Below, in pieces: positions 1 through 64,000 of a stretch of 64,000 bases of DNA (its first letter is position 1; the number at the start of each line of letters is the position of its first letter). The notes beneath the pieces were generated by a model. That model was not told where the DNA came from. It searched no databases and saw only the letters and a list, made by a program, of their open reading frames with translations. The translations under genes were made by a program, and so were the position numbers. Source of the DNA: Albimonas pacifica. Lineage in GTDB: Bacteria; Pseudomonadota; Alphaproteobacteria; Rhodobacterales; Rhodobacteraceae. The stretch is taken from assembly GCF_900113695.1 (NCBI RefSeq), contig NZ_FOQH01000011.1:62001-126000 (forward strand). Direction: 5' to 3'.

Positions 1-371
1 GCGCGCTCGGCCTTGGCGAGCGCCCGGCGCGGATCGCCCTCGGCCATGGCGATCATGCCGCCCTCGAGCGCCTCGAGCCCGCGCCGCGTGCGCGAGCGGC
101 CGAAGAAGCGGCTGACGGCGGTCTCGTCGCCCGACAGGAACCGCGCGCAGGCCAGCAGCAGCCCGATCAGCTTCCACAGCAGCCACAGCGCCAGGACCGC
201 GCCCAGGAACACGCCCACGAAGGTGAGCGGGTCGAAGAAATAGGCGCGCCCGTCCCAGACGATCTCGATGCCGCCGGGGGTGTCCAGAAGCACCCCGATC
301 CCGTAGGCGATGGCCGCGGCGAGCGCCACGAACAGGCCCGTGCGCACCAGAAGCCAGATCATCCCCTGCAT
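1..371 (-). CDS. hemY: HemY-like membrane protein, N-terminal part (cut by window start)
   Basis: This is the N-terminal portion of a HemY family protein; the rest lies before the window. The start is an ATG followed nine bases later by a second in-frame ATG (residues MQGMIW). Two hydrophobic stretches are visible, at about residues 4-28 and 46-68, followed by a basic cytoplasmic stretch and the start of a helical, TPR-like part. HemY is an inner-membrane protein encoded in hem clusters whose exact role in haem biosynthesis is unclear. It lies about 100 bases downstream of the Mic60-like gene on the same strand, so it is probably the last gene of the hemC-hemD-Mic60-hemY operon. The family call rests on the two N-terminal membrane helices plus gene order. 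Confidence 0.75.
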   Translation of the reverse strand, partial: MQGMIWLLVRTGLFVALAAAIAYGIGVLLDTPGGIEIVWDGRAYFFDPLTFVGVFLGAVLALWLLWKLIGLLLACARFLSGDETAVSRFFGRSRTRRGLEALEGGMIAMAEGDPRRALAKAER

Positions 372-468
372 CCTTCTCTCTTGCATCCGGCCCGGCCGGA
401 CGTGTCCGCGGCGCGCCGCCCCGGTCCCGCGCGCGACTGCGCGTCGGGCCCGGGGCGGCGCGGCTTCG

Positions 469-2112
469 TCAGTTTCCGCCCAGCAGCTCGGCGCGCCAGG
501 CCTGCGCGGCGGTCATGGCCGCGAGGCGGGCGCGCGCCCGCTCGGTCCAGGGGGCCATGGCCTCGCCGGCGGCGGGGGGCAGCCCCTCCAGCGCCTCCAG
601 CGCGGCGGCGAGCTCGCCCTCGCGCAGGGCGGCGGCGGCGGCGCCGAGCTGGGCGTCGAGCCCCTCGCCCTCGACCCGGTCCACCGGCACGCCCTGGAGG
701 CGGGCGCGCAGGGCGGCCAGCGTCTGGGCGGCGACGGACTCGCCCGCCTCCTCGGTGGCCTGGGCCTCCATCGCGTCATGGGCGGCGGCGGTGAAGCTCT
801 CGCGCAGGTCGGCGAGGCGGGCGACGCCCGCGTCGGCGGGGCCCGCGAGCGCCTCGGGCGCCGGGCCGAAGTCGGCGAGCGCGTTCAGCGGGCCGGCGTA
901 GGGCCGCCCCTCGTCCAGCGACAGGGTCAGCTCGGCGAAGGCCGCGTTGACCTGGGCGCGGCGCTCGGCGTCGGCGGCCTGGGTCCGGGCCTCCTGCGCC
1001 GCGCTCTCGGCGGCGGAGGCGCGCTCGTCGAAGCGGGCCTCCGCCTCGTCGAGGCGGGCGGCGAGCGCGTCGACGCGGCCCGAGATCGAGCCCATCTCGG
1101 CGCGCAGCGCCTCGGTGGCGGCGGCGAAGCCCGAGAGGCGCTCGGCCGCCTCGGGCGGCAGGTTCCCCGCCTCCTCGCCCAGGTTCGAGAGGCTTCCCGA
1201 GAGCGAATCGAGCTGCGCGCGCAGGTTCGACTGGGCCGCGGCCAGGTCCTCGACCTGCTGGGAGAGGCCGGAGCCGTCGCCGGGCGCGGCGCCCAGCGCC
1301 TCGAGCCGGCTCTCCAGCTCGGCCACGCGGGTCTCGAGCGCCGAGAGGCCCTCGGCGCCGGCGGCGGCGCCGGCCTCGGCGAGGCGGGCCTCGAGGGCGG
1401 CGAAGCGGGTGGCGTTGGCCTCCTCGATCTCGGCGCGCATCGCGGTCAGCTCGGCCTCGGTGATCACGCCGGGGGCCTGCACGGCCTCGGCGATGGGGGC
1501 GGGCAGCCAGGGGGCCACGCGGGGCAGCGCCCACAGCGCGATGGCCGCGCCCAGCAGCAGGATCACCAGCGCCTGCAGGGCGCGGGCGGCGAGGCTCGTG
1601 CGGGCGTGCTCGTCATGCTCGTCGTGGAACGGGTCGTCCTCGACCGGCGCGGCGCGCTCCTCGCGCGACGCCTCGCGGTCGTCGTAGTCGAGGCCGGCGG
1701 CGAGCTCGTCGGGGCGCCCCTCGGGCCAGGTCGAGCCGTCGCCGTGGGGGAAGTCCTCGTCCGGGCGCTCGGCCTGGGGGCGCTCGGCGTCCTGGGCCTC
1801 GCGCAGCTCGGTCGAGGCGATGGGGTCGAGGCCGGCCTCGGCGGCGTCGGGATGGACGGTCTCGTCGCCGGGGATCGTGTCGGGGTCGACGCCCGGGCGG
1901 GCGGCGGCCAGCTCCGCCTCTTCGGCGGTCATCTCCTCGGGCCGGGGATCGACCGAGGGCTCGTCGGCGGTCGCGGCGTCCTCGATCTCGTCCGGGCGCG
2001 GGGGCGCGTCGGCGGGATCGACGGACGGGGTCTCCGTTTCCGTCGCCTCCGTCGCGCCGTCGGGGGTCTTCCCCTTGGCGGGCGTCTGATCGGGGTCCGT
2101 CTTGTCGCTCAT
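469..2112 (-). CDS. Mic60/mitofilin-like inner membrane protein (COG4223)
   Basis: A 547-residue protein starting MSDKTDPDQT. Residues 1-170 are acidic and proline-rich, likely disordered. A single membrane helix lies at about 176-197. A long alanine/glutamate-rich coiled coil follows to about 390, then a globular C-terminal mitofilin-like part. This is the layout of alphaproteobacterial Mic60, the homologue of the mitochondrial cristae-junction protein, which anchors in the inner membrane with a periplasmic coiled coil. Its place between hemD and hemY is the known position of this gene in alphaproteobacteria. The open frame runs further upstream into hemD; the start at 2112 was chosen because the family begins with the acidic region. 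hemD ends about 135 bases upstream. Confidence 0.85.
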   Translation of the reverse strand: MSDKTDPDQTPAKGKTPDGATEATETETPSVDPADAPPRPDEIEDAATADEPSVDPRPEEMTAEEAELAAARPGVDPDTIPGDETVHPDAAEAGLDPIASTELREAQDAERPQAERPDEDFPHGDGSTWPEGRPDELAAGLDYDDREASREERAAPVEDDPFHDEHDEHARTSLAARALQALVILLLGAAIALWALPRVAPWLPAPIAEAVQAPGVITEAELTAMRAEIEEANATRFAALEARLAEAGAAAGAEGLSALETRVAELESRLEALGAAPGDGSGLSQQVEDLAAAQSNLRAQLDSLSGSLSNLGEEAGNLPPEAAERLSGFAAATEALRAEMGSISGRVDALAARLDEAEARFDERASAAESAAQEARTQAADAERRAQVNAAFAELTLSLDEGRPYAGPLNALADFGPAPEALAGPADAGVARLADLRESFTAAAHDAMEAQATEEAGESVAAQTLAALRARLQGVPVDRVEGEGLDAQLGAAAAALREGELAAALEALEGLPPAAGEAMAPWTERARARLAAMTAAQAWRAELLGGN

Positions 2113-2248
2113 CTCGCCGTCCTGATCTCCCTCGAAGGGGCCGGGGCCCCCTTGGGACGTTATGGGATGCGCCTGCCGCAGAACAACACCGGCAGGTGCG
2201 GCGAACCGCGCGAACGGCCCCCGCGCGGGGTCCGGCGCAGTCGGTGTC

Positions 2249-3064
2249 TCAGGCCTCGTCGGCCTCGGCCGCGGCCGCTTCCGCGGCCTTGCGGGTGCGG
2301 CGGCGGGCGGCCCTGGCGACCGCGTCCATCGCCGCGCGCATGCCCTTGCGGGTCGGCGCCTGCGCGATCTCGACCCGCGCGAAGCCGAGGCCTGCCAGCG
2401 GCCGGGCGGCCGCGGGGCTGATCGCGACCGCGACCGTGCGGCCCAGATCGTGCCGCGGCGCCAGCAGACGCGCAAGGATGGCGGCCGATCGCGGCGAGAA
2501 TACGGGGACCAGCCTCGCCTCGCCCGCGGCGAGGGCGGCGTCCGCCTCGGGGGGCAGCGCCTGCGCCGCGGGCATGGCGTAGACCACCACCTGGCGGGCG
2601 CGCAGCCCGGCGGCGGCGAGCGCCTCGTAGAGGTCGTCGGCGCCGTGGCGGCCGCGCAGGTGCAGGATCTCGGCCCCCGCGGGCGCCTCGGCGGCGATCA
2701 GGGCGGCGAGCGCGGCGGCGTCGGCGTCGGCCGCGCGCACGTCGCGGAAACCGGCCTCGCGCGCGGCCTCGGCCGTGGCCTCGCCGACGCAGAAGCAGGG
2801 CAGCGCGCGCAGCGCCTCCCCGCCCGGCTCGGTGACCAGCGGGGCGGCGCGGGCGGCGGCGGCGGAGGTCAGCGCCATGCCCCAGGCGCCGGCGGGGTCG
2901 GCGGTCGCCTCAAGCGCCTCGAAGCGCATCAGCGGCGCGGGCAGCGTGCGCCAGCCCTCGCCCTCCAGCCAGCGGGCCAGCGCCGCGCCCGAGGGCTCGG
3001 GCCGGGTGACCAGCGCCAGCGGCGGCGGCGCGGGATCGGCGGCGGGGGCCTCGGCCTCGCTCAT
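2249..3064 (-). CDS. hemD: uroporphyrinogen-III synthase
   Basis: A 271-residue protein with the two alpha/beta lobes of HemD, which closes and inverts hydroxymethylbilane to uroporphyrinogen III in the cytoplasm. The N-terminal part has the family start (LALVTRPEPSG, about residues 17-27), followed by the alternating pattern of the fold. Conservation in this family is low, so the call relies strongly on context: the start codon overlaps the hemC stop by four bases (ATGA), which implies translational coupling with the preceding step of the pathway. Confidence 0.88.
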   Translation of the reverse strand: MSEAEAPAADPAPPPLALVTRPEPSGAALARWLEGEGWRTLPAPLMRFEALEATADPAGAWGMALTSAAAARAAPLVTEPGGEALRALPCFCVGEATAEAAREAGFRDVRAADADAAALAALIAAEAPAGAEILHLRGRHGADDLYEALAAAGLRARQVVVYAMPAAQALPPEADAALAAGEARLVPVFSPRSAAILARLLAPRHDLGRTVAVAISPAAARPLAGLGFARVEIAQAPTRKGMRAAMDAVARAARRRTRKAAEAAAAEADEA

Positions 3065-4002
3065 GCGAAGAAGTCGGGGCCGCCGAGGCCGCGCAGTTCC
3101 GCCGCGGCGTCCGCGCCCATGGCGGCGGCGTCGGAGACGGGGCCCTCGCGTTCGGTGGCGTGGCGCACGGAGCCGTCGGGGCGGATGATCTCGCCGCGCA
3201 GGCGCAGGCGCCCGCCCGCCAGCAGCTCGGCCAGCCCCCCGATGGGCGTGCGGCAGGAGCCGTCGAGCCCGGCGAGGAAGGCGCGCTCCGCCGTCAGCCG
3301 CAGGTGGGTGTCGGCGTGGTCGAGCGGGGCCAGAAGCGCCGAGACGGCGGCGTCGCCCTCGCGTTGCTCGATGCCGATGGCGCCCTGGGCCACGGCGGGC
3401 AGCATGGTCTCGGGCGCGATGGCGCGCTCGGCGAGGTCGTCCATCCCCAGCCGCCGCAGGCCGGCGCAGGCGAGGAAGGTGGCCGCGGCCACCCCGTCGC
3501 CGAGCTTGCGCAGCCGGGTCTGCACGTTGCCGCGGAACTCCACCACCTGCAGGTCCGGGCGGCGGTGCAGGGCCTGGGCGCGCCGGCGCAGCGACGAGGA
3601 GCCGAGCACCGCGCCCTTCGGCAGATCCTCGAGCCCCTGGAACTCGAGCGAGATGAAGGCGTCGCGCACGTCCTCGCGCGGGAGGTAGCAGGTCAGGGCC
3701 AGGCCCTGCGGCTGTTCGACCGGCATGTCCTTCATGGAATGGACGGCGAGGTCGATGGCGCCGGAGGTCAGCGCCTCCTCGATCTCCTTGGTGAACAGGC
3801 CCTTGCCGCCGATCTCGGAGAGCGCGCGGTCCTGCACCCGGTCGCCGGTGGTCTTGATCGCCACGATCTCGAAGGCCGCCTGCGGCAGGCCGTGGGCGGC
3901 CATCAGGCGGTCGCGCGTCTCCTCGGCCTGGGCGACGGCGAGGGGCGAGCCTCGGGTGCCGAGGCGGAGCGGGCGGTCGGGGCTGAAGGTCGGCTCGGTC
4001 AT
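3061..4002 (-). CDS. hemC: hydroxymethylbilane synthase (porphobilinogen deaminase)
   Basis: A 313-residue protein, normal length for HemC. It polymerises four porphobilinogens to hydroxymethylbilane. The N-terminal LRLGTRGSPLAVAQ motif (residues 13-26), the AVHSMKDMP segment (86-94), the SSSLRRRAQ segment (135-143) and the cofactor-attachment loop DGSCRTPIGG are all present; Cys250 is the predicted dipyrromethane attachment residue. It follows the HD-domain gene after a 9-base gap and overlaps hemD by 4 bases, so the hem genes and the HD gene probably share one transcript. Confidence 0.97.
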   Translation of the reverse strand: MTEPTFSPDRPLRLGTRGSPLAVAQAEETRDRLMAAHGLPQAAFEIVAIKTTGDRVQDRALSEIGGKGLFTKEIEEALTSGAIDLAVHSMKDMPVEQPQGLALTCYLPREDVRDAFISLEFQGLEDLPKGAVLGSSSLRRRAQALHRRPDLQVVEFRGNVQTRLRKLGDGVAAATFLACAGLRRLGMDDLAERAIAPETMLPAVAQGAIGIEQREGDAAVSALLAPLDHADTHLRLTAERAFLAGLDGSCRTPIGGLAELLAGGRLRLRGEIIRPDGSVRHATEREGPVSDAAAMGADAAAELRGLGGPDFFA

Positions 4003-4011
4003 GCTTCGGAC

Positions 4012-4638
4012 TTAACGCCCGGCGCGGGCGGTGTCACGAGACTCCATCGCCGACATCAGCGCGTGGAAGCGCTCGAGGAACCGCTCGCGCGCCTCGCGCG
4101 GGGACAGCGGGGTCAGGCGGAAGCCCTCGGCGTCGGGGAACTTGGGCCGCCCGAAGAAGCGATCGGCCTCCTGGGCGGAGAAGCCGGCGAGCTGCGTCGC
4201 CTCGAACCAGGCGCAGGCGCGGTCGGCGCGCTTGATCTGGGCCTTCACGCCCCTGGGCGTCTCGGAGGGCAGGCCGAAGCGGACGTGCACGGCCCGCTCC
4301 AGCCGCGCCTCGAAGGCCTTGTAGTCGATGCCCAGCGCCGCCTTGAACGGGCTGATCATGTCGCCGATGACGTATTCGGGCGCGTCGTGCAGCAGGGCCA
4401 GCAGCCGGTCGCGGGGTTTCGGCGCGGCGGTCAGGCGGGAGAAGATCTCCTCGACCAGCAGCGAGTGCTCGGCGACCGAGAACGCCCAGTCCCCCAGCGT
4501 CTGCCCGTTCCAGCGGGCGACGAAGGCGAGGCCATGGGCGATGTCCTCGATCTCCACGTCCATGGGCGAGGGATCGAGCAGGTCGAGCCGGCGGCCCGAC
4601 AGCATGCGTTGCCAGGCGCGGGGCGGCGTGCCGGACAT
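4012..4638 (-). CDS. HD-domain phosphohydrolase (YfbR-like)
   Basis: A 208-residue HD superfamily protein. The metal ligands expected for this fold are visible: His35 in the DIAHGL segment, His58 in AEHS, the His84-Asp85 doublet in LLHDAPE, and Asp93. YfbR-type members are nucleoside 5'-monophosphate phosphatases, but the substrate here cannot be read from sequence. It is the first gene of the minus-strand run leading into hemC, with only 9 bases between them. Its promoter should lie in the 406-base divergent gap shared with ahcY. Confidence 0.8.
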   Translation of the reverse strand: MSGTPPRAWQRMLSGRRLDLLDPSPMDVEIEDIAHGLAFVARWNGQTLGDWAFSVAEHSLLVEEIFSRLTAAPKPRDRLLALLHDAPEYVIGDMISPFKAALGIDYKAFEARLERAVHVRFGLPSETPRGVKAQIKRADRACAWFEATQLAGFSAQEADRFFGRPKFPDAEGFRLTPLSPREARERFLERFHALMSAMESRDTARAGR

Positions 4639-5044
4639 GGGTCCTCCGAAGCGGCGGCGAGAGGGCGTCGGGGCGGAGGCTTAGAGCGCCCGGGCCCGCC
4701 CGTCGAGGGGGTCGCCGCGGCAGGTCCGCGCCACCGGGCCGGGCCGCCCCCTCCGCCGCCGCCGGCTGCGCGGGGCCGGGGCGGCGCGCCGGGACCGGCG
4801 GGGAGGCCGCGCGGACGGGGACGCGGCGGGGCGCTTCGGGGCCGCGTCGCGGCCGCGCCGCACACGCCGCGTCTCAACCGGATGTTCACGCCTGCCGGGC
4901 ATCTCCGGCGCCGCTGCGTCGACAATACGCCGAGCCATTTCGTTGCGATGCAGCGTCGGCGCTGGTAACGATCCCCACAGCACACGCACACCTCCCGGCG
5001 CAGCGCCCCCTCCGGCCGCGCCGATCCTCGCGCAGGAGACACGC
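4639..5044. other. divergent intergenic region between HD gene and ahcY
   Basis: About 400 bases separate the divergent HD-hydrolase and ahcY genes. The left half (4680-4870) is extremely G+C rich with no open frame I can support. The right half has somewhat lower GC and contains a strong hairpin described separately. Long frames that run through this region on both strands have composition typical of GC-rich shadow frames and no family match. Confidence 0.6.
4905..4965 (+). promoter_or_regulatory. structured leader hairpin upstream of ahcY
   Basis: Bases 4905-4921 pair with 4946-4965: nine base pairs, a three-base bulge (4954-4956), then eight more pairs, closing a 24-base loop. It ends 79 bases before the ahcY start. 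Its position suggests a 5' UTR regulatory element for S-adenosylhomocysteine recycling. I could not fit it to the SAH riboswitch consensus as I remember it, so its class is open. It could also be a DNA-level inverted repeat. Confidence 0.4.
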
Positions 5045-6436
5045 ATGACCGACTATATCGTCAAGGACATCAGCCTGGCCGAGTTCGGCCGCATCGAGCT
5101 CGACATCGCCGAGACCGAGATGCCCGGCCTGATGGCCCTGCGCGAGGAGTTCGGGGAGCAGAAGCCCCTGAAGGGCGCGCGCATCGCGGGCTCGCTGCAC
5201 ATGACCATCCAGACGGCGGTGCTGATCGAGACGCTGGCCGCGCTGGGCGCGGACATCCGCTGGGCCTCGTGCAACATCTTCTCGACCCAGGACCATGCCG
5301 CGGCCGCCATCGCCAAGGCCGGCATCCCCGTCTTCGCCATCAAGGGCGAGACGCTGGAGGAATACTGGGACTACGCCGACAAGATCTTCCAGTTCCCCGA
5401 GGGGGGCTGCAACATGATCCTCGACGACGGCGGCGACGCGACGCTCTACATCCTGCTCGGCGCCCGCGTCGAGGAAGGCGAGACCGGCCTGATCGAGACC
5501 CCCCAGTCGGAGGAGGAGGAGGCCCTCTTCGCGCAGATCAGGAAGCGCATGAAGGAGAGCCCCGGCTGGTTCGTCAAACAGCGCCACATGATCAAGGGCG
5601 TGTCGGAGGAGACCACCACCGGCGTGCATCGCCTCTACCAGCTGATGGAGAAGGGCCGCCTGCCCTTCCCGGCGATCAACGTCAACGACTCGGTCACCAA
5701 GTCCAAGTTCGACAACAAGTACGGCTGCAAGGAGTCGCTGGTCGACGGCATCCGCCGCGCCACCGACGTGATGATGGCCGGCAAGGTCGCGGTGGTGTGC
5801 GGCTACGGCGACGTGGGCAAGGGCTCGGCGGCCTCGCTCGCCGGCGCCGGCGCGCGCGTGATGGTCACCGAGATCGACCCGATCTGCGCCCTGCAGGCCG
5901 CCATGGACGGCTTCGAGGTGGTGCAGCTCGAGGACGTCGTCTCGCGCGCGGACATCTTCATCACCACCACCGGCAACAAGGACGTCATCCGTCTCGAGCA
6001 CATGCGCGAGATGAAGGACATGGCGATCGTGGGCAACATCGGCCACTTCGACAACGAGATCCAGGTCGCGGCTCTCAAGAACATGAAGTGGACCAACGTG
6101 AAGCCGCAGGTGGACATGATCGAGATGCCCAAGGGCAACCGCATGATCCTGCTGTCGGAGGGCCGGCTGCTGAACCTGGGCAACGCCACCGGCCACCCCA
6201 GCTTCGTGATGTCGGCGTCCTTCACCAACCAGACGCTGGCCCAGATCGAGCTGTGGACCAAGGGCGACCAGTACGAGAACAAGGTCTACGTGCTGCCCAA
6301 GCACCTCGACGAGAAGGTGGCCAAGCTGCATCTCGACAAGCTGGGCGTGAAGCTGACCCAGCTCTCGACCGCGCAGGCCGACTACATCGGCGTGACCACC
6401 GAGGGCCCGTTCAAGCCCGAGCACTACCGCTACTGA
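5045..6436 (+). CDS. ahcY: adenosylhomocysteinase
   Basis: A 463-residue S-adenosylhomocysteine hydrolase, which splits SAH into adenosine and homocysteine and so removes the product inhibitor of methyltransferases. The NAD-binding loop [12 protein letters not shown] lies near residue 250, the [12 protein letters not shown] segment precedes it, and the chain ends in the family signature KPEHYRY. The start at [10 protein letters not shown] is preceded by AGGAG about 6 bases upstream; a longer in-frame extension upstream lacks family similarity. metK, the enzyme at the opposite end of the methyl cycle, lies 11 kb downstream with its own leader. Confidence 0.98.
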
Positions 6437-6451
6437 GCGCGGGACGCAGCC

Positions 6452-6500
6452 GCCGGGATCCGCCCGATCCCGGCGCCCCCCTGCCCTCGGGATCGGGCGG
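6452..6500 (+). other. two mutually exclusive hairpins downstream of ahcY
   Basis: Bases 6452-6460 pair perfectly with 6466-6474, a 9-bp stem with a 5-base loop. Bases 6460-6472 also form a perfect 13-bp pairing with 6488-6500. The two structures share bases and cannot coexist. They precede a separate terminator-like stem at 6513-6548. This may be a tandem terminator or 3' end protection. Confidence 0.5.
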
Positions 6501-6509
6501 CCCCCTTTC

Positions 6510-6550
6510 GCGAAGCCGCGCCCTCGGACCCCGGGGGCGCGGCTTTCGCG
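6510..6550 (+). terminator. terminator-like hairpin after ahcY
   Basis: AAGCCGCGCCC at 6513-6523 pairs perfectly with GGGCGCGGCTT at 6535-6545, and the flanks CGCG extend the stem with a single-base bulge. The T tract is weak (TTT inside the stem end). It lies between ahcY and the next gene and probably ends the ahcY transcript. Confidence 0.65.
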
Positions 6551-6653
6551 TCTCGGGGGCCGTCTGACGTTTTCGTGATCGGTGCATCCGCGGGCGTCGC
6601 CGCCCGCGTTCTCCCCCTTGAAAGCCCGGCGATCCGCCGGGCTCCGAAGGGAG

Positions 6654-7070
6654 ATGAGCATGTTCCGCACCTACGTTCCCGCCGCCGCGCTGGCCGCGAC
6701 CCTGATCGCCGCCCCGGCGTTCGCCGACACCCCGATGATCGAGGCGATGGACCAGAGCGTCGCCAACGGCGTGGTCTCGGCCGCGATGGTCAGCGCGCCG
6801 GAGAACGGCTGGCTGGTCGTCCACCGCACCGACGCCGACATGAAGCCCGGCCCCGTGGTCGCCCACGCGCCCCTGCGCGCCGGCGAGACCGCCGACGTGG
6901 CCGCCCTGCTGACCGAGCCGGTGGCGCCGGGCGAGATGCTGATGCTGATGGTTCACTCGGAGGCCGGCGGCATGACGACCGGCCAGTTCGAATACACGCT
7001 CGGCGCCGCCGAGGACGGCCCGATCAAGCCCGACGGCAAGCTGGTGATGACGGTCATCACCGCCCAGTGA
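6654..7070 (+). CDS. small secreted protein, DUF7282-like
   Basis: A 138-residue protein with a clear signal peptide: basic MSMFRTY start, hydrophobic AAALAATLIAAPA and predicted cleavage after AFA near residue 23. The mature part is rich in beta-strand patterns. A segment with GWLVVHRT (about residue 55) and another with MVHSEAG...GQFEY (about 100-110) resemble the DUF7282 family of exported domains of unknown function. The start is preceded by GAAGGGAG. It stands alone after a terminator and before a beta-oxidation gene. The family match is from memory of the pattern and is tentative; no function is proposed. Confidence 0.7.
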   Translation: MSMFRTYVPAAALAATLIAAPAFADTPMIEAMDQSVANGVVSAAMVSAPENGWLVVHRTDADMKPGPVVAHAPLRAGETADVAALLTEPVAPGEMLMLMVHSEAGGMTTGQFEYTLGAAEDGPIKPDGKLVMTVITAQ

Positions 7071-7327
7071 GGCTCGCGGCCGGGGCCGCAGGGCCCCTCG
7101 GCCGACGCGCCCGCGAGATCCCGGCCGGTCCCCCCGTCGGCCGGGGTCTCGCCTCGACGCCCCGCAGGCGCCGCCGCCGCGGGGCGCCCCGCCCCTCCCC
7201 TCCCGGCCGAGACGGCGGCGCGCCCCGCTTGCCGGATCTCGACCGGCCGGCAGGTCTTGCGCCCGCCCGCTCCCCCCGCCACTCTCCGCCCCGCCAGGGC
7301 CGCAGAGCCCGCGAGGAGGAGCCCCCC

Positions 7328-9442
7328 ATGCCCGAGCGTCTGAGCGACTTCGTCACCTACGAGCTCATCGACGGCGTCGCCGTGATCCGCACCGACAACC
7401 CGCCCGTCAACGCGCTGGGCAATGACGTGCGCGCCGGCCTCTTCGCGGGCATGGAGCGGTTCGACGCCGACCCGCAGGCCAAGATCGCCCTGATCCACTG
7501 CGAGGGCCGCACCTTCCACGCCGGCGCCGACATCACCGAGTTCGGCACGAAGCGGAAGGACCCCCAGATCTCCGCGCTCTGCGACCGCATCGAGGCCGCC
7601 GGAAAACCCGTCGTCGCCACCCTGCACGGCACGGCGCTCGGCGGCGGGCTCGAGGTCGCCATCGCCGCCCACTGGCGCATCGCGCAGGCGGGCTCGAAGG
7701 TGGGCCTGCCCGAGGTCCACCTGGGCGTGATCCCCGCCGCCGGCGGCACCCAGCGCGCGCCGCGCCTGATGGGCGCAGCGCAGGCGCTGGAGGCGATCAC
7801 GTCGGGGCGCCACATCCCCGTCGAAGAGGCCCGCGACCTGGGCCTCGTCGACGAGATCGACGCCAGCGGAGACCCGCTCGCCGCCGGCCTCGCCTACGCC
7901 CGCCGCCTCGTCGCCGAGGGCAAGGGCGTGCGCCGCTCGGGCGAGATGACGGTCCCCGACGCCACGCCGGAGCTTTTCGCGCAATGGCGCGAGCGGGCGG
8001 TGAAGCAGGGCCGCGGCCTGCATGCCGTCCTCTACTGCGTCGAGGCGGTCGAGGCCTGCACCCTGCCCATCGCCGAGGGCCTGAAGCGAGAGACCGAGGT
8101 CTCCGACAAGTCCCACGCCGACCCGCAGCGCGACGCCATGGTCCACGCCTTCTTCGGCGAGCGGGCGGTGGCGAAGATCCCCGAGGCGAAGGCCGCGCCC
8201 CGCCCCCTGGCCGCGATCGGCGTGGTCGGCGGCGGCACCATGGGCGCGGGCATCGCCGCGGCCGCCCTGCAGTCGGGTCTCAGCGTCGTGATGGTCGAGC
8301 GCGACGCCGAGGCGCTGGCCCGCGGCGAGGCCAACCTGCGGCGCAACTTCGCCTCCTCGGTCGCCAAGGGGCGGATGAGCCAGGGCGATCTCGACGCCCT
8401 GCTCGAGAGCCGCTGGACCGGCGCCGCGGACTACGGGGCGCTCAAGGACGCCGACCTGGTGATCGAGGCGGTGTTCGAGACCATGGCCGTCAAGAAGGAG
8501 GTCTTCGCGAAGCTCGACGCGGTGATGCGCGAGGGGGCGGTGCTGGCCACCAACACCTCCTATCTCGACGTGAACGAGATCGCCGCCGTCACGCGGCGCC
8601 CGCAGGACGTGCTGGGCCTGCATTTCTTCTCCCCCGCCCACATCATGCGGCTGCTGGAGGTGGTGGTTGGCGACAAGACCGCCCCCGAGGTCGTCGCCAC
8701 CGGCTTCGCGCTGGCGAAACGCATGGGCAAGATCGCCGTGCGCGCGGGCGTCTGCGACGGGTTCATCGGCAACCGGATCCTGGGCGCCTACCTCAAGGCC
8801 GCGGACATGATGGTCGAGGACGGGGCCTCCCCCTACGAGATCGACGCGGCGGTGCGGTCCTTCGGCTACCCGATGGGGCCGTTCGAGATGGGGGATCTCG
8901 CGGGGCTCGACATCGGCTGGCTCGACCGGCGCGGCAAGGACGCGGCGCGCGACCCGGCCGAGCGCTACGCCGAGGGCTTCCTCGACCGGATGTACGAGAA
9001 CGGCTGGCTGGGTCAGAAGACCGGCATGGGCTTCTACGACTATTCGGGCGGCGGCCGCTCGGGCCCCCCGAACCCCGGCGTCCTGCCGATGATCGAGGCG
9101 GAGCGGCGCCGCCTGGGCATCAACGCCCGCGCCTTCCCGCCCGAGGAGATCCTGCGCCGCTACATCGCCGCCATGGTCAACGAGGCGGCGAAGGTCGTCG
9201 AGGAGGGCATCGCCCTGCGCCCGCTCGACGTCGACATGACCGCCATCGCCGGCTACGGCCACCCCCGCTGGCGGGGCGGGCCGATGCACCACGCCGACGC
9301 CGTGGGGCTGGCCAGGATCCTCGCGGACCTGCGGGACCTCGCGCAGGAGGACCCGGGCTTCTGGGCCCCCGCCCCGCTGCTGGAGCGGCTGGTGGCGGAG
9401 GGGCGCCGCTTCGCCGACCTGAACGCCCCCGCCGCCGGCTGA
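7328..9442 (+). CDS. bifunctional enoyl-CoA hydratase / 3-hydroxyacyl-CoA dehydrogenase
   Basis: A 704-residue FadB/FadJ-type multifunctional enzyme of fatty acid beta-oxidation. Residues 1-190 form a crotonase domain with the oxyanion-hole segment HAGADI and the GTALGGGLE segment. The NAD-binding 3-hydroxyacyl-CoA dehydrogenase domain starts at about 295 with GVVGGGTMGAG, followed by the HFFSPAHIMRLLEVV motif near 435 and two C-terminal helical domains. The start at MPERLSDF has a strong GAGGAGGA site upstream. No thiolase (fadA) gene is adjacent, so this is a lone member, as is common in Rhodobacterales. Confidence 0.95.
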   Translation: MPERLSDFVTYELIDGVAVIRTDNPPVNALGNDVRAGLFAGMERFDADPQAKIALIHCEGRTFHAGADITEFGTKRKDPQISALCDRIEAAGKPVVATLHGTALGGGLEVAIAAHWRIAQAGSKVGLPEVHLGVIPAAGGTQRAPRLMGAAQALEAITSGRHIPVEEARDLGLVDEIDASGDPLAAGLAYARRLVAEGKGVRRSGEMTVPDATPELFAQWRERAVKQGRGLHAVLYCVEAVEACTLPIAEGLKRETEVSDKSHADPQRDAMVHAFFGERAVAKIPEAKAAPRPLAAIGVVGGGTMGAGIAAAALQSGLSVVMVERDAEALARGEANLRRNFASSVAKGRMSQGDLDALLESRWTGAADYGALKDADLVIEAVFETMAVKKEVFAKLDAVMREGAVLATNTSYLDVNEIAAVTRRPQDVLGLHFFSPAHIMRLLEVVVGDKTAPEVVATGFALAKRMGKIAVRAGVCDGFIGNRILGAYLKAADMMVEDGASPYEIDAAVRSFGYPMGPFEMGDLAGLDIGWLDRRGKDAARDPAERYAEGFLDRMYENGWLGQKTGMGFYDYSGGGRSGPPNPGVLPMIEAERRRLGINARAFPPEEILRRYIAAMVNEAAKVVEEGIALRPLDVDMTAIAGYGHPRWRGGPMHHADAVGLARILADLRDLAQEDPGFWAPAPLLERLVAEGRRFADLNAPAAG

Positions 9443-9503
9443 CCGTCGGCCCCCGCGCCGCCTGCGCCCTCGGCCTCGGCGAGGGGGCGGGCGGACGCGG
9501 TCC

Positions 9504-10811
9504 TCAGATCAGGACCATGTCGGGGGCGAGGTCGTCGGGGTCGAGGTCGAGGAGGACCAGCCGCAGCCCCTCGGCCTTCAGCACCGCCCCGGCGTCGCGC
9601 GCCTTCAGGTCGGCCTGCACCTCGGCGACCCCGGCGTAGCCGAAGCCGCGCAGGTCGAGGCGGTCGTCGGGGCCGAGGTCCGCCACCGCCGCGCGCCCGT
9701 CGCCGGGGCGCAGGACGAAGACGTCGGCGCCCTCGCCCCCCGTCAGCCGGTCCCGGCCCGGGCCGGCGATCAGCCGGTCGTCGCCCTCGCCGCCGAACAG
9801 GCGGTCGTTCCCCCCGCCGCCCAGCAGCCGGTCCTCGCCCCCGCCCCCGAACAGGCGGTCGGCGCCGGCCTTGCCCTTCAGGACGTTGTCGGCCGCGTTC
9901 CCGATCAGCCGGTCGTCGCCGCGCGCGCCGGAGGCGGCCTCGACGGTCACGCCATGGGCGAGGGTGAAGCCGCCGTGGACGCCCTCGGCGCGGCTCACCC
10001 GGCCGGCGCCCCCGTCCTCGAGCTCCAGCGTGGCCGGGCGCAGGTCGATGACCGCGTCGCGGCGGCCGCGGTGGAAGATCAGGTCCTCGCCGCCCGCGTC
10101 CCAGATCGCGCGGTAGCCGGTCCCGGCCTCGTTCGCGGCGGGCAGGCGGTAGCGGTCGTCGCCGGCCCCCGTCTCGGGGTTCACGCCGTATTTCGCCTGG
10201 ATCACCGCGATGTCGAGCGCGGAGGGGCCGAGGTTCCAGCCCCACTTGTGGCTTTCGGGCAGGCCCTCGGGCGCCTCGGGCCAGCCGTCGTTGTAGGTCA
10301 TCACCGTCCACACGCCCTGGTCGAGGCCCAGCCCCTCGCCGACCTGGGGCATCGCGGTCGAGCCGCCGGTCGCCTCGTGGGGATGGGCGAGGCCGAGGCC
10401 GTGGCCGAACTCGTGCAGGAAGATCGTGAACATGTAGCTGCCGGGCGAGAGCAGGCCCCCTCGCCCCCCGCTCCAGTAGGGGCCGGAGTTGAACCAGCCC
10501 AGGCCCTGCGCCTCGCCATAGGCGGGGTCCGGCCCGGTCATGAAGCCCAGCGAGGCGCCGCCCGCGTCGGACTTCACCAGCTTGAAGTCGGCCTCGGCGG
10601 GGTCGGAGACCTGCGCGAAGCTCAGGCCCGAGACCGCGGCCCAGGCGTCGAGCGCCGCCATCGCCTGCGCGCGGGCGTAGCGGGACCAGCCCCCCTCCTC
10701 GGTCGCGAAGTCGATCCGCTCGCCGTCCGTCGCGAAATAGACGGTCACGTGGGGATCGGCGAGGGCGACGCCCTCGTCGATGGAGGCCAGAAGGGGGTTC
10801 GCAGTCGCCAT
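9504..10811 (-). CDS. serralysin-type metalloprotease with RTX repeats
   Basis: A 435-residue M10-type zinc protease. HEFGHGLGLAHPH gives the metzincin ligands His133, His137, His143 and the catalytic Glu134; the Met-turn VMTYND follows at about 159-165. Residues roughly 300-385 carry GGxGxDxLxGG calcium-binding repeats, and the end is short and hydrophobic (APDMVLI), as in type I secretion substrates. No N-terminal signal peptide is seen, which fits secretion through an ABC-type apparatus. No such exporter or inhibitor gene is adjacent. The frame continues upstream far beyond the start without family similarity; the start at 10811 fits the family. Confidence 0.92.
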   Translation of the reverse strand: MATANPLLASIDEGVALADPHVTVYFATDGERIDFATEEGGWSRYARAQAMAALDAWAAVSGLSFAQVSDPAEADFKLVKSDAGGASLGFMTGPDPAYGEAQGLGWFNSGPYWSGGRGGLLSPGSYMFTIFLHEFGHGLGLAHPHEATGGSTAMPQVGEGLGLDQGVWTVMTYNDGWPEAPEGLPESHKWGWNLGPSALDIAVIQAKYGVNPETGAGDDRYRLPAANEAGTGYRAIWDAGGEDLIFHRGRRDAVIDLRPATLELEDGGAGRVSRAEGVHGGFTLAHGVTVEAASGARGDDRLIGNAADNVLKGKAGADRLFGGGGEDRLLGGGGNDRLFGGEGDDRLIAGPGRDRLTGGEGADVFVLRPGDGRAAVADLGPDDRLDLRGFGYAGVAEVQADLKARDAGAVLKAEGLRLVLLDLDPDDLAPDMVLI

Positions 10812-10997
10812 GGAGCGCCTCGGCAGCCGGATCGCGCCCGGCGGCCGGCGCGGCGGGGCGCGGCCCGCGGGACGCGCGGGAAAGGGGGGGAGGCTGGCGG
10901 CGGAGGCTGGCGTGGGGCGCACGAAGCCGCAGCGGCGTCGCGATGTCAACGCCCTGCCCGCTTGCGGCCCCGCGGGGGCGGCGCGAAGATGCGCCCC

Positions 10998-12623
10998 ATG
11001 ACAGGGGACCTGCTTCAGGCGCTCGGCGGGCTGGGCCTGTTCCTGCTCGGGATGAGCTGGATGACCGAGAGCCTGCGCGCGCTCTCGGGGCCGGCGCTGC
11101 GCGGGGCGCTGGCGCGGTTCACGCGCACCCCGCTGGGGGGCGCGGCGACGGGGGCGGCGGCGACCGCCGTGCTGCAGTCCTCCTCGGCCGTGACCGTGAC
11201 CGCGGTGGGGTTCGTGGGGGCGGGGCTGCTGACCTTCCCGCAGGCGCTGGGGGTGATCTTCGGGGCCAACGTCGGCACCACCGCCACCGGCTGGATCGTG
11301 GCGTTGCTGGGCTTCAAGATGCAGCTCGGCGCGGCCGCCCTGCCGCTGGTGCTGGCCGGCGCGCTGCTGCGCCTCTACGGCGGCGCGCGGGCGGCGCAGG
11401 CGGGCTCGGTCGCGGCGGGGTTCGCGCTGCTGTTCATCGGCATCGACGCGATGCAGGCGGGGATGGCGGGGCTGGAGCCGCTGCTCTCGCCCGCGGACCT
11501 GCCGGGCGACGACCTGGCGGGACGGCTGAAGCTGGTGGCCTTCGGCGTCGCGCTGACCGTGGTCACGCAGAGCTCCAGCGCCGGCGTCGCCACCGCGCTG
11601 GCGGCGCTGGGGGCGGGGGCGATCAGCCTCGAGCAGGCGGCGGCGATGGTGATCGGGATGGACGTGGGCACCACCGCCACCGCGGCGCTCGCCACGCTGG
11701 GGCGCGACGTGGCGAGCCGGCGCACCGGCCTGTCGCATGTCGTCTTCAACCTCGCGACCGGGGCGATGGCCTTCGCGCTGCTGGACCTCTTCGCGCGGGC
11801 GGCGGCGCCGATGGCGGCGGCGGGCGAGGCGCAGGTGGCCCTCGTCGCCTTCCACACCGGCTTCAACGTGCTGGGCGTGGCGCTGGTGCTGCCCGTGGCC
11901 GGCCCTTTCGCGCGGCTGGTGGAATGGTTGATCCCCGACCGCGGCCCCCGCCTGACGCGGCGCCTGTCGCCGGCGCTGCTGGCCGAGCCGGCGCTGGCCA
12001 TGGACGCCGCCGCCGGCACGCTGGAGGCGGTCGCGCAGGCCCAGTCCCTGTGGCTCGCCCACCGGCTCGACCCCCAGCCCGGCCCCCGCCCCCCGGCGGA
12101 GGCGGCGGCCCTCGGCGAGGCGATCGCCGAGCTGCGCGGCTTCGTGGACGGGATCGTCCCGGGCGCGGCCTCGGCCTCGGCCTCGGTCGCGCCCCGGCTC
12201 GCGGCGGCGCTGCACGCGCTCGACCATCTGGGGCGTCTGCACTACCGCTGCGCCCAGCTCGAGGGGCGCGAAGGCGCGCAGGCCGGGGCGCTGTCGGGGG
12301 ACGCGCGGCTGCGCACGCTCGCCCGCGCGCTGGCCGCGGCGGCGCGCGAGCAGGCGGCGGGCGCGGGCGCCCCGGCGGGCGCCGCCCGCCTGCTGGCCCT
12401 GATCCACCGCCGGCAGGAGGGGTTCCGCACCCGCGCCCTGACGCTCGCGGCCGAGGGGCGGGTGGCGGACGCGGCGGCGCTCGCGCAGCTCGACGCGCTG
12501 CGCTGGCTGCGGCGCACGGTCTACCACCTGCATCGCATCGAGCATCACCTGGGCGCGATGCGCGCAGGCGCCGCGCCCGCCTCGGCCGGGCGCGAGGCCG
12601 CGCGCGACGTGCTGGAGGACTGA
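10998..12623 (+). CDS. Na/Pi cotransporter family protein with PhoU-like tail
   Basis: A 541-residue protein of the NptA/Na-Pi-cotransporter family. The N-terminal two thirds are membrane helices with the paired repeat motif: LQSSSAVTVTAVG at about residues 55-67 and TQSSSAGVATALAALG near 190-205, each followed by GxxxGTTATx segments. The C-terminal 170 residues are soluble, helical and PhoU-like. It would import phosphate with sodium. An alternative ATG lies nine bases upstream; neither start has a strong ribosome binding site. It is transcribed divergently from the serralysin gene and leads toward phoH after a 177-base gap. Confidence 0.9.
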   Translation: MTGDLLQALGGLGLFLLGMSWMTESLRALSGPALRGALARFTRTPLGGAATGAAATAVLQSSSAVTVTAVGFVGAGLLTFPQALGVIFGANVGTTATGWIVALLGFKMQLGAAALPLVLAGALLRLYGGARAAQAGSVAAGFALLFIGIDAMQAGMAGLEPLLSPADLPGDDLAGRLKLVAFGVALTVVTQSSSAGVATALAALGAGAISLEQAAAMVIGMDVGTTATAALATLGRDVASRRTGLSHVVFNLATGAMAFALLDLFARAAAPMAAAGEAQVALVAFHTGFNVLGVALVLPVAGPFARLVEWLIPDRGPRLTRRLSPALLAEPALAMDAAAGTLEAVAQAQSLWLAHRLDPQPGPRPPAEAAALGEAIAELRGFVDGIVPGAASASASVAPRLAAALHALDHLGRLHYRCAQLEGREGAQAGALSGDARLRTLARALAAAAREQAAGAGAPAGAARLLALIHRRQEGFRTRALTLAAEGRVADAAALAQLDALRWLRRTVYHLHRIEHHLGAMRAGAAPASAGREAARDVLED

Positions 12624-12800
12624 GGCGACCCCGCGCGCCCCGCCGCGGCGATTTCCCCCCGGCGTTCCGGGGCCGGGCGCCGTCGACCGGAAACGCCGCG
12701 AAAGCAGGCCGGATTCGGTCTTGCCCGAGGCGCTCGCATCGGTCACGCTGGTCTCACGCCCGGCCCGATCGGGCGCGGCTTGCATCCTGATGGAGAGCCC

Positions 12801-13989
<1,189 letters not shown>

Positions 13990-14006
<17 letters not shown>

Positions 14007-14691
14007 CCCTCTCTCCGCGGCCGCCGGGCAGGCCCCGGCGCTTCCCGGCGCGGACCTGCCCGCGCCGGTGGTCGAGCTGGCGCTGGAGGCCGAGGCCTGG
14101 GCCGACGCGCTGGGGGGCGAGGACCGGGTGGAATCGCTCGCCGCCCGCGGCGCGGCGATGGCGCTGGCCGCGGCCGGGATCGAGGCCGCCGGGCGTGCGG
14201 TGAGCTTCCTCTTCGCCGACGACGCGACCGTCGCGGGGCTGAACGAATTCCACCGCGGCAAGCCGACGCCGACCAACGTGCTGTCATGGCCCGCATGGGA
14301 GCTGGGCGCCGGCCCCTCGGGCCTGCCCGACGGGACCCGGCCGCTGGCCCCGCCGGACCCGGAGCCCGCCCCCGACCTCGCCGGCTTCCCGGCGATGGAG
14401 GACGAGGGCGAGAGCCTGGGCGACCTCGCGCTCGCCTACGAGACCTGCGCGCGGGAAGCCGAGGCGATGGGCCTTCCCCTGCGCGACCATGCGCTGCATC
14501 TGATTTTGCACGGGACGCTCCATCTGTTGGGTTACGATCACGTCAGGGAAGCGGACGCGGCGTTGATGGAAGGCCTGGAGACGCAGGCGATGCTTGCGGC
14601 CGGGCTGGCGGACCCCTACAGGTCCGCCGACGATTTCGAGGAGGCCGGGCGCCCTGCCGCGGCCGAACGGACTGGGAGCGATGGACTCTGA
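13990..14691 (+). CDS. ybeY: endoribonuclease YbeY (rRNA maturation factor)
   Basis: A 233-residue YbeY metalloprotein with the zinc motif HGTLHLLGYDH near residue 173, preceded by the LGDLAL segment and the TNVLSWP segment. It acts in 16S rRNA 3' end processing and ribosome quality control. It is longer than usual because of a 20-residue N-terminal stretch, a proline-rich insert around 105-135 and a variable tail. It overlaps phoH by 17 bases and the CBS-domain gene by 11 bases, which supports one translationally coupled unit. Confidence 0.95.
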
Positions 14692-15673
14692 TCAAGGACG
14701 CGGCCGGGAGGCGAAAGCCCCGGCCACGGATGCGGGCGAGCAGGACGACGCGGGCGAAGGCTCGAGTCGCTCGCTGATCTCGCGATTGTTCGGCCGGAAG
14801 CCGGCCGACGAGGACGCCTCGGCCGAAGCTCATGCCGAGGAGAGAGCGCGCAGCGCGGGCGAGCGGGCGATGCTGCTCAACGTGCGCCGGCTGCGCGAGC
14901 TCAAGGTGCTCGACGTGATGGTGCCGCGCGCCGACGTCGACGCGGTCGAGGTGGACGGCGGGCTCGAGGAGCTGGTGAGCTCCTTCCGCAAGACCCGCCA
15001 CACCCGCCTGCCGGTGTTCCGCGAGACGCTGGACGACCCGCTGGGCTTCGTGCACCTCAAGGACCTGGCGCTGCGCTTCGGCTTCAACGGGGCGGTGCAC
15101 GACGACTTCGACCTGCGCCCGCTGCTGCGGCCGATGCTCTACGTGCCGCCGTCGATGCCGATCGACGCGCTTCTGCAGAAGATGCAGGGCGGGCGGATGC
15201 ACATGGCCCTCGTCATCGACGAATACGGCGGCGTCGACGGTCTGGTGACCATCGAGGACGTGCTGGAGACCATCGTCGGCGACATCGAGGACGAGCACGA
15301 CGTCGCCGACAGCTTCTCGTTCCGCAAGGAGGCGGAGGGCGTCTACATCTGCGCCGCCCGCCTCGAGATCCCGGAGTTCGAGGGCGAGGCCGGCGTCGAC
15401 CTGCTGGCCGACGACCTCGACGAGGACGTCGACACGCTCGGCGGCCTCGTCTTCATGCTCGCCGACCGGGTGCCCGAGCGGGGCGAGGTGATCCTGCACC
15501 CCGACGGGCACGAGTTCGAGGTGCTCGACGCCGATCCCCGCCGCATCAAGCGGCTGCGGGTGCGCCTGAAGCGGATCGGCGAGGCGAGCGAGGAGGACGA
15601 GGCCGCGGCCGAGGCCTTCTCGCCCGCCCCCGCCTCGCGCGCCGCCCCGGCGGAGGCGCGGGCCGCGGAATGA
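14681..15673 (+). CDS. CBS-domain transporter-associated protein (CorC/HlyC family)
   Basis: A 330-residue soluble member of the CorC/TlyC family. After an acidic N-terminal 60 residues come two CBS domains (VMVPRADVDAV segment near 85, and the VIDEYGGVDGLVT segment near 185, a family signature), then a CorC_HlyC domain to about 300 and an Ala/Pro/Glu-rich tail. Such proteins are associated with divalent cation efflux or resistance. There is a GGGAG site before the ATG. It sits between ybeY and lnt, the classical order ybeY-ybeX-lnt, and overlaps lnt by 4 bases. Confidence 0.9.
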   Translation: MDSDQGRGREAKAPATDAGEQDDAGEGSSRSLISRLFGRKPADEDASAEAHAEERARSAGERAMLLNVRRLRELKVLDVMVPRADVDAVEVDGGLEELVSSFRKTRHTRLPVFRETLDDPLGFVHLKDLALRFGFNGAVHDDFDLRPLLRPMLYVPPSMPIDALLQKMQGGRMHMALVIDEYGGVDGLVTIEDVLETIVGDIEDEHDVADSFSFRKEAEGVYICAARLEIPEFEGEAGVDLLADDLDEDVDTLGGLVFMLADRVPERGEVILHPDGHEFEVLDADPRRIKRLRVRLKRIGEASEEDEAAAEAFSPAPASRAAPAEARAAE

Positions 15674-17427
15674 GCGGCCCGGCCCAGCCCGGACGCCGGC
15701 GCGCCGCGTCCGGGCGCGGACGCGCGGGCGGAACCCCGCGCCCCGCCCTGCCCCTTCGCCTGGGCCGCGCGCTGCGCGGCTGGCTCGGCCGCCGCGCCGG
15801 AAGCCGGCGCGGGCGCCTGGCCCTGGCGGCGGCCTGCGGCGCGGGCCTGACGCTGGCGCAGCCGCCGCTGGGCCTCTGGCCGCTGGCGGTCCTCTGCGTT
15901 CCGGCGCTGGCCTGGCTGGCGCTTGCGCGCGGCCAGCGGCGCGAAGCCTTCCGCATCGGCTGGGCCGCGGGAGGCGCCTTCTTCCTCACCGGGCTCTACT
16001 GGATCGCCGAGGCCTTCCTGGTCGACGTCGCCCGCCACGGCTGGATGGCGCCCTTCGCGGTGACGGGGCTCGCCGCGGGGCTGGGCCTGTTCTGGGCGCT
16101 GGCCTTCTGGGGCGCGCGCCGCCTGGTCGAGCGCTTCGGGGCGCAGGGCGTGCCGGCCGCGCTGGCGCTGGCCGGCGCCTGGGCGCTGGCCGAATTCGCC
16201 CGCGCCCATCTGCTGACCGGCTTCCCCTGGGCCCTGCCCGCCTATGCCTTCGCCCAGACCGCGCTGGCGCAGACCCTTTCCGTTTTCGGCCCCCACACGC
16301 TGGGGCTGCTGGCGCTGGCGTTCGCGGCGGCGCTGGCCTCGCCCTGGCTGCGGCCGGGGGGCGAGGCCCTGCCGACGCCGCGGAACCGCCTTTCGGCGGC
16401 CCTGGGCCGGGCCGGCCTCCGGCCGGATTTCGCCGCCGGCGCGGCGGCGCTGCTGCTCGCGCTCGCGCTCGGCTTCGGCTGGAGCGGCTGGCGGCTCGCC
16501 GGCGCCCCCGCCGACCCCGCGCCCGAGAGCGCGCCCGTGGTGCGCCTGGTCCAGCCCAACGCCGCCCAGCGCGCCAAGTGGGACCCCGACGAGATGCCCC
16601 GCATCTTCGCGCGGCTGCGCGCGCTCTCGGTCCCAGAGCCGGGCCGGCCCGCGCCCGACGTGGTGATCTGGCCCGAGACCGCGATCCCCTGGATCCTGGA
16701 GCGCGAGCCCGCCGTGCGCGAGGCGATCGCCGCCTCCGCCCGCGGCGCGGTCACGCTGCTGGGCGTGCGCCGGATCGTGCCCGGGCCCGACGGCCGCCCC
16801 GGCTGGCGCAACGCGATGGAGGCGGTCGGGCCCGACGGGGCGATCCTCGCCGCCTACGACAAGCGCCACCTGGTGCCCTTCGGCGAATACCTGCCCCTGC
16901 ACGGGCTGATGACGGGCCTCGGCCTCGGGCCCCTGGTGGGCGAGAGCGGCGGCTTCGCGCCCGGCGACGGGCCCGCGCGCATGGACCTGCCCGGCCTGCC
17001 CGCCCTGAGCCCGCAGATCTGCTACGAGACGATCTTCCCCCACGAGATGCCGGCCGCGGGTCCCGACGAGCGGCCCCGCTGGCTGGTTCAGGTCACCAAC
17101 GACGCCTGGTTCGGCGCCTCGGCCGGGCCCTGGCAGCATTTCCACCAGGCCCGGATGCGCGCCATCGAGCAGGGCCTGCCCCTGGCGCGCGCAGCCAACA
17201 CCGGGATCTCGGCGATGATCGATCCCTGGGGGCGGACGGTGGAGCGGCTGGGCCTGCTCGAGGCGGGCGCGGTGCAGGCCCGACTGCCGATCGCGCTGGC
17301 CCCGACGCTCTATTCGCGCACCGGCGACTGGCCGTGGATGACGCTCGCCCTGCTGGCGCTCGCGGCCCCCGCCGGCGCCTCCGGGCTGCGGCGTCTGCGC
17401 GCGGACGGCCGCGGAACCGGGTCCTGA
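15670..17427 (+). CDS. lnt: apolipoprotein N-acyltransferase
   Basis: A 585-residue inner-membrane enzyme that N-acylates the lipid-modified cysteine of lipoproteins. After a basic N-terminal region of about 45 residues come several membrane helices, then a C-terminal nitrilase-like domain with the catalytic triad visible: Glu in PETAIPW near residue 335, Lys in [14 protein letters not shown] near 397, and Cys in ICYETIFP near 451. The start codon overlaps the preceding stop (ATGA). It is the last gene of the phoH-ybeY-CBS-lnt operon. Confidence 0.95.
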
Positions 17428-17462
17428 TCCCCGATTGACGGACCGTCCGCCCGGCGCTCGCC

Positions 17463-17491
17463 TTGACCGCGCGGAGCCGGGCTGCTTAGAG
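17463..17491 (+). promoter_or_regulatory. candidate metK promoter
   Basis: TTGACC at 17463-17468 and TTAGAG at 17486-17491 are separated by 17 bases. The -35 matches the vegetative consensus well and the -10 is weak. If used, transcription would start near 17498 and leave a leader of about 66 bases that holds just the hairpin described next. Confidence 0.4.
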
Positions 17492-17517
17492 GTTCCCCCG
17501 TTCACGTCGGAAAATCG

Positions 17518-17563
17518 CCGCGCGCGCTCCCTGCGCGCGGCCCTTGTTCAAGGGAGCGCGCGC
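17518..17563 (+). promoter_or_regulatory. metK leader: pseudoknot-capable, SD-sequestering (SAM/SAH riboswitch-like)
   Basis: CCGCGCGC at 17518-17525 pairs with GCGCGCGG at 17533-17540, leaving the 7-base loop GCTCCCT. That loop is perfectly complementary to AGGGAGC at 17551-17557, which contains the metK ribosome binding site, so a loop-to-SD pseudoknot can form. Alternatively 17520-17532 and 17551-17563 form a continuous 13-bp hairpin up to the start codon. The SAM/SAH riboswitch known upstream of metK in Rhodobacterales has the same size, place and loop-SD pairing; here the loop resembles but does not match its conserved core. Class assignment is tentative. Confidence 0.5.
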
Positions 17564-18730
17564 TTGGCCCGGAACAACTACCTCTTCACCTCGGAATCCG
17601 TGTCCGAGGGTCATCCGGACAAGGTCTGCGACCGGATCTCGGATGCGGTGCTGGATGCGTTCCTGACGGCCGATCCCTACAGCCGCGTCGCCTGCGAGAC
17701 CTTCGCCACCACCGACCGCGTGATCATCGGCGGCGAGGTGCGCGGGCCGCAGTCGGTCATCGACTCGGTCGAGGAGATCGCCCGCGGCGTGGTCAGGGAC
17801 ATCGGCTACGAGCAGGACGGCTTCCACTGGAAGACGATGAAGGTGCAGAATTACCTGCACGCCCAGTCGGCCGACATCGCCCAGGGCGTGGACGCCGCCG
17901 GCGCCAAGGACGAGGGCGCGGGCGACCAGGGCATCATGTTCGGCTACGCCACCGACGAGACCGACGCGCTGATGCCGGCGCCGATCCACTACAGCCACGC
18001 CATCCTCAAGAAGCTGGCCGAGGTGCGCAAGTGGGGCGGCGAGACCTGGCTGGGTCCCGACGCCAAGGCGCAGCTGACCCTGCGCTACGAGAACGGGATG
18101 CCGGCCGCGATCACCTCGATCGTGCTCTCGACCCAGCATCTCGACCCCGACCTGAGCTCGGCCGAGGTGCGCGAGCGGGTGGAGCCGATCATCCGCGGCG
18201 AGATCCCCGACGGCTGGATCGCCGAGGACTGCGTCTGGCACGTGAACCCCACTGGCAAGTTCGTGATCGGCGGGCCCGACGGCGACGCGGGCCTCACGGG
18301 GCGCAAGATCATCGTCGACACCTACGGCGGGGCCGCGCCCCACGGCGGCGGCGCCTTCTCGGGCAAGGACCCGACCAAGGTCGACCGCTCGGCGGCCTAT
18401 GCGGCGCGGTATCTGGCCAAGAACGTGGTGGCCGCGGGTCTCGCCAAGAAATGCGTGATCCAGCTCAGCTACGCCATCGGCGTCAGCCAGCCGCTGTCGA
18501 TTTACGCCAACACGCTCGACACCGGCGAGGTCGCCGAGGAGGCGATCGAGAAGGCGGTGAACGCGGTGATGGATCTCTCGCCCCGCGGCATCCGCGAGAA
18601 GCTGCAGCTCAACAAGCCGATCTACGAGCGCACCGCCGCCTACGGTCATTTCGGCCGGGCCCCCGAGGCGGACGGCGGCTTCTCGTGGGAGGCCACCGAC
18701 CTCGCCGACGCCATCAAGGCCGCCGTCTGA
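17564..18730 (+). CDS. metK: S-adenosylmethionine synthetase
   Basis: A 388-residue enzyme forming SAM from methionine and ATP. The N-terminal [19 protein letters not shown] signature is intact, as are [10 protein letters not shown] (near residue 120) and [16 protein letters not shown] (near 260). I place the start at TTG 17564, with AAGGGAG seven bases upstream, because the family begins three residues before the signature; an upstream in-frame ATG at 17435 would translate through the leader and add 43 unrelated residues. A TTG start plus a sequestered ribosome binding site suggests tight translational control. Confidence 0.97.
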
Positions 18731-18776
18731 GGCGCCGCCCGGGGGGCGGGCGCGCCCTCCCCCGGCCGACAGGACC

Positions 18777-18805
18777 GCGCCGCTCCCCCGGGGGCGGCGC
18801 TTTCC
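18777..18805 (+). terminator. metK terminator
   Basis: GCGCCGC at 18777-18783 pairs with GCGGCGC at 18794-18800. The C/G-rich loop can pair internally, and TTTCCTTT follows. It lies 47 bases after the metK stop. Confidence 0.7.
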
Positions 18806-19226
18806 TTTGCAGGGGGCCGGGCGGGCGTCTCGCGTCCCCCCGGAAGGCGGACGACCCGCGCCGCGGGCGGCGGAGACCGCCGGGCGGGGGGGCGCGAGAC
18901 GCCCGCCCCCGGCCGCCCGGCCGCCGCCGGGCGCCGCGTCGACGGTCCCGCCCGCGGCCGAGGATCCGCCCGCGGCGCGTCCCGGCGCTGCGCGCGGGGC
19001 GACGGCCGCCCCGGGCGCAGGTCGTCCGACGCGCCGCGGGCGCGCGGGCGGCCCCGGGCGCGCGGGTCGACGCGGCGCCCGGGCGCCTCCGCCGGCGACC
19101 GGGCCGCCCTGCGGGCGGCGCCGGCCTTCGGCCGGGCGGGCGCCGCGCGGGCGCGCCTGCGCTGGCGCCGTCGCGGCGCTCGGGGCACAGTGCCCCCCCG
19201 ACGCCCAGCCCCCGGAGCCCGACGCC
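18806..19226. other. very GC-rich intergenic region with inverted motif pair
   Basis: No coding region can be supported here. The stretch is nearly all G and C, with many short inverted repeats. The motif GGGCGCCGCGTCGAC at 18929-18943 recurs as its exact reverse complement at 19066-19080; further copies occur in other intergenic regions of the window. Confidence 0.5.
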
Positions 19227-19817
19227 ATGCCCGACGCCATGCCCGACGCCGACCCCAGCGAGACCGAAGCCGCCGGCTGGGCCCTGCCCTGGGAGGGCGG
19301 CTGCCGCTGCGGGGCGCTGCGGCTGCGGGTGCTCGCCCCGCCGCTGCTCTCCGCCGCCTGCCATTGCCGCGGCTGCCAGCGGATGACCGGCTCGGCCTTC
19401 TCGCTGAGCCTGATGCTGCCGGAGGACGGGCTGGAGATCGTCGCGGGCGAGACCCGGCGCGGGGGGCTGGGGGGCGCGCTGGAGCTCGGCTGCGCGGGCC
19501 CAGCCGGCCGGGCCGAGGCCGGGGCGGGCGGTCCCGGCCTGCCGCCCTCGGCCATCGACCACCGGCTCTGCCCCTGCTGCGGCTCCTGGGTCTTCACCCG
19601 CATCGCCGCGCTGGGCGGGATCGTCAACCTGCGCGCCACGATGCTGGACGACGCGGCCTGGGTGGTCCCCTTCCTCGAGACCATGCGGGCCGAGGCCCTG
19701 CCCTGGGCCCGCACGCCCGCCCCCCACGCCCACGACCGCTTCCCCGAGCCCGAGGCCTTCCCCCGCCTCGTCGCCGCCTTCGCCGCGCAGGGCGCGCGGC
19801 CCGGCGGCGGGGCCTGA
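19227..19817 (+). CDS. GFA (CENP-V/GFA) family protein
   Basis: A 196-residue protein with the zinc-binding fold of the GFA family, named for glutathione-dependent formaldehyde-activating enzyme. Visible cysteine motifs are GGCRCGALRL near residue 24, ACHCRGCQR near 47, and CPCCGSW near 115. Biochemical roles of most members are unproven. The N-terminus contains a duplicated MPDA unit, so the ATG at 19239 is an alternative start. It differs from the two GFA genes downstream of aroA in having an Ala/Gly-rich insert at about 85-105. It is the first gene of a short run that leads into trmB. Confidence 0.85.
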   Translation: MPDAMPDADPSETEAAGWALPWEGGCRCGALRLRVLAPPLLSAACHCRGCQRMTGSAFSLSLMLPEDGLEIVAGETRRGGLGGALELGCAGPAGRAEAGAGGPGLPPSAIDHRLCPCCGSWVFTRIAALGGIVNLRATMLDDAAWVVPFLETMRAEALPWARTPAPHAHDRFPEPEAFPRLVAAFAAQGARPGGGA

Positions 19818-19821
19818 GCCG

Positions 19822-20076
19822 ATGGGCCGCCCGCCGGGCCGCGGCGCCGGGACGTGGCGGCCGCATCTCGCGCGGTTCGCGATCTTCTTCGCCGTGGCGC
19901 CCCCAGGGCTCTGGGTGATGCTGGCCGGGCCGGATCCCTGGCGCCGGCCGCTGGCGCTAGGCGTCGTCGCGGCGGGGGCGGCGCCGGCCGAGGCCGCCTT
20001 CCGCCGGCGGGCGACGCGCGCGCAGATCCTGCGGGACCTGTGCGAAAGGGTCGACAGCCGCGATCGACCTCGCTAG
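19822..20076 (+). CDS. small hypothetical membrane protein
   Basis: An 84-residue frame that begins four bases after the GFA stop and ends ten bases before trmB. It has a hydrophobic stretch at about residues 17-36, a second weaker one near 45-58, and a basic C-terminal end. The fit in the gap supports a real gene, but composition alone could give such a frame in this DNA and I recognise no family. Confidence 0.4.
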   Translation: MGRPPGRGAGTWRPHLARFAIFFAVAPPGLWVMLAGPDPWRRPLALGVVAAGAAPAEAAFRRRATRAQILRDLCERVDSRDRPR

Positions 20077-20086
20077 ATCGCGCGCC

Positions 20087-20821
20087 ATGACCGAGACACC
20101 CATCCGCGAGGACGGCGCCCCCTGGCGCAACTTCCACGGCCGACGGCACGGCAAGAAGCTGCGCCAGGGCCAGGCCGAGCACCTGGAGACCACCCTCCAG
20201 CCGCTGCGCCCGCCACGCGTCGGCTGGGACGAGAACCCGGACCGCGAGCCCATCGACCTCGCCGCGCTCTTCGGCGACCCGCCCGGCGCGCCCCGCCCGG
20301 TGTGGCTGGAGGTCGGCTTCGGCGGCGGCGAGCACATGCTGGCCCAGGCGGAGGCCGACCCCGGCCTCGGCCTGCTCGGCTGCGAGCCCTTCGTCAACGG
20401 GGTGGCGATGTGCGTGGCCGACCTCGCCCGGCGCGGGCTGTCGAACGTGCGCATCCATCCCGGCGACGCGCGCGACCTGATGGACGTGCTGCCCGCGGGC
20501 TCGATCGCGCGGGCCTTCGTGCTCTACCCCGACCCCTGGCCCAAGGCGCGCCACCACAAGCGGCGCTTCATCAACCCCGAGGGTCTGGACGCGCTGGCCC
20601 GGGTGATGGCGCCGGGGGCCGAGCTGCGGGTCGCGACCGACATCGAGGACTACGTGCGCCACTCCCTGGCGCAGGTGCGCGCCCACCCGGCCTTCGACTG
20701 GCTGGCCGAGCGCCCCGCCGACTGGCGCGAGCCCTGGGAGGGCTGGTCGCGCACCCGCTACGAGGCCAAGGCCGTGCGCGAGGGGCGCACGCCCCACTAC
20801 CTCCGCTTCCGCCGCCTCTGA
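20087..20821 (+). CDS. trmB: tRNA (guanine-N7-)-methyltransferase
   Basis: A 244-residue SAM-dependent methyltransferase that modifies G46 of tRNAs. It has RNFHGRRHGKKLR at about residues 13-25, the SAM-binding EVGFGGGEH near 75, and the family motif FVLYPDPWPKARHHKRRF near residue 143. In Rhodobacterales trmB commonly follows metK, and here it lies 1.3 kb after it. A CTAGAT sequence 9 bases before the ATG could be a -10 element, which would leave almost no leader. Confidence 0.96.
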   Translation: MTETPIREDGAPWRNFHGRRHGKKLRQGQAEHLETTLQPLRPPRVGWDENPDREPIDLAALFGDPPGAPRPVWLEVGFGGGEHMLAQAEADPGLGLLGCEPFVNGVAMCVADLARRGLSNVRIHPGDARDLMDVLPAGSIARAFVLYPDPWPKARHHKRRFINPEGLDALARVMAPGAELRVATDIEDYVRHSLAQVRAHPAFDWLAERPADWREPWEGWSRTRYEAKAVREGRTPHYLRFRRL

Positions 20822-21138
20822 CGCGATCCGACCCGCGCGCGACCCGCGCGGGCGCCGGAAGCGCCGCGGCGACCGCCCCGCCTCCGGCGAGCGGCAGGTC
20901 CGCGGCGCGCCGAACGACCTGCGCCCGGCGCGCGCGCAGCGCGTGGCACGACCTGCGCCATCGGCGACCGGGCCCCCGGCGCGACGCCGGAAGGCGCCGC
21001 GGGCCTGACGCCGGCCGCGGGCGCGCGGGCCGACGCGGCGCCCCCGCCGCCCGCGCGGGAGGCGCGCGGGCGGCCCGGCCGGTGGACGGAGCCGTCGGGA
21101 TCGTCTAGGCGTTCCGCGACCCAGACCGGAGCCCGCCC
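20822..21138. other. GC-rich intergenic region before aroA
   Basis: I see no supportable gene. It contains one copy of the short motif GCCGACGCGGCGCCC (21029-21043) shared with other intergenic regions, and it must hold the aroA promoter, for which I see no convincing consensus. Confidence 0.4.
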
Positions 21139-22494
21139 ATGTCCGCCCACGGCCAGCCCATCCCCCTGACCGCCCGCGCCCGCGGGCCCCTGCGCGGCGA
21201 GGCCGTGATCCCCGGCGACAAGTCCGTCTCCCACCGCGCCCTGATCTTCGGCGCGCTGTCGCTGGGCGAGACCCGGATCGCCGGCCTGCTCGAGGGGCAG
21301 GACGTGCTCGACACCGCCCGGGCCATGGCCGCCTTCGGCGCGCAGGTCGAGCGGACGGGAGAGGGCGCCTGGTCCGTCCGCGGCGTCGGCGTCGGCGGCT
21401 TCGCCGAACCCGAGGACGTCATCGACTGCGGCAACTCCGGCACCGGCGTGCGGCTGATCATGGGGGCGATGGCCACCACCGCGATCTCGGCCTGCTTCAC
21501 GGGCGACGCCTCGCTGCGCAAGCGGCCGATGGGGCGGATCACCGAGCCGCTCGCGCTCTTCGGCGCCGAATCGCGCGGCCGCCGCGGCGGGCGCCTGCCG
21601 CTGGTGCTGACCGGCGCCGCCGACCCGGTCCCCGTCTCCTACCGCCTGCCGATGGCCTCGGCGCAGGTGAAGTCGGCGGTGCTGCTCGCCGGCCTCAACG
21701 CCCCCGGGATCACCGAGGTGATCGAGCCCGAGGCGACCCGCGACCATACCGAGCGGATGCTCGCGGGCTTCGGCGCGACCCTGGAGAGCGAGGCCCTGCC
21801 CGAGGGCGGCCGCCGCATCCTGCTGACCGGCCAGCCGGAGCTGACCGGCCGGACCCTGGCGGTCCCGCGCGACCCGTCCTCTGCCGCCTTCCCGATATGC
21901 GCGGCGCTGATCGTCGAGGGCTCCGAGGTCCGCCTGCCCGGCATCGCCATGAACCCCACCCGCACCGGCCTGATCGCCACGCTGCAGGAGATGGGCGCCG
22001 ACCTCGCGCTCGAGAACGCCCGCGAGGAGGGCGGCGAGCCGACCGCCGACGTCGTCGCCCGCTTCTCGGCCCTCCGGGGCGTCGAGGTGCCGCCCGAGCG
22101 CGCGCCCTCGATGATCGACGAATACCCGGTGCTCGCCGTCGCCGCCGCCTTCGCCGAGGGCAAGACCGTGATGCGCGGCATCGGCGAACTGCGGGTGAAG
22201 GAGAGCGACCGGATCGACGCCGTCGCCCGCGGTCTGGAAGCCTGCGGCGTGCAGGTCGAGGAGACCGAGGACAGCCTGACCGTGCACGGGCTGGGCGCCG
22301 GCGGGATGCCCGGCGGCGGCACAGTCGCCACCCATCTCGACCACCGCATCGCCATGTCGTTCCTGGTGGGCGGGCTCGCCTCCCGGCGGCCGGTCTCGGT
22401 CGACGACGGCGGGCCGATCGCGACCTCCTTCCCCGACTTCCGCCCGCTGATGGCGCGGCTGGGCGCCGAGATCGGCGAGATGGCGCCCGCATGA
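21139..22494 (+). CDS. aroA: 3-phosphoshikimate 1-carboxyvinyltransferase (EPSP synthase)
   Basis: A 451-residue shikimate-pathway enzyme. [11 protein letters not shown] near residue 24 and GNSGTGVRL near 98 bind the substrates. The [16 protein letters not shown] run that follows is typical of the class II enzymes of alphaproteobacteria. The residue after GNS is Gly, where the glyphosate-tolerant CP4 enzyme has Ala, so tolerance by that change is not expected. It overlaps the following GFA gene by 4 bases and starts the aroA-GFA-GFA-cmk-rpsA run. Confidence 0.96.
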
Positions 22495-22955
22495 GCGCGG
22501 CGCAGCCCACGCCCCCGGCGACGCCCGGGACCCGCGCCACCGGCGGCTGCCTCTGCGGGGGCGTGCGCTACCGGGTGACCGGGCCCCTGCGCCCGGTCGT
22601 CGGCTGCCATTGCGAGATGTGCCGGCGCACCTCCGGCCACCACGTCGCGGCCACCGCCTGCCTGTCGGAGCACCTGGTGCTGGAGAGCGCGGGGACGCTG
22701 ACCTGGTACCGCTCGTCGCCGGGCGCGCGCCGCGGCTTCTGCGGGACCTGCGGGGGGAACCTGTTCTGGTCGCCCGACGAAGGGCCCCACGTGGCGATCA
22801 TGGCCGGCACGCTGGACATGCCCTCGGGCCTGCGGCTGGCGGGGCATATCCACGTGGCGGGCAAGGGCGACTACTTCGACCTCGACCCCGCCCTGCCCGC
22901 CTTCGAGGGCGACGAGCCCGAGGGCTGGGTCTGGCCGGACGGGGGCGTGTCGTGA
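22491..22955 (+). CDS. GFA family protein (first of tandem pair)
   Basis: A 154-residue zinc-binding GFA domain protein. Cysteine motifs: [13 protein letters not shown] near residue 17, [14 protein letters not shown] near 41, and [11 protein letters not shown] near 83. It overlaps aroA by 4 bases and the next GFA gene by 4 bases (GTGA), so it is locked into the operon. The pair interrupts the otherwise widespread aroA-cmk-rpsA order. Substrate unknown; family members have been linked to formaldehyde-glutathione adducts, but that is not established for most. Confidence 0.88.
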
Positions 22956-23362
22956 TCCTGACGGGCGGATGCCTCTGCGGCGGCGTGCGCTGGCGGGTCG
23001 AGAGCGACCCCGTCCCCGTCGTCGCCTGCTATTGCGAGGACTGCCGGCGCACCACCGGCAATCACGTCGCCTGCGCCACCTTCCCGGCCGGGGCGGTGAC
23101 GATCGAGGAGACCACGCTGCGCTGGTACGCCTCCTCCGCCGAAGGCCGCCGCGGCTTCTGCAGAACCTGCGGCGGGAACCTGTTCTGGACCGCCACGGAC
23201 TGGGACCGCCTGGAAATCTGGATGGGAACCGCCGACATGCCCACCGGCCTGCGCCTCTCCGCCCACGAGTTCACCGCCTCCGCCGCCGACTGGGACGCGA
23301 TCCCGCCCGACGGCCTGCCGCGCTTCGAGCGGATCGCGCCGGGCGAGGTCGCGGGCCGATGA
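22952..23362 (+). CDS. GFA family protein (second of tandem pair)
   Basis: A 136-residue protein clearly paralogous to the preceding gene: [15 protein letters not shown] near the start, [15 protein letters not shown], then [12 protein letters not shown] and the shared [13 protein letters not shown] segment. The start is GTG at 22952, overlapping the upstream stop as GTGA. It overlaps cmk by 4 bases. The two copies probably arose by tandem duplication; divergence suggests either different substrates or a heterodimer. Confidence 0.88.
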
Positions 23363-24003
23363 CCTTCCCCAAGCGCTTCGTCGTCGCCATCGACGGCCCC
23401 GCCGCCGCCGGCAAGGGCACGATCTCGCGCGCGCTGGCCGCGCGCTACGGGTTCGCGCATCTCGACACCGGGCTGCTCTACCGCGCGACCGGGCTGAAGG
23501 CGCTGCGCGACGGCCATGGGACCATAGACGCCCCCGTCGCCATCGCCGCCGCCCGCGCCCTGCGCCCCGAGGACCTGACCGCCGACGGCCTGCGCACCGG
23601 CCCGGTCGGCGAGGCGGCCTCGGTCGTCGCCGCGATCCCCGAGGTCCGCCAGGCGCTGCTCGATTTCCAGCGCGCCTTCGCCGCCCAGCCCTCGGGCGCG
23701 GTGCTCGACGGGCGCGACATCGGCACGGTGATCTGCCCGGACGCGGACGTGAAGCTGTTCGTGACCGCCTCGGACGCGGTGCGCGCCCGGCGCCGGCATG
23801 CGGAGCTGGCGAAGTCCAACCCCGCGATCACGCTCGAGGAAGTGGCCGGCGACCTCGCGCGGCGCGACGCCCGCGACGCCCAGCGCACCGACGCGCCGCT
23901 GAAGCCGGCGGACGACGCCCTCTTGCTGGACACGACGGAATTGACTATAGACGCGGCCATCGCCGAAGCGGCGGCGCTGATAACAAGAAAACGCGAAGGC
24001 TGA
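23359..24003 (+). CDS. cmk: cytidylate kinase
   Basis: A 214-residue kinase that phosphorylates CMP and dCMP. The P-loop [16 protein letters not shown] lies at residues 11-26, followed by [10 protein letters not shown], and [16 protein letters not shown] near 115 is a cmk signature. Its place before rpsA is conserved across proteobacteria. It overlaps the GFA gene by 4 bases (ATGA). Confidence 0.96.
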
Positions 24004-24009
24004 TCGAGC

Positions 24010-24036
24010 AGGCCTGGGGCACGCCCCCCGGGCCTT
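24010..24036 (+). terminator. terminator-like hairpin after cmk
   Basis: AGGCCTGGGGC (24010-24020) can pair with the GCCCCCCGGGCCT that follows (about 24023-24035), with one G-T pair and a small bulge; TT and a G/T-rich stretch follow. It may partly separate cmk and rpsA transcription. Confidence 0.45.
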
Positions 24037-24141
24037 TGCGTTTGCGCTACGGTTCCAGCGCTCCGCCCGCCTGAGGTTAACGCAAGACCGCCGGATCCAA
24101 CCGGCTGGCCCGAATACGCACGAAACGGAGAATGACTGCAC

Positions 24142-25821
24142 ATGGCTAATGCCACCATGGAAGACTTCGAGGCCCTGCTCGCAGAGAGCTTCGAGCTCCA
24201 CATGCCCGATGAGGGCAGCGTCGTCCGCGGCAAGGTGCTCGCGATCGACAACGGCCAGGCGCTGATCGACATCGGCTTCAAGATGGAAGGCCGCGTCGAG
24301 ATCAAGGAATTCCAGCGTCCCGGCGAGAAAGAGATCGGCGTCGGCGACGAGGTCGAGGTCTATCTGGACCGCGTCGAGAACGCCAAGGGCGAAGCCGTCC
24401 TGTCGCGCGACAAGGCCCGCCGCGAGGAAGCCTGGGACCGTCTCGAGTCCGCCGCCTCCCAGAAGGACGCCCGCGTCGAAGGCCAGATCTTCGGCCGCGT
24501 CAAGGGCGGCTTCACCGTCGACCTCCGCGGCGCCGTGGCGTTCCTGCCCGGGTCGCAGGTCGATGTGCGCCCCGTGCGCGACATCACCCCGCTGATGGGC
24601 GTGCCCCAGCCCTTCCAGATCCTCAAGATGGACCGCCGCCGCGGCAACATCGTCGTGTCGCGCCGCGCCGTTCTCGAAGAGAGCCGCGCCGAGCAGCGCG
24701 CCGAAGTGGTGGCCCGCCTGACCGAGGGCGACACCGTCGACGGCGTGGTGAAGAACATCACCGACTACGGCGCGTTCGTGGACTTGGGCGGCGTCGACGG
24801 CCTGCTGCACGTCACCGACATGGCGTGGCGCCGGGTCAACCACCCCTCCGAGATCGTGAACATCGGCGAGACCGTGAAGGTCCAGGTGGTCAAGATCAAC
24901 AAGGAGACGCACCGCATCTCGCTCGGCATGAAGCAGCTTCAGGCCGATCCGTGGGAGGGCGTCGAGGTCAAGTATCCCGCCGGCATGAAGCTGATGGGCC
25001 GCGTGACCAACATCACCGACTACGGCGCGTTCGTCGAGCTGGAGCCGGGCGTCGAGGGTCTGGTGCACGTCTCCGAGATGTCCTGGACCAAGAAGAACGT
25101 CCATCCGGGCAAGATCGTCTCCACCTCCCAGGAGGTCGAGGTGATGGTGCTGGACGTCGATCCGGTGAAGCGCCGCGTGTCGCTGGGCCTCAAGCAGTGC
25201 CTGCGCAACCCGTGGGAGCTGTTCGCCGAGAACTTCCCCGCCGGCACCCATGTCGAGGGCGAGGTCAAGAACATCACCGAGTTCGGTCTGTTCATCGGCC
25301 TCGAGGGCGACATCGACGGCATGGTCCACCTGTCCGATCTGGATTGGGACCGTCCCGGCGAGCAGGCCCTGGCGGAGTACCAGAAGGGCGACATCGTCCA
25401 GGCCGTGGTTCTCGATGTGGACATCGAGAAGGAGCGGATCTCGCTGGGCGTCAAGCAGCTCTCCGAGGACTCGTTCACCACGACGGCCGGCGGCGTGAAG
25501 CGCGGCGAGATCGTCACCGTCACGGTCACCAAGATCGAGGACGGCGGCATCGAGGTGGAGTATGAGGGCATGAAGGCCTTCATCCGCCGCTCGGACCTCG
25601 CCCGCGACCGCGGCGACCAGCGCCCCGAGCGCTTCAACGTCGGCGACAAGGTCGACGCCCGCGTGACCAACATCGACAAGAACGCCCGCCGTCTGGGCCT
25701 GTCGATCAAGGCGCGCGAGATCGCCGAGGAGCGCGAGGCGGTCGAGCAGTTCGGCTCGTCGGACTCGGGCGCCTCGCTGGGCGACATCCTGGGCGCCGCC
25801 CTGAAGACCCGCGAGGATTGA
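24142..25821 (+). CDS. rpsA: 30S ribosomal protein S1
   Basis: A 559-residue protein with six S1 RNA-binding domains, the full-length bacterial form. Repeats are visible as the recurring segments G-VKNITDYGAFVDLGG (near 205), RVTNITDYGAFVELEP (near 290) and VKNITEFGLFIGLEG (near 375). It recruits mRNAs to the ribosome. Codon use is less extreme in GC than the flanks and strongly biased, as expected for a highly expressed gene. The start is ATG with GGAGAATG upstream; a perfect terminator follows. Confidence 0.98.
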   Translation: MANATMEDFEALLAESFELHMPDEGSVVRGKVLAIDNGQALIDIGFKMEGRVEIKEFQRPGEKEIGVGDEVEVYLDRVENAKGEAVLSRDKARREEAWDRLESAASQKDARVEGQIFGRVKGGFTVDLRGAVAFLPGSQVDVRPVRDITPLMGVPQPFQILKMDRRRGNIVVSRRAVLEESRAEQRAEVVARLTEGDTVDGVVKNITDYGAFVDLGGVDGLLHVTDMAWRRVNHPSEIVNIGETVKVQVVKINKETHRISLGMKQLQADPWEGVEVKYPAGMKLMGRVTNITDYGAFVELEPGVEGLVHVSEMSWTKKNVHPGKIVSTSQEVEVMVLDVDPVKRRVSLGLKQCLRNPWELFAENFPAGTHVEGEVKNITEFGLFIGLEGDIDGMVHLSDLDWDRPGEQALAEYQKGDIVQAVVLDVDIEKERISLGVKQLSEDSFTTTAGGVKRGEIVTVTVTKIEDGGIEVEYEGMKAFIRRSDLARDRGDQRPERFNVGDKVDARVTNIDKNARRLGLSIKAREIAEEREAVEQFGSSDSGASLGDILGAALKTRED

Positions 25822-25870
25822 TCCTCGCCCCCGCGGGGCCCCGGCCCCGCGGGCGGTCCGCCGCACATGG

Positions 25871-25900
25871 AAAAGGCGCTCCCGCGAGGGAGCGCCTTTT
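25871..25900. terminator. rho-independent terminator after rpsA (bidirectional)
   Basis: AAAAGGCGCTCCC at 25871-25883 and GGGAGCGCCTTTT at 25888-25900 form a perfect 13-bp stem with a GCGA loop and a T tract on either strand. It can end rpsA on the plus strand and the VPLPA-CTERM gene on the minus strand. Confidence 0.95.
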
Positions 25901-25983
25901 CTGCATCCGGCCCCTGGCCGTCCCGACGCCCCCCGGCAGGGCAAGGCCCCGGCGACGCCCCGAGGGCGCCGCCGGGGCGCGGA

Positions 25984-26730
25984 TCAGGCCCGCGCCCTGC
26001 GCGCCGCCAGGCCCAGCAGGCCCAGCGCTCCGGCTAGCAGGGGCAGCGCCGCGGGCGCCGGCACCGGCGAGGACGTCGCCCCGCCGCTGCCCGAAATGGC
26101 CGAGAGACCGTCGACGGTCGCCAGCGCCGTCCCCCCCAGGATCGGGTTGAAGGTGCTCGGCGCGTAGCCGGTCGCGCCCGCCATCAGCGGATCGTCGGCC
26201 AGCGTCGCGACGCCGCTCGACATGCTGTGCGTGGCCAGCGACAGACCGGTCCCCAGCTCGGCGAGGAAGTCGTTCACCCCGTCCATGTCGCCGCCGCAGC
26301 AGGGCTCGGCGAGGATCGCGACGGTCCCGCCGGCCTGCTCGAAGGCGACGAAGGCGGCCGTCTCGGTCGCGGAGTAGTTGGCGGCGCTGGGGGAGCAGCA
26401 GGCGAGGTTGAGGAACAGCAGGTCGACGCCGACCAGGTCGGAGGCCCCCAGTTCGTCGGAGCGCAGGGTCGCGGCGACCCCGTCGAGCCCGTCGTAGAAG
26501 GTCGAGAAGACCGACCCGGACGGGTAGCCAGAGACCTTGTCCGAGACGAGGACGCTGTCGCCCCCGCCCAGCAGGTTCGTCAGGATCGCGTCCCGCGGGG
26601 CGCTGGTCGAGTCCATGGAATTGACGTCGGAAAACACCACGAACATGGCCGAGGCGGGACTCGTGGCCGCGAGAATGGCGGCCAGGGCTGCGGGCACGAT
26701 GGCCCGCCAGGACGTGAGACGGCGACGCAT
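25984..26730 (-). CDS. VPLPA/PEP-CTERM sorting domain protein
   Basis: A 248-residue exported protein. It has a signal peptide (residues 1-28, ending SPASA) and a C-terminal sorting tail: SPVPAPAALPLL at about 220-231, a short hydrophobic helix, then the basic end ARRARA. This three-part tail marks substrates of exosortase, the VPLPA-CTERM class being served by XrtD. The body resembles a flavodoxin- or GATase-like fold around 30-200, with cysteine pairs (ACCSPS, PCCGGD), but I do not recognise the domain. No exosortase gene is in the window. An AT-rich promoter-like island lies upstream. Confidence 0.85.
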   Translation of the reverse strand: MRRRLTSWRAIVPAALAAILAATSPASAMFVVFSDVNSMDSTSAPRDAILTNLLGGGDSVLVSDKVSGYPSGSVFSTFYDGLDGVAATLRSDELGASDLVGVDLLFLNLACCSPSAANYSATETAAFVAFEQAGGTVAILAEPCCGGDMDGVNDFLAELGTGLSLATHSMSSGVATLADDPLMAGATGYAPSTFNPILGGTALATVDGLSAISGSGGATSSPVPAPAALPLLAGALGLLGLAARRARA

Positions 26731-26795
26731 GCAGGAACTCCGGAGCGATTCGAAACGAATGAGGGCGAAGGCGGGCGCGTCCGCGCCCGTGACAT

Positions 26796-26833
26796 GACTA
26801 TAGCTTCATGTTGTTTATGCAAATGAATAGCCG
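26796..26833 (-). promoter_or_regulatory. AT-rich promoter island upstream of VPLPA-CTERM gene
   Basis: This is the most AT-rich stretch for kilobases. On the minus strand it reads TTGCAT, then 14 bases, then TATAGT; the spacing is short for a vegetative promoter, so the -35 is uncertain while the -10 is good. CATG palindromes flank the -10. Confidence 0.45.
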
Positions 26834-27046
26834 CATGGCCGGCTGAAAGCCGGCGCGCCCTCCGGGCCCCGCCTTTTCGTCCTGCGTCAGTCCCCTTCGC
26901 CGGCGGGCGGCCGCCGGCGCGACGGGGCCTGCGCTCTGGCTCCCGGCCCGCTCGCGGTCCATACCGGGCGGCGGCGGCGCGAACGGGCGCCGGCCGGGGC
27001 GGCGCGTCGCGCGCGCCCGGGCCCAAGAAACCACGGGAGAGACGCG
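26834..27046. other. intergenic region before DMT transporter
   Basis: GC-rich sequence between the promoter island and the transporter gene; nothing recognisable except the ribosome binding site (GGGAGAGA) of the transporter. Confidence 0.4.
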
Positions 27047-27928
27047 ATGACCCCCAGCCTCGACTCAGCCGCACGAAGACAGGCGACCGGCGTGATCCTG
27101 ATGTGCGTGGGCGTGGCGAGCCTGAGCGTCAACGACGCCATCGCCAAGCTGCTGACCGAGCGCTATTCGCCCCTGCAGATCCTGTTCCTGCGCAACATCA
27201 TCGCCCTGCCCGTCGCAGCCCTGCTGGCCTGGCGGATCGGGGGGGCGGGGGCGCTGCGCTCGACCCGGCCCGGGGCGCACCTGGTGCGCGGCGCGCTGTG
27301 GATCGTGGCGACGATCCTGTTCTTCACCGCGATCAGCCGGATGGGGCTGGCGGAGGCGACGGCGCTGGTCTTCGTGGCGCCGCTGTTCATCACCGCCCTC
27401 TCGGCCCTGTTCTTCGCCGAGCCCGTCGGCTGGCGCCGCTGGGCCGCCGTCCTGGCGGGCTTCGTCGGCGTGCTGATCATGATCCGCCCGGGCGCCGAGA
27501 GCTTCCGGCCGATCTCGCTGCTGCCGGTCGCCGTGGCGCTGGTCTACGCGGCGCTGATGCTGGGGGCGCGCTGGCTCGACCCGCGCGAGAGCGTGTGGAC
27601 CCTGATGCTCTACCTCTCCGGCTCGGCGGCGCTGCTGAGCGGGGTGATCGCGCCGTTCTTCTGGACGCCGATCCTGGCCTCCGACCTGTGGCTCTTCGCG
27701 GCCATCGCGGTGTTCGGCACCGGGGGGATGACGATGATGACCCAGGCGTTCCGGCTGGCGCCCGCCTCGGTCGCGGCGCCGCTGGACTACACGGCGCTGA
27801 TCTGGGCGACGCTGCTGGGCTGGCTGATCTGGCGCGAGACGCCCGACGGCCCCGCGATCCTGGGCGCCGCGGTGATCGTGGGCGCCGGCGGCTTCATCCT
27901 GTGGCGGGAGCATCGCCTGCGGGGCTGA
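27047..27928 (+). CDS. EamA/DMT superfamily transporter
   Basis: A 293-residue membrane protein with about ten helices arranged as two EamA repeats (residues 14-145 and 155-288), the normal size for drug/metabolite exporters of the RhaT/YdcZ type. Substrate cannot be read from the sequence. It stands alone between the two VPLPA-CTERM genes. Confidence 0.92.
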   Translation: MTPSLDSAARRQATGVILMCVGVASLSVNDAIAKLLTERYSPLQILFLRNIIALPVAALLAWRIGGAGALRSTRPGAHLVRGALWIVATILFFTAISRMGLAEATALVFVAPLFITALSALFFAEPVGWRRWAAVLAGFVGVLIMIRPGAESFRPISLLPVAVALVYAALMLGARWLDPRESVWTLMLYLSGSAALLSGVIAPFFWTPILASDLWLFAAIAVFGTGGMTMMTQAFRLAPASVAAPLDYTALIWATLLGWLIWRETPDGPAILGAAVIVGAGGFILWREHRLRG

Positions 27929-28027
27929 TCCCGGAACCTGGCCCACCGCAGATTGATGCCCATAAATTCTGGAAACCCTCTCTTCCCCGGATTAGGCTGG
28001 GCGCGGGAAACGCAAGAGAAGAGGGGG

Positions 28028-28672
28028 GTGAAGCCTGTGCTTCGCGTCATCATCACGGCCGCGGCGATCGCGGCCTCGCCGGCGCTCGCCTGCGCGTCGG
28101 CGATCTACACCACGACCATCGACTACACGCCCTCGCCGGACGGCGGCTGGCCCGCGGACCCGGGCCTCGGCGACCGGATCGTGATCGAGTGGAGCGTCGG
28201 GGCCGGCGCCGCGGGCGTGGTGGACGAGTTCGACCTCGAGTCGCTGACCTTCCACCTCTACGGCGAGGGCGCCCTGCTGTGGAGCGACGTGGCCATCGTG
28301 GCGGGCGTGGTCCAGCCCATCGACGGGCAGGCGCGGACGCTGTCGCCCACCGCCGTGCCCAATGGCATCACCTTCGCCTTCGACCTCGACGCCTGGGCCC
28401 TGGATCCGGGGGCCGGGCTCTCGGCCTTCGACAACGACGGGCCGCAGGCGCAGGCGGGCGGGTCGGGCGAAACCTGGAACCTCTACGGCGACGCGGGCGA
28501 CGTGACGGCCCTGCTGATCGACGCCTACGGCCCCTACCCGGCGCAGTCGTCGCGCGGGCCGGTCGACGCGGTCGCGACCACGCTCGCCGCGCCGGTTCCG
28601 CTGCCCGGGGCCCTGCCGCTGGCGCTGGTCGGGATCGCGGGGCTGGGGGCGCTGGCCGCCCGCCGCCGCTGA
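28028..28672 (+). CDS. VPLPA/PEP-CTERM sorting domain protein
   Basis: A 214-residue exported protein: signal peptide at about residues 1-24 (ending ACASA) and a sorting tail with APVPLPGALPLALVG, a hydrophobic helix and the basic end LAARRR. The middle is Asp/Gly-rich and beta-type, like a secreted adhesin or matrix protein, with no recognised domain. The GTG at 28028 follows AGAAGAGG; GTG 28037 is equally possible, and an ATG at 27953 would put a likely promoter island (about 27950-28020) inside the gene. It is a second probable exosortase substrate only 1.3 kb from the first. Confidence 0.78.
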   Translation: MKPVLRVIITAAAIAASPALACASAIYTTTIDYTPSPDGGWPADPGLGDRIVIEWSVGAGAAGVVDEFDLESLTFHLYGEGALLWSDVAIVAGVVQPIDGQARTLSPTAVPNGITFAFDLDAWALDPGAGLSAFDNDGPQAQAGGSGETWNLYGDAGDVTALLIDAYGPYPAQSSRGPVDAVATTLAAPVPLPGALPLALVGIAGLGALAARRR

Positions 28673-28773
28673 GCGCCGGCTGGCGGGGGTCGGGAGCGCG
28701 CCCGCCCCCTCTGGCCCTTCGCCGCCTGCGGGTCCATATCGGGCGCGACGATCCCGACCCGGAGGAGGCCCCG

Positions 28774-29844
28774 ATGTCCGACGCGCGTTCCGACCTGCAT
28801 GGCGAATACAAGGTGGTCGGCGGCAAGCTGGTGATCGCCGACCTTGGCCTGCGCGACGGCCGCCTCGCCGGCGTGCGCATCTCGGGCGACTTCTTCCTGG
28901 AGCCGGACGAGGCGCTCGACGACATCCTCGCGGCCCTCGAGGGCCTGCCCGCCGACGCGCCCGTGGAGCGCATCGCCGCCGAGATCCGTCGCGGCCTGAG
29001 GCCGGAGGCGGCGCTGGTGGGCTTCTCGCCCGAGGCGGTGGCCATCGCCGTGCGCCGCGCCCTGGGCGCGGCCAACACCTGGCGCGACCACGAGTGGCGG
29101 ATCATCGACGAGATCCCGGTGACCCCGCCCGTGCAGATGGCGCTGGACGAGGTGCTGGCGCGCGAGGTCGCCGCCGGCCGCCGCCCCCCCACCCTGCGCT
29201 TCTGGGGATGGGAGCGGCCGGCGATCATCATCGGCAACTTCCAGTCCCTGACCAACGAGGTCGACCTGGCCGAGACCGAGCGCCTGGGCATCGAGGTCGT
29301 GCGCCGCGCCACCGGCGGCGGCGCGATGTTCGTCGAACCCGGCACGGCGATCACCTATTCGCTCTACGCGCCCGAGGCGCTGGTGGCGGACATGAGCCTC
29401 GCCGACAGCTACGGCTTTCTCGACCAATGGGTGATCGCGGCGCTGCAGGAGCTGGGGATCGACGCGGAATACAAGCCCCTGAACGACATCGCCTCCTCGA
29501 AGGGCAAGATCGGCGGGGCGGCGCAGCGTCGCTTCGCGGGGGGCGCGGTGCTCCACCACGTGACCATGGCCTACGACATGGACGGCGAGAAGATGGCCCG
29601 CGTGCTGCGCATCGGGCGCGAGAAGCTCTCGGACAAGGGCATCGCCAGCGCCGCCAAGCGCGTGGACCCGGTGCGCAGCCAGACGGGCCTGCCGCGCGAG
29701 GAGGTGATCGCGCGCCTCACCGCCTCCTTCGTCGCCCGCCACGGCGGCGCCCCCGACGGGGTGACCTCGCAGGAGATGGAAGCCGCCGAGCGCCTGGCCG
29801 AGGAGAAATACGCCACGCCGGGATGGCTGCGCCGCCTGCCCTGA
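28774..29844 (+). CDS. lplA: lipoate-protein ligase family protein
   Basis: A 356-residue protein. Residues 1-90 resemble the LplA accessory domain (usually C-terminal in E. coli LplA), and residues 100-340 form the biotin/lipoate ligase catalytic fold. VVRRATGGGAMFVEPG near residue 175 is the lipoyl-AMP binding motif, and KGKIGGAAQRR near 245 carries the catalytic lysine. It would attach lipoate to E2 or GcvH proteins. GGAGGAGG precedes the ATG. The accessory domain placed first is a known archaeal/actinobacterial-like order. Confidence 0.88.
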   Translation: MSDARSDLHGEYKVVGGKLVIADLGLRDGRLAGVRISGDFFLEPDEALDDILAALEGLPADAPVERIAAEIRRGLRPEAALVGFSPEAVAIAVRRALGAANTWRDHEWRIIDEIPVTPPVQMALDEVLAREVAAGRRPPTLRFWGWERPAIIIGNFQSLTNEVDLAETERLGIEVVRRATGGGAMFVEPGTAITYSLYAPEALVADMSLADSYGFLDQWVIAALQELGIDAEYKPLNDIASSKGKIGGAAQRRFAGGAVLHHVTMAYDMDGEKMARVLRIGREKLSDKGIASAAKRVDPVRSQTGLPREEVIARLTASFVARHGGAPDGVTSQEMEAAERLAEEKYATPGWLRRLP

Positions 29845-30146
29845 GCGGCGCGGAGCAGTCCGCGCAGGCCTCGCCGCAGCCCATTGCGGTCCGGAACCGC
29901 GCGAAGCGGCCCCGCCCTCCGCGACCCGGCCCGACCGACGCCGGGCGGGCCGGGGGCCGCGCCTCCGCCCGCATCCCGTTGCGGCATGACGGGGGGCCCC
30001 GGGAGGCGGGGCGCCCCGGGCGACTTGACCGGCGGGGCGCGCGCGGCGCAGGGTCGGGCGGCGCCGGGGCCTTTCCCCGCCGTCTCGGCCCCCTGCCCCG
30101 GACCCCGACCCTGCCGCGCCCAGCCCCCCGCCCCCGACCGCCCGCG
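29845..30146. other. intergenic region before ChaC-like gene
   Basis: GC-rich, no recognised element. It stays open in the ChaC reading frame, so an upstream start (for example TTG at 29979) cannot be excluded. Confidence 0.35.
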
Positions 30147-30863
30147 CTGACCGAGGCCCATGTCGCCCGGATCGCGCCCCATGCCGGCGACCCGCCCCCG
30201 CCCGGCGGCACGCCGCTGGACGAGGCGGGCCGGCTCGCCGTCGCGCGCGAGCTGCTGGCGGAGAAGGGCGACGGCCCGTTCTGGGTGCTCGCCTACGGCT
30301 CGCTGATCTGGAAGCCGGCCTTCGAGCATGTCGAGACCCGCCGCGTCGCCGTCCACGGCTGGCGGCGCGCCTTTTGCATGGACATGCACGACTGGCGCGC
30401 CACGCCCCGGCAGCCGGGGCTGATGATGGCGCTCGCCCGCGGCGGGGCCTGCGTGGGCCTCGCCTACCGGATGCCCGACGACGACCCCGAGGGGCGGATG
30501 CTGCGGCTGGTCGACCGCGAGGTGGGATACGCCGAGGACCGCCCCTGGCTGCGCTGGGTGCGCGCGCGGGGCGAGGGCGGGCCGATCCGGGCGCTGGCCT
30601 TCTACTGCGCGCCGGTCGCGCACCCCACGCTGCTGCATCTGCCGATCGAGACGCAGGCCGCGCGCATCGCCCGCGCCGCCGGTCCGGCGGGGAGCTGCGC
30701 GGAGTACCTGCACAACACCGTCGTGCACCTCGAGGCGCTGGGGATCCGCGACCGCTACCTGTGGCGGCTGCAGGCGCTGGTGGCGGCGGAAATCGAGGCG
30801 GAGCACGCCGGACGCCGCGGAACCCCGCCGCGGGACGCCGGTTCCGGGGCCCTGCGGACGTGA
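30147..30863 (+). CDS. ChaC-like gamma-glutamylcyclotransferase
   Basis: A ChaC family enzyme that would break glutathione to 5-oxoproline and Cys-Gly. The substrate loop FWVLAYGSLIWKP lies near residue 45-57, the fold continues with GWRRAFCMDM and LAYRMP, and the catalytic glutamate region is near VDREVGYAED. The family begins about 50 residues before YGSL, which places the start here, but the only codon available is CTG; no ATG, GTG or TTG lies near in frame, the next being TTG at 29979. The true start, or a sequence error, is unresolved. Confidence 0.82.
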   Translation: MTEAHVARIAPHAGDPPPPGGTPLDEAGRLAVARELLAEKGDGPFWVLAYGSLIWKPAFEHVETRRVAVHGWRRAFCMDMHDWRATPRQPGLMMALARGGACVGLAYRMPDDDPEGRMLRLVDREVGYAEDRPWLRWVRARGEGGPIRALAFYCAPVAHPTLLHLPIETQAARIARAAGPAGSCAEYLHNTVVHLEALGIRDRYLWRLQALVAAEIEAEHAGRRGTPPRDAGSGALRT

Positions 30864-30936
30864 AACGCGATTTCGCGGGGTGCGAGAAACGCGGTTGGCG
30901 CTGGACGCCTGCCGCCGGTCATGAGAAGAGGCGGTC

Positions 30937-31818
30937 ATGAGGCGCATATTCACGTTCTGGCGACTGTTCGCCCTGGCCGTGCTGGGCCTGGCGATCTACG
31001 CCGCCGCCAGCACCGACGCCGTGCGCGAGGCGCGCGGCGCGCCGCATGTGGCGCGCTTCGACGTCGCCGGCCTGATCACCGCCGACCCCGCCCGCGACGC
31101 GCTGCTGCGCGAGCTGGCCGAGGACGAGGCGGTGGCGGCGGTGATGATCCGCATCGACAGCCCCGGCGGCACCGTGGCGGGGTCGGAGGCGCTCTACGAA
31201 GCGATCCGCACCATCGCCGAGGTCAAGCCCGTGGTGGCGCAGATGGAGGAGGTCGCGGCCTCGGGCGGCTACATCGCCGCCATCGCCGCCGACCACATCG
31301 TGGCCCGCGGCAACACCCTGACCGGCTCGATCGGCGTGGTGAAGCAGGAGGTGGACGCGCGCGGCCTGCTCGACAGCCTGGGCGTGGCGATCTCCGAGCG
31401 GCGCTCGGACGTGTTCAAGGCCCGGCCCTCGCCCTTCTCGGAGACGCCTCCGGAGGTCGCGGCCTGGGAGGAGGAGCTGCTCGACGACGCCTACCAGTGG
31501 TTCCGCGCCCTGGTGGCCGAGCGTCGCGGGCTGGAGGGGCCGGCGCTGGAAGACGCCTCGAACGGGCGCGCCTTCTCGGGCCGGCAGGCGCTGGCGCGCG
31601 GCCTCGTCGACGAGATCGGCGGGCCCGAGGCGGCGCTGGAGTGGCTCTCGGCCAATGGGGTGGCGCGCGGCCTTCCCGTGCGCCAGGCCGAGGTCGAGCG
31701 GGAGCGGGGCTCGCTGCTGGGACGGTTTCTGGGACTGGACCCGTCGGAACTGCGGCGGGCCTCCGCCCAATTCGATCGGTTGACGTCCGGGCCGCGATTC
31801 TACTCTATTCTGCAATGA
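30937..31818 (+). CDS. sppA: signal peptide peptidase SppA
   Basis: A 293-residue short-form S49 peptidase with one N-terminal membrane anchor (about 8-24). IRIDSPGGTVAGSEALYEAI at 71-90, the nucleophile Ser109 in AASGGYIAA and the likely general base Lys161 in VFKARPSPFSE are present. It degrades remnant signal peptides in the membrane. The gene precedes ihfB, the standard order in Rhodobacterales. Confidence 0.93.
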   Translation: MRRIFTFWRLFALAVLGLAIYAAASTDAVREARGAPHVARFDVAGLITADPARDALLRELAEDEAVAAVMIRIDSPGGTVAGSEALYEAIRTIAEVKPVVAQMEEVAASGGYIAAIAADHIVARGNTLTGSIGVVKQEVDARGLLDSLGVAISERRSDVFKARPSPFSETPPEVAAWEEELLDDAYQWFRALVAERRGLEGPALEDASNGRAFSGRQALARGLVDEIGGPEAALEWLSANGVARGLPVRQAEVERERGSLLGRFLGLDPSELRRASAQFDRLTSGPRFYSILQ

Positions 31819-31855
31819 CTGCGAACAATGCGGTGGTTTCTACCGTTGAAATGAT

Positions 31856-31884
31856 GTGACATCGATGGATCGACCACCGATAAT
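31856..31884 (+). promoter_or_regulatory. ihfB promoter
   Basis: GTGACA at 31856-31861 and GATAAT at 31879-31884 are separated by exactly 17 bases, each matching the vegetative hexamer in five of six positions. It lies in an AT-richer gap and would start transcription near 31891, leaving a 48-base leader in which GGCGGG and CCCGCC can pair just before the start codon. Confidence 0.75.
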
Positions 31885-31938
31885 GAATCGCGAGGCGGGG
31901 GATAGGAGGCTTAGCTCCCGCCGCGAGAGGGGACTGGG

Positions 31939-32247
31939 ATGATCAAGTCGGAGCTGATACAGCGCCTGACCGAGGAAAATCCGCATCTTTACCACAGGGA
32001 CGTCGAGCGCATCGTCTCGACGGTCTTCGACGAAATCGCGTCCGCCCTCTCGGCAGGGGATCGGGTGGAACTGCGCGGCTTCGGCGCCTTCTCTGTGAAG
32101 AGGCGGGATGCAAGAATGGGCCGCAATCCCCGCACCGGGGAAGCCGTGCCCGTGCCGGAGAAGCACGTGCCCTTCTTCAAGACGGGCAAGGAACTCCGGA
32201 TGCGCCTGAACGACGGCGCGGACGGGGACGACGACGACGAGGACTGA
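31939..32247 (+). CDS. ihfB: integration host factor beta subunit
   Basis: A 102-residue HU/IHF family protein that bends DNA as a heterodimer with IhfA. The core signature, [23 protein letters not shown], is intact (residues 42-64, proline near the beta-arm tip), and the C-terminus is an acidic tail of alternating Asp and Glu. GAGAGGGGA precedes the ATG. It has its own good promoter after sppA. Confidence 0.97.
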
Positions 32248-32304
32248 GCGAGGGCGCACCGGCTACGGCTCCGGGCGCGTCCCGAAAGCCGAGGGGAGAG
32301 CCGG

Positions 32305-32655
32305 GTGCGCTATCTCAAGTACCTGTTCCTGATCGTGGTCGCGCTGGCGGCCGTGCTGCTGGCGATTGCGAATCGCGGGCCCGTGACCCTGCGCTGGCTG
32401 CCGGAAGGCGTGTCCGTGCCAGGGGCCGAGGGCATTCCGACCGAAGTCACCCTGCCGATCTACATCGCGATCTTCCTCGCCGTGTTCCTCGGCATCCTGG
32501 TGGGCCTCGTGCTGGAGATGCTGCGCGAGACCGAGCACCGCAAGAAGGAGCGCCTCTACAAGAAGGAGGCCGAGCGGCTGGACGCCGAGAACCGGCGCCT
32601 GGCGGCCAAGGCCGGCGAAGAGGACGACGACATCCTCGGCCTGACCCGCAGCTGA
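32305..32655 (+). CDS. LapA family (DUF1049) membrane protein
   Basis: A 116-residue protein with two membrane helices (about 4-21 and 52-72) and a charged coiled-coil tail, the LapA/YciS layout. In E. coli such proteins regulate LPS synthesis through LapB and FtsH. The start is GTG after GAGGGGAGAG. Its place between ihfB and trpF is conserved in Rhodobacterales. Confidence 0.88.
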   Translation: MRYLKYLFLIVVALAAVLLAIANRGPVTLRWLPEGVSVPGAEGIPTEVTLPIYIAIFLAVFLGILVGLVLEMLRETEHRKKERLYKKEAERLDAENRRLAAKAGEEDDDILGLTRS

Positions 32656-32674
32656 CGCGGGCGGCCCGGGTTTC

Positions 32675-32705
32675 GCGCGCGCCCCGGTCCCGGGGCGCGC
32701 GCTTT
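32675..32705 (+). terminator. terminator after lapA-like gene
   Basis: GCGCGCGCCCC at 32675-32685 pairs perfectly with GGGGCGCGCGC at 32692-32702, a loop of six bases, then TTT. Confidence 0.75.
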
Positions 32706-32748
32706 CCATTCCGGGACCGCGCCGGGGCGGCCGCCCGCCCCTCCCCTC

Positions 32749-32799
32749 GAAGATCCCCCGCCCTTGAAGATCCTCCGCCCTTGAAGATCCTTCGGACGA
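32749..32799 (+). repeat. three 17-bp tandem repeats upstream of trpF
   Basis: Units start at 32749, 32766 and 32783. The first two, GAAGATCCYCCGCCCTT, differ by one base; the third is conserved only in GAAGATCC. They end 37 bases before the trpF start and could be promoter-spacing or regulator-binding repeats. Confidence 0.7.
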
Positions 32800-32836
32800 G
32801 CCCCACCCTCGGTCCGACCTGAAGAAGGCCCCTGCC

Positions 32837-33490
32837 ATGAGCGTGCGCGTGAAGATCTGCGGCCTCGACACCGCCGCCAACGTCGCCGCGGCGGCGGAGG
32901 CGGGGGCGGCCTACGTCGGGTTCGTCTCGTTCCCCCGCTCGCCCCGCCACCGCTCGCTGGCCGAGATCGCCGACCTCGCCGTCGCCACGCCGCCGGGCGT
33001 GTGCAAGGTGGTGCTGACGGTGAACGCCGGGGACGAGACGCTGGACCGGCTGCTGGACGCGGCGCCGATCGACATGATCCAGCTCCACGGCGCCGAGAGC
33101 CCGGAGCGGGTGGCCCAGGTGCGCGCCCGCTACGGCCTGCCGGTGATGAAGGCGATCGGGGTGGCGGACGCGGGCGACCTGCCCGCCATCGACGCCTACG
33201 CCCGCGTGGCCGACCAGCTGCTGATCGACGCCAAGCCCCCGAAGGGCGCCCCCCTGCCCGGCGGAACCGGCCTGCCCTTCGACTGGCGGCTGATCCAGGG
33301 CCGCCGCTGGGCGACGCCGTGGATGCTGGCGGGCGGGCTGACGGCGGCCAACGTGGCCGAGGCGGTGCGCCTGACGGGCGCGCGGCAGGTGGACCTCTCC
33401 TCGGGCGTCGAATCGGCGCCCGGCGTGAAGGACCCCGCCCTGATCCGGGCCTTCTGCGCGGCCGCGCAGGCTGCGGCGCTTCCGGCCTAG
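32837..33490 (+). CDS. trpF: phosphoribosylanthranilate isomerase
   Basis: A 217-residue (beta/alpha)8 enzyme of tryptophan synthesis. VKICGL at residues 5-10 carries the catalytic Cys, and [12 protein letters not shown] near 77, LLIDAKP near 132 and the end VDLSSGVE near 185 are family landmarks. trpB and trpA lie 2 and 4 kb downstream with unrelated genes between. The start ATG follows GAAGAAGG. Confidence 0.96.
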
Positions 33491-33543
33491 GCCCGGGCCG
33501 CGGCCTCGGCTATCGTCCCGGGCAAAATCCCGGGGAGGGTTCG

Positions 33544-34710
33544 ATGCCGGTCAACGCGGCGATTTCCGAGGCGCTGGAAGCGCATGTCCAGGCCGGCGAC
33601 ACGGTCGGCTGCACCGCCGTCGTCGCCGATCACCACGGCGTCCTGCACCAGAGCGCCCACGGCCTGCGCGCCGCCGGCGGGTCCGAGCCGATGACCCTCG
33701 ACTCGGTGTTCCAGATCGCCTCGATGACCAAGGCCATCGGCTGCGCGGCGCTGATGAAGCTGGTGGAACAGGGGCGCTGCTCGCTCGACGACGACGCGGG
33801 CGCGCTGCTGCCCGACCTCGGCGCGCTGCCGGTGCTCGACGGGTTCGACGGCGAGGTCGCCCGCTTCCGCCCCCGCCGCCGCCCGGTCACGCTGCGCCAC
33901 CTTGCGACCCACACCGCCGGCCTCGGCTACGAGATGTGGAACCCCGACCAGCTCCGCCTGATGGCTCAGCGCGGCGCGAAGCGGCGCGAGGGCGGGCGCG
34001 CGGGGCTGGCGAACTTTCCCTTCCTGCGCGAACCCGGGGAGCGCTGGGAATACTCCGTCTCCATCGACTGGGTGGGGCTGGCGGTGGAGGCGATCTCCGG
34101 CCGCCCGATCCGCGAGTTCCTGGCCGACGAGATCCTGGGCCCGCTGGGCATGTCCTCGACCGACGTGGCCCCGACCGAGGCGATGCGCCCGCGGATGGTC
34201 TCCAACCACCGCCCCGGGGAGGACGGCCGCCTCGCGCCCACGCCGGGGTTCGGGGAGTATTCCGACGGCTTCTACTCGATGGGCGGCTGCATGTCGGGGA
34301 CCGCGCCGGACTACGCCCGGTTCGCGCGGATGATCCTGCGCGACGGCGAGCTCGACGGCGTGCGGGTCTTCGCGCCCGAGACGGTGCGCGCGATGTCGCG
34401 CAACGCCATCGGCGACCTGCGCATCCGCGAGCTGCCCTCGGCCCTGCCGATGCTGACCGCACCGCTGCAGGTGTTCCCGGGGCTGGAGAAGACCCACACC
34501 CCCGTCTTCATGCGCATGGAGCAGGACGTGCCCGGCGGCCGCCGCGCCGGCACGCTGTTCTGGGCCGGCCTCTTCAACACCCATTACTGGATCGACCCCG
34601 CCTCCGGCGTGGCGGCGATCCTGATGATGCAGCAGAGCCCGTTCCTCTCGCCCCCCGCCCGCGCGGTCTTCGAGAGCTTCGAGCGGGCCGTCTACCGGGA
34701 GCTTTCATGA
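33544..34710 (+). CDS. serine hydrolase of the beta-lactamase (class C / EstB-like) family
   Basis: A 388-residue protein with the active-site SMTK tetrad (Ser60-Lys63) and a Tyr-containing YSVS motif near residue 169, the layout of class C beta-lactamase-like esterases. A third motif of the KTG type is not obvious; HTHYW-like and GLFNTHYW segments near 345 occupy its place. No signal peptide is seen, so it is probably a cytoplasmic esterase or peptidase and not an antibiotic resistance enzyme. It begins 53 bases after trpF and overlaps the GNAT gene by 4 bases. Confidence 0.9.
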   Translation: MPVNAAISEALEAHVQAGDTVGCTAVVADHHGVLHQSAHGLRAAGGSEPMTLDSVFQIASMTKAIGCAALMKLVEQGRCSLDDDAGALLPDLGALPVLDGFDGEVARFRPRRRPVTLRHLATHTAGLGYEMWNPDQLRLMAQRGAKRREGGRAGLANFPFLREPGERWEYSVSIDWVGLAVEAISGRPIREFLADEILGPLGMSSTDVAPTEAMRPRMVSNHRPGEDGRLAPTPGFGEYSDGFYSMGGCMSGTAPDYARFARMILRDGELDGVRVFAPETVRAMSRNAIGDLRIRELPSALPMLTAPLQVFPGLEKTHTPVFMRMEQDVPGGRRAGTLFWAGLFNTHYWIDPASGVAAILMMQQSPFLSPPARAVFESFERAVYRELS

Positions 34711-35174
34711 CCGACACGCTGATCGTGCGCCCCGCGCGCGAGACCGACCTCCCCGCCGTCGTGGCCCTTCTCGCCGACGACGAGCTGGGCGCCGCGCGCG
34801 AGGCGCCGGCCGACGATCCCCGCTATCTCGCCGCCTTCCACGCTATCGAGGAGCAGCGGGGCAACACGCTCTACGTGGCGGTGACGGGGGATCGGGCGAC
34901 GGGTCCGGTGGTGGGCTGCTTCCAGCTGATCTTCATGCCCGGCATCGCCTGGGCCGGCGCCACGCGGGCCGAGATCGAGAACGTGCGCATCGCGCGCGAC
35001 CGGCGCGGCTCGGGCCTGGGCGCGAAGATGATCGCCGAGGCGGTCGCGATCGCCCGCTCGGGCGCCGCGGCGATGGTGCAGCTCACCTCCAACAACGCCC
35101 GCCCGGACGCCCACCGCTTCTGGAAGGCGCAGGGCTTCGAGCAGAGCCACCAGGGCTTCAAGATGATGCTCTGA
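34707..35174 (+). CDS. GNAT family N-acetyltransferase
   Basis: A 155-residue acetyltransferase with the acetyl-CoA loop IARDRRGSGLGAKMI near residue 92 and the beta-bulge ENVRIA before it; the end FWKAQGFEQSHQGFKM is typical of the fold. Its start overlaps the hydrolase stop (ATGA), so the two are coupled and may modify and cleave a common small substrate. It ends 128 bases before trpB. Confidence 0.9.
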   Translation: MTDTLIVRPARETDLPAVVALLADDELGAAREAPADDPRYLAAFHAIEEQRGNTLYVAVTGDRATGPVVGCFQLIFMPGIAWAGATRAEIENVRIARDRRGSGLGAKMIAEAVAIARSGAAAMVQLTSNNARPDAHRFWKAQGFEQSHQGFKMML

Positions 35175-35302
35175 GCGCGGGCGGGCCGTCCCGCCTGGCG
35201 CCGTGAAATGCGCCCTGCAGGGGCGGGGCGGCCCCGCGCCCCCTTCACCTCGGCCCCGTCAGGCGTTAAACCGCCTGCCTACGCGCGCGAGAGAGAGTTC
35301 CC

Positions 35303-36523
<1,221 letters not shown>

Positions 36524-36611
36524 GGGAAATTCCGCGCCGGGACGGTCCCGGAGCGGTCGACTGTCTTGCCCGCGCCGAAACCCGGACCGGGCGAATCGAA
36601 GGTTACGTTAG

Positions 36612-37037
36612 GTGGCGAAATTCAGCGCGGGCGACATGGTCGTCCTGATCTCGGGCTCGATGCGCATGGCGGTCGAGAGCGTCGAGGGCGACGATGTGAG
36701 CGTGGTCTGGTGCCACGAGGGCCGGATCGGCCGTGACACGTTCAACGACTCCCTGCTGAACAAGTGGGAGTTCCGCGGCGGCGACGACCGCAGCGGCGAC
36801 CGCGGCGGGTTCCGGGGCGGCGATCGCGGCGGCGACCGCGGCGGGTATCGCGGCGGCGACCGGGGCGGGGATCGCGGCGGCGACCGCGGCGGCTTCGGCG
36901 GCGGCCGGTTCAACAACGACCGCAACGACGACGCCGGCGGCTTCGGCGGCAAGCCGGGCCGCGACGACAACCGTCGCGGCAAGACCGGCTGGGACGGCAA
37001 GCCCCGCGAGAAGAAGTTCTTCCGCGACGACGATTGA
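36612..37037 (+). CDS. DUF2158 (YodC-like) protein with RGG-repeat tail
   Basis: A 141-residue protein. Residues 3-53 match the small YodC/DUF2158 beta-barrel-like domain (FSAGDMVVLISGS, then VVWCHEGRIG). Residues 55-99 are low complexity with nine RGG triplets, mainly as DRGG units with aromatic FRGG and YRGG; the last 40 residues are charged. RGG tails generally bind RNA and favour condensation. Start is GTG with GAAGG nine bases before. It lies between trpB and trpA on the same strand. The domain function is unknown; RNA binding is inferred from the tail. Confidence 0.8.
   Translation: MAKFSAGDMVVLISGSMRMAVESVEGDDVSVVWCHEGRIGRDTFNDSLLNKWEFRGGDDRSGDRGGFRGGDRGGDRGGYRGGDRGGDRGGDRGGFGGGRFNNDRNDDAGGFGGKPGRDDNRRGKTGWDGKPREKKFFRDDD
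36774..36908 (+). repeat. in-gene tandem repeat encoding RGG units
   Basis: Degenerate 9-12 base units of the type GGCGACCGCGGC encode the RGG tail. Such tracts can expand or contract by slippage. Confidence 0.75.
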
Positions 37038-37142
37038 TCCGCAGGCCGCCGACCTGACGACCGATCCGCGGGCTCCGGCCCGAAGACCGATCCGAAGGCC
37101 CCCGGCCCGGCGATCCATCCACAGGCCCTGCGCCTGACGACC
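37036..37142 (+). repeat. four degenerate direct repeats after the RGG gene
   Basis: Units begin with GATCC at 37036, 37063, 37089 and 37112, are 23-31 bases long, and share GATCCRMRGGCC and CGACC elements. The first overlaps the stop codon of the RGG gene. Their role is unknown. Confidence 0.55.
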
Positions 37143-37277
37143 GGGGCCCCGCGCCCCTGACCACCGACCGGCGCCGGGCCTGCGGGCCCGCGCCTTCCCC
37201 CCGCCCCCGGGCCCTTCCGCGGCTCGGCGCGGCGCATGAGCAGACCTCCCGCCAGACCCATCAAGACGAGGACCGGC

Positions 37278-38075
37278 ATGACCCGCATCGACCGACGCTT
37301 CGCGAAGCTGAAGGCCGAGGGCCGGCCGGCCTTCGTCTCCTACGTGATGGCCGGCGACCCGGACCTCGAGACCTCGCTGGAGATCGTGAAGGGCCTCGCC
37401 GGCGCCGGCGTCGACGTGATCGAGCTGGGCCTGCCCTTCACCGACCCGATGGCCGACGGCCCCACCATCCAGCTCGCCGGCCAGCGCGCGCTGGAGGCCG
37501 GGATGACCCTGCGCAAGACCCTCGACGTGGTCCGCGCGCTCCGCGAGAGCGACGACGACACCCCGGTCGTGCTGATGGGCTACTACAACCCGATCTATTC
37601 GATGGGCGTCGAGACCTTCCTGGCCGAGGCGCAGTCCGCCGGCGTCGACGGCCTGATCGTGGTCGACCTGCCCCCCGAAGAGGACGAGGAGCTGTGTCTC
37701 CCCGCCCAGGCCGCGGGGCTGAACTTCATCCGCCTGGCCACGCCCACCACGGACGCCCGGCGCCTGCCCAAGGTGCTCTCGAACACCTCGGGCTTCGTCT
37801 ACTACGTCTCGATCACCGGCATCACCGGCGCGGCCGAGGCCGCGGCCTCCGCCGTCGGGCCGGAGGTGGCGCGGATCAAGGCCTCGACCCCCCTGCCCGT
37901 CTGCGTGGGCTTCGGCATCAAGACCCCGGCCCGCGCCGCCGAGATCGGCCAGGTCGCCGACGGCGTGGTGGTCGGCTCGGCCATCGTCGAGCGCATCGCA
38001 GCCGGCGACGCGCCTGCCCAGGTGCTGGCCTTCGTCAAATCGCTCGCCGACGCCGCCCACGCCGCCCGCGGCTGA
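37278..38075 (+). CDS. trpA: tryptophan synthase alpha chain
   Basis: A 265-residue (beta/alpha)8 enzyme that cleaves indole-3-glycerol phosphate. The catalytic Glu is in [15 protein letters not shown] (about residues 52-66), which also holds the catalytic Asp; [10 protein letters not shown] near 175 and GFGIKTP near 213 bind phosphate. The start at MTRIDRRF follows GAGGA; an ATG 42 bases upstream lacks similarity. Copy A of the dispersed palindromic element lies downstream. Confidence 0.97.
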
Positions 38076-38221
38076 CCCCGCGCCGGCGCGCCCGCCGCGG
38101 CGCGCCACGCCCCTCCTGACCGCCCGGCCCCCCGTCGCGCGCGCGCCCTTCCGCGCGGCGCCCGAGGTCCCCTGCCCTCGCCGGCCTGCGCCCGTGGCGC
38201 CCCGCCCCGGGTCCTCGCGGA

Positions 38222-38503
38222 GCGCCTGTTCTCCGGAGCCGTCCGTCGCGGATGCCGCAGGAGCGGCTCGCCCGGCCCCGTCAAGGATCGCGCAGCGACC
38301 CCCGAAGGGGGCTTGTCCTTGACGGGGCCGGGCGAGCCGCTCAGGCATCGGACGCGATGGACGGCGCCGGAGAACAGGCGCGGGCCTTGTTCTTTGGCGA
38401 GTCAGGAGCCCGCCGGAGGCTCCCCCCTCTCCGGTCCCTGCAAGCCCCGCCCCCGGCGCCCCGCAGCCAGGCCCGCCCGCAGGGCGCCTGTCGATCGCCG
38501 GCC
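38222..38503 (-). repeat. dispersed palindromic element, copy A (inverted)
   Basis: A 160-base palindrome spans 38222-38381; outer arms GCGCCTGTTCTCCGG match perfectly, and arms of about 65 bases pair with a few small bulges. The centre (38288-38315) is an inner hairpin with a CCCCGAAGGGG tip. Right of it come a GGAGCC/GGCTCC hairpin (38406-38424) and the module GCCCGCCCGCAGGGCGCCTGT (about 38470-38491). The order of modules is the reverse of copies B and C, so A lies in the opposite orientation. It sits between trpA and the PNPOx-like gene. Confidence 0.9.
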
Positions 38504-38578
38504 TCCCGGACGGTTGCCCGTTCCCGTCCCCCGGCCTAGCCTCGCCCCGGTCCGCCCCTTTCCGGCACGGAGCCCTTC

Positions 38579-39130
38579 ATGGCCACCCAGTACGACCGCA
38601 TCGAGCCCCCGCTCGCCCGTTTCATCGCCCGCCAGAACATCTTCTTCACCGCCACCGCGACCGGCGACAGCCGCATCAACCTCTCCCCCCGCTCCACCGA
38701 CGCATTGCGGGTGCTGGACGACAACCGGGTCTGCTACCTGGACCTGACCGGCTCGGGCTCCGAGACCTCGGCCCACCTGCTCGCCGACGGGCGCATGACC
38801 ATCATGCTCTGCAGCTTCCAGGGTCCGCCGATGATCCTGCGCCTCTACGGCCGCGCCCGCTCGCTGTTCCACGGCACGCCCGAATACGCCGAGCGCCTGG
38901 CCGCCTCCTACGACGGCGAGGCCCCGCTGGGCGCCCGCCAGATCGTCGAGCTGACCGCCGACCTGGTGCAGACCTCCTGCGGCTACGCCGTGCCGCTGTT
39001 CTCCCACGAGGGCGAGCGCGACGTGCTGACCCGCTGGGCGATGGGCAAGGGCGCCGAGGGCCTCGTCGCCTACCGCGCCGAGAAGAACGCCGTCTCCCTC
39101 GACGGTCTTCCGACGGGCATGCCGGCCTGA
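38579..39130 (+). CDS. pyridoxamine 5'-phosphate oxidase family protein
   Basis: A 183-residue split-barrel flavin-type protein. [17 protein letters not shown] near residues 22-38 and [17 protein letters not shown] near 51-67 match the PNPOx-like family of FMN- or F420-associated oxidoreductases; substrate unknown. It is monocistronic, downstream of repeat copy A. Confidence 0.88.
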
Positions 39131-39273
39131 GCGGGGCGGCGCAGGCGCCCGCACGCCGGGGCCCGCCCGCGCGGCGCGGTCCCGGCCCGGGGCGCCCCCC
39201 CTCGCGCCGGGCGGTCCGGCCCCCTATGTTGAGCGAAACCTTAAGGACGCCGAAGCGAAGCGGAGGCTGCGCG

Positions 39274-40278
39274 ATGATCCCCTATTCCCTGCTGGACCTC
39301 TCGCCGATCTGCGAGGGCGGAACCGCCGCCGACAGCTTCCGCGCCAGCGCGGCGCTGGCGCAGGCGGCGGAGCGGGCGGGCTACAGCCGCTACTGGCTCG
39401 CCGAGCATCACAACATGCCGGGCATCGCCTCGGCCGCGACCTCGATCCTGATCTCCCATGTGGCCTCGAAGACCTCGACGATCCGGGTGGGCTCGGGCGG
39501 CATCATGCTGCCCAACCACTCGCCGCTGGTGATCGCCGAGCAGTTCGGGACGCTGGCGACGCTGCACGGGGACCGCATCGACCTCGGGCTCGGGCGGGCG
39601 CCGGGGACGGACATGCCGACCGCGCGGGCCCTGCGCCGCGGCATGGACGGGGTCGACCGCTTCCCCCAGGACGTGCTGGAGCTGATGGACTATCTCGGCG
39701 AGCCGGAGCCCGGCGTGCACGTGCGCGCGATCCCGGGCACGGGGACGAAGGTGCCGGTGTGGATCCTGGGCAGTTCGCTCTACGGCGCGCAGCTCGCGGC
39801 GCATCTGGGCCTGCCCTACGCCTTCGCCTCGCATTTCGCGCCGCAGCTGGTGTTCGAGGCGGCCCAGGTCTACCGCGACGCCTTCCGCGACACCGGCCGG
39901 CTGCCGGCGCCGCATTTCATGCTGGCCGCCAACGTCTTCGCCGCGGACACCGAGGCCGAGGCGCGCCGGCTGCGCACGTCCTCCCAGATCACCATGGCGC
40001 GGCTGCGCACCGGCAACCCCGGCAAGCTGCCTGCGCCCGTGGACCGGATCGAGGACGTGCTTTCCCCCGCCCAGATCGCGATGGTCGACGAGATCCAGTC
40101 GGTCAGCGTGATCGGCGACCCGGGGCAGGTGCGCGACGGGCTCGCCGACCTGATCCGCCGCCACCGCCCGGACGAGCTGATCCTGGCCGGCCACATCCAC
40201 GACCCCGCCGCGCGCATCCGCAGCTTCGAGATCGCCGCCGACGCGATGCGGGCGATGGCCGCCGCCCCGGCCGCCTGA
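39274..40278 (+). CDS. luciferase-like (LLM class) flavin oxidoreductase
   Basis: A 334-residue member of the bacterial luciferase-like family, YhbW/MsnO8 subgroup: [10 protein letters not shown] start, [15 protein letters not shown] near residue 42, [13 protein letters not shown] near 77 and the [10 protein letters not shown] loop near 108. It would use FMNH2 for a monooxygenase reaction; substrate unknown. Start chosen at MIPYSL with GGAGG nine bases before, not at the upstream ATG. Confidence 0.92.
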
Positions 40279-40740
40279 GGGCCTTTCCGAGGTCGCCGCC
40301 CCGCCCGTCGCGCAGACGGCCGGTCGGGGCGGCCCTCGCGTCGGCTGCGCCTCCGCATCGCCCCGCCCGACCGTCCCCGTCGCGGGACGCCGTCGCGGGG
40401 CGGCCTCCTCCGGACGACGGCGCGCGCCGGGCCTGCCCCCCGCCGTCGCGACCCGCTTGATGGCGGGAGGGCCCGGGCCACGGCGCCGGCGCCGCGGCGT
40501 AGGCGGCGATGGCGCGTCCCCGCGCCTGCCCGCCCCGAAGCCGAAGCGCCCGTGCGGAGGGCGCCCCAGGTCCGCCGGCGCGCTCGCGCCGAGGCCGTCT
40601 CACGCCCGGTCCGGCCGCCGGGCCCCGCGAGGGGGACGGCCGGGCGGGGCGATGCGGGCGCGCAGCGCACGCGAGGGCCGCCCGAGCCGGCTCGTGCGCC
40701 CCTCCTTGCCAGGCGCGCCCGGCGAGGCTATCGCCCCCCC
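40279..40740. other. GC-rich intergenic region before tsaD
   Basis: About 460 bases without a supportable gene, promoter or strong terminator. Frames remain open on several strands from composition only. Confidence 0.4.
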
Positions 40741-41853
40741 ATGCGCACCCACCTGACCCTGCTGGGCCTCGAGTCCTCCTGCGACGAGACCGCCGCCGCC
40801 GTCGTCCGCGCCCCCCTGCGCGACGGCCTGCCGGAGGGCCCGGGCGAGATCCTCTCCTCCGTGGTCATGGACCAGGCGAGCCTGCACGCGGCCTACGGCG
40901 GCGTGGTGCCCGAGATCGCCGCCCGCGCCCATGCCGAGCGGCTCGACATCGCCGTCGAGCAGGCGCTGGAGGCGGCGGGGACGCCGCTGCAGGCGCTGGA
41001 TGCGGTGGCGGCGACGGCGGGGCCCGGGCTGATCGGGGGCGTGCTCTCGGGCGTGATGTGCGCCAAGGGGATCGCGTTGGGGGCGGGGCTGCCCTTCGTG
41101 GGGGTCAACCACCTGGCCGGCCACGCGCTGACGCCGCGGCTGACCGAGGGGCTGGCCTATCCCTACCTGATGCTGCTGGTCTCGGGCGGGCACTGCCAGA
41201 TCCTGGCGGTGCTGGGGCCCGACCGGTTCCGGCGGCTGGGCGGCTCGATCGACGACGCGCCGGGCGAGGCCTTCGACAAGGTCGCGAAGCTGCTGGGGCT
41301 GGGCTATCCCGGCGGGCCGGAGGTGGAGCGGGAGGCGCAGGGCGGCGACCCGGGCCGCTTCGACCTGCCCCGGCCGCTGATGGACCGGCCCGGCTGCGAC
41401 ATGAGCTTCTCGGGGCTCAAGACCGCTCTGCGCCGGGCCCGCGACCGGCTGGTGGAGGCGCAGGGCGGGATCACCCGCCAGGACCGCGCCGACCTCTGCG
41501 CCGGGTTCCAGGCGGCGGCGGCCGACGTGCTGGCGCAGAAGACCGCCCGCGCGCTGCGCGCCTTCGCCCCCGAGGCCGGCCCCGCCCCCGCCATCGCCGT
41601 CGCCGGCGGCGTGGCGGCCAACACCCGGCTGCGCGGCGCGCTGGAGGCGGCGGCAGAGGCCGAGGGCTGGCGGCTGGTCGCGCCGCCCCTGCGGCTCTGC
41701 ACCGACAACGCGGCGATGATCGCCTGGGCGGGGGCGGAGAAGCTGGCGCGCGAGGGGGCCGATGCGCTCGACCTGCCGGCGCGCCCGCGCTGGCCGCTGG
41801 ACGCGGGCGCGGCGCCGCTGATCGGGTCGGGGAAGCGGGGCGCGAAGGCCTGA
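40741..41853 (+). CDS. tsaD: tRNA N6-threonylcarbamoyladenosine transferase
   Basis: A 370-residue ASKHA-fold protein that completes t6A37 on t[15 protein letters not shown] at residues 9-20, the metal ligands His124 and His128 in [17 protein letters not shown] near 140 and the [10 protein letters not shown] near 290 are all present. In many alphaproteobacteria tsaD is beside hemC; here the two are 37 kb apart. Repeat copy B follows directly. Confidence 0.97.
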
Positions 41854-41883
41854 GGGCGGCGCGGCGGGGCTTGCTCCTGGGGG

Positions 41884-42195
41884 AGCGGTCTACAGGCGCC
41901 CTGCGGGCGGGCCTGGCTGGGGCGCGCTGCTGGCGAAGGGCTCTCGAAGACTGCGCAGGGGGAGCCTCCGGCGGGCTCCTGACTCACCCAAGAACAAGCC
42001 CCGCGCCTGTTCTCCGCAGCCGTCTCTCGCTGATGGATGCCTGAGCGACTCGGCCCCCGGGGTCAAGGACAAGCCCGGCTTCGCCGGGTCGCTGCGCGAT
42101 CCTTGACCCTGGGGGCCGAGTCGCTCCGTTCGGCATCCGCGAGTGACGGCTCCGGAGAACAGGCGCTTTGCGAGGCCTGGCAGGCGTCGCGCCGG
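41884..42195 (+). repeat. dispersed palindromic element, copy B
   Basis: In order: module 1 (ACAGGCGCCCTGCGGGCGGG, 41892-41911), a variable spacer, the GGAGCC/GGCTCC hairpin (41961-41979) with the GACTCACCCAAGAACAAG tail, then the 164-base palindrome 42003-42166. Its arms (42003-42069 and its partner ending 42166) pair almost throughout; the centre CAAGCCCGGCTTCGCCGGG forms an inner hairpin. A tail GCTTTGCGAGGCCTGG is shared with copy C. It lies between the convergent tsaD and mcd genes. Confidence 0.92.
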
Positions 42196-42326
42196 GGCGC
42201 CTGGGGCGAGCCTGGCGCGGGGCTGCGCTTCTTGGGTCGGAGGGGCGAGACGGGAACGCCCCGGGGCCGGGGGGCGCCGGGGCGTTCGGGGTCGGTCGGA
42301 GGCGGCCCCGGGGGGGCCGCCGGGGG

Positions 42327-44015
42327 TCAGTTGACGCCGTCGAGGAGGCGGCGGGCGATGACCTGGGCCTGGATCTCGGCGGCGCCCTCGAAGATGTTGA
42401 GGATCCGCGCGTCGCAGAGCACGCGGGAGATCGGGTATTCCAGCGCGAAACCGTTGCCGCCGTGGATCTGCACGCCGTTGTCGGCGCAGGCCCAGGCGAC
42501 GCGGGCGCCCAGCAGCTTGGCCATGCCGGCCTCGAGGTCGCAGCGGCGGCCCTCGTCCTTCTCGCGCGCCGAGTGGTAGGAGAGCTGGCGGGCGACCATG
42601 ATCTCGACCGCCATCAGGGCCAGCTTGTCGTAGACGCGCGGGAACTCGACGATCGAGCGGCCGAACTGCTTGCGGTCCTCGGCGTATTTCAGCGCGATCT
42701 CCATGGCGCACTGGGCCACGCCCACGGCGCGGGCGGCGGTCTGGATGCGCGCGCCCTCGAAGGTCTTCATCAGCTGCTTGAAGCCCTGGCCCTCGGCCCC
42801 GCCCAGCAGGTTCTCGCCCTTCACCACGAAGCCGTCGAAGCCGAGCTCGTATTCCTTCATGCCGCGGTAGCCGAGCACCTCGATCTCGCCGCCGGTCATG
42901 CCCTCGGCCGGGAACGGGTTCGCGTCGTCGCCGCGGGGCTTCTCGGCGAGGAACATCGACAGGCCCGAGTAGTTCGAGGTGTCGGGGTCGGTGCGCGCCA
43001 GCAGGGTCATCACGTCGGCGCGGGCGGCGTGGGTGATCCAGGTCTTGTTGCCGGTGATCTTCCAGTCGTCGCCGTCCTTCACCGCGCGGGTGCGCAGCGA
43101 GCCCAGGTCCGAGCCGGTGTTGGGCTCGGTGAACACGGCCGTCGGCAGGATCTCGGCCGAGGCGATGGCGGGGAGCCACTTGTCCTTCTGCGCCTGGGTG
43201 CCGCCGTTGAGGATCAGCTCCGCCGCGATCTCGGAGCGGGTGCCGAGGCTGCCCACGCCGATGTAGCCGCGAGAGAGCTCCTCGGAGACCACGCACATCG
43301 CGGTCTTGCCGAGGCCGGAGCCGCCGTATTCCTCGGGCACCGTCAGGCCGAAGACGCCCATCTCGCCCATCTCCTGCACCAGCGGCATGGGGATGAACTC
43401 GTCCTTGAGGTGCCACTCGTGGGCGTAGGGCACGACCTTCTCGTCCGCGAAGCGGCGGAACTGGTCGCGGATCATCTCGAAATCCTCGTCGAGCCCGCAG
43501 TCGCCGTAGGTCGGGGCGCCGGCGCGCTCGCGCATGATCTCCACCAGGCGGTGGCGCGCGGCGTCGGTGTTGCCCGTGGCGATCAGGGTCGAGACGGCCT
43601 TGTCCGACGCCAGCGCCAGACCCTCGGCGGCGAGACCGAGGTCGGCGAGGCGCGCGAACTCGTTCTGGCTCATCATGATGCCGCCGGTCAGCTGGGCGAG
43701 GTACTCGCCGAAGCCGATCTGAAGGATCAGCTGCTCGATCTCGCCGAACTTGCCGGCCTCGGCCAGGCGCACGGACCAGGCCTGCATCTGGCGCAGCGAC
43801 TCGGTGTAGGTCGCGATCCAGCTCAGCGCATGGGCGGCGTGCTGCTCGCGGTCCATCAGCGCGCCCGAGACCTTGCCGTCGACCGTCACCCGCTCCCGCA
43901 GGGCGCGGCGGGCGGACATCTCGATCTCCTCGACCGCCGGCATGGCGGCGGCGCAAAGCGCTGCGAGATCGGCGAGAATCGGCTCAGGGGTCTGGATCGC
44001 GGTCGCTTCGTTCAT
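42327..44015 (-). CDS. mcd: acyl-CoA dehydrogenase, likely methylsuccinyl-CoA dehydrogenase
   Basis: A 562-residue acyl-CoA dehydrogenase with a 170-residue helical N-terminal extension, then the standard three-domain fold: LTVPEEYGGSGLGKT near 228, TEPNTGSDLGSLRTRAV near 305, and IHGGNGFALEYPISR near residue 527. The long N-terminal extension distinguishes methylsuccinyl-CoA dehydrogenase of the ethylmalonyl-CoA pathway, which Rhodobacterales use in place of the glyoxylate shunt to assimilate C2 units. The assignment is by length and resemblance to the Rhodobacter enzyme; other pathway genes are not in the window. Confidence 0.82.
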   Translation of the reverse strand: MNEATAIQTPEPILADLAALCAAAMPAVEEIEMSARRALRERVTVDGKVSGALMDREQHAAHALSWIATYTESLRQMQAWSVRLAEAGKFGEIEQLILQIGFGEYLAQLTGGIMMSQNEFARLADLGLAAEGLALASDKAVSTLIATGNTDAARHRLVEIMRERAGAPTYGDCGLDEDFEMIRDQFRRFADEKVVPYAHEWHLKDEFIPMPLVQEMGEMGVFGLTVPEEYGGSGLGKTAMCVVSEELSRGYIGVGSLGTRSEIAAELILNGGTQAQKDKWLPAIASAEILPTAVFTEPNTGSDLGSLRTRAVKDGDDWKITGNKTWITHAARADVMTLLARTDPDTSNYSGLSMFLAEKPRGDDANPFPAEGMTGGEIEVLGYRGMKEYELGFDGFVVKGENLLGGAEGQGFKQLMKTFEGARIQTAARAVGVAQCAMEIALKYAEDRKQFGRSIVEFPRVYDKLALMAVEIMVARQLSYHSAREKDEGRRCDLEAGMAKLLGARVAWACADNGVQIHGGNGFALEYPISRVLCDARILNIFEGAAEIQAQVIARRLLDGVN

Positions 44016-44306
44016 CGATGGAACCTCTCCGGTCGGCGGGTCGGCGGGGGAGCAGGCTCCCCGGCCGGCCGCGAGGCGCGCGCAGGCCGTGCTGCATCGC
44101 GGAATCTGTCATGTTTCAGGCGCGGACGCTAGTCAGGCCCCGGCGCAGGGTCAATATCGGCGCAAGATCGTTGCGCCCGGACAGGGGGTCGCAGGCGATA
44201 TCTTGCGCAGCTCCTGACCGGCGGCAGGCGGGCGCGGACGCGCGTTTCTCCTGATACGCGTCCCGGCGGCGCTCGGACCACCTGTCGCCGGGCCGCGGGC
44301 GGTGCT

Positions 44307-45098
44307 ATGGGCGCCGTCATGGACTTTGCAGGATTGATCGCGGACCACGGGTGGGTCGCGCTGGCGGCGGCGCTGCTGGGGATGCTCGCGGCGGGTTTCG
44401 CCAAGGGCGTGGTCGGATTCGCGCTGCCGATGATCGCGATCTCCTCGATCGGCTCGGTGCTGCCGGCGCCGCTGGCGGTGGCGGCGATCATCCTGCCGGC
44501 GGTGATCACCAACATCTGGCAGACCTTCCGCCAGGGCCTGCACGCGGCCTGGGCGAGCCTGCGCCGCTTCTGGCTCCTGAACCTGGTGATGTTCGCGGCC
44601 ATCGCGGTCACCGCGCAGCTGATCCTGGTGATCCCCGAGCAGGCGCTGTTCGGCATCCTGGGCGTGGGCGTCTGCGGCTTCGCGGGCATCCAGCTTTTCG
44701 GCTGGCGGCCGCAGGCCCCGCCGAAGCGCTGGATGAAGCCGGTCGAGGCCGCGGTCGCGCTGGTGGCGGGGTTCTTCGGGGGGCTCTCGGGCGTCTGGGG
44801 GCCGCCGATCCTGCTGTATCTCACCGCGCTGGAGCTGCCCAAGACCGACATGGTGCGCGCGCAGGGGGTCAGCTTCCTGCTCGGCTCGCTGATCCTGGTG
44901 ATCTCGCACCTGCGCTCGGGGCTGCTGCTGGGCGAGGGGGGCGCGATCTCGGTCGCGATGGTCGTGCCGGCGATGGCGGGCATGGCGCTGGGACTGGCGG
45001 TGCAGGACCGGCTCGATCAGCAGAAGTTCCGCCGCGCAACGCTGATCGTGCTGGTGGTCGCGGGCCTGAACCTGCTGCGCCGGGCGCTGGCCGGCTGA
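44307..45098 (+). CDS. TauE/SafE family sulfite-type exporter
   Basis: A 263-residue membrane protein with about eight helices and the duplicated TauE/SafE pattern (GFAKGVVGFALPMIAI near 30 and FFGGLSGVWGPPIL near 155). Members export sulfite, sulfoacetate or other organic anions; the substrate is not evident. Start at 44307 or 44319; neither has a clear ribosome binding site. It is transcribed divergently from mcd. Confidence 0.88.
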   Translation: MGAVMDFAGLIADHGWVALAAALLGMLAAGFAKGVVGFALPMIAISSIGSVLPAPLAVAAIILPAVITNIWQTFRQGLHAAWASLRRFWLLNLVMFAAIAVTAQLILVIPEQALFGILGVGVCGFAGIQLFGWRPQAPPKRWMKPVEAAVALVAGFFGGLSGVWGPPILLYLTALELPKTDMVRAQGVSFLLGSLILVISHLRSGLLLGEGGAISVAMVVPAMAGMALGLAVQDRLDQQKFRRATLIVLVVAGLNLLRRALAG

Positions 45099-45152
45099 CC
45101 GCGCGAACGCCGGGGCCCCGGGCGGGCGGGGAGGCCCCGGGACGCGGAGGGC

Positions 45153-45902
45153 TCAGCCGAACAGGAAGTCGGCCTCGGTCAGCTCGGCCGGGCTGACGTG
45201 GCGCAGCGTGATGGTGGCGCCGCCGTCGATCGTCACCTCGGCATGGTCGCCGACGCTGCGGATCTCGAGGTCGTCGAAGTCCAGCGTCCCGCGCGAGGAG
45301 ATGCGGATCTGGTCGCGCCCGTTCTGGAAGTCGCGGATCACGTCGTCGCCCGCGCCCCGCCAGAACACGAACACGTCCTCGCCCTGGCCGCCGCGCAGCT
45401 TGTCGTCGCCCAGCCCGCCGTTCAGCCGGTCGTCGCCATGGCCGCCGTTCAGCGCGTCGCCGCCCTTGCCGCCCTGGAGCACGTCGTCGCCCGCGCCGCC
45501 CAGCAGCCCGTCGCGCCCGCGCCCGGCCTTGAGCAGGTCGTCGCCGCGGAAGCCGTTGAGCGTGTCGCTCTCGCGCGAGCCCAGCAGCCGGTCGTCGTCG
45601 TTGAGGATCAGGCGGAAGAACTTGCGGCTGTCGCCCTCGGCCTGCAGGGCGAGGAAGGGCGGGCGCACGGTGCGCGCGAAATCGATCATCACGAAGTGCT
45701 GGACGCCCTCGGCCTGCACCGAGACGGCGCGCAGCGTGCCCGAGGGCTCCCAGCCGTAGGGGTGCCAGATGGCGCCGTAGTAGGTGATGTTGTCGTCTTC
45801 GCCGCCGAAGCGGACCGCCTCGTTGCTGAAGAAGGTCCGGTCGTCGTGGCGGACGTCGTAACGGTTCATGTCCAGCGCATGATACGCGCGCAAGATCGCC
45901 AT
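45153..45902 (-). CDS. RTX-repeat calcium-binding protein
   Basis: A 249-residue protein with no signal peptide. Residues 1-120 are an unrecognised beta-rich domain. Residues about 125-200 hold repeated GGxGDDxLxGG nonapeptides that bind calcium in a beta-roll, followed by DVFVFW...DVIRDFQNGRDQIRIS, the usual end cap, and a C-terminal EADFLFG as type I secretion signal. The start at 45902 follows AGAGGGA. It is the second RTX protein in the window after the serralysin; again no exporter is adjacent. Confidence 0.87.
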   Translation of the reverse strand: MAILRAYHALDMNRYDVRHDDRTFFSNEAVRFGGEDDNITYYGAIWHPYGWEPSGTLRAVSVQAEGVQHFVMIDFARTVRPPFLALQAEGDSRKFFRLILNDDDRLLGSRESDTLNGFRGDDLLKAGRGRDGLLGGAGDDVLQGGKGGDALNGGHGDDRLNGGLGDDKLRGGQGEDVFVFWRGAGDDVIRDFQNGRDQIRISSRGTLDFDDLEIRSVGDHAEVTIDGGATITLRHVSPAELTEADFLFG

Positions 45903-46061
45903 CGGCGTGTCCCTCTTCGAAATCCCGGGCGGCCCTGGGCGTCTGTCGCGCCATGCGTGCGGGGCCAAGGGGTTGCGCGGTCATGTGAAGATGACTGCGC
46001 AGCCCGGCTCAACCCCGCGCGCGCAGGCGCGCTCGGGTTTGCGCGAGGTGTGGGCGCGGCG

Positions 46062-47057
46062 CTACGCCGGACGCGCCCGGGCGCCGGGGACCGGCAGCGG
46101 CGCGCGCGCCGCGACGCTCCCGCCCCCGCCGAGCCGCGGGGCGAGGGCCGCGGCCACCGCCTGCTCGGCAGGGGTCGGCGCATGGCCGGGGAGCAGCGCG
46201 GCGAGGCGCGGGTCCGCCAGCCGGTGGGGCGTGGTCCACAGGTAGCGCATCTCCAGCAGCTCGCGCCCCATCGGCCAGACCGGCGCGGCCAGGCGCAGGG
46301 CCCACCAGGGGAACGCCCGCAGGCGCAGCGGCCGGCCGGCGGCCTTCGCGGTCAGCGCCATCAGCTCCGCCCCCGTCAGCGCGTGGCCGGGGTGGTTGAA
46401 GGCGGCGAAGGCCGGCAGCGCGTCGCGCAGCCCGGCGAGACCGGCCGCGACCGCGGCGAAGTCGGGCAGGAACGACCAGGCGTGCAGCCGGTCGAGGGGC
46501 CCGGGATAGGTGAAGCGGCCCTGCGCCAGCCCCGCGGTCATGTGGGCGTCGTACCAGTTGCCCGCGATCTCGGTGTCGAGGAAGTCGCCGCCCCGCAGGA
46601 CGATGCAGCGGATCTCGCCGGCCTCGGCCGCGGCGCGGAGCGTCATCTCCTGCTGGGCGCGCAGGCGGCCCTTGCGGGTGTCGGGGCGGTAGGGCGTATC
46701 GGGCGGGGTCGGCAAGGCGATCGCCGTGCCGTAGCCGTAGACGTTGCCCGGGTGCAGGAGGGTCGCCCCGCTCGCCCGCGCCGCGGCGAGCAGCGCCCGC
46801 GTGGTCTTCGGCAGCGCCTTGGGCCAGTCGGGATAGGGGGCGTTGAGCGCGTTGACGATCACGTCCGCGCCCTCCGCCGCCCGGGAGAGCTGGTCGGGAT
46901 CGAGGGCGTCGCCGCGCACCGGCTCGACGTTCTCGAAACCGGGGGCGCCGGAGCGGGACATCGCCCGCACGGTCCAGCCGGCCTCGGCGAAGGCGGCGGC
47001 GGCGTGGCGGCCGAAGCGGCCGCGGGCGCCGGCGATCAGGACGCATCCGGGGGTCAT
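46062..47057 (-). CDS. NAD(P)-dependent epimerase/dehydratase-like protein
   Basis: A 331-residue extended-SDR fold protein: nucleotide loop VLIAGARGRFGRHAA near residue 6, a VIVNALNAPYP segment near 66, and the PGNVYGYG segment near residue 102, with Tyr where SDR enzymes place the active Tyr. Substrate unknown. It is divergent from a LysR regulator 88 bases away, which suggests that the regulator controls it. Confidence 0.85.
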   Translation of the reverse strand: MTPGCVLIAGARGRFGRHAAAAFAEAGWTVRAMSRSGAPGFENVEPVRGDALDPDQLSRAAEGADVIVNALNAPYPDWPKALPKTTRALLAAARASGATLLHPGNVYGYGTAIALPTPPDTPYRPDTRKGRLRAQQEMTLRAAAEAGEIRCIVLRGGDFLDTEIAGNWYDAHMTAGLAQGRFTYPGPLDRLHAWSFLPDFAAVAAGLAGLRDALPAFAAFNHPGHALTGAELMALTAKAAGRPLRLRAFPWWALRLAAPVWPMGRELLEMRYLWTTPHRLADPRLAALLPGHAPTPAEQAVAAALAPRLGGGGSVAARAPLPVPGARARPA

Positions 47058-47145
47058 GGCGGGTCTCCTGCTGTGGTGCTGGGGGAAATCTGGGGTATTC
47101 TCCGCCGAAGCGGTAGCCGCGCGATTGGATGGGAGCCATTCAGCG

Positions 47146-48102
47146 ATGGATGATCTGGACTGGGCGGAGCTGCAGGCCCTGCTGGCGGTGGCGCGGGCGG
47201 GCTCGCTCTCGGCCGCGGCGCGGGCGGGGGGGCTGAGCCAGCCCACCCTGTCGCGCCGGCTGGCGGCGCTGGAGGGCCGGCTGGGCGAGCGGCTGATGGA
47301 GCGCGGCGCCGGCGGCGTGCGCCTGACCGACGCGGGCCGCGAGGCGCTGGCCCGCGCCGAGGAGATGGAGGCGGCCGCCCACCGCCTGTCGCGCGCCGCC
47401 GCGGGACGGGCGCGCGGCGTCTCGGGCGTGGTGCGGGTGACCGCAAGCCGGGTGGTCGCGACCTACCTTCTGCCGGGCCCGCTCGCCGAGCTGCTGGAGG
47501 CGGAGCCGGCGCTGGAGATCGAGCTCGTGGCCTCCGACGCCAGCGCCAACCTGCTGCGGCGGGAGGCGGACATCGCGGTGCGCATGTATCGCCCCGCCCA
47601 GGCCGACCTGGTGACGCGCAAGGTCTCGGAGATGGCGCTGGGGCTCTTCGCCTCGCCCGCCTATCTCGCGCGGCACGGCGCGCCCCGGACGGTGGCCGAC
47701 CTCGCCGCGCACCGGGTGGTGGGCTTCGACCGCTCGGACCTGATCGTCGAGGGGTTCGCCAAGGCCGGCTTCCCCCTGCCCCGCCGCTTCTTCCGCCTGC
47801 GCACCGACGACCAGGTGGCCTATTGGGAGGCGGTGGCGGCCGGCGCCGGGATCGGGGCCGGGCAGAAGCCCGTCGCCGCGCGCGATCCGCGCGTGACGCC
47901 GGTGCTGCCGGAGGCCGAGCTCGGCGCCCTGCCGGTGTGGCTGACGGCCCATGCGGACCTGAGGGGCTCGGCGCGGGTGCGGCGGGTCTTCGATCACCTG
48001 GCCGAAAGCCTGCCCCGGCTGGCGCGCGGAGGGGCGGCGGAGCCCTCCCCGGGACCGCTTGCGCGGAGCGTCGCGGTCGCAGGCGCGCCCGATCGGCGCT
48101 GA
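47146..48102 (+). CDS. LysR-family transcriptional regulator
   Basis: A 318-residue regulator: N-terminal winged helix (LQALLAVARAGSLSAAARA at 9-27, then LSQPTLSRRLAALE) and a substrate-binding domain from about 90. Start ATG at 47146 with GGGAG upstream. The short divergent gap to the epimerase gene is where it would bind; a CCGC-CGAA-GCGG repeat is visible there (47103-47114). Confidence 0.9.
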   Translation: MDDLDWAELQALLAVARAGSLSAAARAGGLSQPTLSRRLAALEGRLGERLMERGAGGVRLTDAGREALARAEEMEAAAHRLSRAAAGRARGVSGVVRVTASRVVATYLLPGPLAELLEAEPALEIELVASDASANLLRREADIAVRMYRPAQADLVTRKVSEMALGLFASPAYLARHGAPRTVADLAAHRVVGFDRSDLIVEGFAKAGFPLPRRFFRLRTDDQVAYWEAVAAGAGIGAGQKPVAARDPRVTPVLPEAELGALPVWLTAHADLRGSARVRRVFDHLAESLPRLARGGAAEPSPGPLARSVAVAGAPDRR

Positions 48103-48117
48103 TTTCGCGCCCGCGTC

Positions 48118-48145
48118 TTGTCCCGGGCGGCGCGGAGGGTAAAAT
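48118..48145 (+). promoter_or_regulatory. gcrA promoter
   Basis: TTGTCC at 48118-48123 and TAAAAT at 48140-48145 with a 16-base spacer, standing out in GC-rich DNA. Transcription would begin near 48152, leaving a leader of about 125 bases. Confidence 0.65.
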
Positions 48146-48275
48146 AGGGGCCGAGAGACGCGACGGGCCGCGACGGCCCGGACGGGCGCGGCCGGAAGGT
48201 CGGCTTCGCCCCTGACCGCGGACCGGCGCCCTGGCCTCCAGGACGCGGGGACGCGCGAAAACCATGGAGAACGTC

Positions 48276-48932
48276 ATGTCCTGGACCGACGAGCGGGTCG
48301 AGCTGCTCAAGTCCATGTGGGGCGAGGGCAAGAGCGCCAGCCAGATCGCCAAGGCGCTGGGCGGCGTGACCCGCAACGCCGTGATCGGCAAGGTCCACCG
48401 CCTGGGCCTGTCGAACCGCACCGCCGCCCCGAAGACCGGCGAGGAGAAGGAGGCGGCCCCCGCGCCCGCCGCCGCCGCGCCCGCGCCGCAGCCGCGCCCG
48501 GCCCCCGCGCCGGAGCCCGCCCCGCGCCCGGCCGCCGCCGCGCCCGAGCCGGAGCCCGCGCCGCGCCCGGCCGCGCCGCAGCCGGCCCCCGCCGCGCCGC
48601 GCGCCGCCGCCCCGGCGCCCGAGGAGCCCGTCGAGCGTCCCGCCCCCCGGGCGGTCTCGCCGATGCCGCCCAACGGGCCGCAGCCGCCGCAGGTCACGGA
48701 GGTCTCCGAGGAGGCCCGCCGCAACCTCGAGGAGGTGGAGAAGAAGGCCAAGCGCCTGAACCTGCTGCAGCTGACCGAGCGCACCTGCAAGTGGCCGATC
48801 GGCGATCCGGCGACGGACGACTTCTTCTTCTGCGGCCTGCCCTCGCTGGGCGGCAAGCCCTATTGCGAGGCCCATGTCCAGGTGGCCTTCCAGCCGATGA
48901 GCGCGCGGCGCGACCGCTCCCGCTCCCGCTGA
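48276..48932 (+). CDS. gcrA: GcrA cell cycle regulator
   Basis: A 218-residue GcrA protein. The conserved N-terminal DNA-binding part MSWTDERVELLKSMWGEGKS through VIGKVHRLGLSNR (residues 1-48) and the C-terminal sigma70-binding part with TCKWPIGDP and FCGLPSLGGKPYCEAH (about 170-205) are intact. Between them is a long Pro/Ala/Glu linker. GcrA works with sigma70 at CcrM-methylated GANTC promoters. Start at 48276, with GGAGA before it; another in-frame ATG lies 12 bases upstream. Confidence 0.95.
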   Translation: MSWTDERVELLKSMWGEGKSASQIAKALGGVTRNAVIGKVHRLGLSNRTAAPKTGEEKEAAPAPAAAAPAPQPRPAPAPEPAPRPAAAAPEPEPAPRPAAPQPAPAAPRAAAPAPEEPVERPAPRAVSPMPPNGPQPPQVTEVSEEARRNLEEVEKKAKRLNLLQLTERTCKWPIGDPATDDFFFCGLPSLGGKPYCEAHVQVAFQPMSARRDRSRSR

Positions 48933-48940
48933 GCGGACCT

Positions 48941-48965
48941 GCGGAGAGGCCCCCGGCCTCTCCGC
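48941..48965 (+). terminator. gcrA terminator
   Basis: GCGGAGAGGCC at 48941-48951 and GGCCTCTCCGC at 48955-48965 form a perfect 11-bp stem with a CCC loop, directly after the stop; only C-rich sequence follows, with no T tract. Confidence 0.65.
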
Positions 48966-49325
48966 CCCCCTCTCGCCTGCCGGCCCGCGCCGCCGCGGCC
49001 CCCTCCCCTCCCCCGGACGCCCCGCGCCCGGCCCCTCCCCCCGGAGGCGCCGCGTCGACGGCTGCGCCCGGTCCCGCGGGTCCGCGCGCGGCGCGCGGCG
49101 GACGCCGCGCCCTGCGCGACGGCCGCGGGCGGGAGACGGAGGGGCCGGGCGCCCCGCCCGCCCCGCGCCGCGGGCGGGGCGCCGGGACCCGCGCGACGCC
49201 GGCCGCGGCGCCTCCGCCGCGCGCGTCGGGCGCGGCGGGGCGGGACGGCGCGCCCCCGCCCGCCGGCAGGCGCCGCGGGGCGGGCCGTGCGGCGCGGCGT
49301 GCCGGTCAGGTCTCGGGAACCGAGG
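48966..49325. other. GC-rich intergenic region between gcrA and phoU
   Basis: No gene supported. Contains one GGCGCCGCGTCGAC motif (49046-49059) and many short GC palindromes; the two flanking genes converge here. Confidence 0.4.
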
Positions 49326-50081
49326 TCAGGGCTCGGGGGAGACGTCGATCTCCGTGCCGCGCAGCATCCACCAGGTGGCGGCGGCGACGTGGCGGGCCTG
49401 GTCGCCGATCCGCTCCAGGTCCTTGGCGATGAACAGGCGCCGGGCGCCGGGGACCACCTGGTCGGCGCCCTCGGCCATGCGCGCCAGCAGCGAGCGGGTC
49501 AGGGACTCGTAATGCGCGTCCAGCTCCCCGTCGCGCCGCCAGACCGCCCGGGCGGCCTCGGCGTCGCGGGCCTGGTGGGCGGAGATCGCCGAGGCGAGCT
49601 GCGCCAGCGCCCGCTGGCCGAAGCGGCGCAGGGCGGCGTCCATGTCCTCGCCCGGCGCAGGAGCGGGCGCGGCGGGGGCGGGCGCCTCCTCGCGCAGGCG
49701 GGCCGCGCCCTCGGCGAGATTGGCCGACAGGTCCCCGCTGCGCGCCAGCGCCGCCAGCGCCCGCAGCGCCGCCAGCAGCTGGCGCAGGTCCCCGCCCATC
49801 GGCTGGCGCAGCGCGACCAGCGAGGCGGCCCGGTCGTTGGCCTCGCGCGCCAGCAGCCGCTGGCGGTCGCGCAGCGCGCGCACCTCCGCCGCCTCCGCCG
49901 CCCCGCCGCGCAGCAGCAGCGAGAGCGCGGCCGAGAGCAGCTCCTCGGCCATGCCGCCCACCCGCGCGGTCTGCGCCGCGACCTGGCGCAGGTCGTCGTC
50001 GAAGGAGCTGACCGTATGGCGGCGCCCGGGCGCCTCCGCCTGCGGGCGGTCGGGCCGCAGGGGGTCGGGGTGCTGAAACAT
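49326..50081 (-). CDS. phoU: PhoU-like phosphate signalling protein
   Basis: A 251-residue helical protein of the PhoU family, with two repeats: the first around residues 28-110 (FDDDLRQVAAQTARVGGMAEELLSAA start), the second around 150-245 with the signature AKDLERIGDQARHVAAAT. PhoU links phosphate transporters to PhoR. phoR lies upstream on the same strand, 148 bases away; no pst genes or phoB are present. An Ala/Pro-rich linker joins the repeats. Confidence 0.85.
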   Translation of the reverse strand: MFQHPDPLRPDRPQAEAPGRRHTVSSFDDDLRQVAAQTARVGGMAEELLSAALSLLLRGGAAEAAEVRALRDRQRLLAREANDRAASLVALRQPMGGDLRQLLAALRALAALARSGDLSANLAEGAARLREEAPAPAAPAPAPGEDMDAALRRFGQRALAQLASAISAHQARDAEAARAVWRRDGELDAHYESLTRSLLARMAEGADQVVPGARRLFIAKDLERIGDQARHVAAATWWMLRGTEIDVSPEP

Positions 50082-50127
50082 GAGATCCGGCGAAAACGCT
50101 GACGTGCGGTCACGTTACAGGCGATGC

Positions 50128-50145
50128 ATGACATGCGTATGTCGC
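50128..50145 (-). promoter_or_regulatory. possible Pho box upstream of phoU
   Basis: On the minus strand GCGACAT and ATGTCAT lie 11 bases apart, as two half sites of a Pho box (consensus CTGTCAT, 4-base spacer). The second matches 6 of 7, the first poorly. It lies in a local AT-richer patch 47 bases before the start codon. Confidence 0.3.
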
Positions 50146-50229
50146 CGCCCGGTGGAACGCGCCGGGATCGGAGGATTTTTCACGCGGTCGCGATCCGTCG
50201 CGCCGGCGGGCCGCCGCCGGCCCGCCCCG

Positions 50230-51540
50230 TCAGCGCGCCTGCGCCCGGGCCGCCGCCCCGCCGCTTGCCGGCTCGCGCCCCGGCTCGCTGGCCGCGCCGG
50301 GCTCGGCCGGCAGCCACAGGGTGAAGGCCGCGCCCTCGCCGGGCGCGCTCTCCACGCTCAGCTCGCCGCGGTGGCGCGACATGATGTGCTTGACGATGGC
50401 GAGCCCCAGCCCCGTGCCCCCCTGGTTGCGCGAGCGGCGGACGGAGACGCGGTAGAAGCGCTCGGTCAGCCGCGGCAGGTGCTCGCGCGGGATGCCCTCG
50501 CCATGGTCGCGCACGGTCAGGCCGATCATGCCGGGATGGCTGGGCGAGGCGGGGGCGGGCAGGATCTCGACCGGGCCCTCGCCGTATTTCATCGCGTTTT
50601 CCATCAGGTTGCCGATCGCCTGGATCAGCTGGTCGCGATCCCCGCGCACCATCGGGCCGTGGGCGGGGGCGAGCAGGCGGATCTCCACCCCCCGCTCGGC
50701 GGCGACGGGGGCCAGCGCCTCGGCCGTCTCGTGGGCGATCTCGCCCAGGTCCTGGCGCTCGGTCGGGGCCACGTGCTCGTTGAGCTCGATGCGGTTGAGC
50801 GACAGCAGGTCGTCGACCAGCCGCTGCATGCGCCCCGCCTGGGCCTGCATGATGCCCAGGAACCGCTCCTGCGCCTCGGGGTCGTCGCGGGCGGGGCCCT
50901 GCAGGGTCTCGATGAAGCCGCGGATCGAGGCGAGCGGCGTGCGCAGCTCGTGGCTGGCGTTGGCGATGAAGTCGGTGCGCATCCGCTCCAGCCGCAGGTC
51001 CTGGGTGCGCTCGGTGAACAGGCACAGCACGTGGCGGCGACGGGGGCGGCCGGGGGCGTCGGCGCGCGAGGCGCCGTCGACATGGGCCCGGATCACCCGG
51101 TTGCGGTCGCCGTGGAGCGTGAAGTCGAAGCTGCGCGGCGGCCCGCCCGCCTGCGCCTCGGCCAGCGCGTCGAGGAAGTCGGGCGCGCGGAACGACATCG
51201 AGTGGTGCTCGCCGACCCTCAGCCGCTCGAACAGCTCGCGGGCGGCGGGGTTGGCGTATTCGATCAGGCCGGCGGGATCGATCAGCAGCAGCGGGAACGG
51301 CAGCCGGTCGAGCGCGGCGCGCCCCAGCCCGGGCTCGAGCCCCGGCAGGCGCGGCGCGGGCGGGGCGGCGGCGCCGCCGGCGTCGGGGATGCGCAGGGCG
51401 AAGGCGAAGAGCGCCGCGCCGAACAGTCCCGCCGCCGCCTGCCCCCAGAACGGCGCGCCCAGCGCCCCCGCGGCCGCCGCCCCGGAGAGCGAGGCGACGG
51501 CGACGGCGATTCGGCGGGCGGTCTCGCCGCGGAGGGGCAT
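50230..51540 (-). CDS. phoR: PhoR-like sensor histidine kinase
   Basis: A 436-residue kinase with two N-terminal membrane helices (10-48), a PAS domain (about 75-180), the HisKA phosphorylation box NASHELRTPL with His197, and an HATPase domain with NLMENAMKYGEG and GTGLGLAIVKHI. This is the PhoR layout. No response regulator is adjacent, so pairing with PhoB is inferred only from phoU nearby. Confidence 0.88.
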   Translation of the reverse strand: MPLRGETARRIAVAVASLSGAAAAGALGAPFWGQAAAGLFGAALFAFALRIPDAGGAAAPPAPRLPGLEPGLGRAALDRLPFPLLLIDPAGLIEYANPAARELFERLRVGEHHSMSFRAPDFLDALAEAQAGGPPRSFDFTLHGDRNRVIRAHVDGASRADAPGRPRRRHVLCLFTERTQDLRLERMRTDFIANASHELRTPLASIRGFIETLQGPARDDPEAQERFLGIMQAQAGRMQRLVDDLLSLNRIELNEHVAPTERQDLGEIAHETAEALAPVAAERGVEIRLLAPAHGPMVRGDRDQLIQAIGNLMENAMKYGEGPVEILPAPASPSHPGMIGLTVRDHGEGIPREHLPRLTERFYRVSVRRSRNQGGTGLGLAIVKHIMSRHRGELSVESAPGEGAAFTLWLPAEPGAASEPGREPASGGAAARAQAR

Positions 51541-51817
51541 CGGCGTCCTTTCGGCGGGGCGCGTGGGGCGCGCCGCGCATCGGCGGCCCTGGGGGGCCGC
51601 GGGGGTCGTGCGGGCCCGCGCGCGATGGTCGTGCGGGCCCGCGCGGGCAGGTCCGCGCGGGGCGGCGGTTTCCGGGCGCGCGAAGCGGCCGGGAGGTCAC
51701 GCCCCGATACCATGCGTCGCGGGCGGGGCGAAGGAGGTTTGCCTTCATCGCTCCGTCACATATTTACACCGCGACGGGCCCGAGCGACGGTCCGCCCGAC
51801 CTCCGGGATTGCGAGCC

Positions 51818-52261
51818 ATGATCCGCTACACCCTGCGCTGCGCCGATGGGCACGAGTTCGAGAGCTGGTTCCAGTCGGCCGAGGCCTTCGACAAGGTCAG
51901 GGCCGCGGGCGGGCTGGCCTGCGTGATGTGCGGCTCCGACCAGGTGACCAAGTCGCTGATGGCCCCCGCGCTCGGAGCCGGCACGAAGAAGGGCGCGCCG
52001 GAGCCGGCGGCCGAGACCGCGCCGATGCTCTCCGCGCCCGACAGCCCGCTCGAGGCCGCCATGAAGGCGCTGCGCCAGCGGGTCGAGGCCTCGGCCGAGA
52101 ACGTGGGCCGCGACTTCGCGGCCATGGCCCGCCGGATGCACGAGGGCGAGGTCGAGGACCGGCCGATCTACGGAGAGGCCACCCGCGAGGAGGCCCGCAG
52201 CCTGATCGAGGACGGCGTCCCCGTCGCGCCCCTGCCCTGGCGCTCGGGCAAGGACAACTGA
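51818..52261 (+). CDS. DUF1178 family protein
   Basis: A 147-residue protein matching DUF1178: N-terminal MIRYTLRCADGHEFESWFQ with a CxxC-like zinc site (Cys8 and the CVMCGS near 36), a variable acidic middle, then RPIYGEATREEARSLIEDGVPVAPLPW near the end. Function unknown; common in alphaproteobacteria. It is monocistronic. Confidence 0.92.
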   Translation: MIRYTLRCADGHEFESWFQSAEAFDKVRAAGGLACVMCGSDQVTKSLMAPALGAGTKKGAPEPAAETAPMLSAPDSPLEAAMKALRQRVEASAENVGRDFAAMARRMHEGEVEDRPIYGEATREEARSLIEDGVPVAPLPWRSGKDN

Positions 52262-52442
52262 GCCCGCCGGCCTGCGCCGGGACGTCGCCCCCTCCCCCTG
52301 ACGGAACTCCCGCCGCGCGCGCCCCGGCCCTGCGGCGCGCTGCGTCGATCCCGCCCGGGCCCCGCCCGCGCTCGGCGGTGGACAAGCGCCCGCGGCCGTC
52401 GAAGAGTTCCGCCTCGGGAAAACCGCAAGGGAGGAGGCGGCG

Positions 52443-53183
52443 ATGCATGTCCTGATCACCGGGGGATCGAGGGGGATCGGCGCGGCCACGGCGCGGCTCT
52501 GCGCGGCGCGCGGCTGGGACGTGAGCGTGAACTACGTCGCCAACGCCGAGGCCGCCGCGGCGGTCGTGGCCGAGGTCGAGGCCGCCGGCGCCCGCGCGGT
52601 CGCCCTGCAGGCCGACATGGGCGAGATCGACGCGGCCGAGACCCTGTTCGACGCCGCCGAGGCCGCCCTCGGGCCGGTGACGGGCTTCGTCAACAACGCC
52701 GGCATCGTGGCGAAGGCCTCGATGCTGGCGGACATGGAGCCGGCGCGGGTGAAGCGGATGATCGACGTCAACGTGACCGGCGCGATCCTGGCGCTGCGCG
52801 CGGCGGCGCGGCGGATGCCCACGGACCGCGGCGGCCCGGGCGGGGCGATCGTCAACATCTCCTCCGCCGCCGCCCGGCTGGGCTCGCCCGCGACCTACGT
52901 CGACTACGCGGCCTCGAAGGGGGCGATCGACACGCTGACGCTGGGCATGGCGCAGGAGCTCGCCAAGGGCGGCGTGCGGGTGAACTGCGTGCGCCCCGGG
53001 ATCGTGGAGACCGACATCCACCTCGACAGCCACGGCTTCGACCGCGCCGCCCAGGCGGGACCGAGCCTGCCGATGGGCCGCGCCGGGCGCGCCAACGAGA
53101 TCGCCGAGGCCATCGTCTGGCTCCTCTCCGACGCGGCCTCCTACACCTCCGGCGCGCTGCTGGACGTGGCGGGGGCGCGCTGA
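52443..53183 (+). CDS. short-chain dehydrogenase/reductase
   Basis: A 246-residue classical SDR: TGGSRGIG cofactor loop at residues 6-13, NNAGI near 84, Ser near 141 (ISSAAAR), and the YxxxK pair in YVDYAASKGA near 155. The N-V-N-Y after strand 2 suggests NADP. Substrate unknown; resembles 3-oxoacyl-ACP reductase-like sugar or fatty acid reductases. GGGAGGAGG precedes the ATG. Confidence 0.92.
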   Translation: MHVLITGGSRGIGAATARLCAARGWDVSVNYVANAEAAAAVVAEVEAAGARAVALQADMGEIDAAETLFDAAEAALGPVTGFVNNAGIVAKASMLADMEPARVKRMIDVNVTGAILALRAAARRMPTDRGGPGGAIVNISSAAARLGSPATYVDYAASKGAIDTLTLGMAQELAKGGVRVNCVRPGIVETDIHLDSHGFDRAAQAGPSLPMGRAGRANEIAEAIVWLLSDAASYTSGALLDVAGAR

Positions 53184-53280
53184 GGGGCCGCCTCGCGGCC
53201 CGACGGGCGCATCGCGTCTGCTACGCCGGCGATGGGCCTGACGGTCGGGAGGCGCCCGCGGCCTCCGCGGCCCGTGCGTC

Positions 53281-53635
53281 CCAGCCAAGCCCGCCCGCAG
53301 GGCGCCTGCAGACCGCTTGTCGGAGGAGCGGTCTACAGGCGCCCTGCGGGCGGGCTCGGCTCGGAAGCTCCAAGAGGAGGCGGAGCGCGGAACCGCCGGT
53401 GGGGAGCCTCCGGCGGGCTCCTGACTCACCCAAGAACAAGCCCGCGCCTGATCTCCGCAGCCGTCTCTCGCCGATGGATGCCTGAGCGACTCGGCCCCCG
53501 GGGTCAAGGACAAGCCCGGCTTCGCCGGGTCGCTGCGCGATCCTTGACCCCGGGGGCCGAGTCGCTCCGTTCGGCATCCGCGAGAGACGGCTCCGGAGAA
53601 CAGGCGCTTTGCGAGGCCTGGCCGACGTCGCGCCA
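53281..53635 (+). repeat. dispersed palindromic element, copy C
   Basis: Like copy B in orientation. It begins with an inverted pair of module 1 (53281-53316 and 53328-53361), then a spacer, the GGAGCC/GGCTCC hairpin (53403-53421), and the 164-base palindrome 53444-53607 whose sequence is nearly that of copy B, including the centre. The tail GCTTTGCGAGGCCTGG follows. It lies between the convergent SDR and hsp20 genes. Confidence 0.92.
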
Positions 53636-53682
53636 CGGGCGTCCGGGGCGGGCGGCGAGATGGGTTGGGCGCCGAACGCGGA

Positions 53683-53714
53683 ACGGCCCGCCGGAGAGGG
53701 GGCCGGCGGGCCGT
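53683..53714 (-). terminator. terminator of hsp20
   Basis: ACGGCCCGCCGG (53683-53694) and CCGGCGGGCCGT (53703-53714) pair perfectly over 12 bases. It lies 57 bases after the hsp20 stop on the minus strand. Confidence 0.75.
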
Positions 53715-53771
53715 GCGGTCAGGTCCGGGCGGCGGCTTCGCGCAGGGCGAAGCCGCCGGGAGCGGGACGGA

Positions 53772-54236
53772 TCAGTTGACGGTCTTGGCCTCGAGCTCGG
53801 CCGGCTTCGAGGGCGCGGTCGCGATCTCGATGCGGCGGGGGCGCAGGGCCTCGGGGACCTCGCGGACCAGCTCGATGTGGAGCAGGCCGTTCTCCGTCCG
53901 CGCGCTCACCGGGCGCACATGGTCGGCGAGCTGGAAGCGACGCTCGAAGGCGCGCTCGGCGATGCCGCGGTGCAGGAAGCTGCGCTCGGTCTCCTCGGCC
54001 GGCTTGCGGCCGGAGACGACGAGCTGGCCGTCCTTGCTCTCCACCGTCAGGTCGTCCTCGGAGAAGCCCGCCACCGCGAGGGTGATGCGGTAGGCGCTCT
54101 CGCCGGTCTTCTCGATGTTGTAGGGCGGATAGGCCGGCTGGGTCGTCTCGCCCGCGAGGGCGGCGTCCATCAGGCCGGCGAGCCGGTCGAAGCCGACGGT
54201 CGAACGGTAGAGCGGGGACAAGTCGAAGTTGCGCAT
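53772..54236 (-). CDS. small heat shock protein (Hsp20/IbpA family)
   Basis: A 154-residue alpha-crystallin chaperone of the IbpA class: N-terminal MRNFDLSPLYRSTVGFDRL, the crystallin domain from about residue 38 (YNIEKTGESAYRITLAVAGF), the RGIAERAFERRFQLADHV segment near 90 and the A-x-x-x-NGLLHIEL strand near 113. It holds unfolded proteins in the cytoplasm. A heat-shock sigma promoter and a hairpin covering its ribosome binding site lie upstream, so it is controlled both in transcription and translation. Confidence 0.95.
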   Translation of the reverse strand: MRNFDLSPLYRSTVGFDRLAGLMDAALAGETTQPAYPPYNIEKTGESAYRITLAVAGFSEDDLTVESKDGQLVVSGRKPAEETERSFLHRGIAERAFERRFQLADHVRPVSARTENGLLHIELVREVPEALRPRRIEIATAPSKPAELEAKTVN

Positions 54237-54241
54237 GGGTT

Positions 54242-54264
54242 CATATCCTCTGCCAAGCGATATG
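54242..54264 (-). promoter_or_regulatory. ROSE-like RNA thermometer covering the hsp20 SD
   Basis: Read on the minus strand, CATATC-G-CTT pairs with GAG-GATATG around a GGCA loop, with one bulged G opposite the ribosome binding site AGAGGA. A bulged G in the strand facing the SD is the hallmark of ROSE thermometers that control hsp20 genes in alphaproteobacteria. The start codon lies 5 bases after this hairpin. Confidence 0.6.
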
Positions 54265-54339
54265 TCCGGTCGAGGACCCTCCCAAGGGACGGGTCCGGCT
54301 GGGTGCGTCGGCCCCGGTCTCCGGCCGCCGACGGGTCCG

Positions 54340-54368
54340 ATCTGGGGAGCGCGGGAAGCGGTTTCAAG
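54340..54368 (-). promoter_or_regulatory. sigma32 (RpoH) heat-shock promoter of hsp20
   Basis: On the minus strand CTTGAAA (54362-54368), a 14-base spacer and CCCCAGAT (54340-54347), close to the RpoH consensus CTTGAAA-N(11-16)-CCCCATNT. It would give a leader of about 100 bases ending in the thermometer-like hairpin. Confidence 0.85.
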
Positions 54369-54488
54369 ACCTCGGGCGCGGGCCGCCGCAGGGCCCGGGG
54401 ACGCCCCGGAACGCGGACGGGGCGCCCCCTTGCGGAGGCGCCCCGTCGGGCGCGCGTCGCTCGCTCCGGGCCGCGGCCCGGGGGCGGC

Positions 54489-54926
54489 TCACTGCGTGGG
54501 CGAGGGGGGCTTGGCCGAGGCGAAGCCGCTGGCGCTCTGCTGCGAGCTGCCGAGGCCGGCCGGGGCGTAGCCGCCGGTCGCGCCGCCGGCGACGCCGGCC
54601 GCGCTCATCATCGCGCCCGGATCGACGCCGCCGGGGACCTGGTGGGTCGGGGTCGGCCCCTGCGCGTTGCGCAGGAAGTCGGGCAGCGAACTGGGGTCCA
54701 TGCCGATCGCCGAGGAGCCGGCCAGCGCGATGCGCTTGGCCACGCCCAGCGGCCCGTCGAGCGCGGCCATGATCCCGTCGCCCGCGCTCTCGATGCTGGT
54801 CAGGCCGTTCTGGCCCGAGCCGCCCGAGGCCGGCGCCCCGCCGAGATCGAACATGCCGAACCCGGCCAGCATCGCGACGCCCGCGCCGGGCATCAGCACG
54901 TATTTCCCCAGAATCTTCATCAGCAT
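54489..54926 (-). CDS. small hypothetical protein with N-terminal hydrophobic segment
   Basis: A 145-residue protein starting MLMKILGKYVLMPGAGVAML; the hydrophobic N-terminal 25 residues could be a signal or anchor. The rest is Gly, Ala, Ser and Pro rich, low complexity. I recognise no family. It lies 93 bases after two tandem trypsin-like proteases on the same strand, so it might be their substrate or partner; that is inference. Confidence 0.6.
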   Translation of the reverse strand: MLMKILGKYVLMPGAGVAMLAGFGMFDLGGAPASGGSGQNGLTSIESAGDGIMAALDGPLGVAKRIALAGSSAIGMDPSSLPDFLRNAQGPTPTHQVPGGVDPGAMMSAAGVAGGATGGYAPAGLGSSQQSASGFASAKPPSPTQ

Positions 54927-55019
54927 CGGCTGATCCTTCCATGTCTGCGCCGCCGCCTCGGGGCTGCGCGGGCCGTGTCCTTCCGGTTCCCGGCCCCGGG
55001 GCTCCCGCCCGGGACCCGC

Positions 55020-55877
55020 TCAGTCCTGCGGCGGGCGGCTGGTCTTCCAGCCGCCGGCGCGCGTCGACGGCCCGAGGCCGCCCGTGCTTTCCGGCCGCGC
55101 GGCCGCGCGGCGGATCTCCTGTTCGTCCATCGCCCGACGCAGCAGCGGCAGGGTGTCGGAGGCGGCCGAGGCGTAGCTGAACCGCCGGCTCTTGGCCGAG
55201 ATCACCCCCGCCAGCCGCAGCGCCCCGGTCGCGTCGCGCACCAGCACCGGGCTGCCCGAGGAGCCCGGCGCCGCCTCGCAGTCCAGCGCGGCCACCGGGC
55301 CCGAGCGACGCTCGACCCGGCAGGGCTCCTGCAGGGAGAGCGCGCGGTCGCGCCCGGCCCCGTAGGACAGGAGCACGACCGCGCCTCCGGGCGGGGGCAG
55401 GTCGCCCGGATGGTAGCTGGGGAAGGCGGAGGTCAGCAGCGGCTGGTCGAGCTCGACCAGCGCCACGTCGGCGGCGATCTCGGTGTAGGCGGCCGCCGGG
55501 CCGTTCCACCGGTAGTTGGGATGCACGGCGTAGCGGCGCACCTGGCGCACCGCCTGCTCGCCGCCGTCGCGCAGGCCGGCGCGGAACCACAGGTCGGCCG
55601 AGCGGCGCGGGCGGCCGCGGTCGTCGAACAGGCAATGCGCCGCCGTCAGCGCGTGGGAGGCGTCGAAGAGCGTCGCGGTGCAGTATCCGCCGTCCGGCAG
55701 GTCCAGCCGGCCGACGCCGGCGTAGGCCCGCTGCTCGTGGGCGGCGAGGAGGCGGCGGGGCGCGGTCTCGGTCGCGCCCTCGACCTCCTGGGCGGGGGCG
55801 GGGGTCGCGGCCGCGGCCAGGCCGGCGGCGGCGAGGGCCAGGGCGGCGCGGCGGAGGCAGGGGAAGCGCGGGTTCAT
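55020..55877 (-). CDS. trypsin-like (S1) serine protease, second of tandem pair
   Basis: A 285-residue exported protease. Signal peptide about 1-29 (ends APAQ). Triad: His81 in LTAAHC, Asp137 in ADVALVEL, Ser207 in GSSGSP. Three further cysteines could form disulfides. The C-terminal 30 residues are a disordered tail. It overlaps the upstream protease gene by 4 bases (ATGA). Confidence 0.9.
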   Translation of the reverse strand: MNPRFPCLRRAALALAAAGLAAAATPAPAQEVEGATETAPRRLLAAHEQRAYAGVGRLDLPDGGYCTATLFDASHALTAAHCLFDDRGRPRRSADLWFRAGLRDGGEQAVRQVRRYAVHPNYRWNGPAAAYTEIAADVALVELDQPLLTSAFPSYHPGDLPPPGGAVVLLSYGAGRDRALSLQEPCRVERRSGPVAALDCEAAPGSSGSPVLVRDATGALRLAGVISAKSRRFSYASAASDTLPLLRRAMDEQEIRRAAARPESTGGLGPSTRAGGWKTSRPPQD

Positions 55878-56605
55878 CGGGCCGCCTCCTGCGCGTCGAG
55901 CCTGCGGCGCAGCGCAGGCAGGAGGTCGGCGGGGGCGACCGCGAGGGCCGCCCCCTGCAGCGCCGGGGCCTCCGCCCCCATCGCCGCCACGATGACGCCT
56001 ACGAGCTCGGGCCCGTCCACCCCCTCTTGGATGAGCGGCGCCCCGGAGATGCCCGGGAGCGCGTCGCAGGTGGTCCGAAGCAGGCGACCCTGCCGCGCGA
56101 CCACCGCGCAGCCCGACTGGACCGACAGGGCTTCGCCCCGGTCGCGCCCGTAGGAGAGCGCGGACACGACCGTCCCGGGGGAGGCCGTGCCCGCCACCGG
56201 GATCGGAGAAGGCGCCCCTTCCGCCCGCTCGGTCACCCGGATCAGGGCCAGGTCCTCGGAGGGACCCGGCATGTCTAGAAACCCTTCCACCATCGCCGCC
56301 GCGCGACCGCGCAGGACCGCGGCGGCTTCGCCCATGCGCCAGCCGGGCAGAAAGGTCAGCCGCTCCGCCCGCCAGATCGCGCCGGTGCGCGGGTTGACCA
56401 GGCAATGGGCCGCCGTCAGGGCCAGGTCGGGGGCGATCAGCGTCGCCGTGCAGTGCCCCTGCCCGCCGAGGTTGAGCCGCCCGACGGCCGCGTATCGTTG
56501 CGCCTGCGCCTCGCTCGACAGCCCGCGCGCTTCCGCGGAGGCGGAAGGGACGCCGAGCGGCGCCACGGCCAGGAACGCGGCCAGGAGGCGAGACGCAAGA
56601 TACAT
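55874..56605 (-). CDS. trypsin-like (S1) serine protease, first of tandem pair
   Basis: A 243-residue exported protease. Signal peptide about 1-24 (ends SASA). Triad: His67 in LTAAHC, Asp118 in SEDLALIRV, Ser187 in GISGAP. The start at MYLASRLL is chosen for the signal peptide; a longer frame begins at 56641. The two proteases share the SYGxxRxxALS segment and are clearly paralogous but differ in the S1 region. Substrate unknown. Confidence 0.88.
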   Translation of the reverse strand: MYLASRLLAAFLAVAPLGVPSASAEARGLSSEAQAQRYAAVGRLNLGGQGHCTATLIAPDLALTAAHCLVNPRTGAIWRAERLTFLPGWRMGEAAAVLRGRAAAMVEGFLDMPGPSEDLALIRVTERAEGAPSPIPVAGTASPGTVVSALSYGRDRGEALSVQSGCAVVARQGRLLRTTCDALPGISGAPLIQEGVDGPELVGVIVAAMGAEAPALQGAALAVAPADLLPALRRRLDAQEAAR

Positions 56606-57174
56606 GAAGGCACCATGAATGACTTTAGGTGAGTCGTGCAACCTCGGCGTTCACCTTGCGGTCAGATTTCTCGACGTGGCGCTGGCCCGCCCCGAGGCGG
56701 AGGCGCCGCACGCCGTCGGATCATCTCCCCCGGGGGTTGCGATCCGGTGAAGGTCGGGGCCGGCCCGGGCGCCTCGCGGCATCGGCCGCCGGCCGCCCCG
56801 TCGAAGCCCCGCCCACCCACCCCGCTTCGCCGGGGCGGCCGGCGGGCGGCGTCGCGCCCTCCGGTCGCAGTCGCCGGCGCCCGGGGCGGCCCGGGGCGCC
56901 CGACGCCGACGCCGGGTCCCGTCCGCACGGACCGAGGCGCCCGCGTCGGGGCCCTCGGGCCCCGGGCGGCCGAGGGGGTTCGACGCCCCCGAAGGCGCCC
57001 TTCCGCCCCCAACGCCGCCGATCGCGGAGGGCGGCTCGCCCTGCCCCGCAGGACCCTCGACGCCCACCCCCAGCGCTCGGCCGGGGAGCCGCGCCGGCGC
57101 CGGCAGGCGCCGGGCGGCCGAGGGGGCTCGACGCCCCCGAGGGCGCCCACCGGCCCGCGGGCGGCCGGGGCGCG
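56606..57174. other. intergenic region before glcF with 38-base direct repeats
   Basis: No gene is supported. Two 38-base repeats, at 56963-57000 and 57111-57148, differ at only two positions; each contains a GGGGG/CCCCC hairpin. The promoter of the protease genes should lie at the left end (around 56620-56680), where GC is lower. Confidence 0.5.
56963..57148 (+). repeat. 38-base direct repeat pair
   Basis: Copies at 56963-57000 and 57111-57148, 36 of 38 identical, each starting CGGGCGGCCGAGGGGG and ending GGCGCCC, imperfectly palindromic. Confidence 0.85.
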
Positions 57175-58488
57175 CTACTCGGCGGCGTGGCGGCGGTCGA
57201 GGCCGGCGGCGGCGAGGGATGCGGGAACCGGGCCGCCCGTCGCCCAGTCGAGGAGCTGGGCGGTGTGCACCACCGGGACCCCCGCCCCTTGCCCGAGCTG
57301 CATCATGCAGCCGATGTTGCCCGCCGCGATCACCTGGGGCGCGGTCTCGGCGAGCGTCGCGAGCTTGCGCGCCTTCAGCTCCCCCGCGATCTCGGGCTGC
57401 ATCAGGTTGTAGGTCCCCGCCGAGCCGCAGCACAGGTGCGGGTCGCGCGGCTCCTTCACCTGGAAGCCGGCGGCCTTCAGCAGCAGCTTCGGCGCCTCCT
57501 TCACCTGCTGACCGTGCTGGAGCGAGCAGGCGGAGTGATAGGTCACCCGCAGCGCCGGCGCCGCGGGGTCCTGCAGGCCGATCTCCTCCATCAGCTCGGA
57601 GATGTCGCGCGCCAGCGCCGCCACGCGCCTCGCGTCCGCCTCCAGCGGGTCGCCCGCGAACATGTGGCCGTAGTCCTTCACCGTCGTGCCGCAGCCCGAG
57701 GTGTTGATGACGACGGCGTCCAGCCCCTCGCCGTCCAGCTCCGCCGCCCAGGCGCGCACGTTGGCGGCGGCCGAGGCGTGGCTCTCCGCCGCCTTGCCCA
57801 TGTGGTGGGTGAGGGCGCCGCAGCAGCCCATGCCTTTGGCGATCACCACCTCGCAGCCGTGGCGGGTCAGCAGGCGGACGGTGGCGGCGTTGATCTCGGG
57901 GTCCAGCGCCTTCTGGGCGCAGCCGGTCATCAGGGCGACCCGGCGCAGGCGCGCGCCCTGGGCGGGGATCGTCTGGGGACGGTCGAGCGGCCCGGGACCC
58001 GCGATCTTCGCGGGCGCGAGGTCGACCATCGCCCGCAGCCGCCCCGGCATCAGCGCGCGGAACGGGCGCGCGAGCTTCGCCCCCGCCAGCGCCAGCCGGA
58101 AGCGCCCGGGATAGGGCAGGATCCGCGCCAGCAGCCAGCGCAGCGCCCGGTCGGGCAGCGGGCGGCGGTAGGTCTTCTCGATATGCTCGCGGGCGTGGTC
58201 GACGAGGTGCATGTAGTGCACGCCCGAGGGGCAGGTCGTCATGCACGCGAGGCACGAGAGGCACCGGTCGATGTGGCGCACGGTCTTCTCGTCGGCCGGG
58301 CGGCCGGACTCGAGCATGTCCTTGATCAGGTAGATGCGCCCGCGGGGCGAATCCAGCTCGTCGCCCAGCACCTGGTAGGTCGGGCAGGTCGCGGTGCAGA
58401 AGCCGCAGTGCACGCAGCTTCGCAGGATCCTGTTGGAGCGCGCGACCAGCGGGTCCCGGAGCTGTTCGGGGGAGAAGGTGGTCTGCAT
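57175..58488 (-). CDS. glcF: glycolate oxidase iron-sulfur subunit
   Basis: A 437-residue protein with two 4Fe-4S sites: CVHCGFCTATCPTYQ near residue 31 and CLSCLACMTTCPSG near 93, then two cysteine-rich CCG domains (GMGCCGALTHHMG near 222, CCGSAGTYNLM near 357). It is the electron-transfer subunit of glycolate dehydrogenase. It follows glcE with one base between. Confidence 0.95.
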   Translation of the reverse strand: MQTTFSPEQLRDPLVARSNRILRSCVHCGFCTATCPTYQVLGDELDSPRGRIYLIKDMLESGRPADEKTVRHIDRCLSCLACMTTCPSGVHYMHLVDHAREHIEKTYRRPLPDRALRWLLARILPYPGRFRLALAGAKLARPFRALMPGRLRAMVDLAPAKIAGPGPLDRPQTIPAQGARLRRVALMTGCAQKALDPEINAATVRLLTRHGCEVVIAKGMGCCGALTHHMGKAAESHASAAANVRAWAAELDGEGLDAVVINTSGCGTTVKDYGHMFAGDPLEADARRVAALARDISELMEEIGLQDPAAPALRVTYHSACSLQHGQQVKEAPKLLLKAAGFQVKEPRDPHLCCGSAGTYNLMQPEIAGELKARKLATLAETAPQVIAAGNIGCMMQLGQGAGVPVVHTAQLLDWATGGPVPASLAAAGLDRRHAAE

Positions 58489-58489
58489 C

Positions 58490-59641
58490 TCAGGCGCTCA
58501 TCCTTCCGGGGTTCAGCAGGCCGCGGGGGTCGAATTTCGCCCGCAGCCCGGCGGAGATCGCCGCCAGCGCCGGGGCCTCGGGCTGGAAGGCGCCGGCGGA
58601 GGCGCGCAGCGCGGCCGGCCCCCGCACCAGGGTCGCGTGGGCGCGCAGGCGCGCCGCCGCGGCGCGCACCGCCGCGGCGGCGGCGTCGCTCTCTTCGGTC
58701 AGCAGCCACAGCAGGCCCCCGCCCCAGTCGTAGCGCGCCGCCAGATGGGGGACGGAGGCCGCCAGCCCCGGCCCGTCGGAGGGGCGCGCCGAGATCCGCC
58801 ACACCGCGCCCGGCCGGTCCGCGAAGCCCCTCACGTCGCGCACGTCCGCCCACAGGTCCGCGGCCTCGGACAGGATCTCGACCTCGCCCCGGCTCTGCGC
58901 CGTCAGCAGGTCCCGCAGCCGCCCGGCGCGGTAGGCGACCGAGGCCTGGAAGCCCTCGATCCGCACCAGCGTGCGGGCGGCGGCGGGATCGCCCGCGTCG
59001 GGCAGATGCGCCGCGCCCGAGACGTCGAAGGGCGAGCCCAGCGCCGCGGTCATCGCCGCCACCGCCGAGACGTCGTCGAGGCCGCGCACCACCAGCGTGG
59101 CCGCGGCCTCGGGCATCGGCAGCACCTTGAAGGCGAGCTCGGTCAGCACGCCCAGCGTGCCGTAGGCGCCGCCCATCAGCTTCACCAGGTCGTAGCCGGT
59201 GACGTTCTTCATCACCCGCCCGCCGTTCTTCACCACGCGCCCCGCCCCGTCGACGAAGCGCACGCCCAGCATCGCGTCCCGGCAGGCCCCCGCCTGCACC
59301 CGGCGGGGCCCCGAGACGTTGCAGGCCGCGACGCCCCCGATCGTCGGCTCGCCGCCGGAGCCCAGCAGGGGGCGGTGGTCCATCGGCTCGAAGGCGAGGC
59401 GCTGGTTCTCGGCGGCCAGCGTCGCCTCGATCTCGCGCAGCGGCGTGCCCGCGCCCGCGACCAGCGTCAGCGCGCCGGGCTCGTAGAGGGAGATCCCCCG
59501 CAGCCCTCCGGTCGAGAGCGTCTCCGCCGCCTGCACCGGGCGCCCCAGGGCGCCGCGGCTGCCCCCGCCCCGGACCTCGACGGGCGCCGAGAGGCCGGCC
59601 ACGGCCTCCGCCATCTCGGCCTCGCTCCGCGGTTCGATCAT
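58490..59641 (-). CDS. glcE: glycolate oxidase FAD-binding subunit
   Basis: A 383-residue protein of the GlcE type: residues 1-180 hold the FAD_binding_4 fold (VRGGGSRGALGRPV near 20, then GAGTPLREIEATL, and TIGGVAACNVSGPRRV near 115, with VKNVTGYDLVKLMGG-like segment near 143). It partners with GlcD and GlcF in oxidising glycolate to glyoxylate. A 295-base repeat-bearing gap separates it from glcD. Confidence 0.94.
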   Translation of the reverse strand: MIEPRSEAEMAEAVAGLSAPVEVRGGGSRGALGRPVQAAETLSTGGLRGISLYEPGALTLVAGAGTPLREIEATLAAENQRLAFEPMDHRPLLGSGGEPTIGGVAACNVSGPRRVQAGACRDAMLGVRFVDGAGRVVKNGGRVMKNVTGYDLVKLMGGAYGTLGVLTELAFKVLPMPEAAATLVVRGLDDVSAVAAMTAALGSPFDVSGAAHLPDAGDPAAARTLVRIEGFQASVAYRAGRLRDLLTAQSRGEVEILSEAADLWADVRDVRGFADRPGAVWRISARPSDGPGLAASVPHLAARYDWGGGLLWLLTEESDAAAAAVRAAAARLRAHATLVRGPAALRASAGAFQPEAPALAAISAGLRAKFDPRGLLNPGRMSA

Positions 59642-59936
59642 CGCGCCGCCCTCCGGCCCCGGTCCCCGCCGGCGGCACGCCGGCGCGCCCGCGGGGCTCC
59701 CCCTGCCTGCAGGGGGAGACGGGACCCGCGGGCGATCCCGCCCGCCGACCCGACGCGCCCGGCGAGCCCGCGCGACGCCTCCGCGCGCGCCGTCCGGCGC
59801 CCCGCTCCGAGCACCGCGCCGCCCTCCGCCCCGGGCCCCCGCCGGCGGAACGCCGGCGCGCCCGCGGGGCTCCCCCTGTCTTCAGGGGGAGACGGGACCC
59901 GCGGGCGATCCGCGGGACGCAGGCGCGCGGCCCGGC
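59642..59936 (-). repeat. pair of 97-nt palindrome-rich direct repeats between glcD and glcE
   Basis: Copies at 59642-59738 and 59815-59911. Each has CGCCGGCG/CGCCGGCG and a CTCCCCCTG/CAGGGGGAG hairpin nested inside a CCCGCGGG/CCCGCGGG pair. The loops differ (CCTG against TCTT) while the stems are kept. Being inside the operon they would be transcribed and fold strongly. Confidence 0.88.
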
Positions 59937-61370
59937 TCATGCGCCGCGCCCCTGGCTGGCGGCCAGCGGAAACACCTTGGCGGGGTTGAGGATCCATTTC
60001 GGGTCGAAGACGTCCTTCACCCCCATCTGCGCCTCGAGGTCGACGGGGTCGTACTGGTGCACCATCAGGTCGCGCTTCTCGACGCCGACCCCATGCTCGC
60101 CGGTCAGGCAGCCGCCCTGCTCGACGCACAGGCGCAGGATGTCGGCGCCCAGCGCCTCGGCCTTGCGCAGCTCCTCGGGGTTGTTGGCGTCGAACATGAT
60201 CAGCGGGTGCAGGTTGCCGTCGCCGGCATGGAAGACGTTCGCCACCCGCAGCCCGTAGTCGGCGGCGAGCTGGGTCATCCGCCCCAGCGTCTCCGGCAGG
60301 GCCGAGGTGGGGATCGTGCCGTCCATGCACAGGTAGTCCGCCACCTGCCCCGTCGCCCCGAAGGCCGCCTTGCGCCCCGCCCAGATCGCCTTCGACTGCG
60401 CCTCGGAGGCGCTTTCGCGCAGCGTGGTGGGGTGGTGGGTCTCGGCGATCGCCTTGATCTTCTCGAGCTGCTCCTCGATCTCGGCGGGCGAGCCCTCGAC
60501 CTCGATGATCAGCAGGGCCTCGGCGTCCATCGGGTAGCCGGCGCCCACGAAGGCCTCGGTCAGGTGGATGATGGGCTTGTCCATGAACTCGATCGCCACC
60601 GGCAGGACGCCCGCGCGGATGATGTCCGAGACGCAGGCGCCCGCAGTCACCGCCGAGTCGTAGGCCACCAGGATCGGGCGCGCGCCCTCGGGCTTGGGCA
60701 GGATGCGCAGGGTCGCCTCGGTGACCACGCCGAGCTGCCCTTCCGAGCCGCAGATCACGCCCAGCAGGTCGTAGCCGGCGGCGTCCATGGCGGGCCCGCC
60801 GATCTCCACCACCTCGCCGTCGGCCATGACCATGGTCACGCCCAGCAGGTTGTTGGTCGTCACCCCGTACTTGAGGCAATGCGCCCCGCCGGAATTCATC
60901 GCGATGTTGCCCGCGATGGCGCAGGCGAGCTGGCTGGAGGGGTCGGGGGCGTAGAAGAACCCGTCCGGCTCCACCGCCCCGGTGACCGAGAGGTTGGTGC
61001 GCCCGCTCTGCACCCGCACGTAGCGGTCGGCGTAGTTGGTCTCGAGCACCGCGTTCAGCCGCGCGACCCCCAGCACCACCGCGTCCGCCGTGGGCAGCGC
61101 GCCCCCCGCCAGGCCCGTGCCCGAGCCCCGCGGGATCACCGGCACGCCCTCCGCGTGGCAGATCCTGAGGATCGCCGAGACCTCCTCGGTCGAGCGCGGC
61201 AGCGTCACCGCCAGCGGCGGGCAGGAATAGACGGTCAGCGCGTCGCAGTCGTAGGCGAGCAGCTCGCGCGGGTCCGAGACCAGCCCGTCCGCGGGCAGGG
61301 CCGCGGCGAGCCGCGCGACGATGGCCTCTCGGCGGCCGAGGATCCCGGCGTCGGGCTGGGGCATCTGCAT
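59937..61370 (-). CDS. glcD: glycolate oxidase subunit GlcD
   Basis: A 477-residue FAD-linked oxidase: VPVIPRGSGTGLAGGA near residue 75 and the AIAGNIAMNSGGAHCLKYGVT near 152 bind FAD; the C-terminal cap ends with GEHGVGVEKRDLM near 423 and PKWILNPAKVFP. It is the catalytic subunit for glycolate, which forms from phosphoglycolate. First gene of glcDEF. The genes fit use of C2 compounds beside the ethylmalonyl-CoA enzyme. Confidence 0.96.
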   Translation of the reverse strand: MQMPQPDAGILGRREAIVARLAAALPADGLVSDPRELLAYDCDALTVYSCPPLAVTLPRSTEEVSAILRICHAEGVPVIPRGSGTGLAGGALPTADAVVLGVARLNAVLETNYADRYVRVQSGRTNLSVTGAVEPDGFFYAPDPSSQLACAIAGNIAMNSGGAHCLKYGVTTNNLLGVTMVMADGEVVEIGGPAMDAAGYDLLGVICGSEGQLGVVTEATLRILPKPEGARPILVAYDSAVTAGACVSDIIRAGVLPVAIEFMDKPIIHLTEAFVGAGYPMDAEALLIIEVEGSPAEIEEQLEKIKAIAETHHPTTLRESASEAQSKAIWAGRKAAFGATGQVADYLCMDGTIPTSALPETLGRMTQLAADYGLRVANVFHAGDGNLHPLIMFDANNPEELRKAEALGADILRLCVEQGGCLTGEHGVGVEKRDLMVHQYDPVDLEAQMGVKDVFDPKWILNPAKVFPLAASQGRGA

Positions 61371-61701
61371 GGCGGTCCTCCCTGCGGAGCGCGGCGGGGC
61401 GCCGTCTGGGCCGACCTCGTGTCCGCCTCGGGACCATGCCGCCGGACGGGGCGTTTGCCAAGCCGCGCCCCGCGCGATCCGGGGCGCCGTCCCAAGGGGT
61501 GGAACGCCGACGGGCGGACGCAGGGGCAGGACGCCCTCGCCCCGCCGAAATCGCCGCAGGATCCGCGCCGCGGCTCCCCGCCGCCCGGGAGGCGAGCGGC
61601 GCAGGCGTCCCGGTCCGGCCCGGCGCGCGCCCGCCCGAGGACGGGGCCGGGCGGCGGAGGAGCCGGGCGGCGGAGGGGCCGGGCGGCGGAGCCTCCGGCG
61701 C
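61371..61701. other. GC-rich intergenic region between glcD and UPF0126 gene
   Basis: No gene supported. It contains a short imperfect tandem of GAGCCGGGCGGCGGAG-like units at about 61650-61695. It should contain the glcDEF promoter, not recognisable by eye. Confidence 0.4.
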
Positions 61702-62325
61702 TCAGGACCGCGGCGGCCGGCTTCGATATTCCGGCAGCCGCCAGCCGAAGCGCAGGGAGCCCGCGCGCAGCCCGAAGGCGACCAGCCCGCAGAGGATCGA
61801 GGCGGGCCCGATGCCCCCGCCCAGCTCCATCGTCGCCGCTCCGGCCGCGGCGCCCGCGGCGGCGGCGGTGACGTAGAGCTCGCCCCGGCGCAGCACCATC
61901 GGCTGCTCGTTGCACACCACGTCGCGCAGGATCCCGCCGAGGCAGCCGGTCATCACGCCCATCAGCACGGTGACGATCACGCCGGCCCCCTCCCAGCGGG
62001 CCGCGGTGATCCCCGCCCCCACCGCCGAGGCCAGCGCCACCGCGTCGAGCCAGTCGAGCGCGCGCCGCCGGCTCTCGAGCCGCGGCGCCCAGACGAAGCA
62101 GATCAGGCCGGCGGCGCAGGCGACGAGGATGTTGGCGGGCTCGCCCACCCAGAACACCGGCTGGCGGTCGAGGATCACGTCGCGCGCCGTGCCTCCGCCG
62201 ACGGCCGTGATCACCGCCAGGAACAGGAACCCCACCGGGTCGAGCTGCGCCCGGCTCGCCGCCAGCCCCCCGGTCAGGCCGAAGACGAAGACGGAGGCGT
62301 AGTCGAGGGCCTCGGCGGTGGTCAT
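61702..62325 (-). CDS. UPF0126 / TRIC-type membrane protein
   Basis: A 207-residue membrane protein with seven helices as two UPF0126 repeats: GLTGGLAASR near residue 17, AVGGGTARDVILDR near 41, and MGVMTGCLGGILRDVVCNEQP near 122. The GGG-x-x-RD motifs are the family's. Homologues form cation channels (TRIC); function in bacteria is unclear. The start at 62325 is preceded by GGAGAC. Confidence 0.9.
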   Translation of the reverse strand: MTTAEALDYASVFVFGLTGGLAASRAQLDPVGFLFLAVITAVGGGTARDVILDRQPVFWVGEPANILVACAAGLICFVWAPRLESRRRALDWLDAVALASAVGAGITAARWEGAGVIVTVLMGVMTGCLGGILRDVVCNEQPMVLRRGELYVTAAAAGAAAGAATMELGGGIGPASILCGLVAFGLRAGSLRFGWRLPEYRSRPPRS

Positions 62326-62976
62326 TGCGGGTCTCCTGTCGGCGGCGCGCGCAGGATGCGCGGGCGCAGCGGCGGGGACAAGGGCGGGGACAGGCGCGGA
62401 GACAGGAGAGGGGAGAAGGGCGGGGAGGACGGCGGCGGATGCCGGCCGGCCGCCGGCGCGGCGCCGCGCGTCCCGCCGGCGCGGCTGGACCGGGCGCCCG
62501 GTCCGGCGCCGGCGCCGCCCTGGGGCGGGAGCGCCGCGACGGCTGGCGCGCCGGGAGCGGGCGTCCGGCCCGCGGCGCAGGGTCGGCGGGTTCTCCCGGA
62601 GGCGCCGTTTCCTGCGGCGCGCGGCAGGAGGAGGGCCCCGGCGCGGCGCCCGGCCGATGCGCGCCTCCGCCGGGCGCCCGGAGGCGGGCGCGCCGGCGCG
62701 GCCCGCCGGCCGGAGCGCCGCGACGACGGGCGCGGCCGGGGCGGACGTCCGGCCCGCGGCGCAGGGTCGGCGGCATCGCGCGGGGGCGACGTTTCCAGCG
62801 GGCGACGTTTCCGGGGGGCGACGGGGGGGCACGCGCCGGTCAGGGGCGCAGGCGGCGCGGGCGGGCGGGAGGCGGGCGCCGAGCCGCGGCAGGGGGGCGG
62901 GGGGCGTCGCGGCGGGTTGGAAAGACCGGCTCCGGGCGCCATCGTGGCGGACGACGCTTGGGGCATGGGAGGGACG
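62326..62976. other. long GC-rich intergenic region with 62-base direct repeats
   Basis: 650 bases with no supportable gene. It contains two 62-base direct repeats (62528-62589 and 62712-62773), further GC palindromes, and a purine-rich run (62395-62430). The flanking genes are divergent. Confidence 0.5.
62528..62773 (+). repeat. 62-base direct repeat pair
   Basis: Copies at 62528-62589 and 62712-62773, about 56 of 62 identical, both starting GGAGCGCCGCGACG and ending CGCGGCGCAGGGTCGGCGG. All differences lie in the middle third. Confidence 0.82.
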
Positions 62977-63702
62977 ATGGAGACGACGCTGGCGCTGATG
63001 CCGCGGTTCTTCGGCTGGGCCGACATCTCGGCCGTCGTGCTGTTCCTGGTCGCCTGGAACGGCATGACGTGGCTGGTGGAGAACCCGCCCGCCTCCCGCC
63101 CCTCGGTCCACAAGATCATGGCCGCCCACCGGCTGACCTGGATGCAGGCGATGCTGCACCGCGAGCCGCGGATCATGGACGCCTCGCTGCTGAACGCGCT
63201 GCGCTCGGGCTGCGCCTTCTTCGCCTCGGGCTGCATGATCGCCATCGGCGGCGTGGTGGCGCTGCTGGGCCAGGCCGACCGGCTGGCGACCGTCGCCCAC
63301 GACCTGCGCCTCGACACGGCGATGTCGCGCGCGGGGTGGGAGGCCAAGCTGCTGGTGCTGGCGCTGGTGCTGGTCTCGGCCTTCATGAAGTTCGTCTGGG
63401 CGCACCGCCTGTTCGGCTACTGCGCGGTGCTGATGGGCGCCATCGGCAGCGACCCCGCCGACCCGCGCAACCTGGCGCTGGCCCGCAAGGCCGCGGCGAT
63501 CAACATCAACGCCGCGCGCAACTTCAACCGCGGCATGCGCACCACCTATTTCTCGCTGGCCCTGCTGACCTGGCTGCTGGGGGCGATCCCGCTGGCGCTG
63601 GCAACGCTGGCCACCGTGCTCTCGCTCTACCGGCGGGAGTTCCGCTCCGCCTCGCGCGACGCGCTGCTGGCCGAGGACGAGCCGCCGGTGCCGGGAAGCT
63701 GA
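62977..63702 (+). CDS. DUF599 family membrane protein
   Basis: A 241-residue membrane protein with about four helices (15-35, 72-94, 122-145, 187-212) and the DUF599 signature around RNFNRGMRTTYFSLALLTW near residue 185. Function unknown, widespread in proteobacteria. Start at METTLALM with GGGAGGG before; an ATG 12 bases upstream is possible. Confidence 0.88.
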   Translation: METTLALMPRFFGWADISAVVLFLVAWNGMTWLVENPPASRPSVHKIMAAHRLTWMQAMLHREPRIMDASLLNALRSGCAFFASGCMIAIGGVVALLGQADRLATVAHDLRLDTAMSRAGWEAKLLVLALVLVSAFMKFVWAHRLFGYCAVLMGAIGSDPADPRNLALARKAAAININAARNFNRGMRTTYFSLALLTWLLGAIPLALATLATVLSLYRREFRSASRDALLAEDEPPVPGS

Positions 63703-63904
63703 GGCCCCGCGCCGGCCCCCGTCGGACCCGACGCCCGCGTCAGGCGCCCTGCCGCCGGCCGCCCGGCGCCGCGCCGGAGCCTCGGCCCGTCTCCCGCCGC
63801 GGGAGACGGCGCCCCCGCGCGCGCACGCCCGCCCCGCGCCGCGGGCGAAGCCTTCGCCCCGGGCGCGACGGCCGACGCGGCGCCCCCCGCGAGGGGCGCG
63901 GCGC

Positions 63905-64000
63905 TCAGAGCATCTCGCCCAGGCCCGCGTCCCGCGCCCAGCCGGCCAGGGGCCCGCGCAGGTTCACGTCGCCCCGCGCGATGCCCGCGTCGATCACGCC
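63905..64000 (-). CDS. C-terminal end of an unidentified protein (cut by window end)
   Basis: The last 31 residues of a protein (ending RGPLAGWARDAGLGEML) whose remainder lies beyond the window. Too short to assign a family. The stop codon is at 63905-63907; about 200 bases of GC-rich sequence separate it from the convergent DUF599 gene. Confidence 0.45.
   Translation of the reverse strand, partial: GVIDAGIARGDVNLRGPLAGWARDAGLGEML

What the first reader, a model, noticed from the sequence alone, without database searches (positions are those of the whole stretch)
38222..53635. Dispersed intergenic element with a ~160-nt palindrome conserved by compensatory change
Three copies (38222-38503 inverted, 41884-42195, 53281-53635). 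Each has a long palindrome with outer arms GCGCCTGTTCTCCG, arms of about 65 bases, and an inner hairpin with a TTCG-type tip. Copy A differs from B and C across the middle arms (AGCGGCTCGCCCGGCCCCG in A, AGCGACTCGGCCCCCGGGG in B/C). Both arms changed together, so pairing is kept; the inner stem likewise changes from CCCCC/GGGGG to CCCGGC/GCCGGG. That is the signature of selection for structure, in RNA or as a cruciform. All copies lie between genes, two between convergent genes. A second hairpin (GGAGCC/GGCTCC) and a third module accompany it. No transposase is nearby. It could be a MITE-like or REP-like family, an attenuating hairpin, or a DNA-binding-protein site.
Basis: seen in the sequence. 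Interest (0 to 1): 0.78.

Follow-up and report, generated by a model that had tools for sequence, protein, structure and literature searches.

The report
Palindromic repeats that overwrite one another
A bacterium carries well over a hundred copies of a DNA element that can fold into a long hairpin between genes; copies stay at their places while their sequence keeps being replaced, with both halves of the hairpin changing together.

Summary
The three copies are real and belong to a large family. The genome (Albimonas genus, 6.02 Mb) holds 142 copies by a strict pattern; a profile finds 74 in 2.06 Mb, about 216 if even. Each has a ~164-bp palindrome capped by a three-way junction, mostly with a small hairpin and a third module beside it. 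In Albimonas sp. CAU 1670 copies sit at the same sites in the same orientation (26 of 30, biased sample), yet orthologous palindromes are no more alike than non-orthologous ones (0.831 vs 0.829, p=0.33) while flanks keep the orthology signal: concerted evolution. In the variable stem 126 of 225 base pairs changed between orthologous sites, 114 on both sides, 103 of these transversions, although third codon positions differ by 19.5%. Blocks are replaced, so co-variation alone does not prove selection for structure. Mismatch asymmetry and loop types mark one strand as the folded one. The capped core, with unrelated complementary arms, also occurs in other Rhodobacteraceae, Streptomyces and Holophagae. 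No Rfam match; no RAYT-type transposase domain. Best reading: a REP/RIME-like palindrome, new variant of a known kind.

The parts
38222..38381 (-). Copy A: long palindrome with three-way-junction cap (element orientation minus)
38405..38423 (-). Copy A: second hairpin, module M2 (GGAGCC/GGCTCC)
38471..38490 (-). Copy A: third module M1 (CAGGCGCCCTGCGGGCGGGC)
41893..41912 (+). Copy B: module M1
41961..41979 (+). Copy B: module M2 hairpin
42003..42166 (+). Copy B: long palindrome with three-way-junction cap
42063..42106 (+). Copy B: conserved core TCAAGGACAAGCC-hairpin1-GGTCGC-hairpin2-GCGATCCTTGA, shared with other genera and phyla
53289..53308 (-). Copy C: extra inverted copy of module M1 facing the first
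   Evidence: I16
53336..53355 (+). Copy C: module M1
53403..53421 (+). Copy C: module M2 hairpin
53444..53607 (+). Copy C: long palindrome with three-way-junction cap

Best explanation
It is a high-copy, non-coding, apparently non-autonomous intergenic palindrome of the REP/BIME/RIME sort, amplified in Albimonas in the past and now largely fixed in place. Shown: copies keep sites and orientation between two species, while the palindrome carries no orthology signal overall and its paired arms have changed together in blocks. Inferred: copies overwrite one another by gene conversion, perhaps because the hairpin is cut or stalls replication and is repaired from another copy, with arm-templated correction keeping the arms matched. 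Also inferred: it is tolerated or kept at the ends of transcription units because the hairpin is harmless or useful there (3'-end protection or termination) and is lost from divergent promoter spaces.
For: Copy number: 142 by pattern, 0 on the reversed-pattern control; 74 in 2.06 Mb, 71 of 74 with a complete palindrome. Same sites: of 30 G000 copies with both flanks found in the G001 DNA at hand, 26 have a copy there, 26 of 26 in the same orientation; in G001 C12:1-400000 alone 5 of 7. Concerted evolution: orthologous 0.831 vs non-orthologous 0.829 (25 pairs, p=0.33), within G000 0.851, within G001 0.873; flanks 200-300 nt upstream and 40-120 nt downstream p=0.0002 each, palindrome 0.33, M2 0.91 (10 pairs), spacer 0.86 (10 pairs), the first 40 nt downstream 0.06. 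Block replacement: e stem 126 of 225 pairs changed, 114 on both sides, 103 of 114 transversions, with 98% (G000) and 95% (G001) of e-stem pairs intact; 30 stem types in 71 G000 copies, 28 in 73 G001 copies, 6 shared; third-position identity 80.5% over 47 genes. Context: convergent 29 of 74 vs 40 of 253 element-free gaps of at least 300 nt (p=4e-5), divergent 6 of 74 vs 66 of 253 (p=7e-4).
Against: No conversion event was observed; loss and re-insertion at a preferred site, or a trans-acting factor driving parallel change, could look similar. The excess of within-species over between-species likeness is small (0.85-0.87 vs 0.83) and was not tested for significance, and the e stem stays diverse within each species (0.585, 0.628). 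The outermost arms keep a weak orthology signal (0.932 vs 0.921, p=0.008). No run of four or more T follows the palindrome in the 19 copies shown in element orientation, and in tandem gene pairs the element lies either way (19:20), so a strand-specific mRNA role is not supported. The A.C over G.T excess does not follow gene or fork direction. By the session's own gene finder 20 of 74 copies overlap a predicted gene by more than 30 nt. 26 of 30 is biased upward: the 8-kb G001 loci were fetched for containing a match, and C12 was chosen because part of it is syntenic with a four-copy stretch.
Confidence: 0.55

Rival explanations
1. A structured RNA (terminator, mRNA 3'-end stabiliser or independently transcribed small RNA) whose base pairing is kept by selection; double changes are compensatory evolution.
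For: A two-hairpin element lies between the same two genes in five Rhodobacteraceae genomes.
Against: The asymmetry is alike whichever strand neighbouring genes read (22:5 vs 29:2); no T run; 103 of 114 double changes in the e stem are transversions and their number outpaces third codon positions; between the two bet-like genes the other strand is the sense strand.
Confidence: 0.2
2. A MITE still moved by an unidentified transposase; same-site copies reflect re-insertion into preferred sites.
For: High copy number, modules at the ends, orientation bias with a replication proxy, sporadic spread of the core across alphaproteobacterial families, Streptomyces and Holophagae; Streptomyces hits come as pairs 6.3-8.0 kb apart in 4 of 5 positive genomes.
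Against: 26 of 26 shared sites keep orientation; Y1 transposase family PF01797 in 0 of 3 Albimonas-genus genomes while 5 of 14 control genomes ring, but no other transposase family was searched; no target duplication could be read at the four sites aligned; ten ORFs of L187 gave Pfam matches for one only, helix-turn-helix.
Confidence: 0.12
3. A chromosome-organising or replication-linked DNA site: a cruciform or hairpin bound by a nucleoid or repair protein.
For: Orientation follows the GGGCAGGG strand (52:22 in G000, 51:16 in G001 with 9 undetermined); about one copy per 28 kb; a conserved cap on arms of differing sequence.
Against: The core model matches only 10 of 120 family genomes and 6 of 367 class genomes, the window's own included in both, so no general housekeeping role; these searches used strict filters and are lower bounds.
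Confidence: 0.12

Closest known systems
REP elements / BIMEs with RAYT transposases (GTAG- and CGTC-tagged REPs, PMC3733652; start of abstract in a listing, and passages)
   Same: High-copy intergenic palindromes; that REPs form mosaics of more than 100 copies is in the listed abstract of PMC2817692. Evolution of REPs by gene conversion was asked in the title of Higgins 1988, seen only in a reference list.
   Different: 160-167-bp palindrome instead of 20-40 bp, no GTAG or CGTC end tag, three-way-junction cap, no Y1 transposase domain in three genomes of the genus.
RIME1/RIME2, Rhizobium intergenic mosaic elements
   Same: Recalled: large palindromes in intergenic regions of Alphaproteobacteria.
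   Different: No comparison possible: the RIME papers are not held and no RIME sequence was at hand.
RU/ERIC-type small mobile sequences of enterobacteria (PMC2759123, start of abstract in a listing)
   Same: Intergenic repeat units of 103-168 bp in multiple copies; that RU-1 is ERIC and folds as one long palindrome is recalled.
   Different: Other hosts; sequences not compared. Exchanged stems at fixed sites are the points shown here.
Template-switch maintenance of hairpins (PMC8794818, abstract and start of introduction seen)
   Same: Explains multibase compensatory changes without selection for each step.
   Different: Described there for RNA genes, not for a dispersed intergenic repeat.
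HRC-8-4 motif of Rhodobacterales (PMC8632094, section 22 read)
   Same: A stem with a conserved tip, found in Rhodobacterales.
   Different: Described as terminator-like with a U run and tied to cco genes; its sequence was not compared.

Membership tests
REP (RAYT-mobilised) | High-copy intergenic palindromes | tested here: met
   (20 of 74 overlap a predicted gene by more than 30 nt, possibly gene-start errors)
REP (RAYT-mobilised) | Short unit (20-40 bp) tagged GTAG or CGTC at one end | tested here: not met
   71 palindromes of 160-167 nt with ends GCGCC...GGCGC
REP (RAYT-mobilised) | RAYT (Y1 transposase) gene in the genome | tested here: not met
   PF01797 in 0 of 3 genomes of the genus, 5 of 14 controls ring
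MITE | Target-site duplication and terminal inverted repeats | tested here: inconclusive
   CAGGCGCCC in M1 and GGGCGCCTG beyond the palindrome in several copies; alignments at four sites too noisy to show a duplication
MITE | Autonomous parent element with shared ends | not tested
   No transposase family other than PF01797 was searched
Intrinsic terminator | GC-rich hairpin followed by a T run | tested here: not met
   No run of four or more T right after the palindrome in the 19 copies shown in element orientation
Known Rfam RNA family | Match at gathering score | tested here: not met
   0 in the window and 0 in 20 outgroup loci; sub-threshold hits only around copy B
attC (integron) site | RYYYAAC at the end of the folded site | tested here: not met
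   Ends are GCGCC...GGCGC; consensus from a passage of PMC8632094
RIME1/RIME2 | Sequence similarity to the rhizobial elements | not testable with these tools
   Reference sequence and papers not held

The most novel reading that the evidence does not exclude
The element propagates and overwrites itself through a single-stranded intermediate of one defined strand, recognised by an unknown enzyme at the three-way-junction cap. Arms may have any sequence as long as they pair, which would explain the conserved cap on unrelated arms in three phyla, the strand-specific mismatch bias independent of gene and fork direction, the replication-linked orientation bias, and the block turnover of stems at fixed sites.
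Probability: 0.15. Interest if true: 0.87.

Novelty: new variant of a known kind. Interest (0 to 1): 0.62.

Why it matters
Covariation across copies is routinely read as proof of selection on RNA structure. Here is a natural case with over a hundred copies in each of two species where pairing is preserved while stems turn over more than third codon positions, mostly by double transversions, so the shares of gene conversion, template switching and selection could be separated. The capped core on unrelated arms in distant bacteria also points to a recognition site whose partner is unknown.

Tried and rejected
First gene finder gave implausible genes (1080 in 2.06 Mb) and was replaced. A first mapping for the e-stem comparison found only 3 of 25 pairs and was redone by copy identity. 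GC skew gave no clear replication direction; GGGCAGGG skew was strong; that this motif marks replication direction (KOPS) is recalled from E. coli and not tested here. The per-contig counts for the heterogeneity test were typed by hand; they cover part of the contigs and mix two counting methods.

Copies on viral contigs, plasmids or phages: none found with the pattern or with blastn. The Paracoccus hit L194 looks like coding DNA and was set aside; a match inside L063 was left out of the core alignment as a likely chance coding match; the third Streptomyces pattern hit (L265) was not examined; of the class-search hits, L325 (G844) was printed off-centre and not checked. Dropped before palindrome counts: 3 of 74 G000 copies and 3 of 76 G001 copies without a full palindrome. 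G001 copies were aligned at fixed length, so inserted tip bases were lost; stem columns are used for the mismatch counts. Besides A.C and G.T there were 80 (G000) and 107 (G001) other mismatches. Mismatch cells are not independent events, but the p-values treat them so. The figure of 216 copies is rough: contigs were taken by size, and some C24 stretches because they held hits. Ten literature searches listed no paper on this element; they cover only the held open-access library.
Full report
Observation. The three copies exist at the stated places. Each has a palindrome of 160-164 bp with 66-67-nt arms, a smaller hairpin (M2) on its left in element orientation and a further module (M1) beyond it; copy C has an extra inverted M1. 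Folding is far below shuffles (z -9.3 for A and -8.0 for B as RNA; -15.3 for B's palindrome as DNA). Copy A differs from B and C by blocks changed in both arms. Rfam has no match in the window at gathering level.

Family size. The window lies in a 6.02-Mb genome. G001, which the tool places in the same genus, is Albimonas sp. CAU 1670: of 18 G001 loci compared with CAU 1670 loci at a cut of 97% identity, the 8 alignments printed are all 100%. A strict core pattern gives 139 hits in the window's genome; a slightly looser one gives 142 in G000 and 137 in G001, with 0 on the reversed-pattern control. A profile from 31 aligned copies finds 74 in 2,061,863 bases, about 216 per genome if even; 71 of 74 have a complete palindrome. 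M1 lies inside the profile match in 64 of 74 (start positions).

Anatomy. The cap is a three-way junction: paired AAGGA/TCCTT, a short CRAG strand, hairpin 1 (GCC...GGT) and hairpin 2 (CGC...GCG). Around it lie a variable tip, a nine-pair stem (e) with 30 types in 71 copies, and more conserved outer parts. The arms of a layer are linked (e5-e3 and f5-f3 0.98, b5-b3 0.83, d5-d3 0.81, loop layer c 0.61). Between layers links are weaker: some are significant (b with c and e, e with the tip), others not (b with the tip and with column 99).

Place and orientation. By that finder 20 of 74 copies overlap a predicted gene by more than 30 nt, which may be start-site errors or real. In tandem pairs the element lies either way (19:20). 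Its orientation follows the strand rich in GGGCAGGG: 52:22 in G000 and 51:16 in G001 (9 of 76 undetermined), whereas genes of contigs C32, C36 and C37 do not (756:722).

Concerted evolution. Of 30 G000 copies with both flanks found in the available G001 DNA, 26 have a copy there, all in the same orientation; in the reverse direction 26 of 29 do. The sample is biased: the 8-kb G001 loci were fetched for containing a match, and contig C12 was chosen because part of it is syntenic with a G000 stretch holding four copies; within C12:1-400000 it is 5 of 7. Orthologous palindromes are as different as non-orthologous ones (0.831 vs 0.829, 25 pairs, permutation p 0.33), and copies within a species are somewhat more alike (0.851, 0.873; difference not tested). 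Sequence 200-300 nt upstream and 40-120 nt downstream of the palindrome keeps the orthology signal (p 0.0002 each); palindrome, M2 and spacer do not (0.33, 0.91, 0.86), and the first 40 nt downstream is borderline (0.06). Region by region, only the outermost arms keep a weak signal (0.932 vs 0.921, p 0.008). At one aligned site where G001 has a copy, G000 keeps only a fragment that bears the CTTCG arm form; that form is in 1 of 71 intact G000 copies and, subtracting from the joint count, in about 30 of 73 G001 copies, as expected if a dead fragment escaped homogenisation. This is a single case.

How the stems change. Between orthologous sites 126 of 225 e-stem pairs differ, 114 on both sides and 12 on one; 103 of the 114 are transversions; in the inventory over both species C-G and G-C are the common alternatives in this stem. 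Third codon positions of 47 genes differ at 19.5% of sites. Point mutation followed by compensation through G-U does not readily give this; replacement of blocks does, by conversion from other copies (53 of 71 copies share their e type with another, from the counts) or by arm-templated switching. Hence co-variation here is not by itself proof of selection, in line with PMC8794818.

Which strand folds. The bias is alike for copies read by genes on either strand (22:5, 29:2) and for either orientation to the replication proxy (157:15, 37:4). Read on the opposite strand these are G-T/G-U pairs; tip loops there are GNA triloops or CUUG/CCUG tetraloops in 66 of 71 copies and hairpin-2 loops GNA in 71 of 71, and this strand folds better as RNA in 61 of 71. 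That such loops are unusually stable is recalled and holds for DNA as well as RNA, so the data do not decide between an RNA and a single-stranded DNA.

Relatives. The core recurs, with arms of other sequence that are long and complementary in most cases, in Sulfitobacter, Shimia and other Rhodobacteraceae, in Streptomyces and in a Holophagae metagenome bin. Exact-pattern searches found the core in 1 of 398 phylum genomes, 2 of 295 family genomes and 2 of 133 class genomes (a third pattern), the window's own included. A covariance model R1 from 27 sequences matches 10 of 120 genomes of the family (1-8 hits outside the window's genome), 6 of 367 of the class and 5 of 41 of the genus of G702, the Streptomyces genome; in 4 of those 5 the hits are pairs 6.3-8.0 kb apart, inverted in G702 and direct in the other three. 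These searches used stricter filters and R1 was trained mainly on Albimonas, so they are lower bounds; not each hit was inspected. In five Rhodobacteraceae genomes (at least three genera by handle) the two-hairpin element lies between the same two genes (upstream proteins 67-85% identical; downstream proteins, read in four of the five, 71-75%), in the same orientation, the downstream start 14-24 nt beyond the 61-position core match in those four. The names betB and betA rest on recall of these sequences, not on a family search. None of 20 outgroup loci matches Rfam.

Mobility. The Y1 transposase family of RAYTs is absent from three genomes of the genus while 5 of 14 controls ring; other transposase families were not searched. 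No hit on viral contigs with the pattern, nor on plasmids or phages with blastn. Six flanking genes in the window are ordinary.

Verdict. A dispersed palindrome of the REP/RIME sort with unusual size, cap and dynamics, apparently overwritten among copies at fixed sites. The family, the fixed sites and the missing orthology signal are well supported; the conversion mechanism, the role at gene ends and the nature of the folded strand are inferred.

Noticed in passing
L187:299-355 and L187:6643-6703: Streptomyces sp. NRRL S-87 has two capped palindromes 6.3 kb apart in inverted orientation; three other genomes of its genus have direct pairs 6.5-8.0 kb apart. Ten ORFs of L187 gave Pfam matches for one only, helix-turn-helix.
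   Followed up: partly
L181, L210, L295, L298, L306: Five Rhodobacteraceae genomes carry a two-hairpin element between the same two genes (betB- and betA-like by recall), with diverged arms.
   Followed up: partly
L170:2552-2612 and L302: Two genomes carry the element just before similar reading frames beginning MTVYFIGAGPGDPELL and MTVFFVGAGPGDPELL (cobM-like by recall).
   Followed up: no
window 36778-36909: Array of 12-bp units: eight overlapping copies of a 48-nt reference spaced by 12 (D2).
   Followed up: no
window 9667-9918 and 45346-45597: 27-bp tandem repeats shared between two distant places of the window (D1).
   Followed up: no
window 40319-40399 and 40611-40691: Inverted repeat with 81-nt arms, 81% complementary, 211 nt apart, not part of the element (I3).
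   Followed up: no
G000 contigs C32, C36, C37 and C24 (window stretch): GGGCAGGG is strongly strand-biased (145:20, 164:4, 125:10, 2:32) while GC skew is weak.
   Followed up: no
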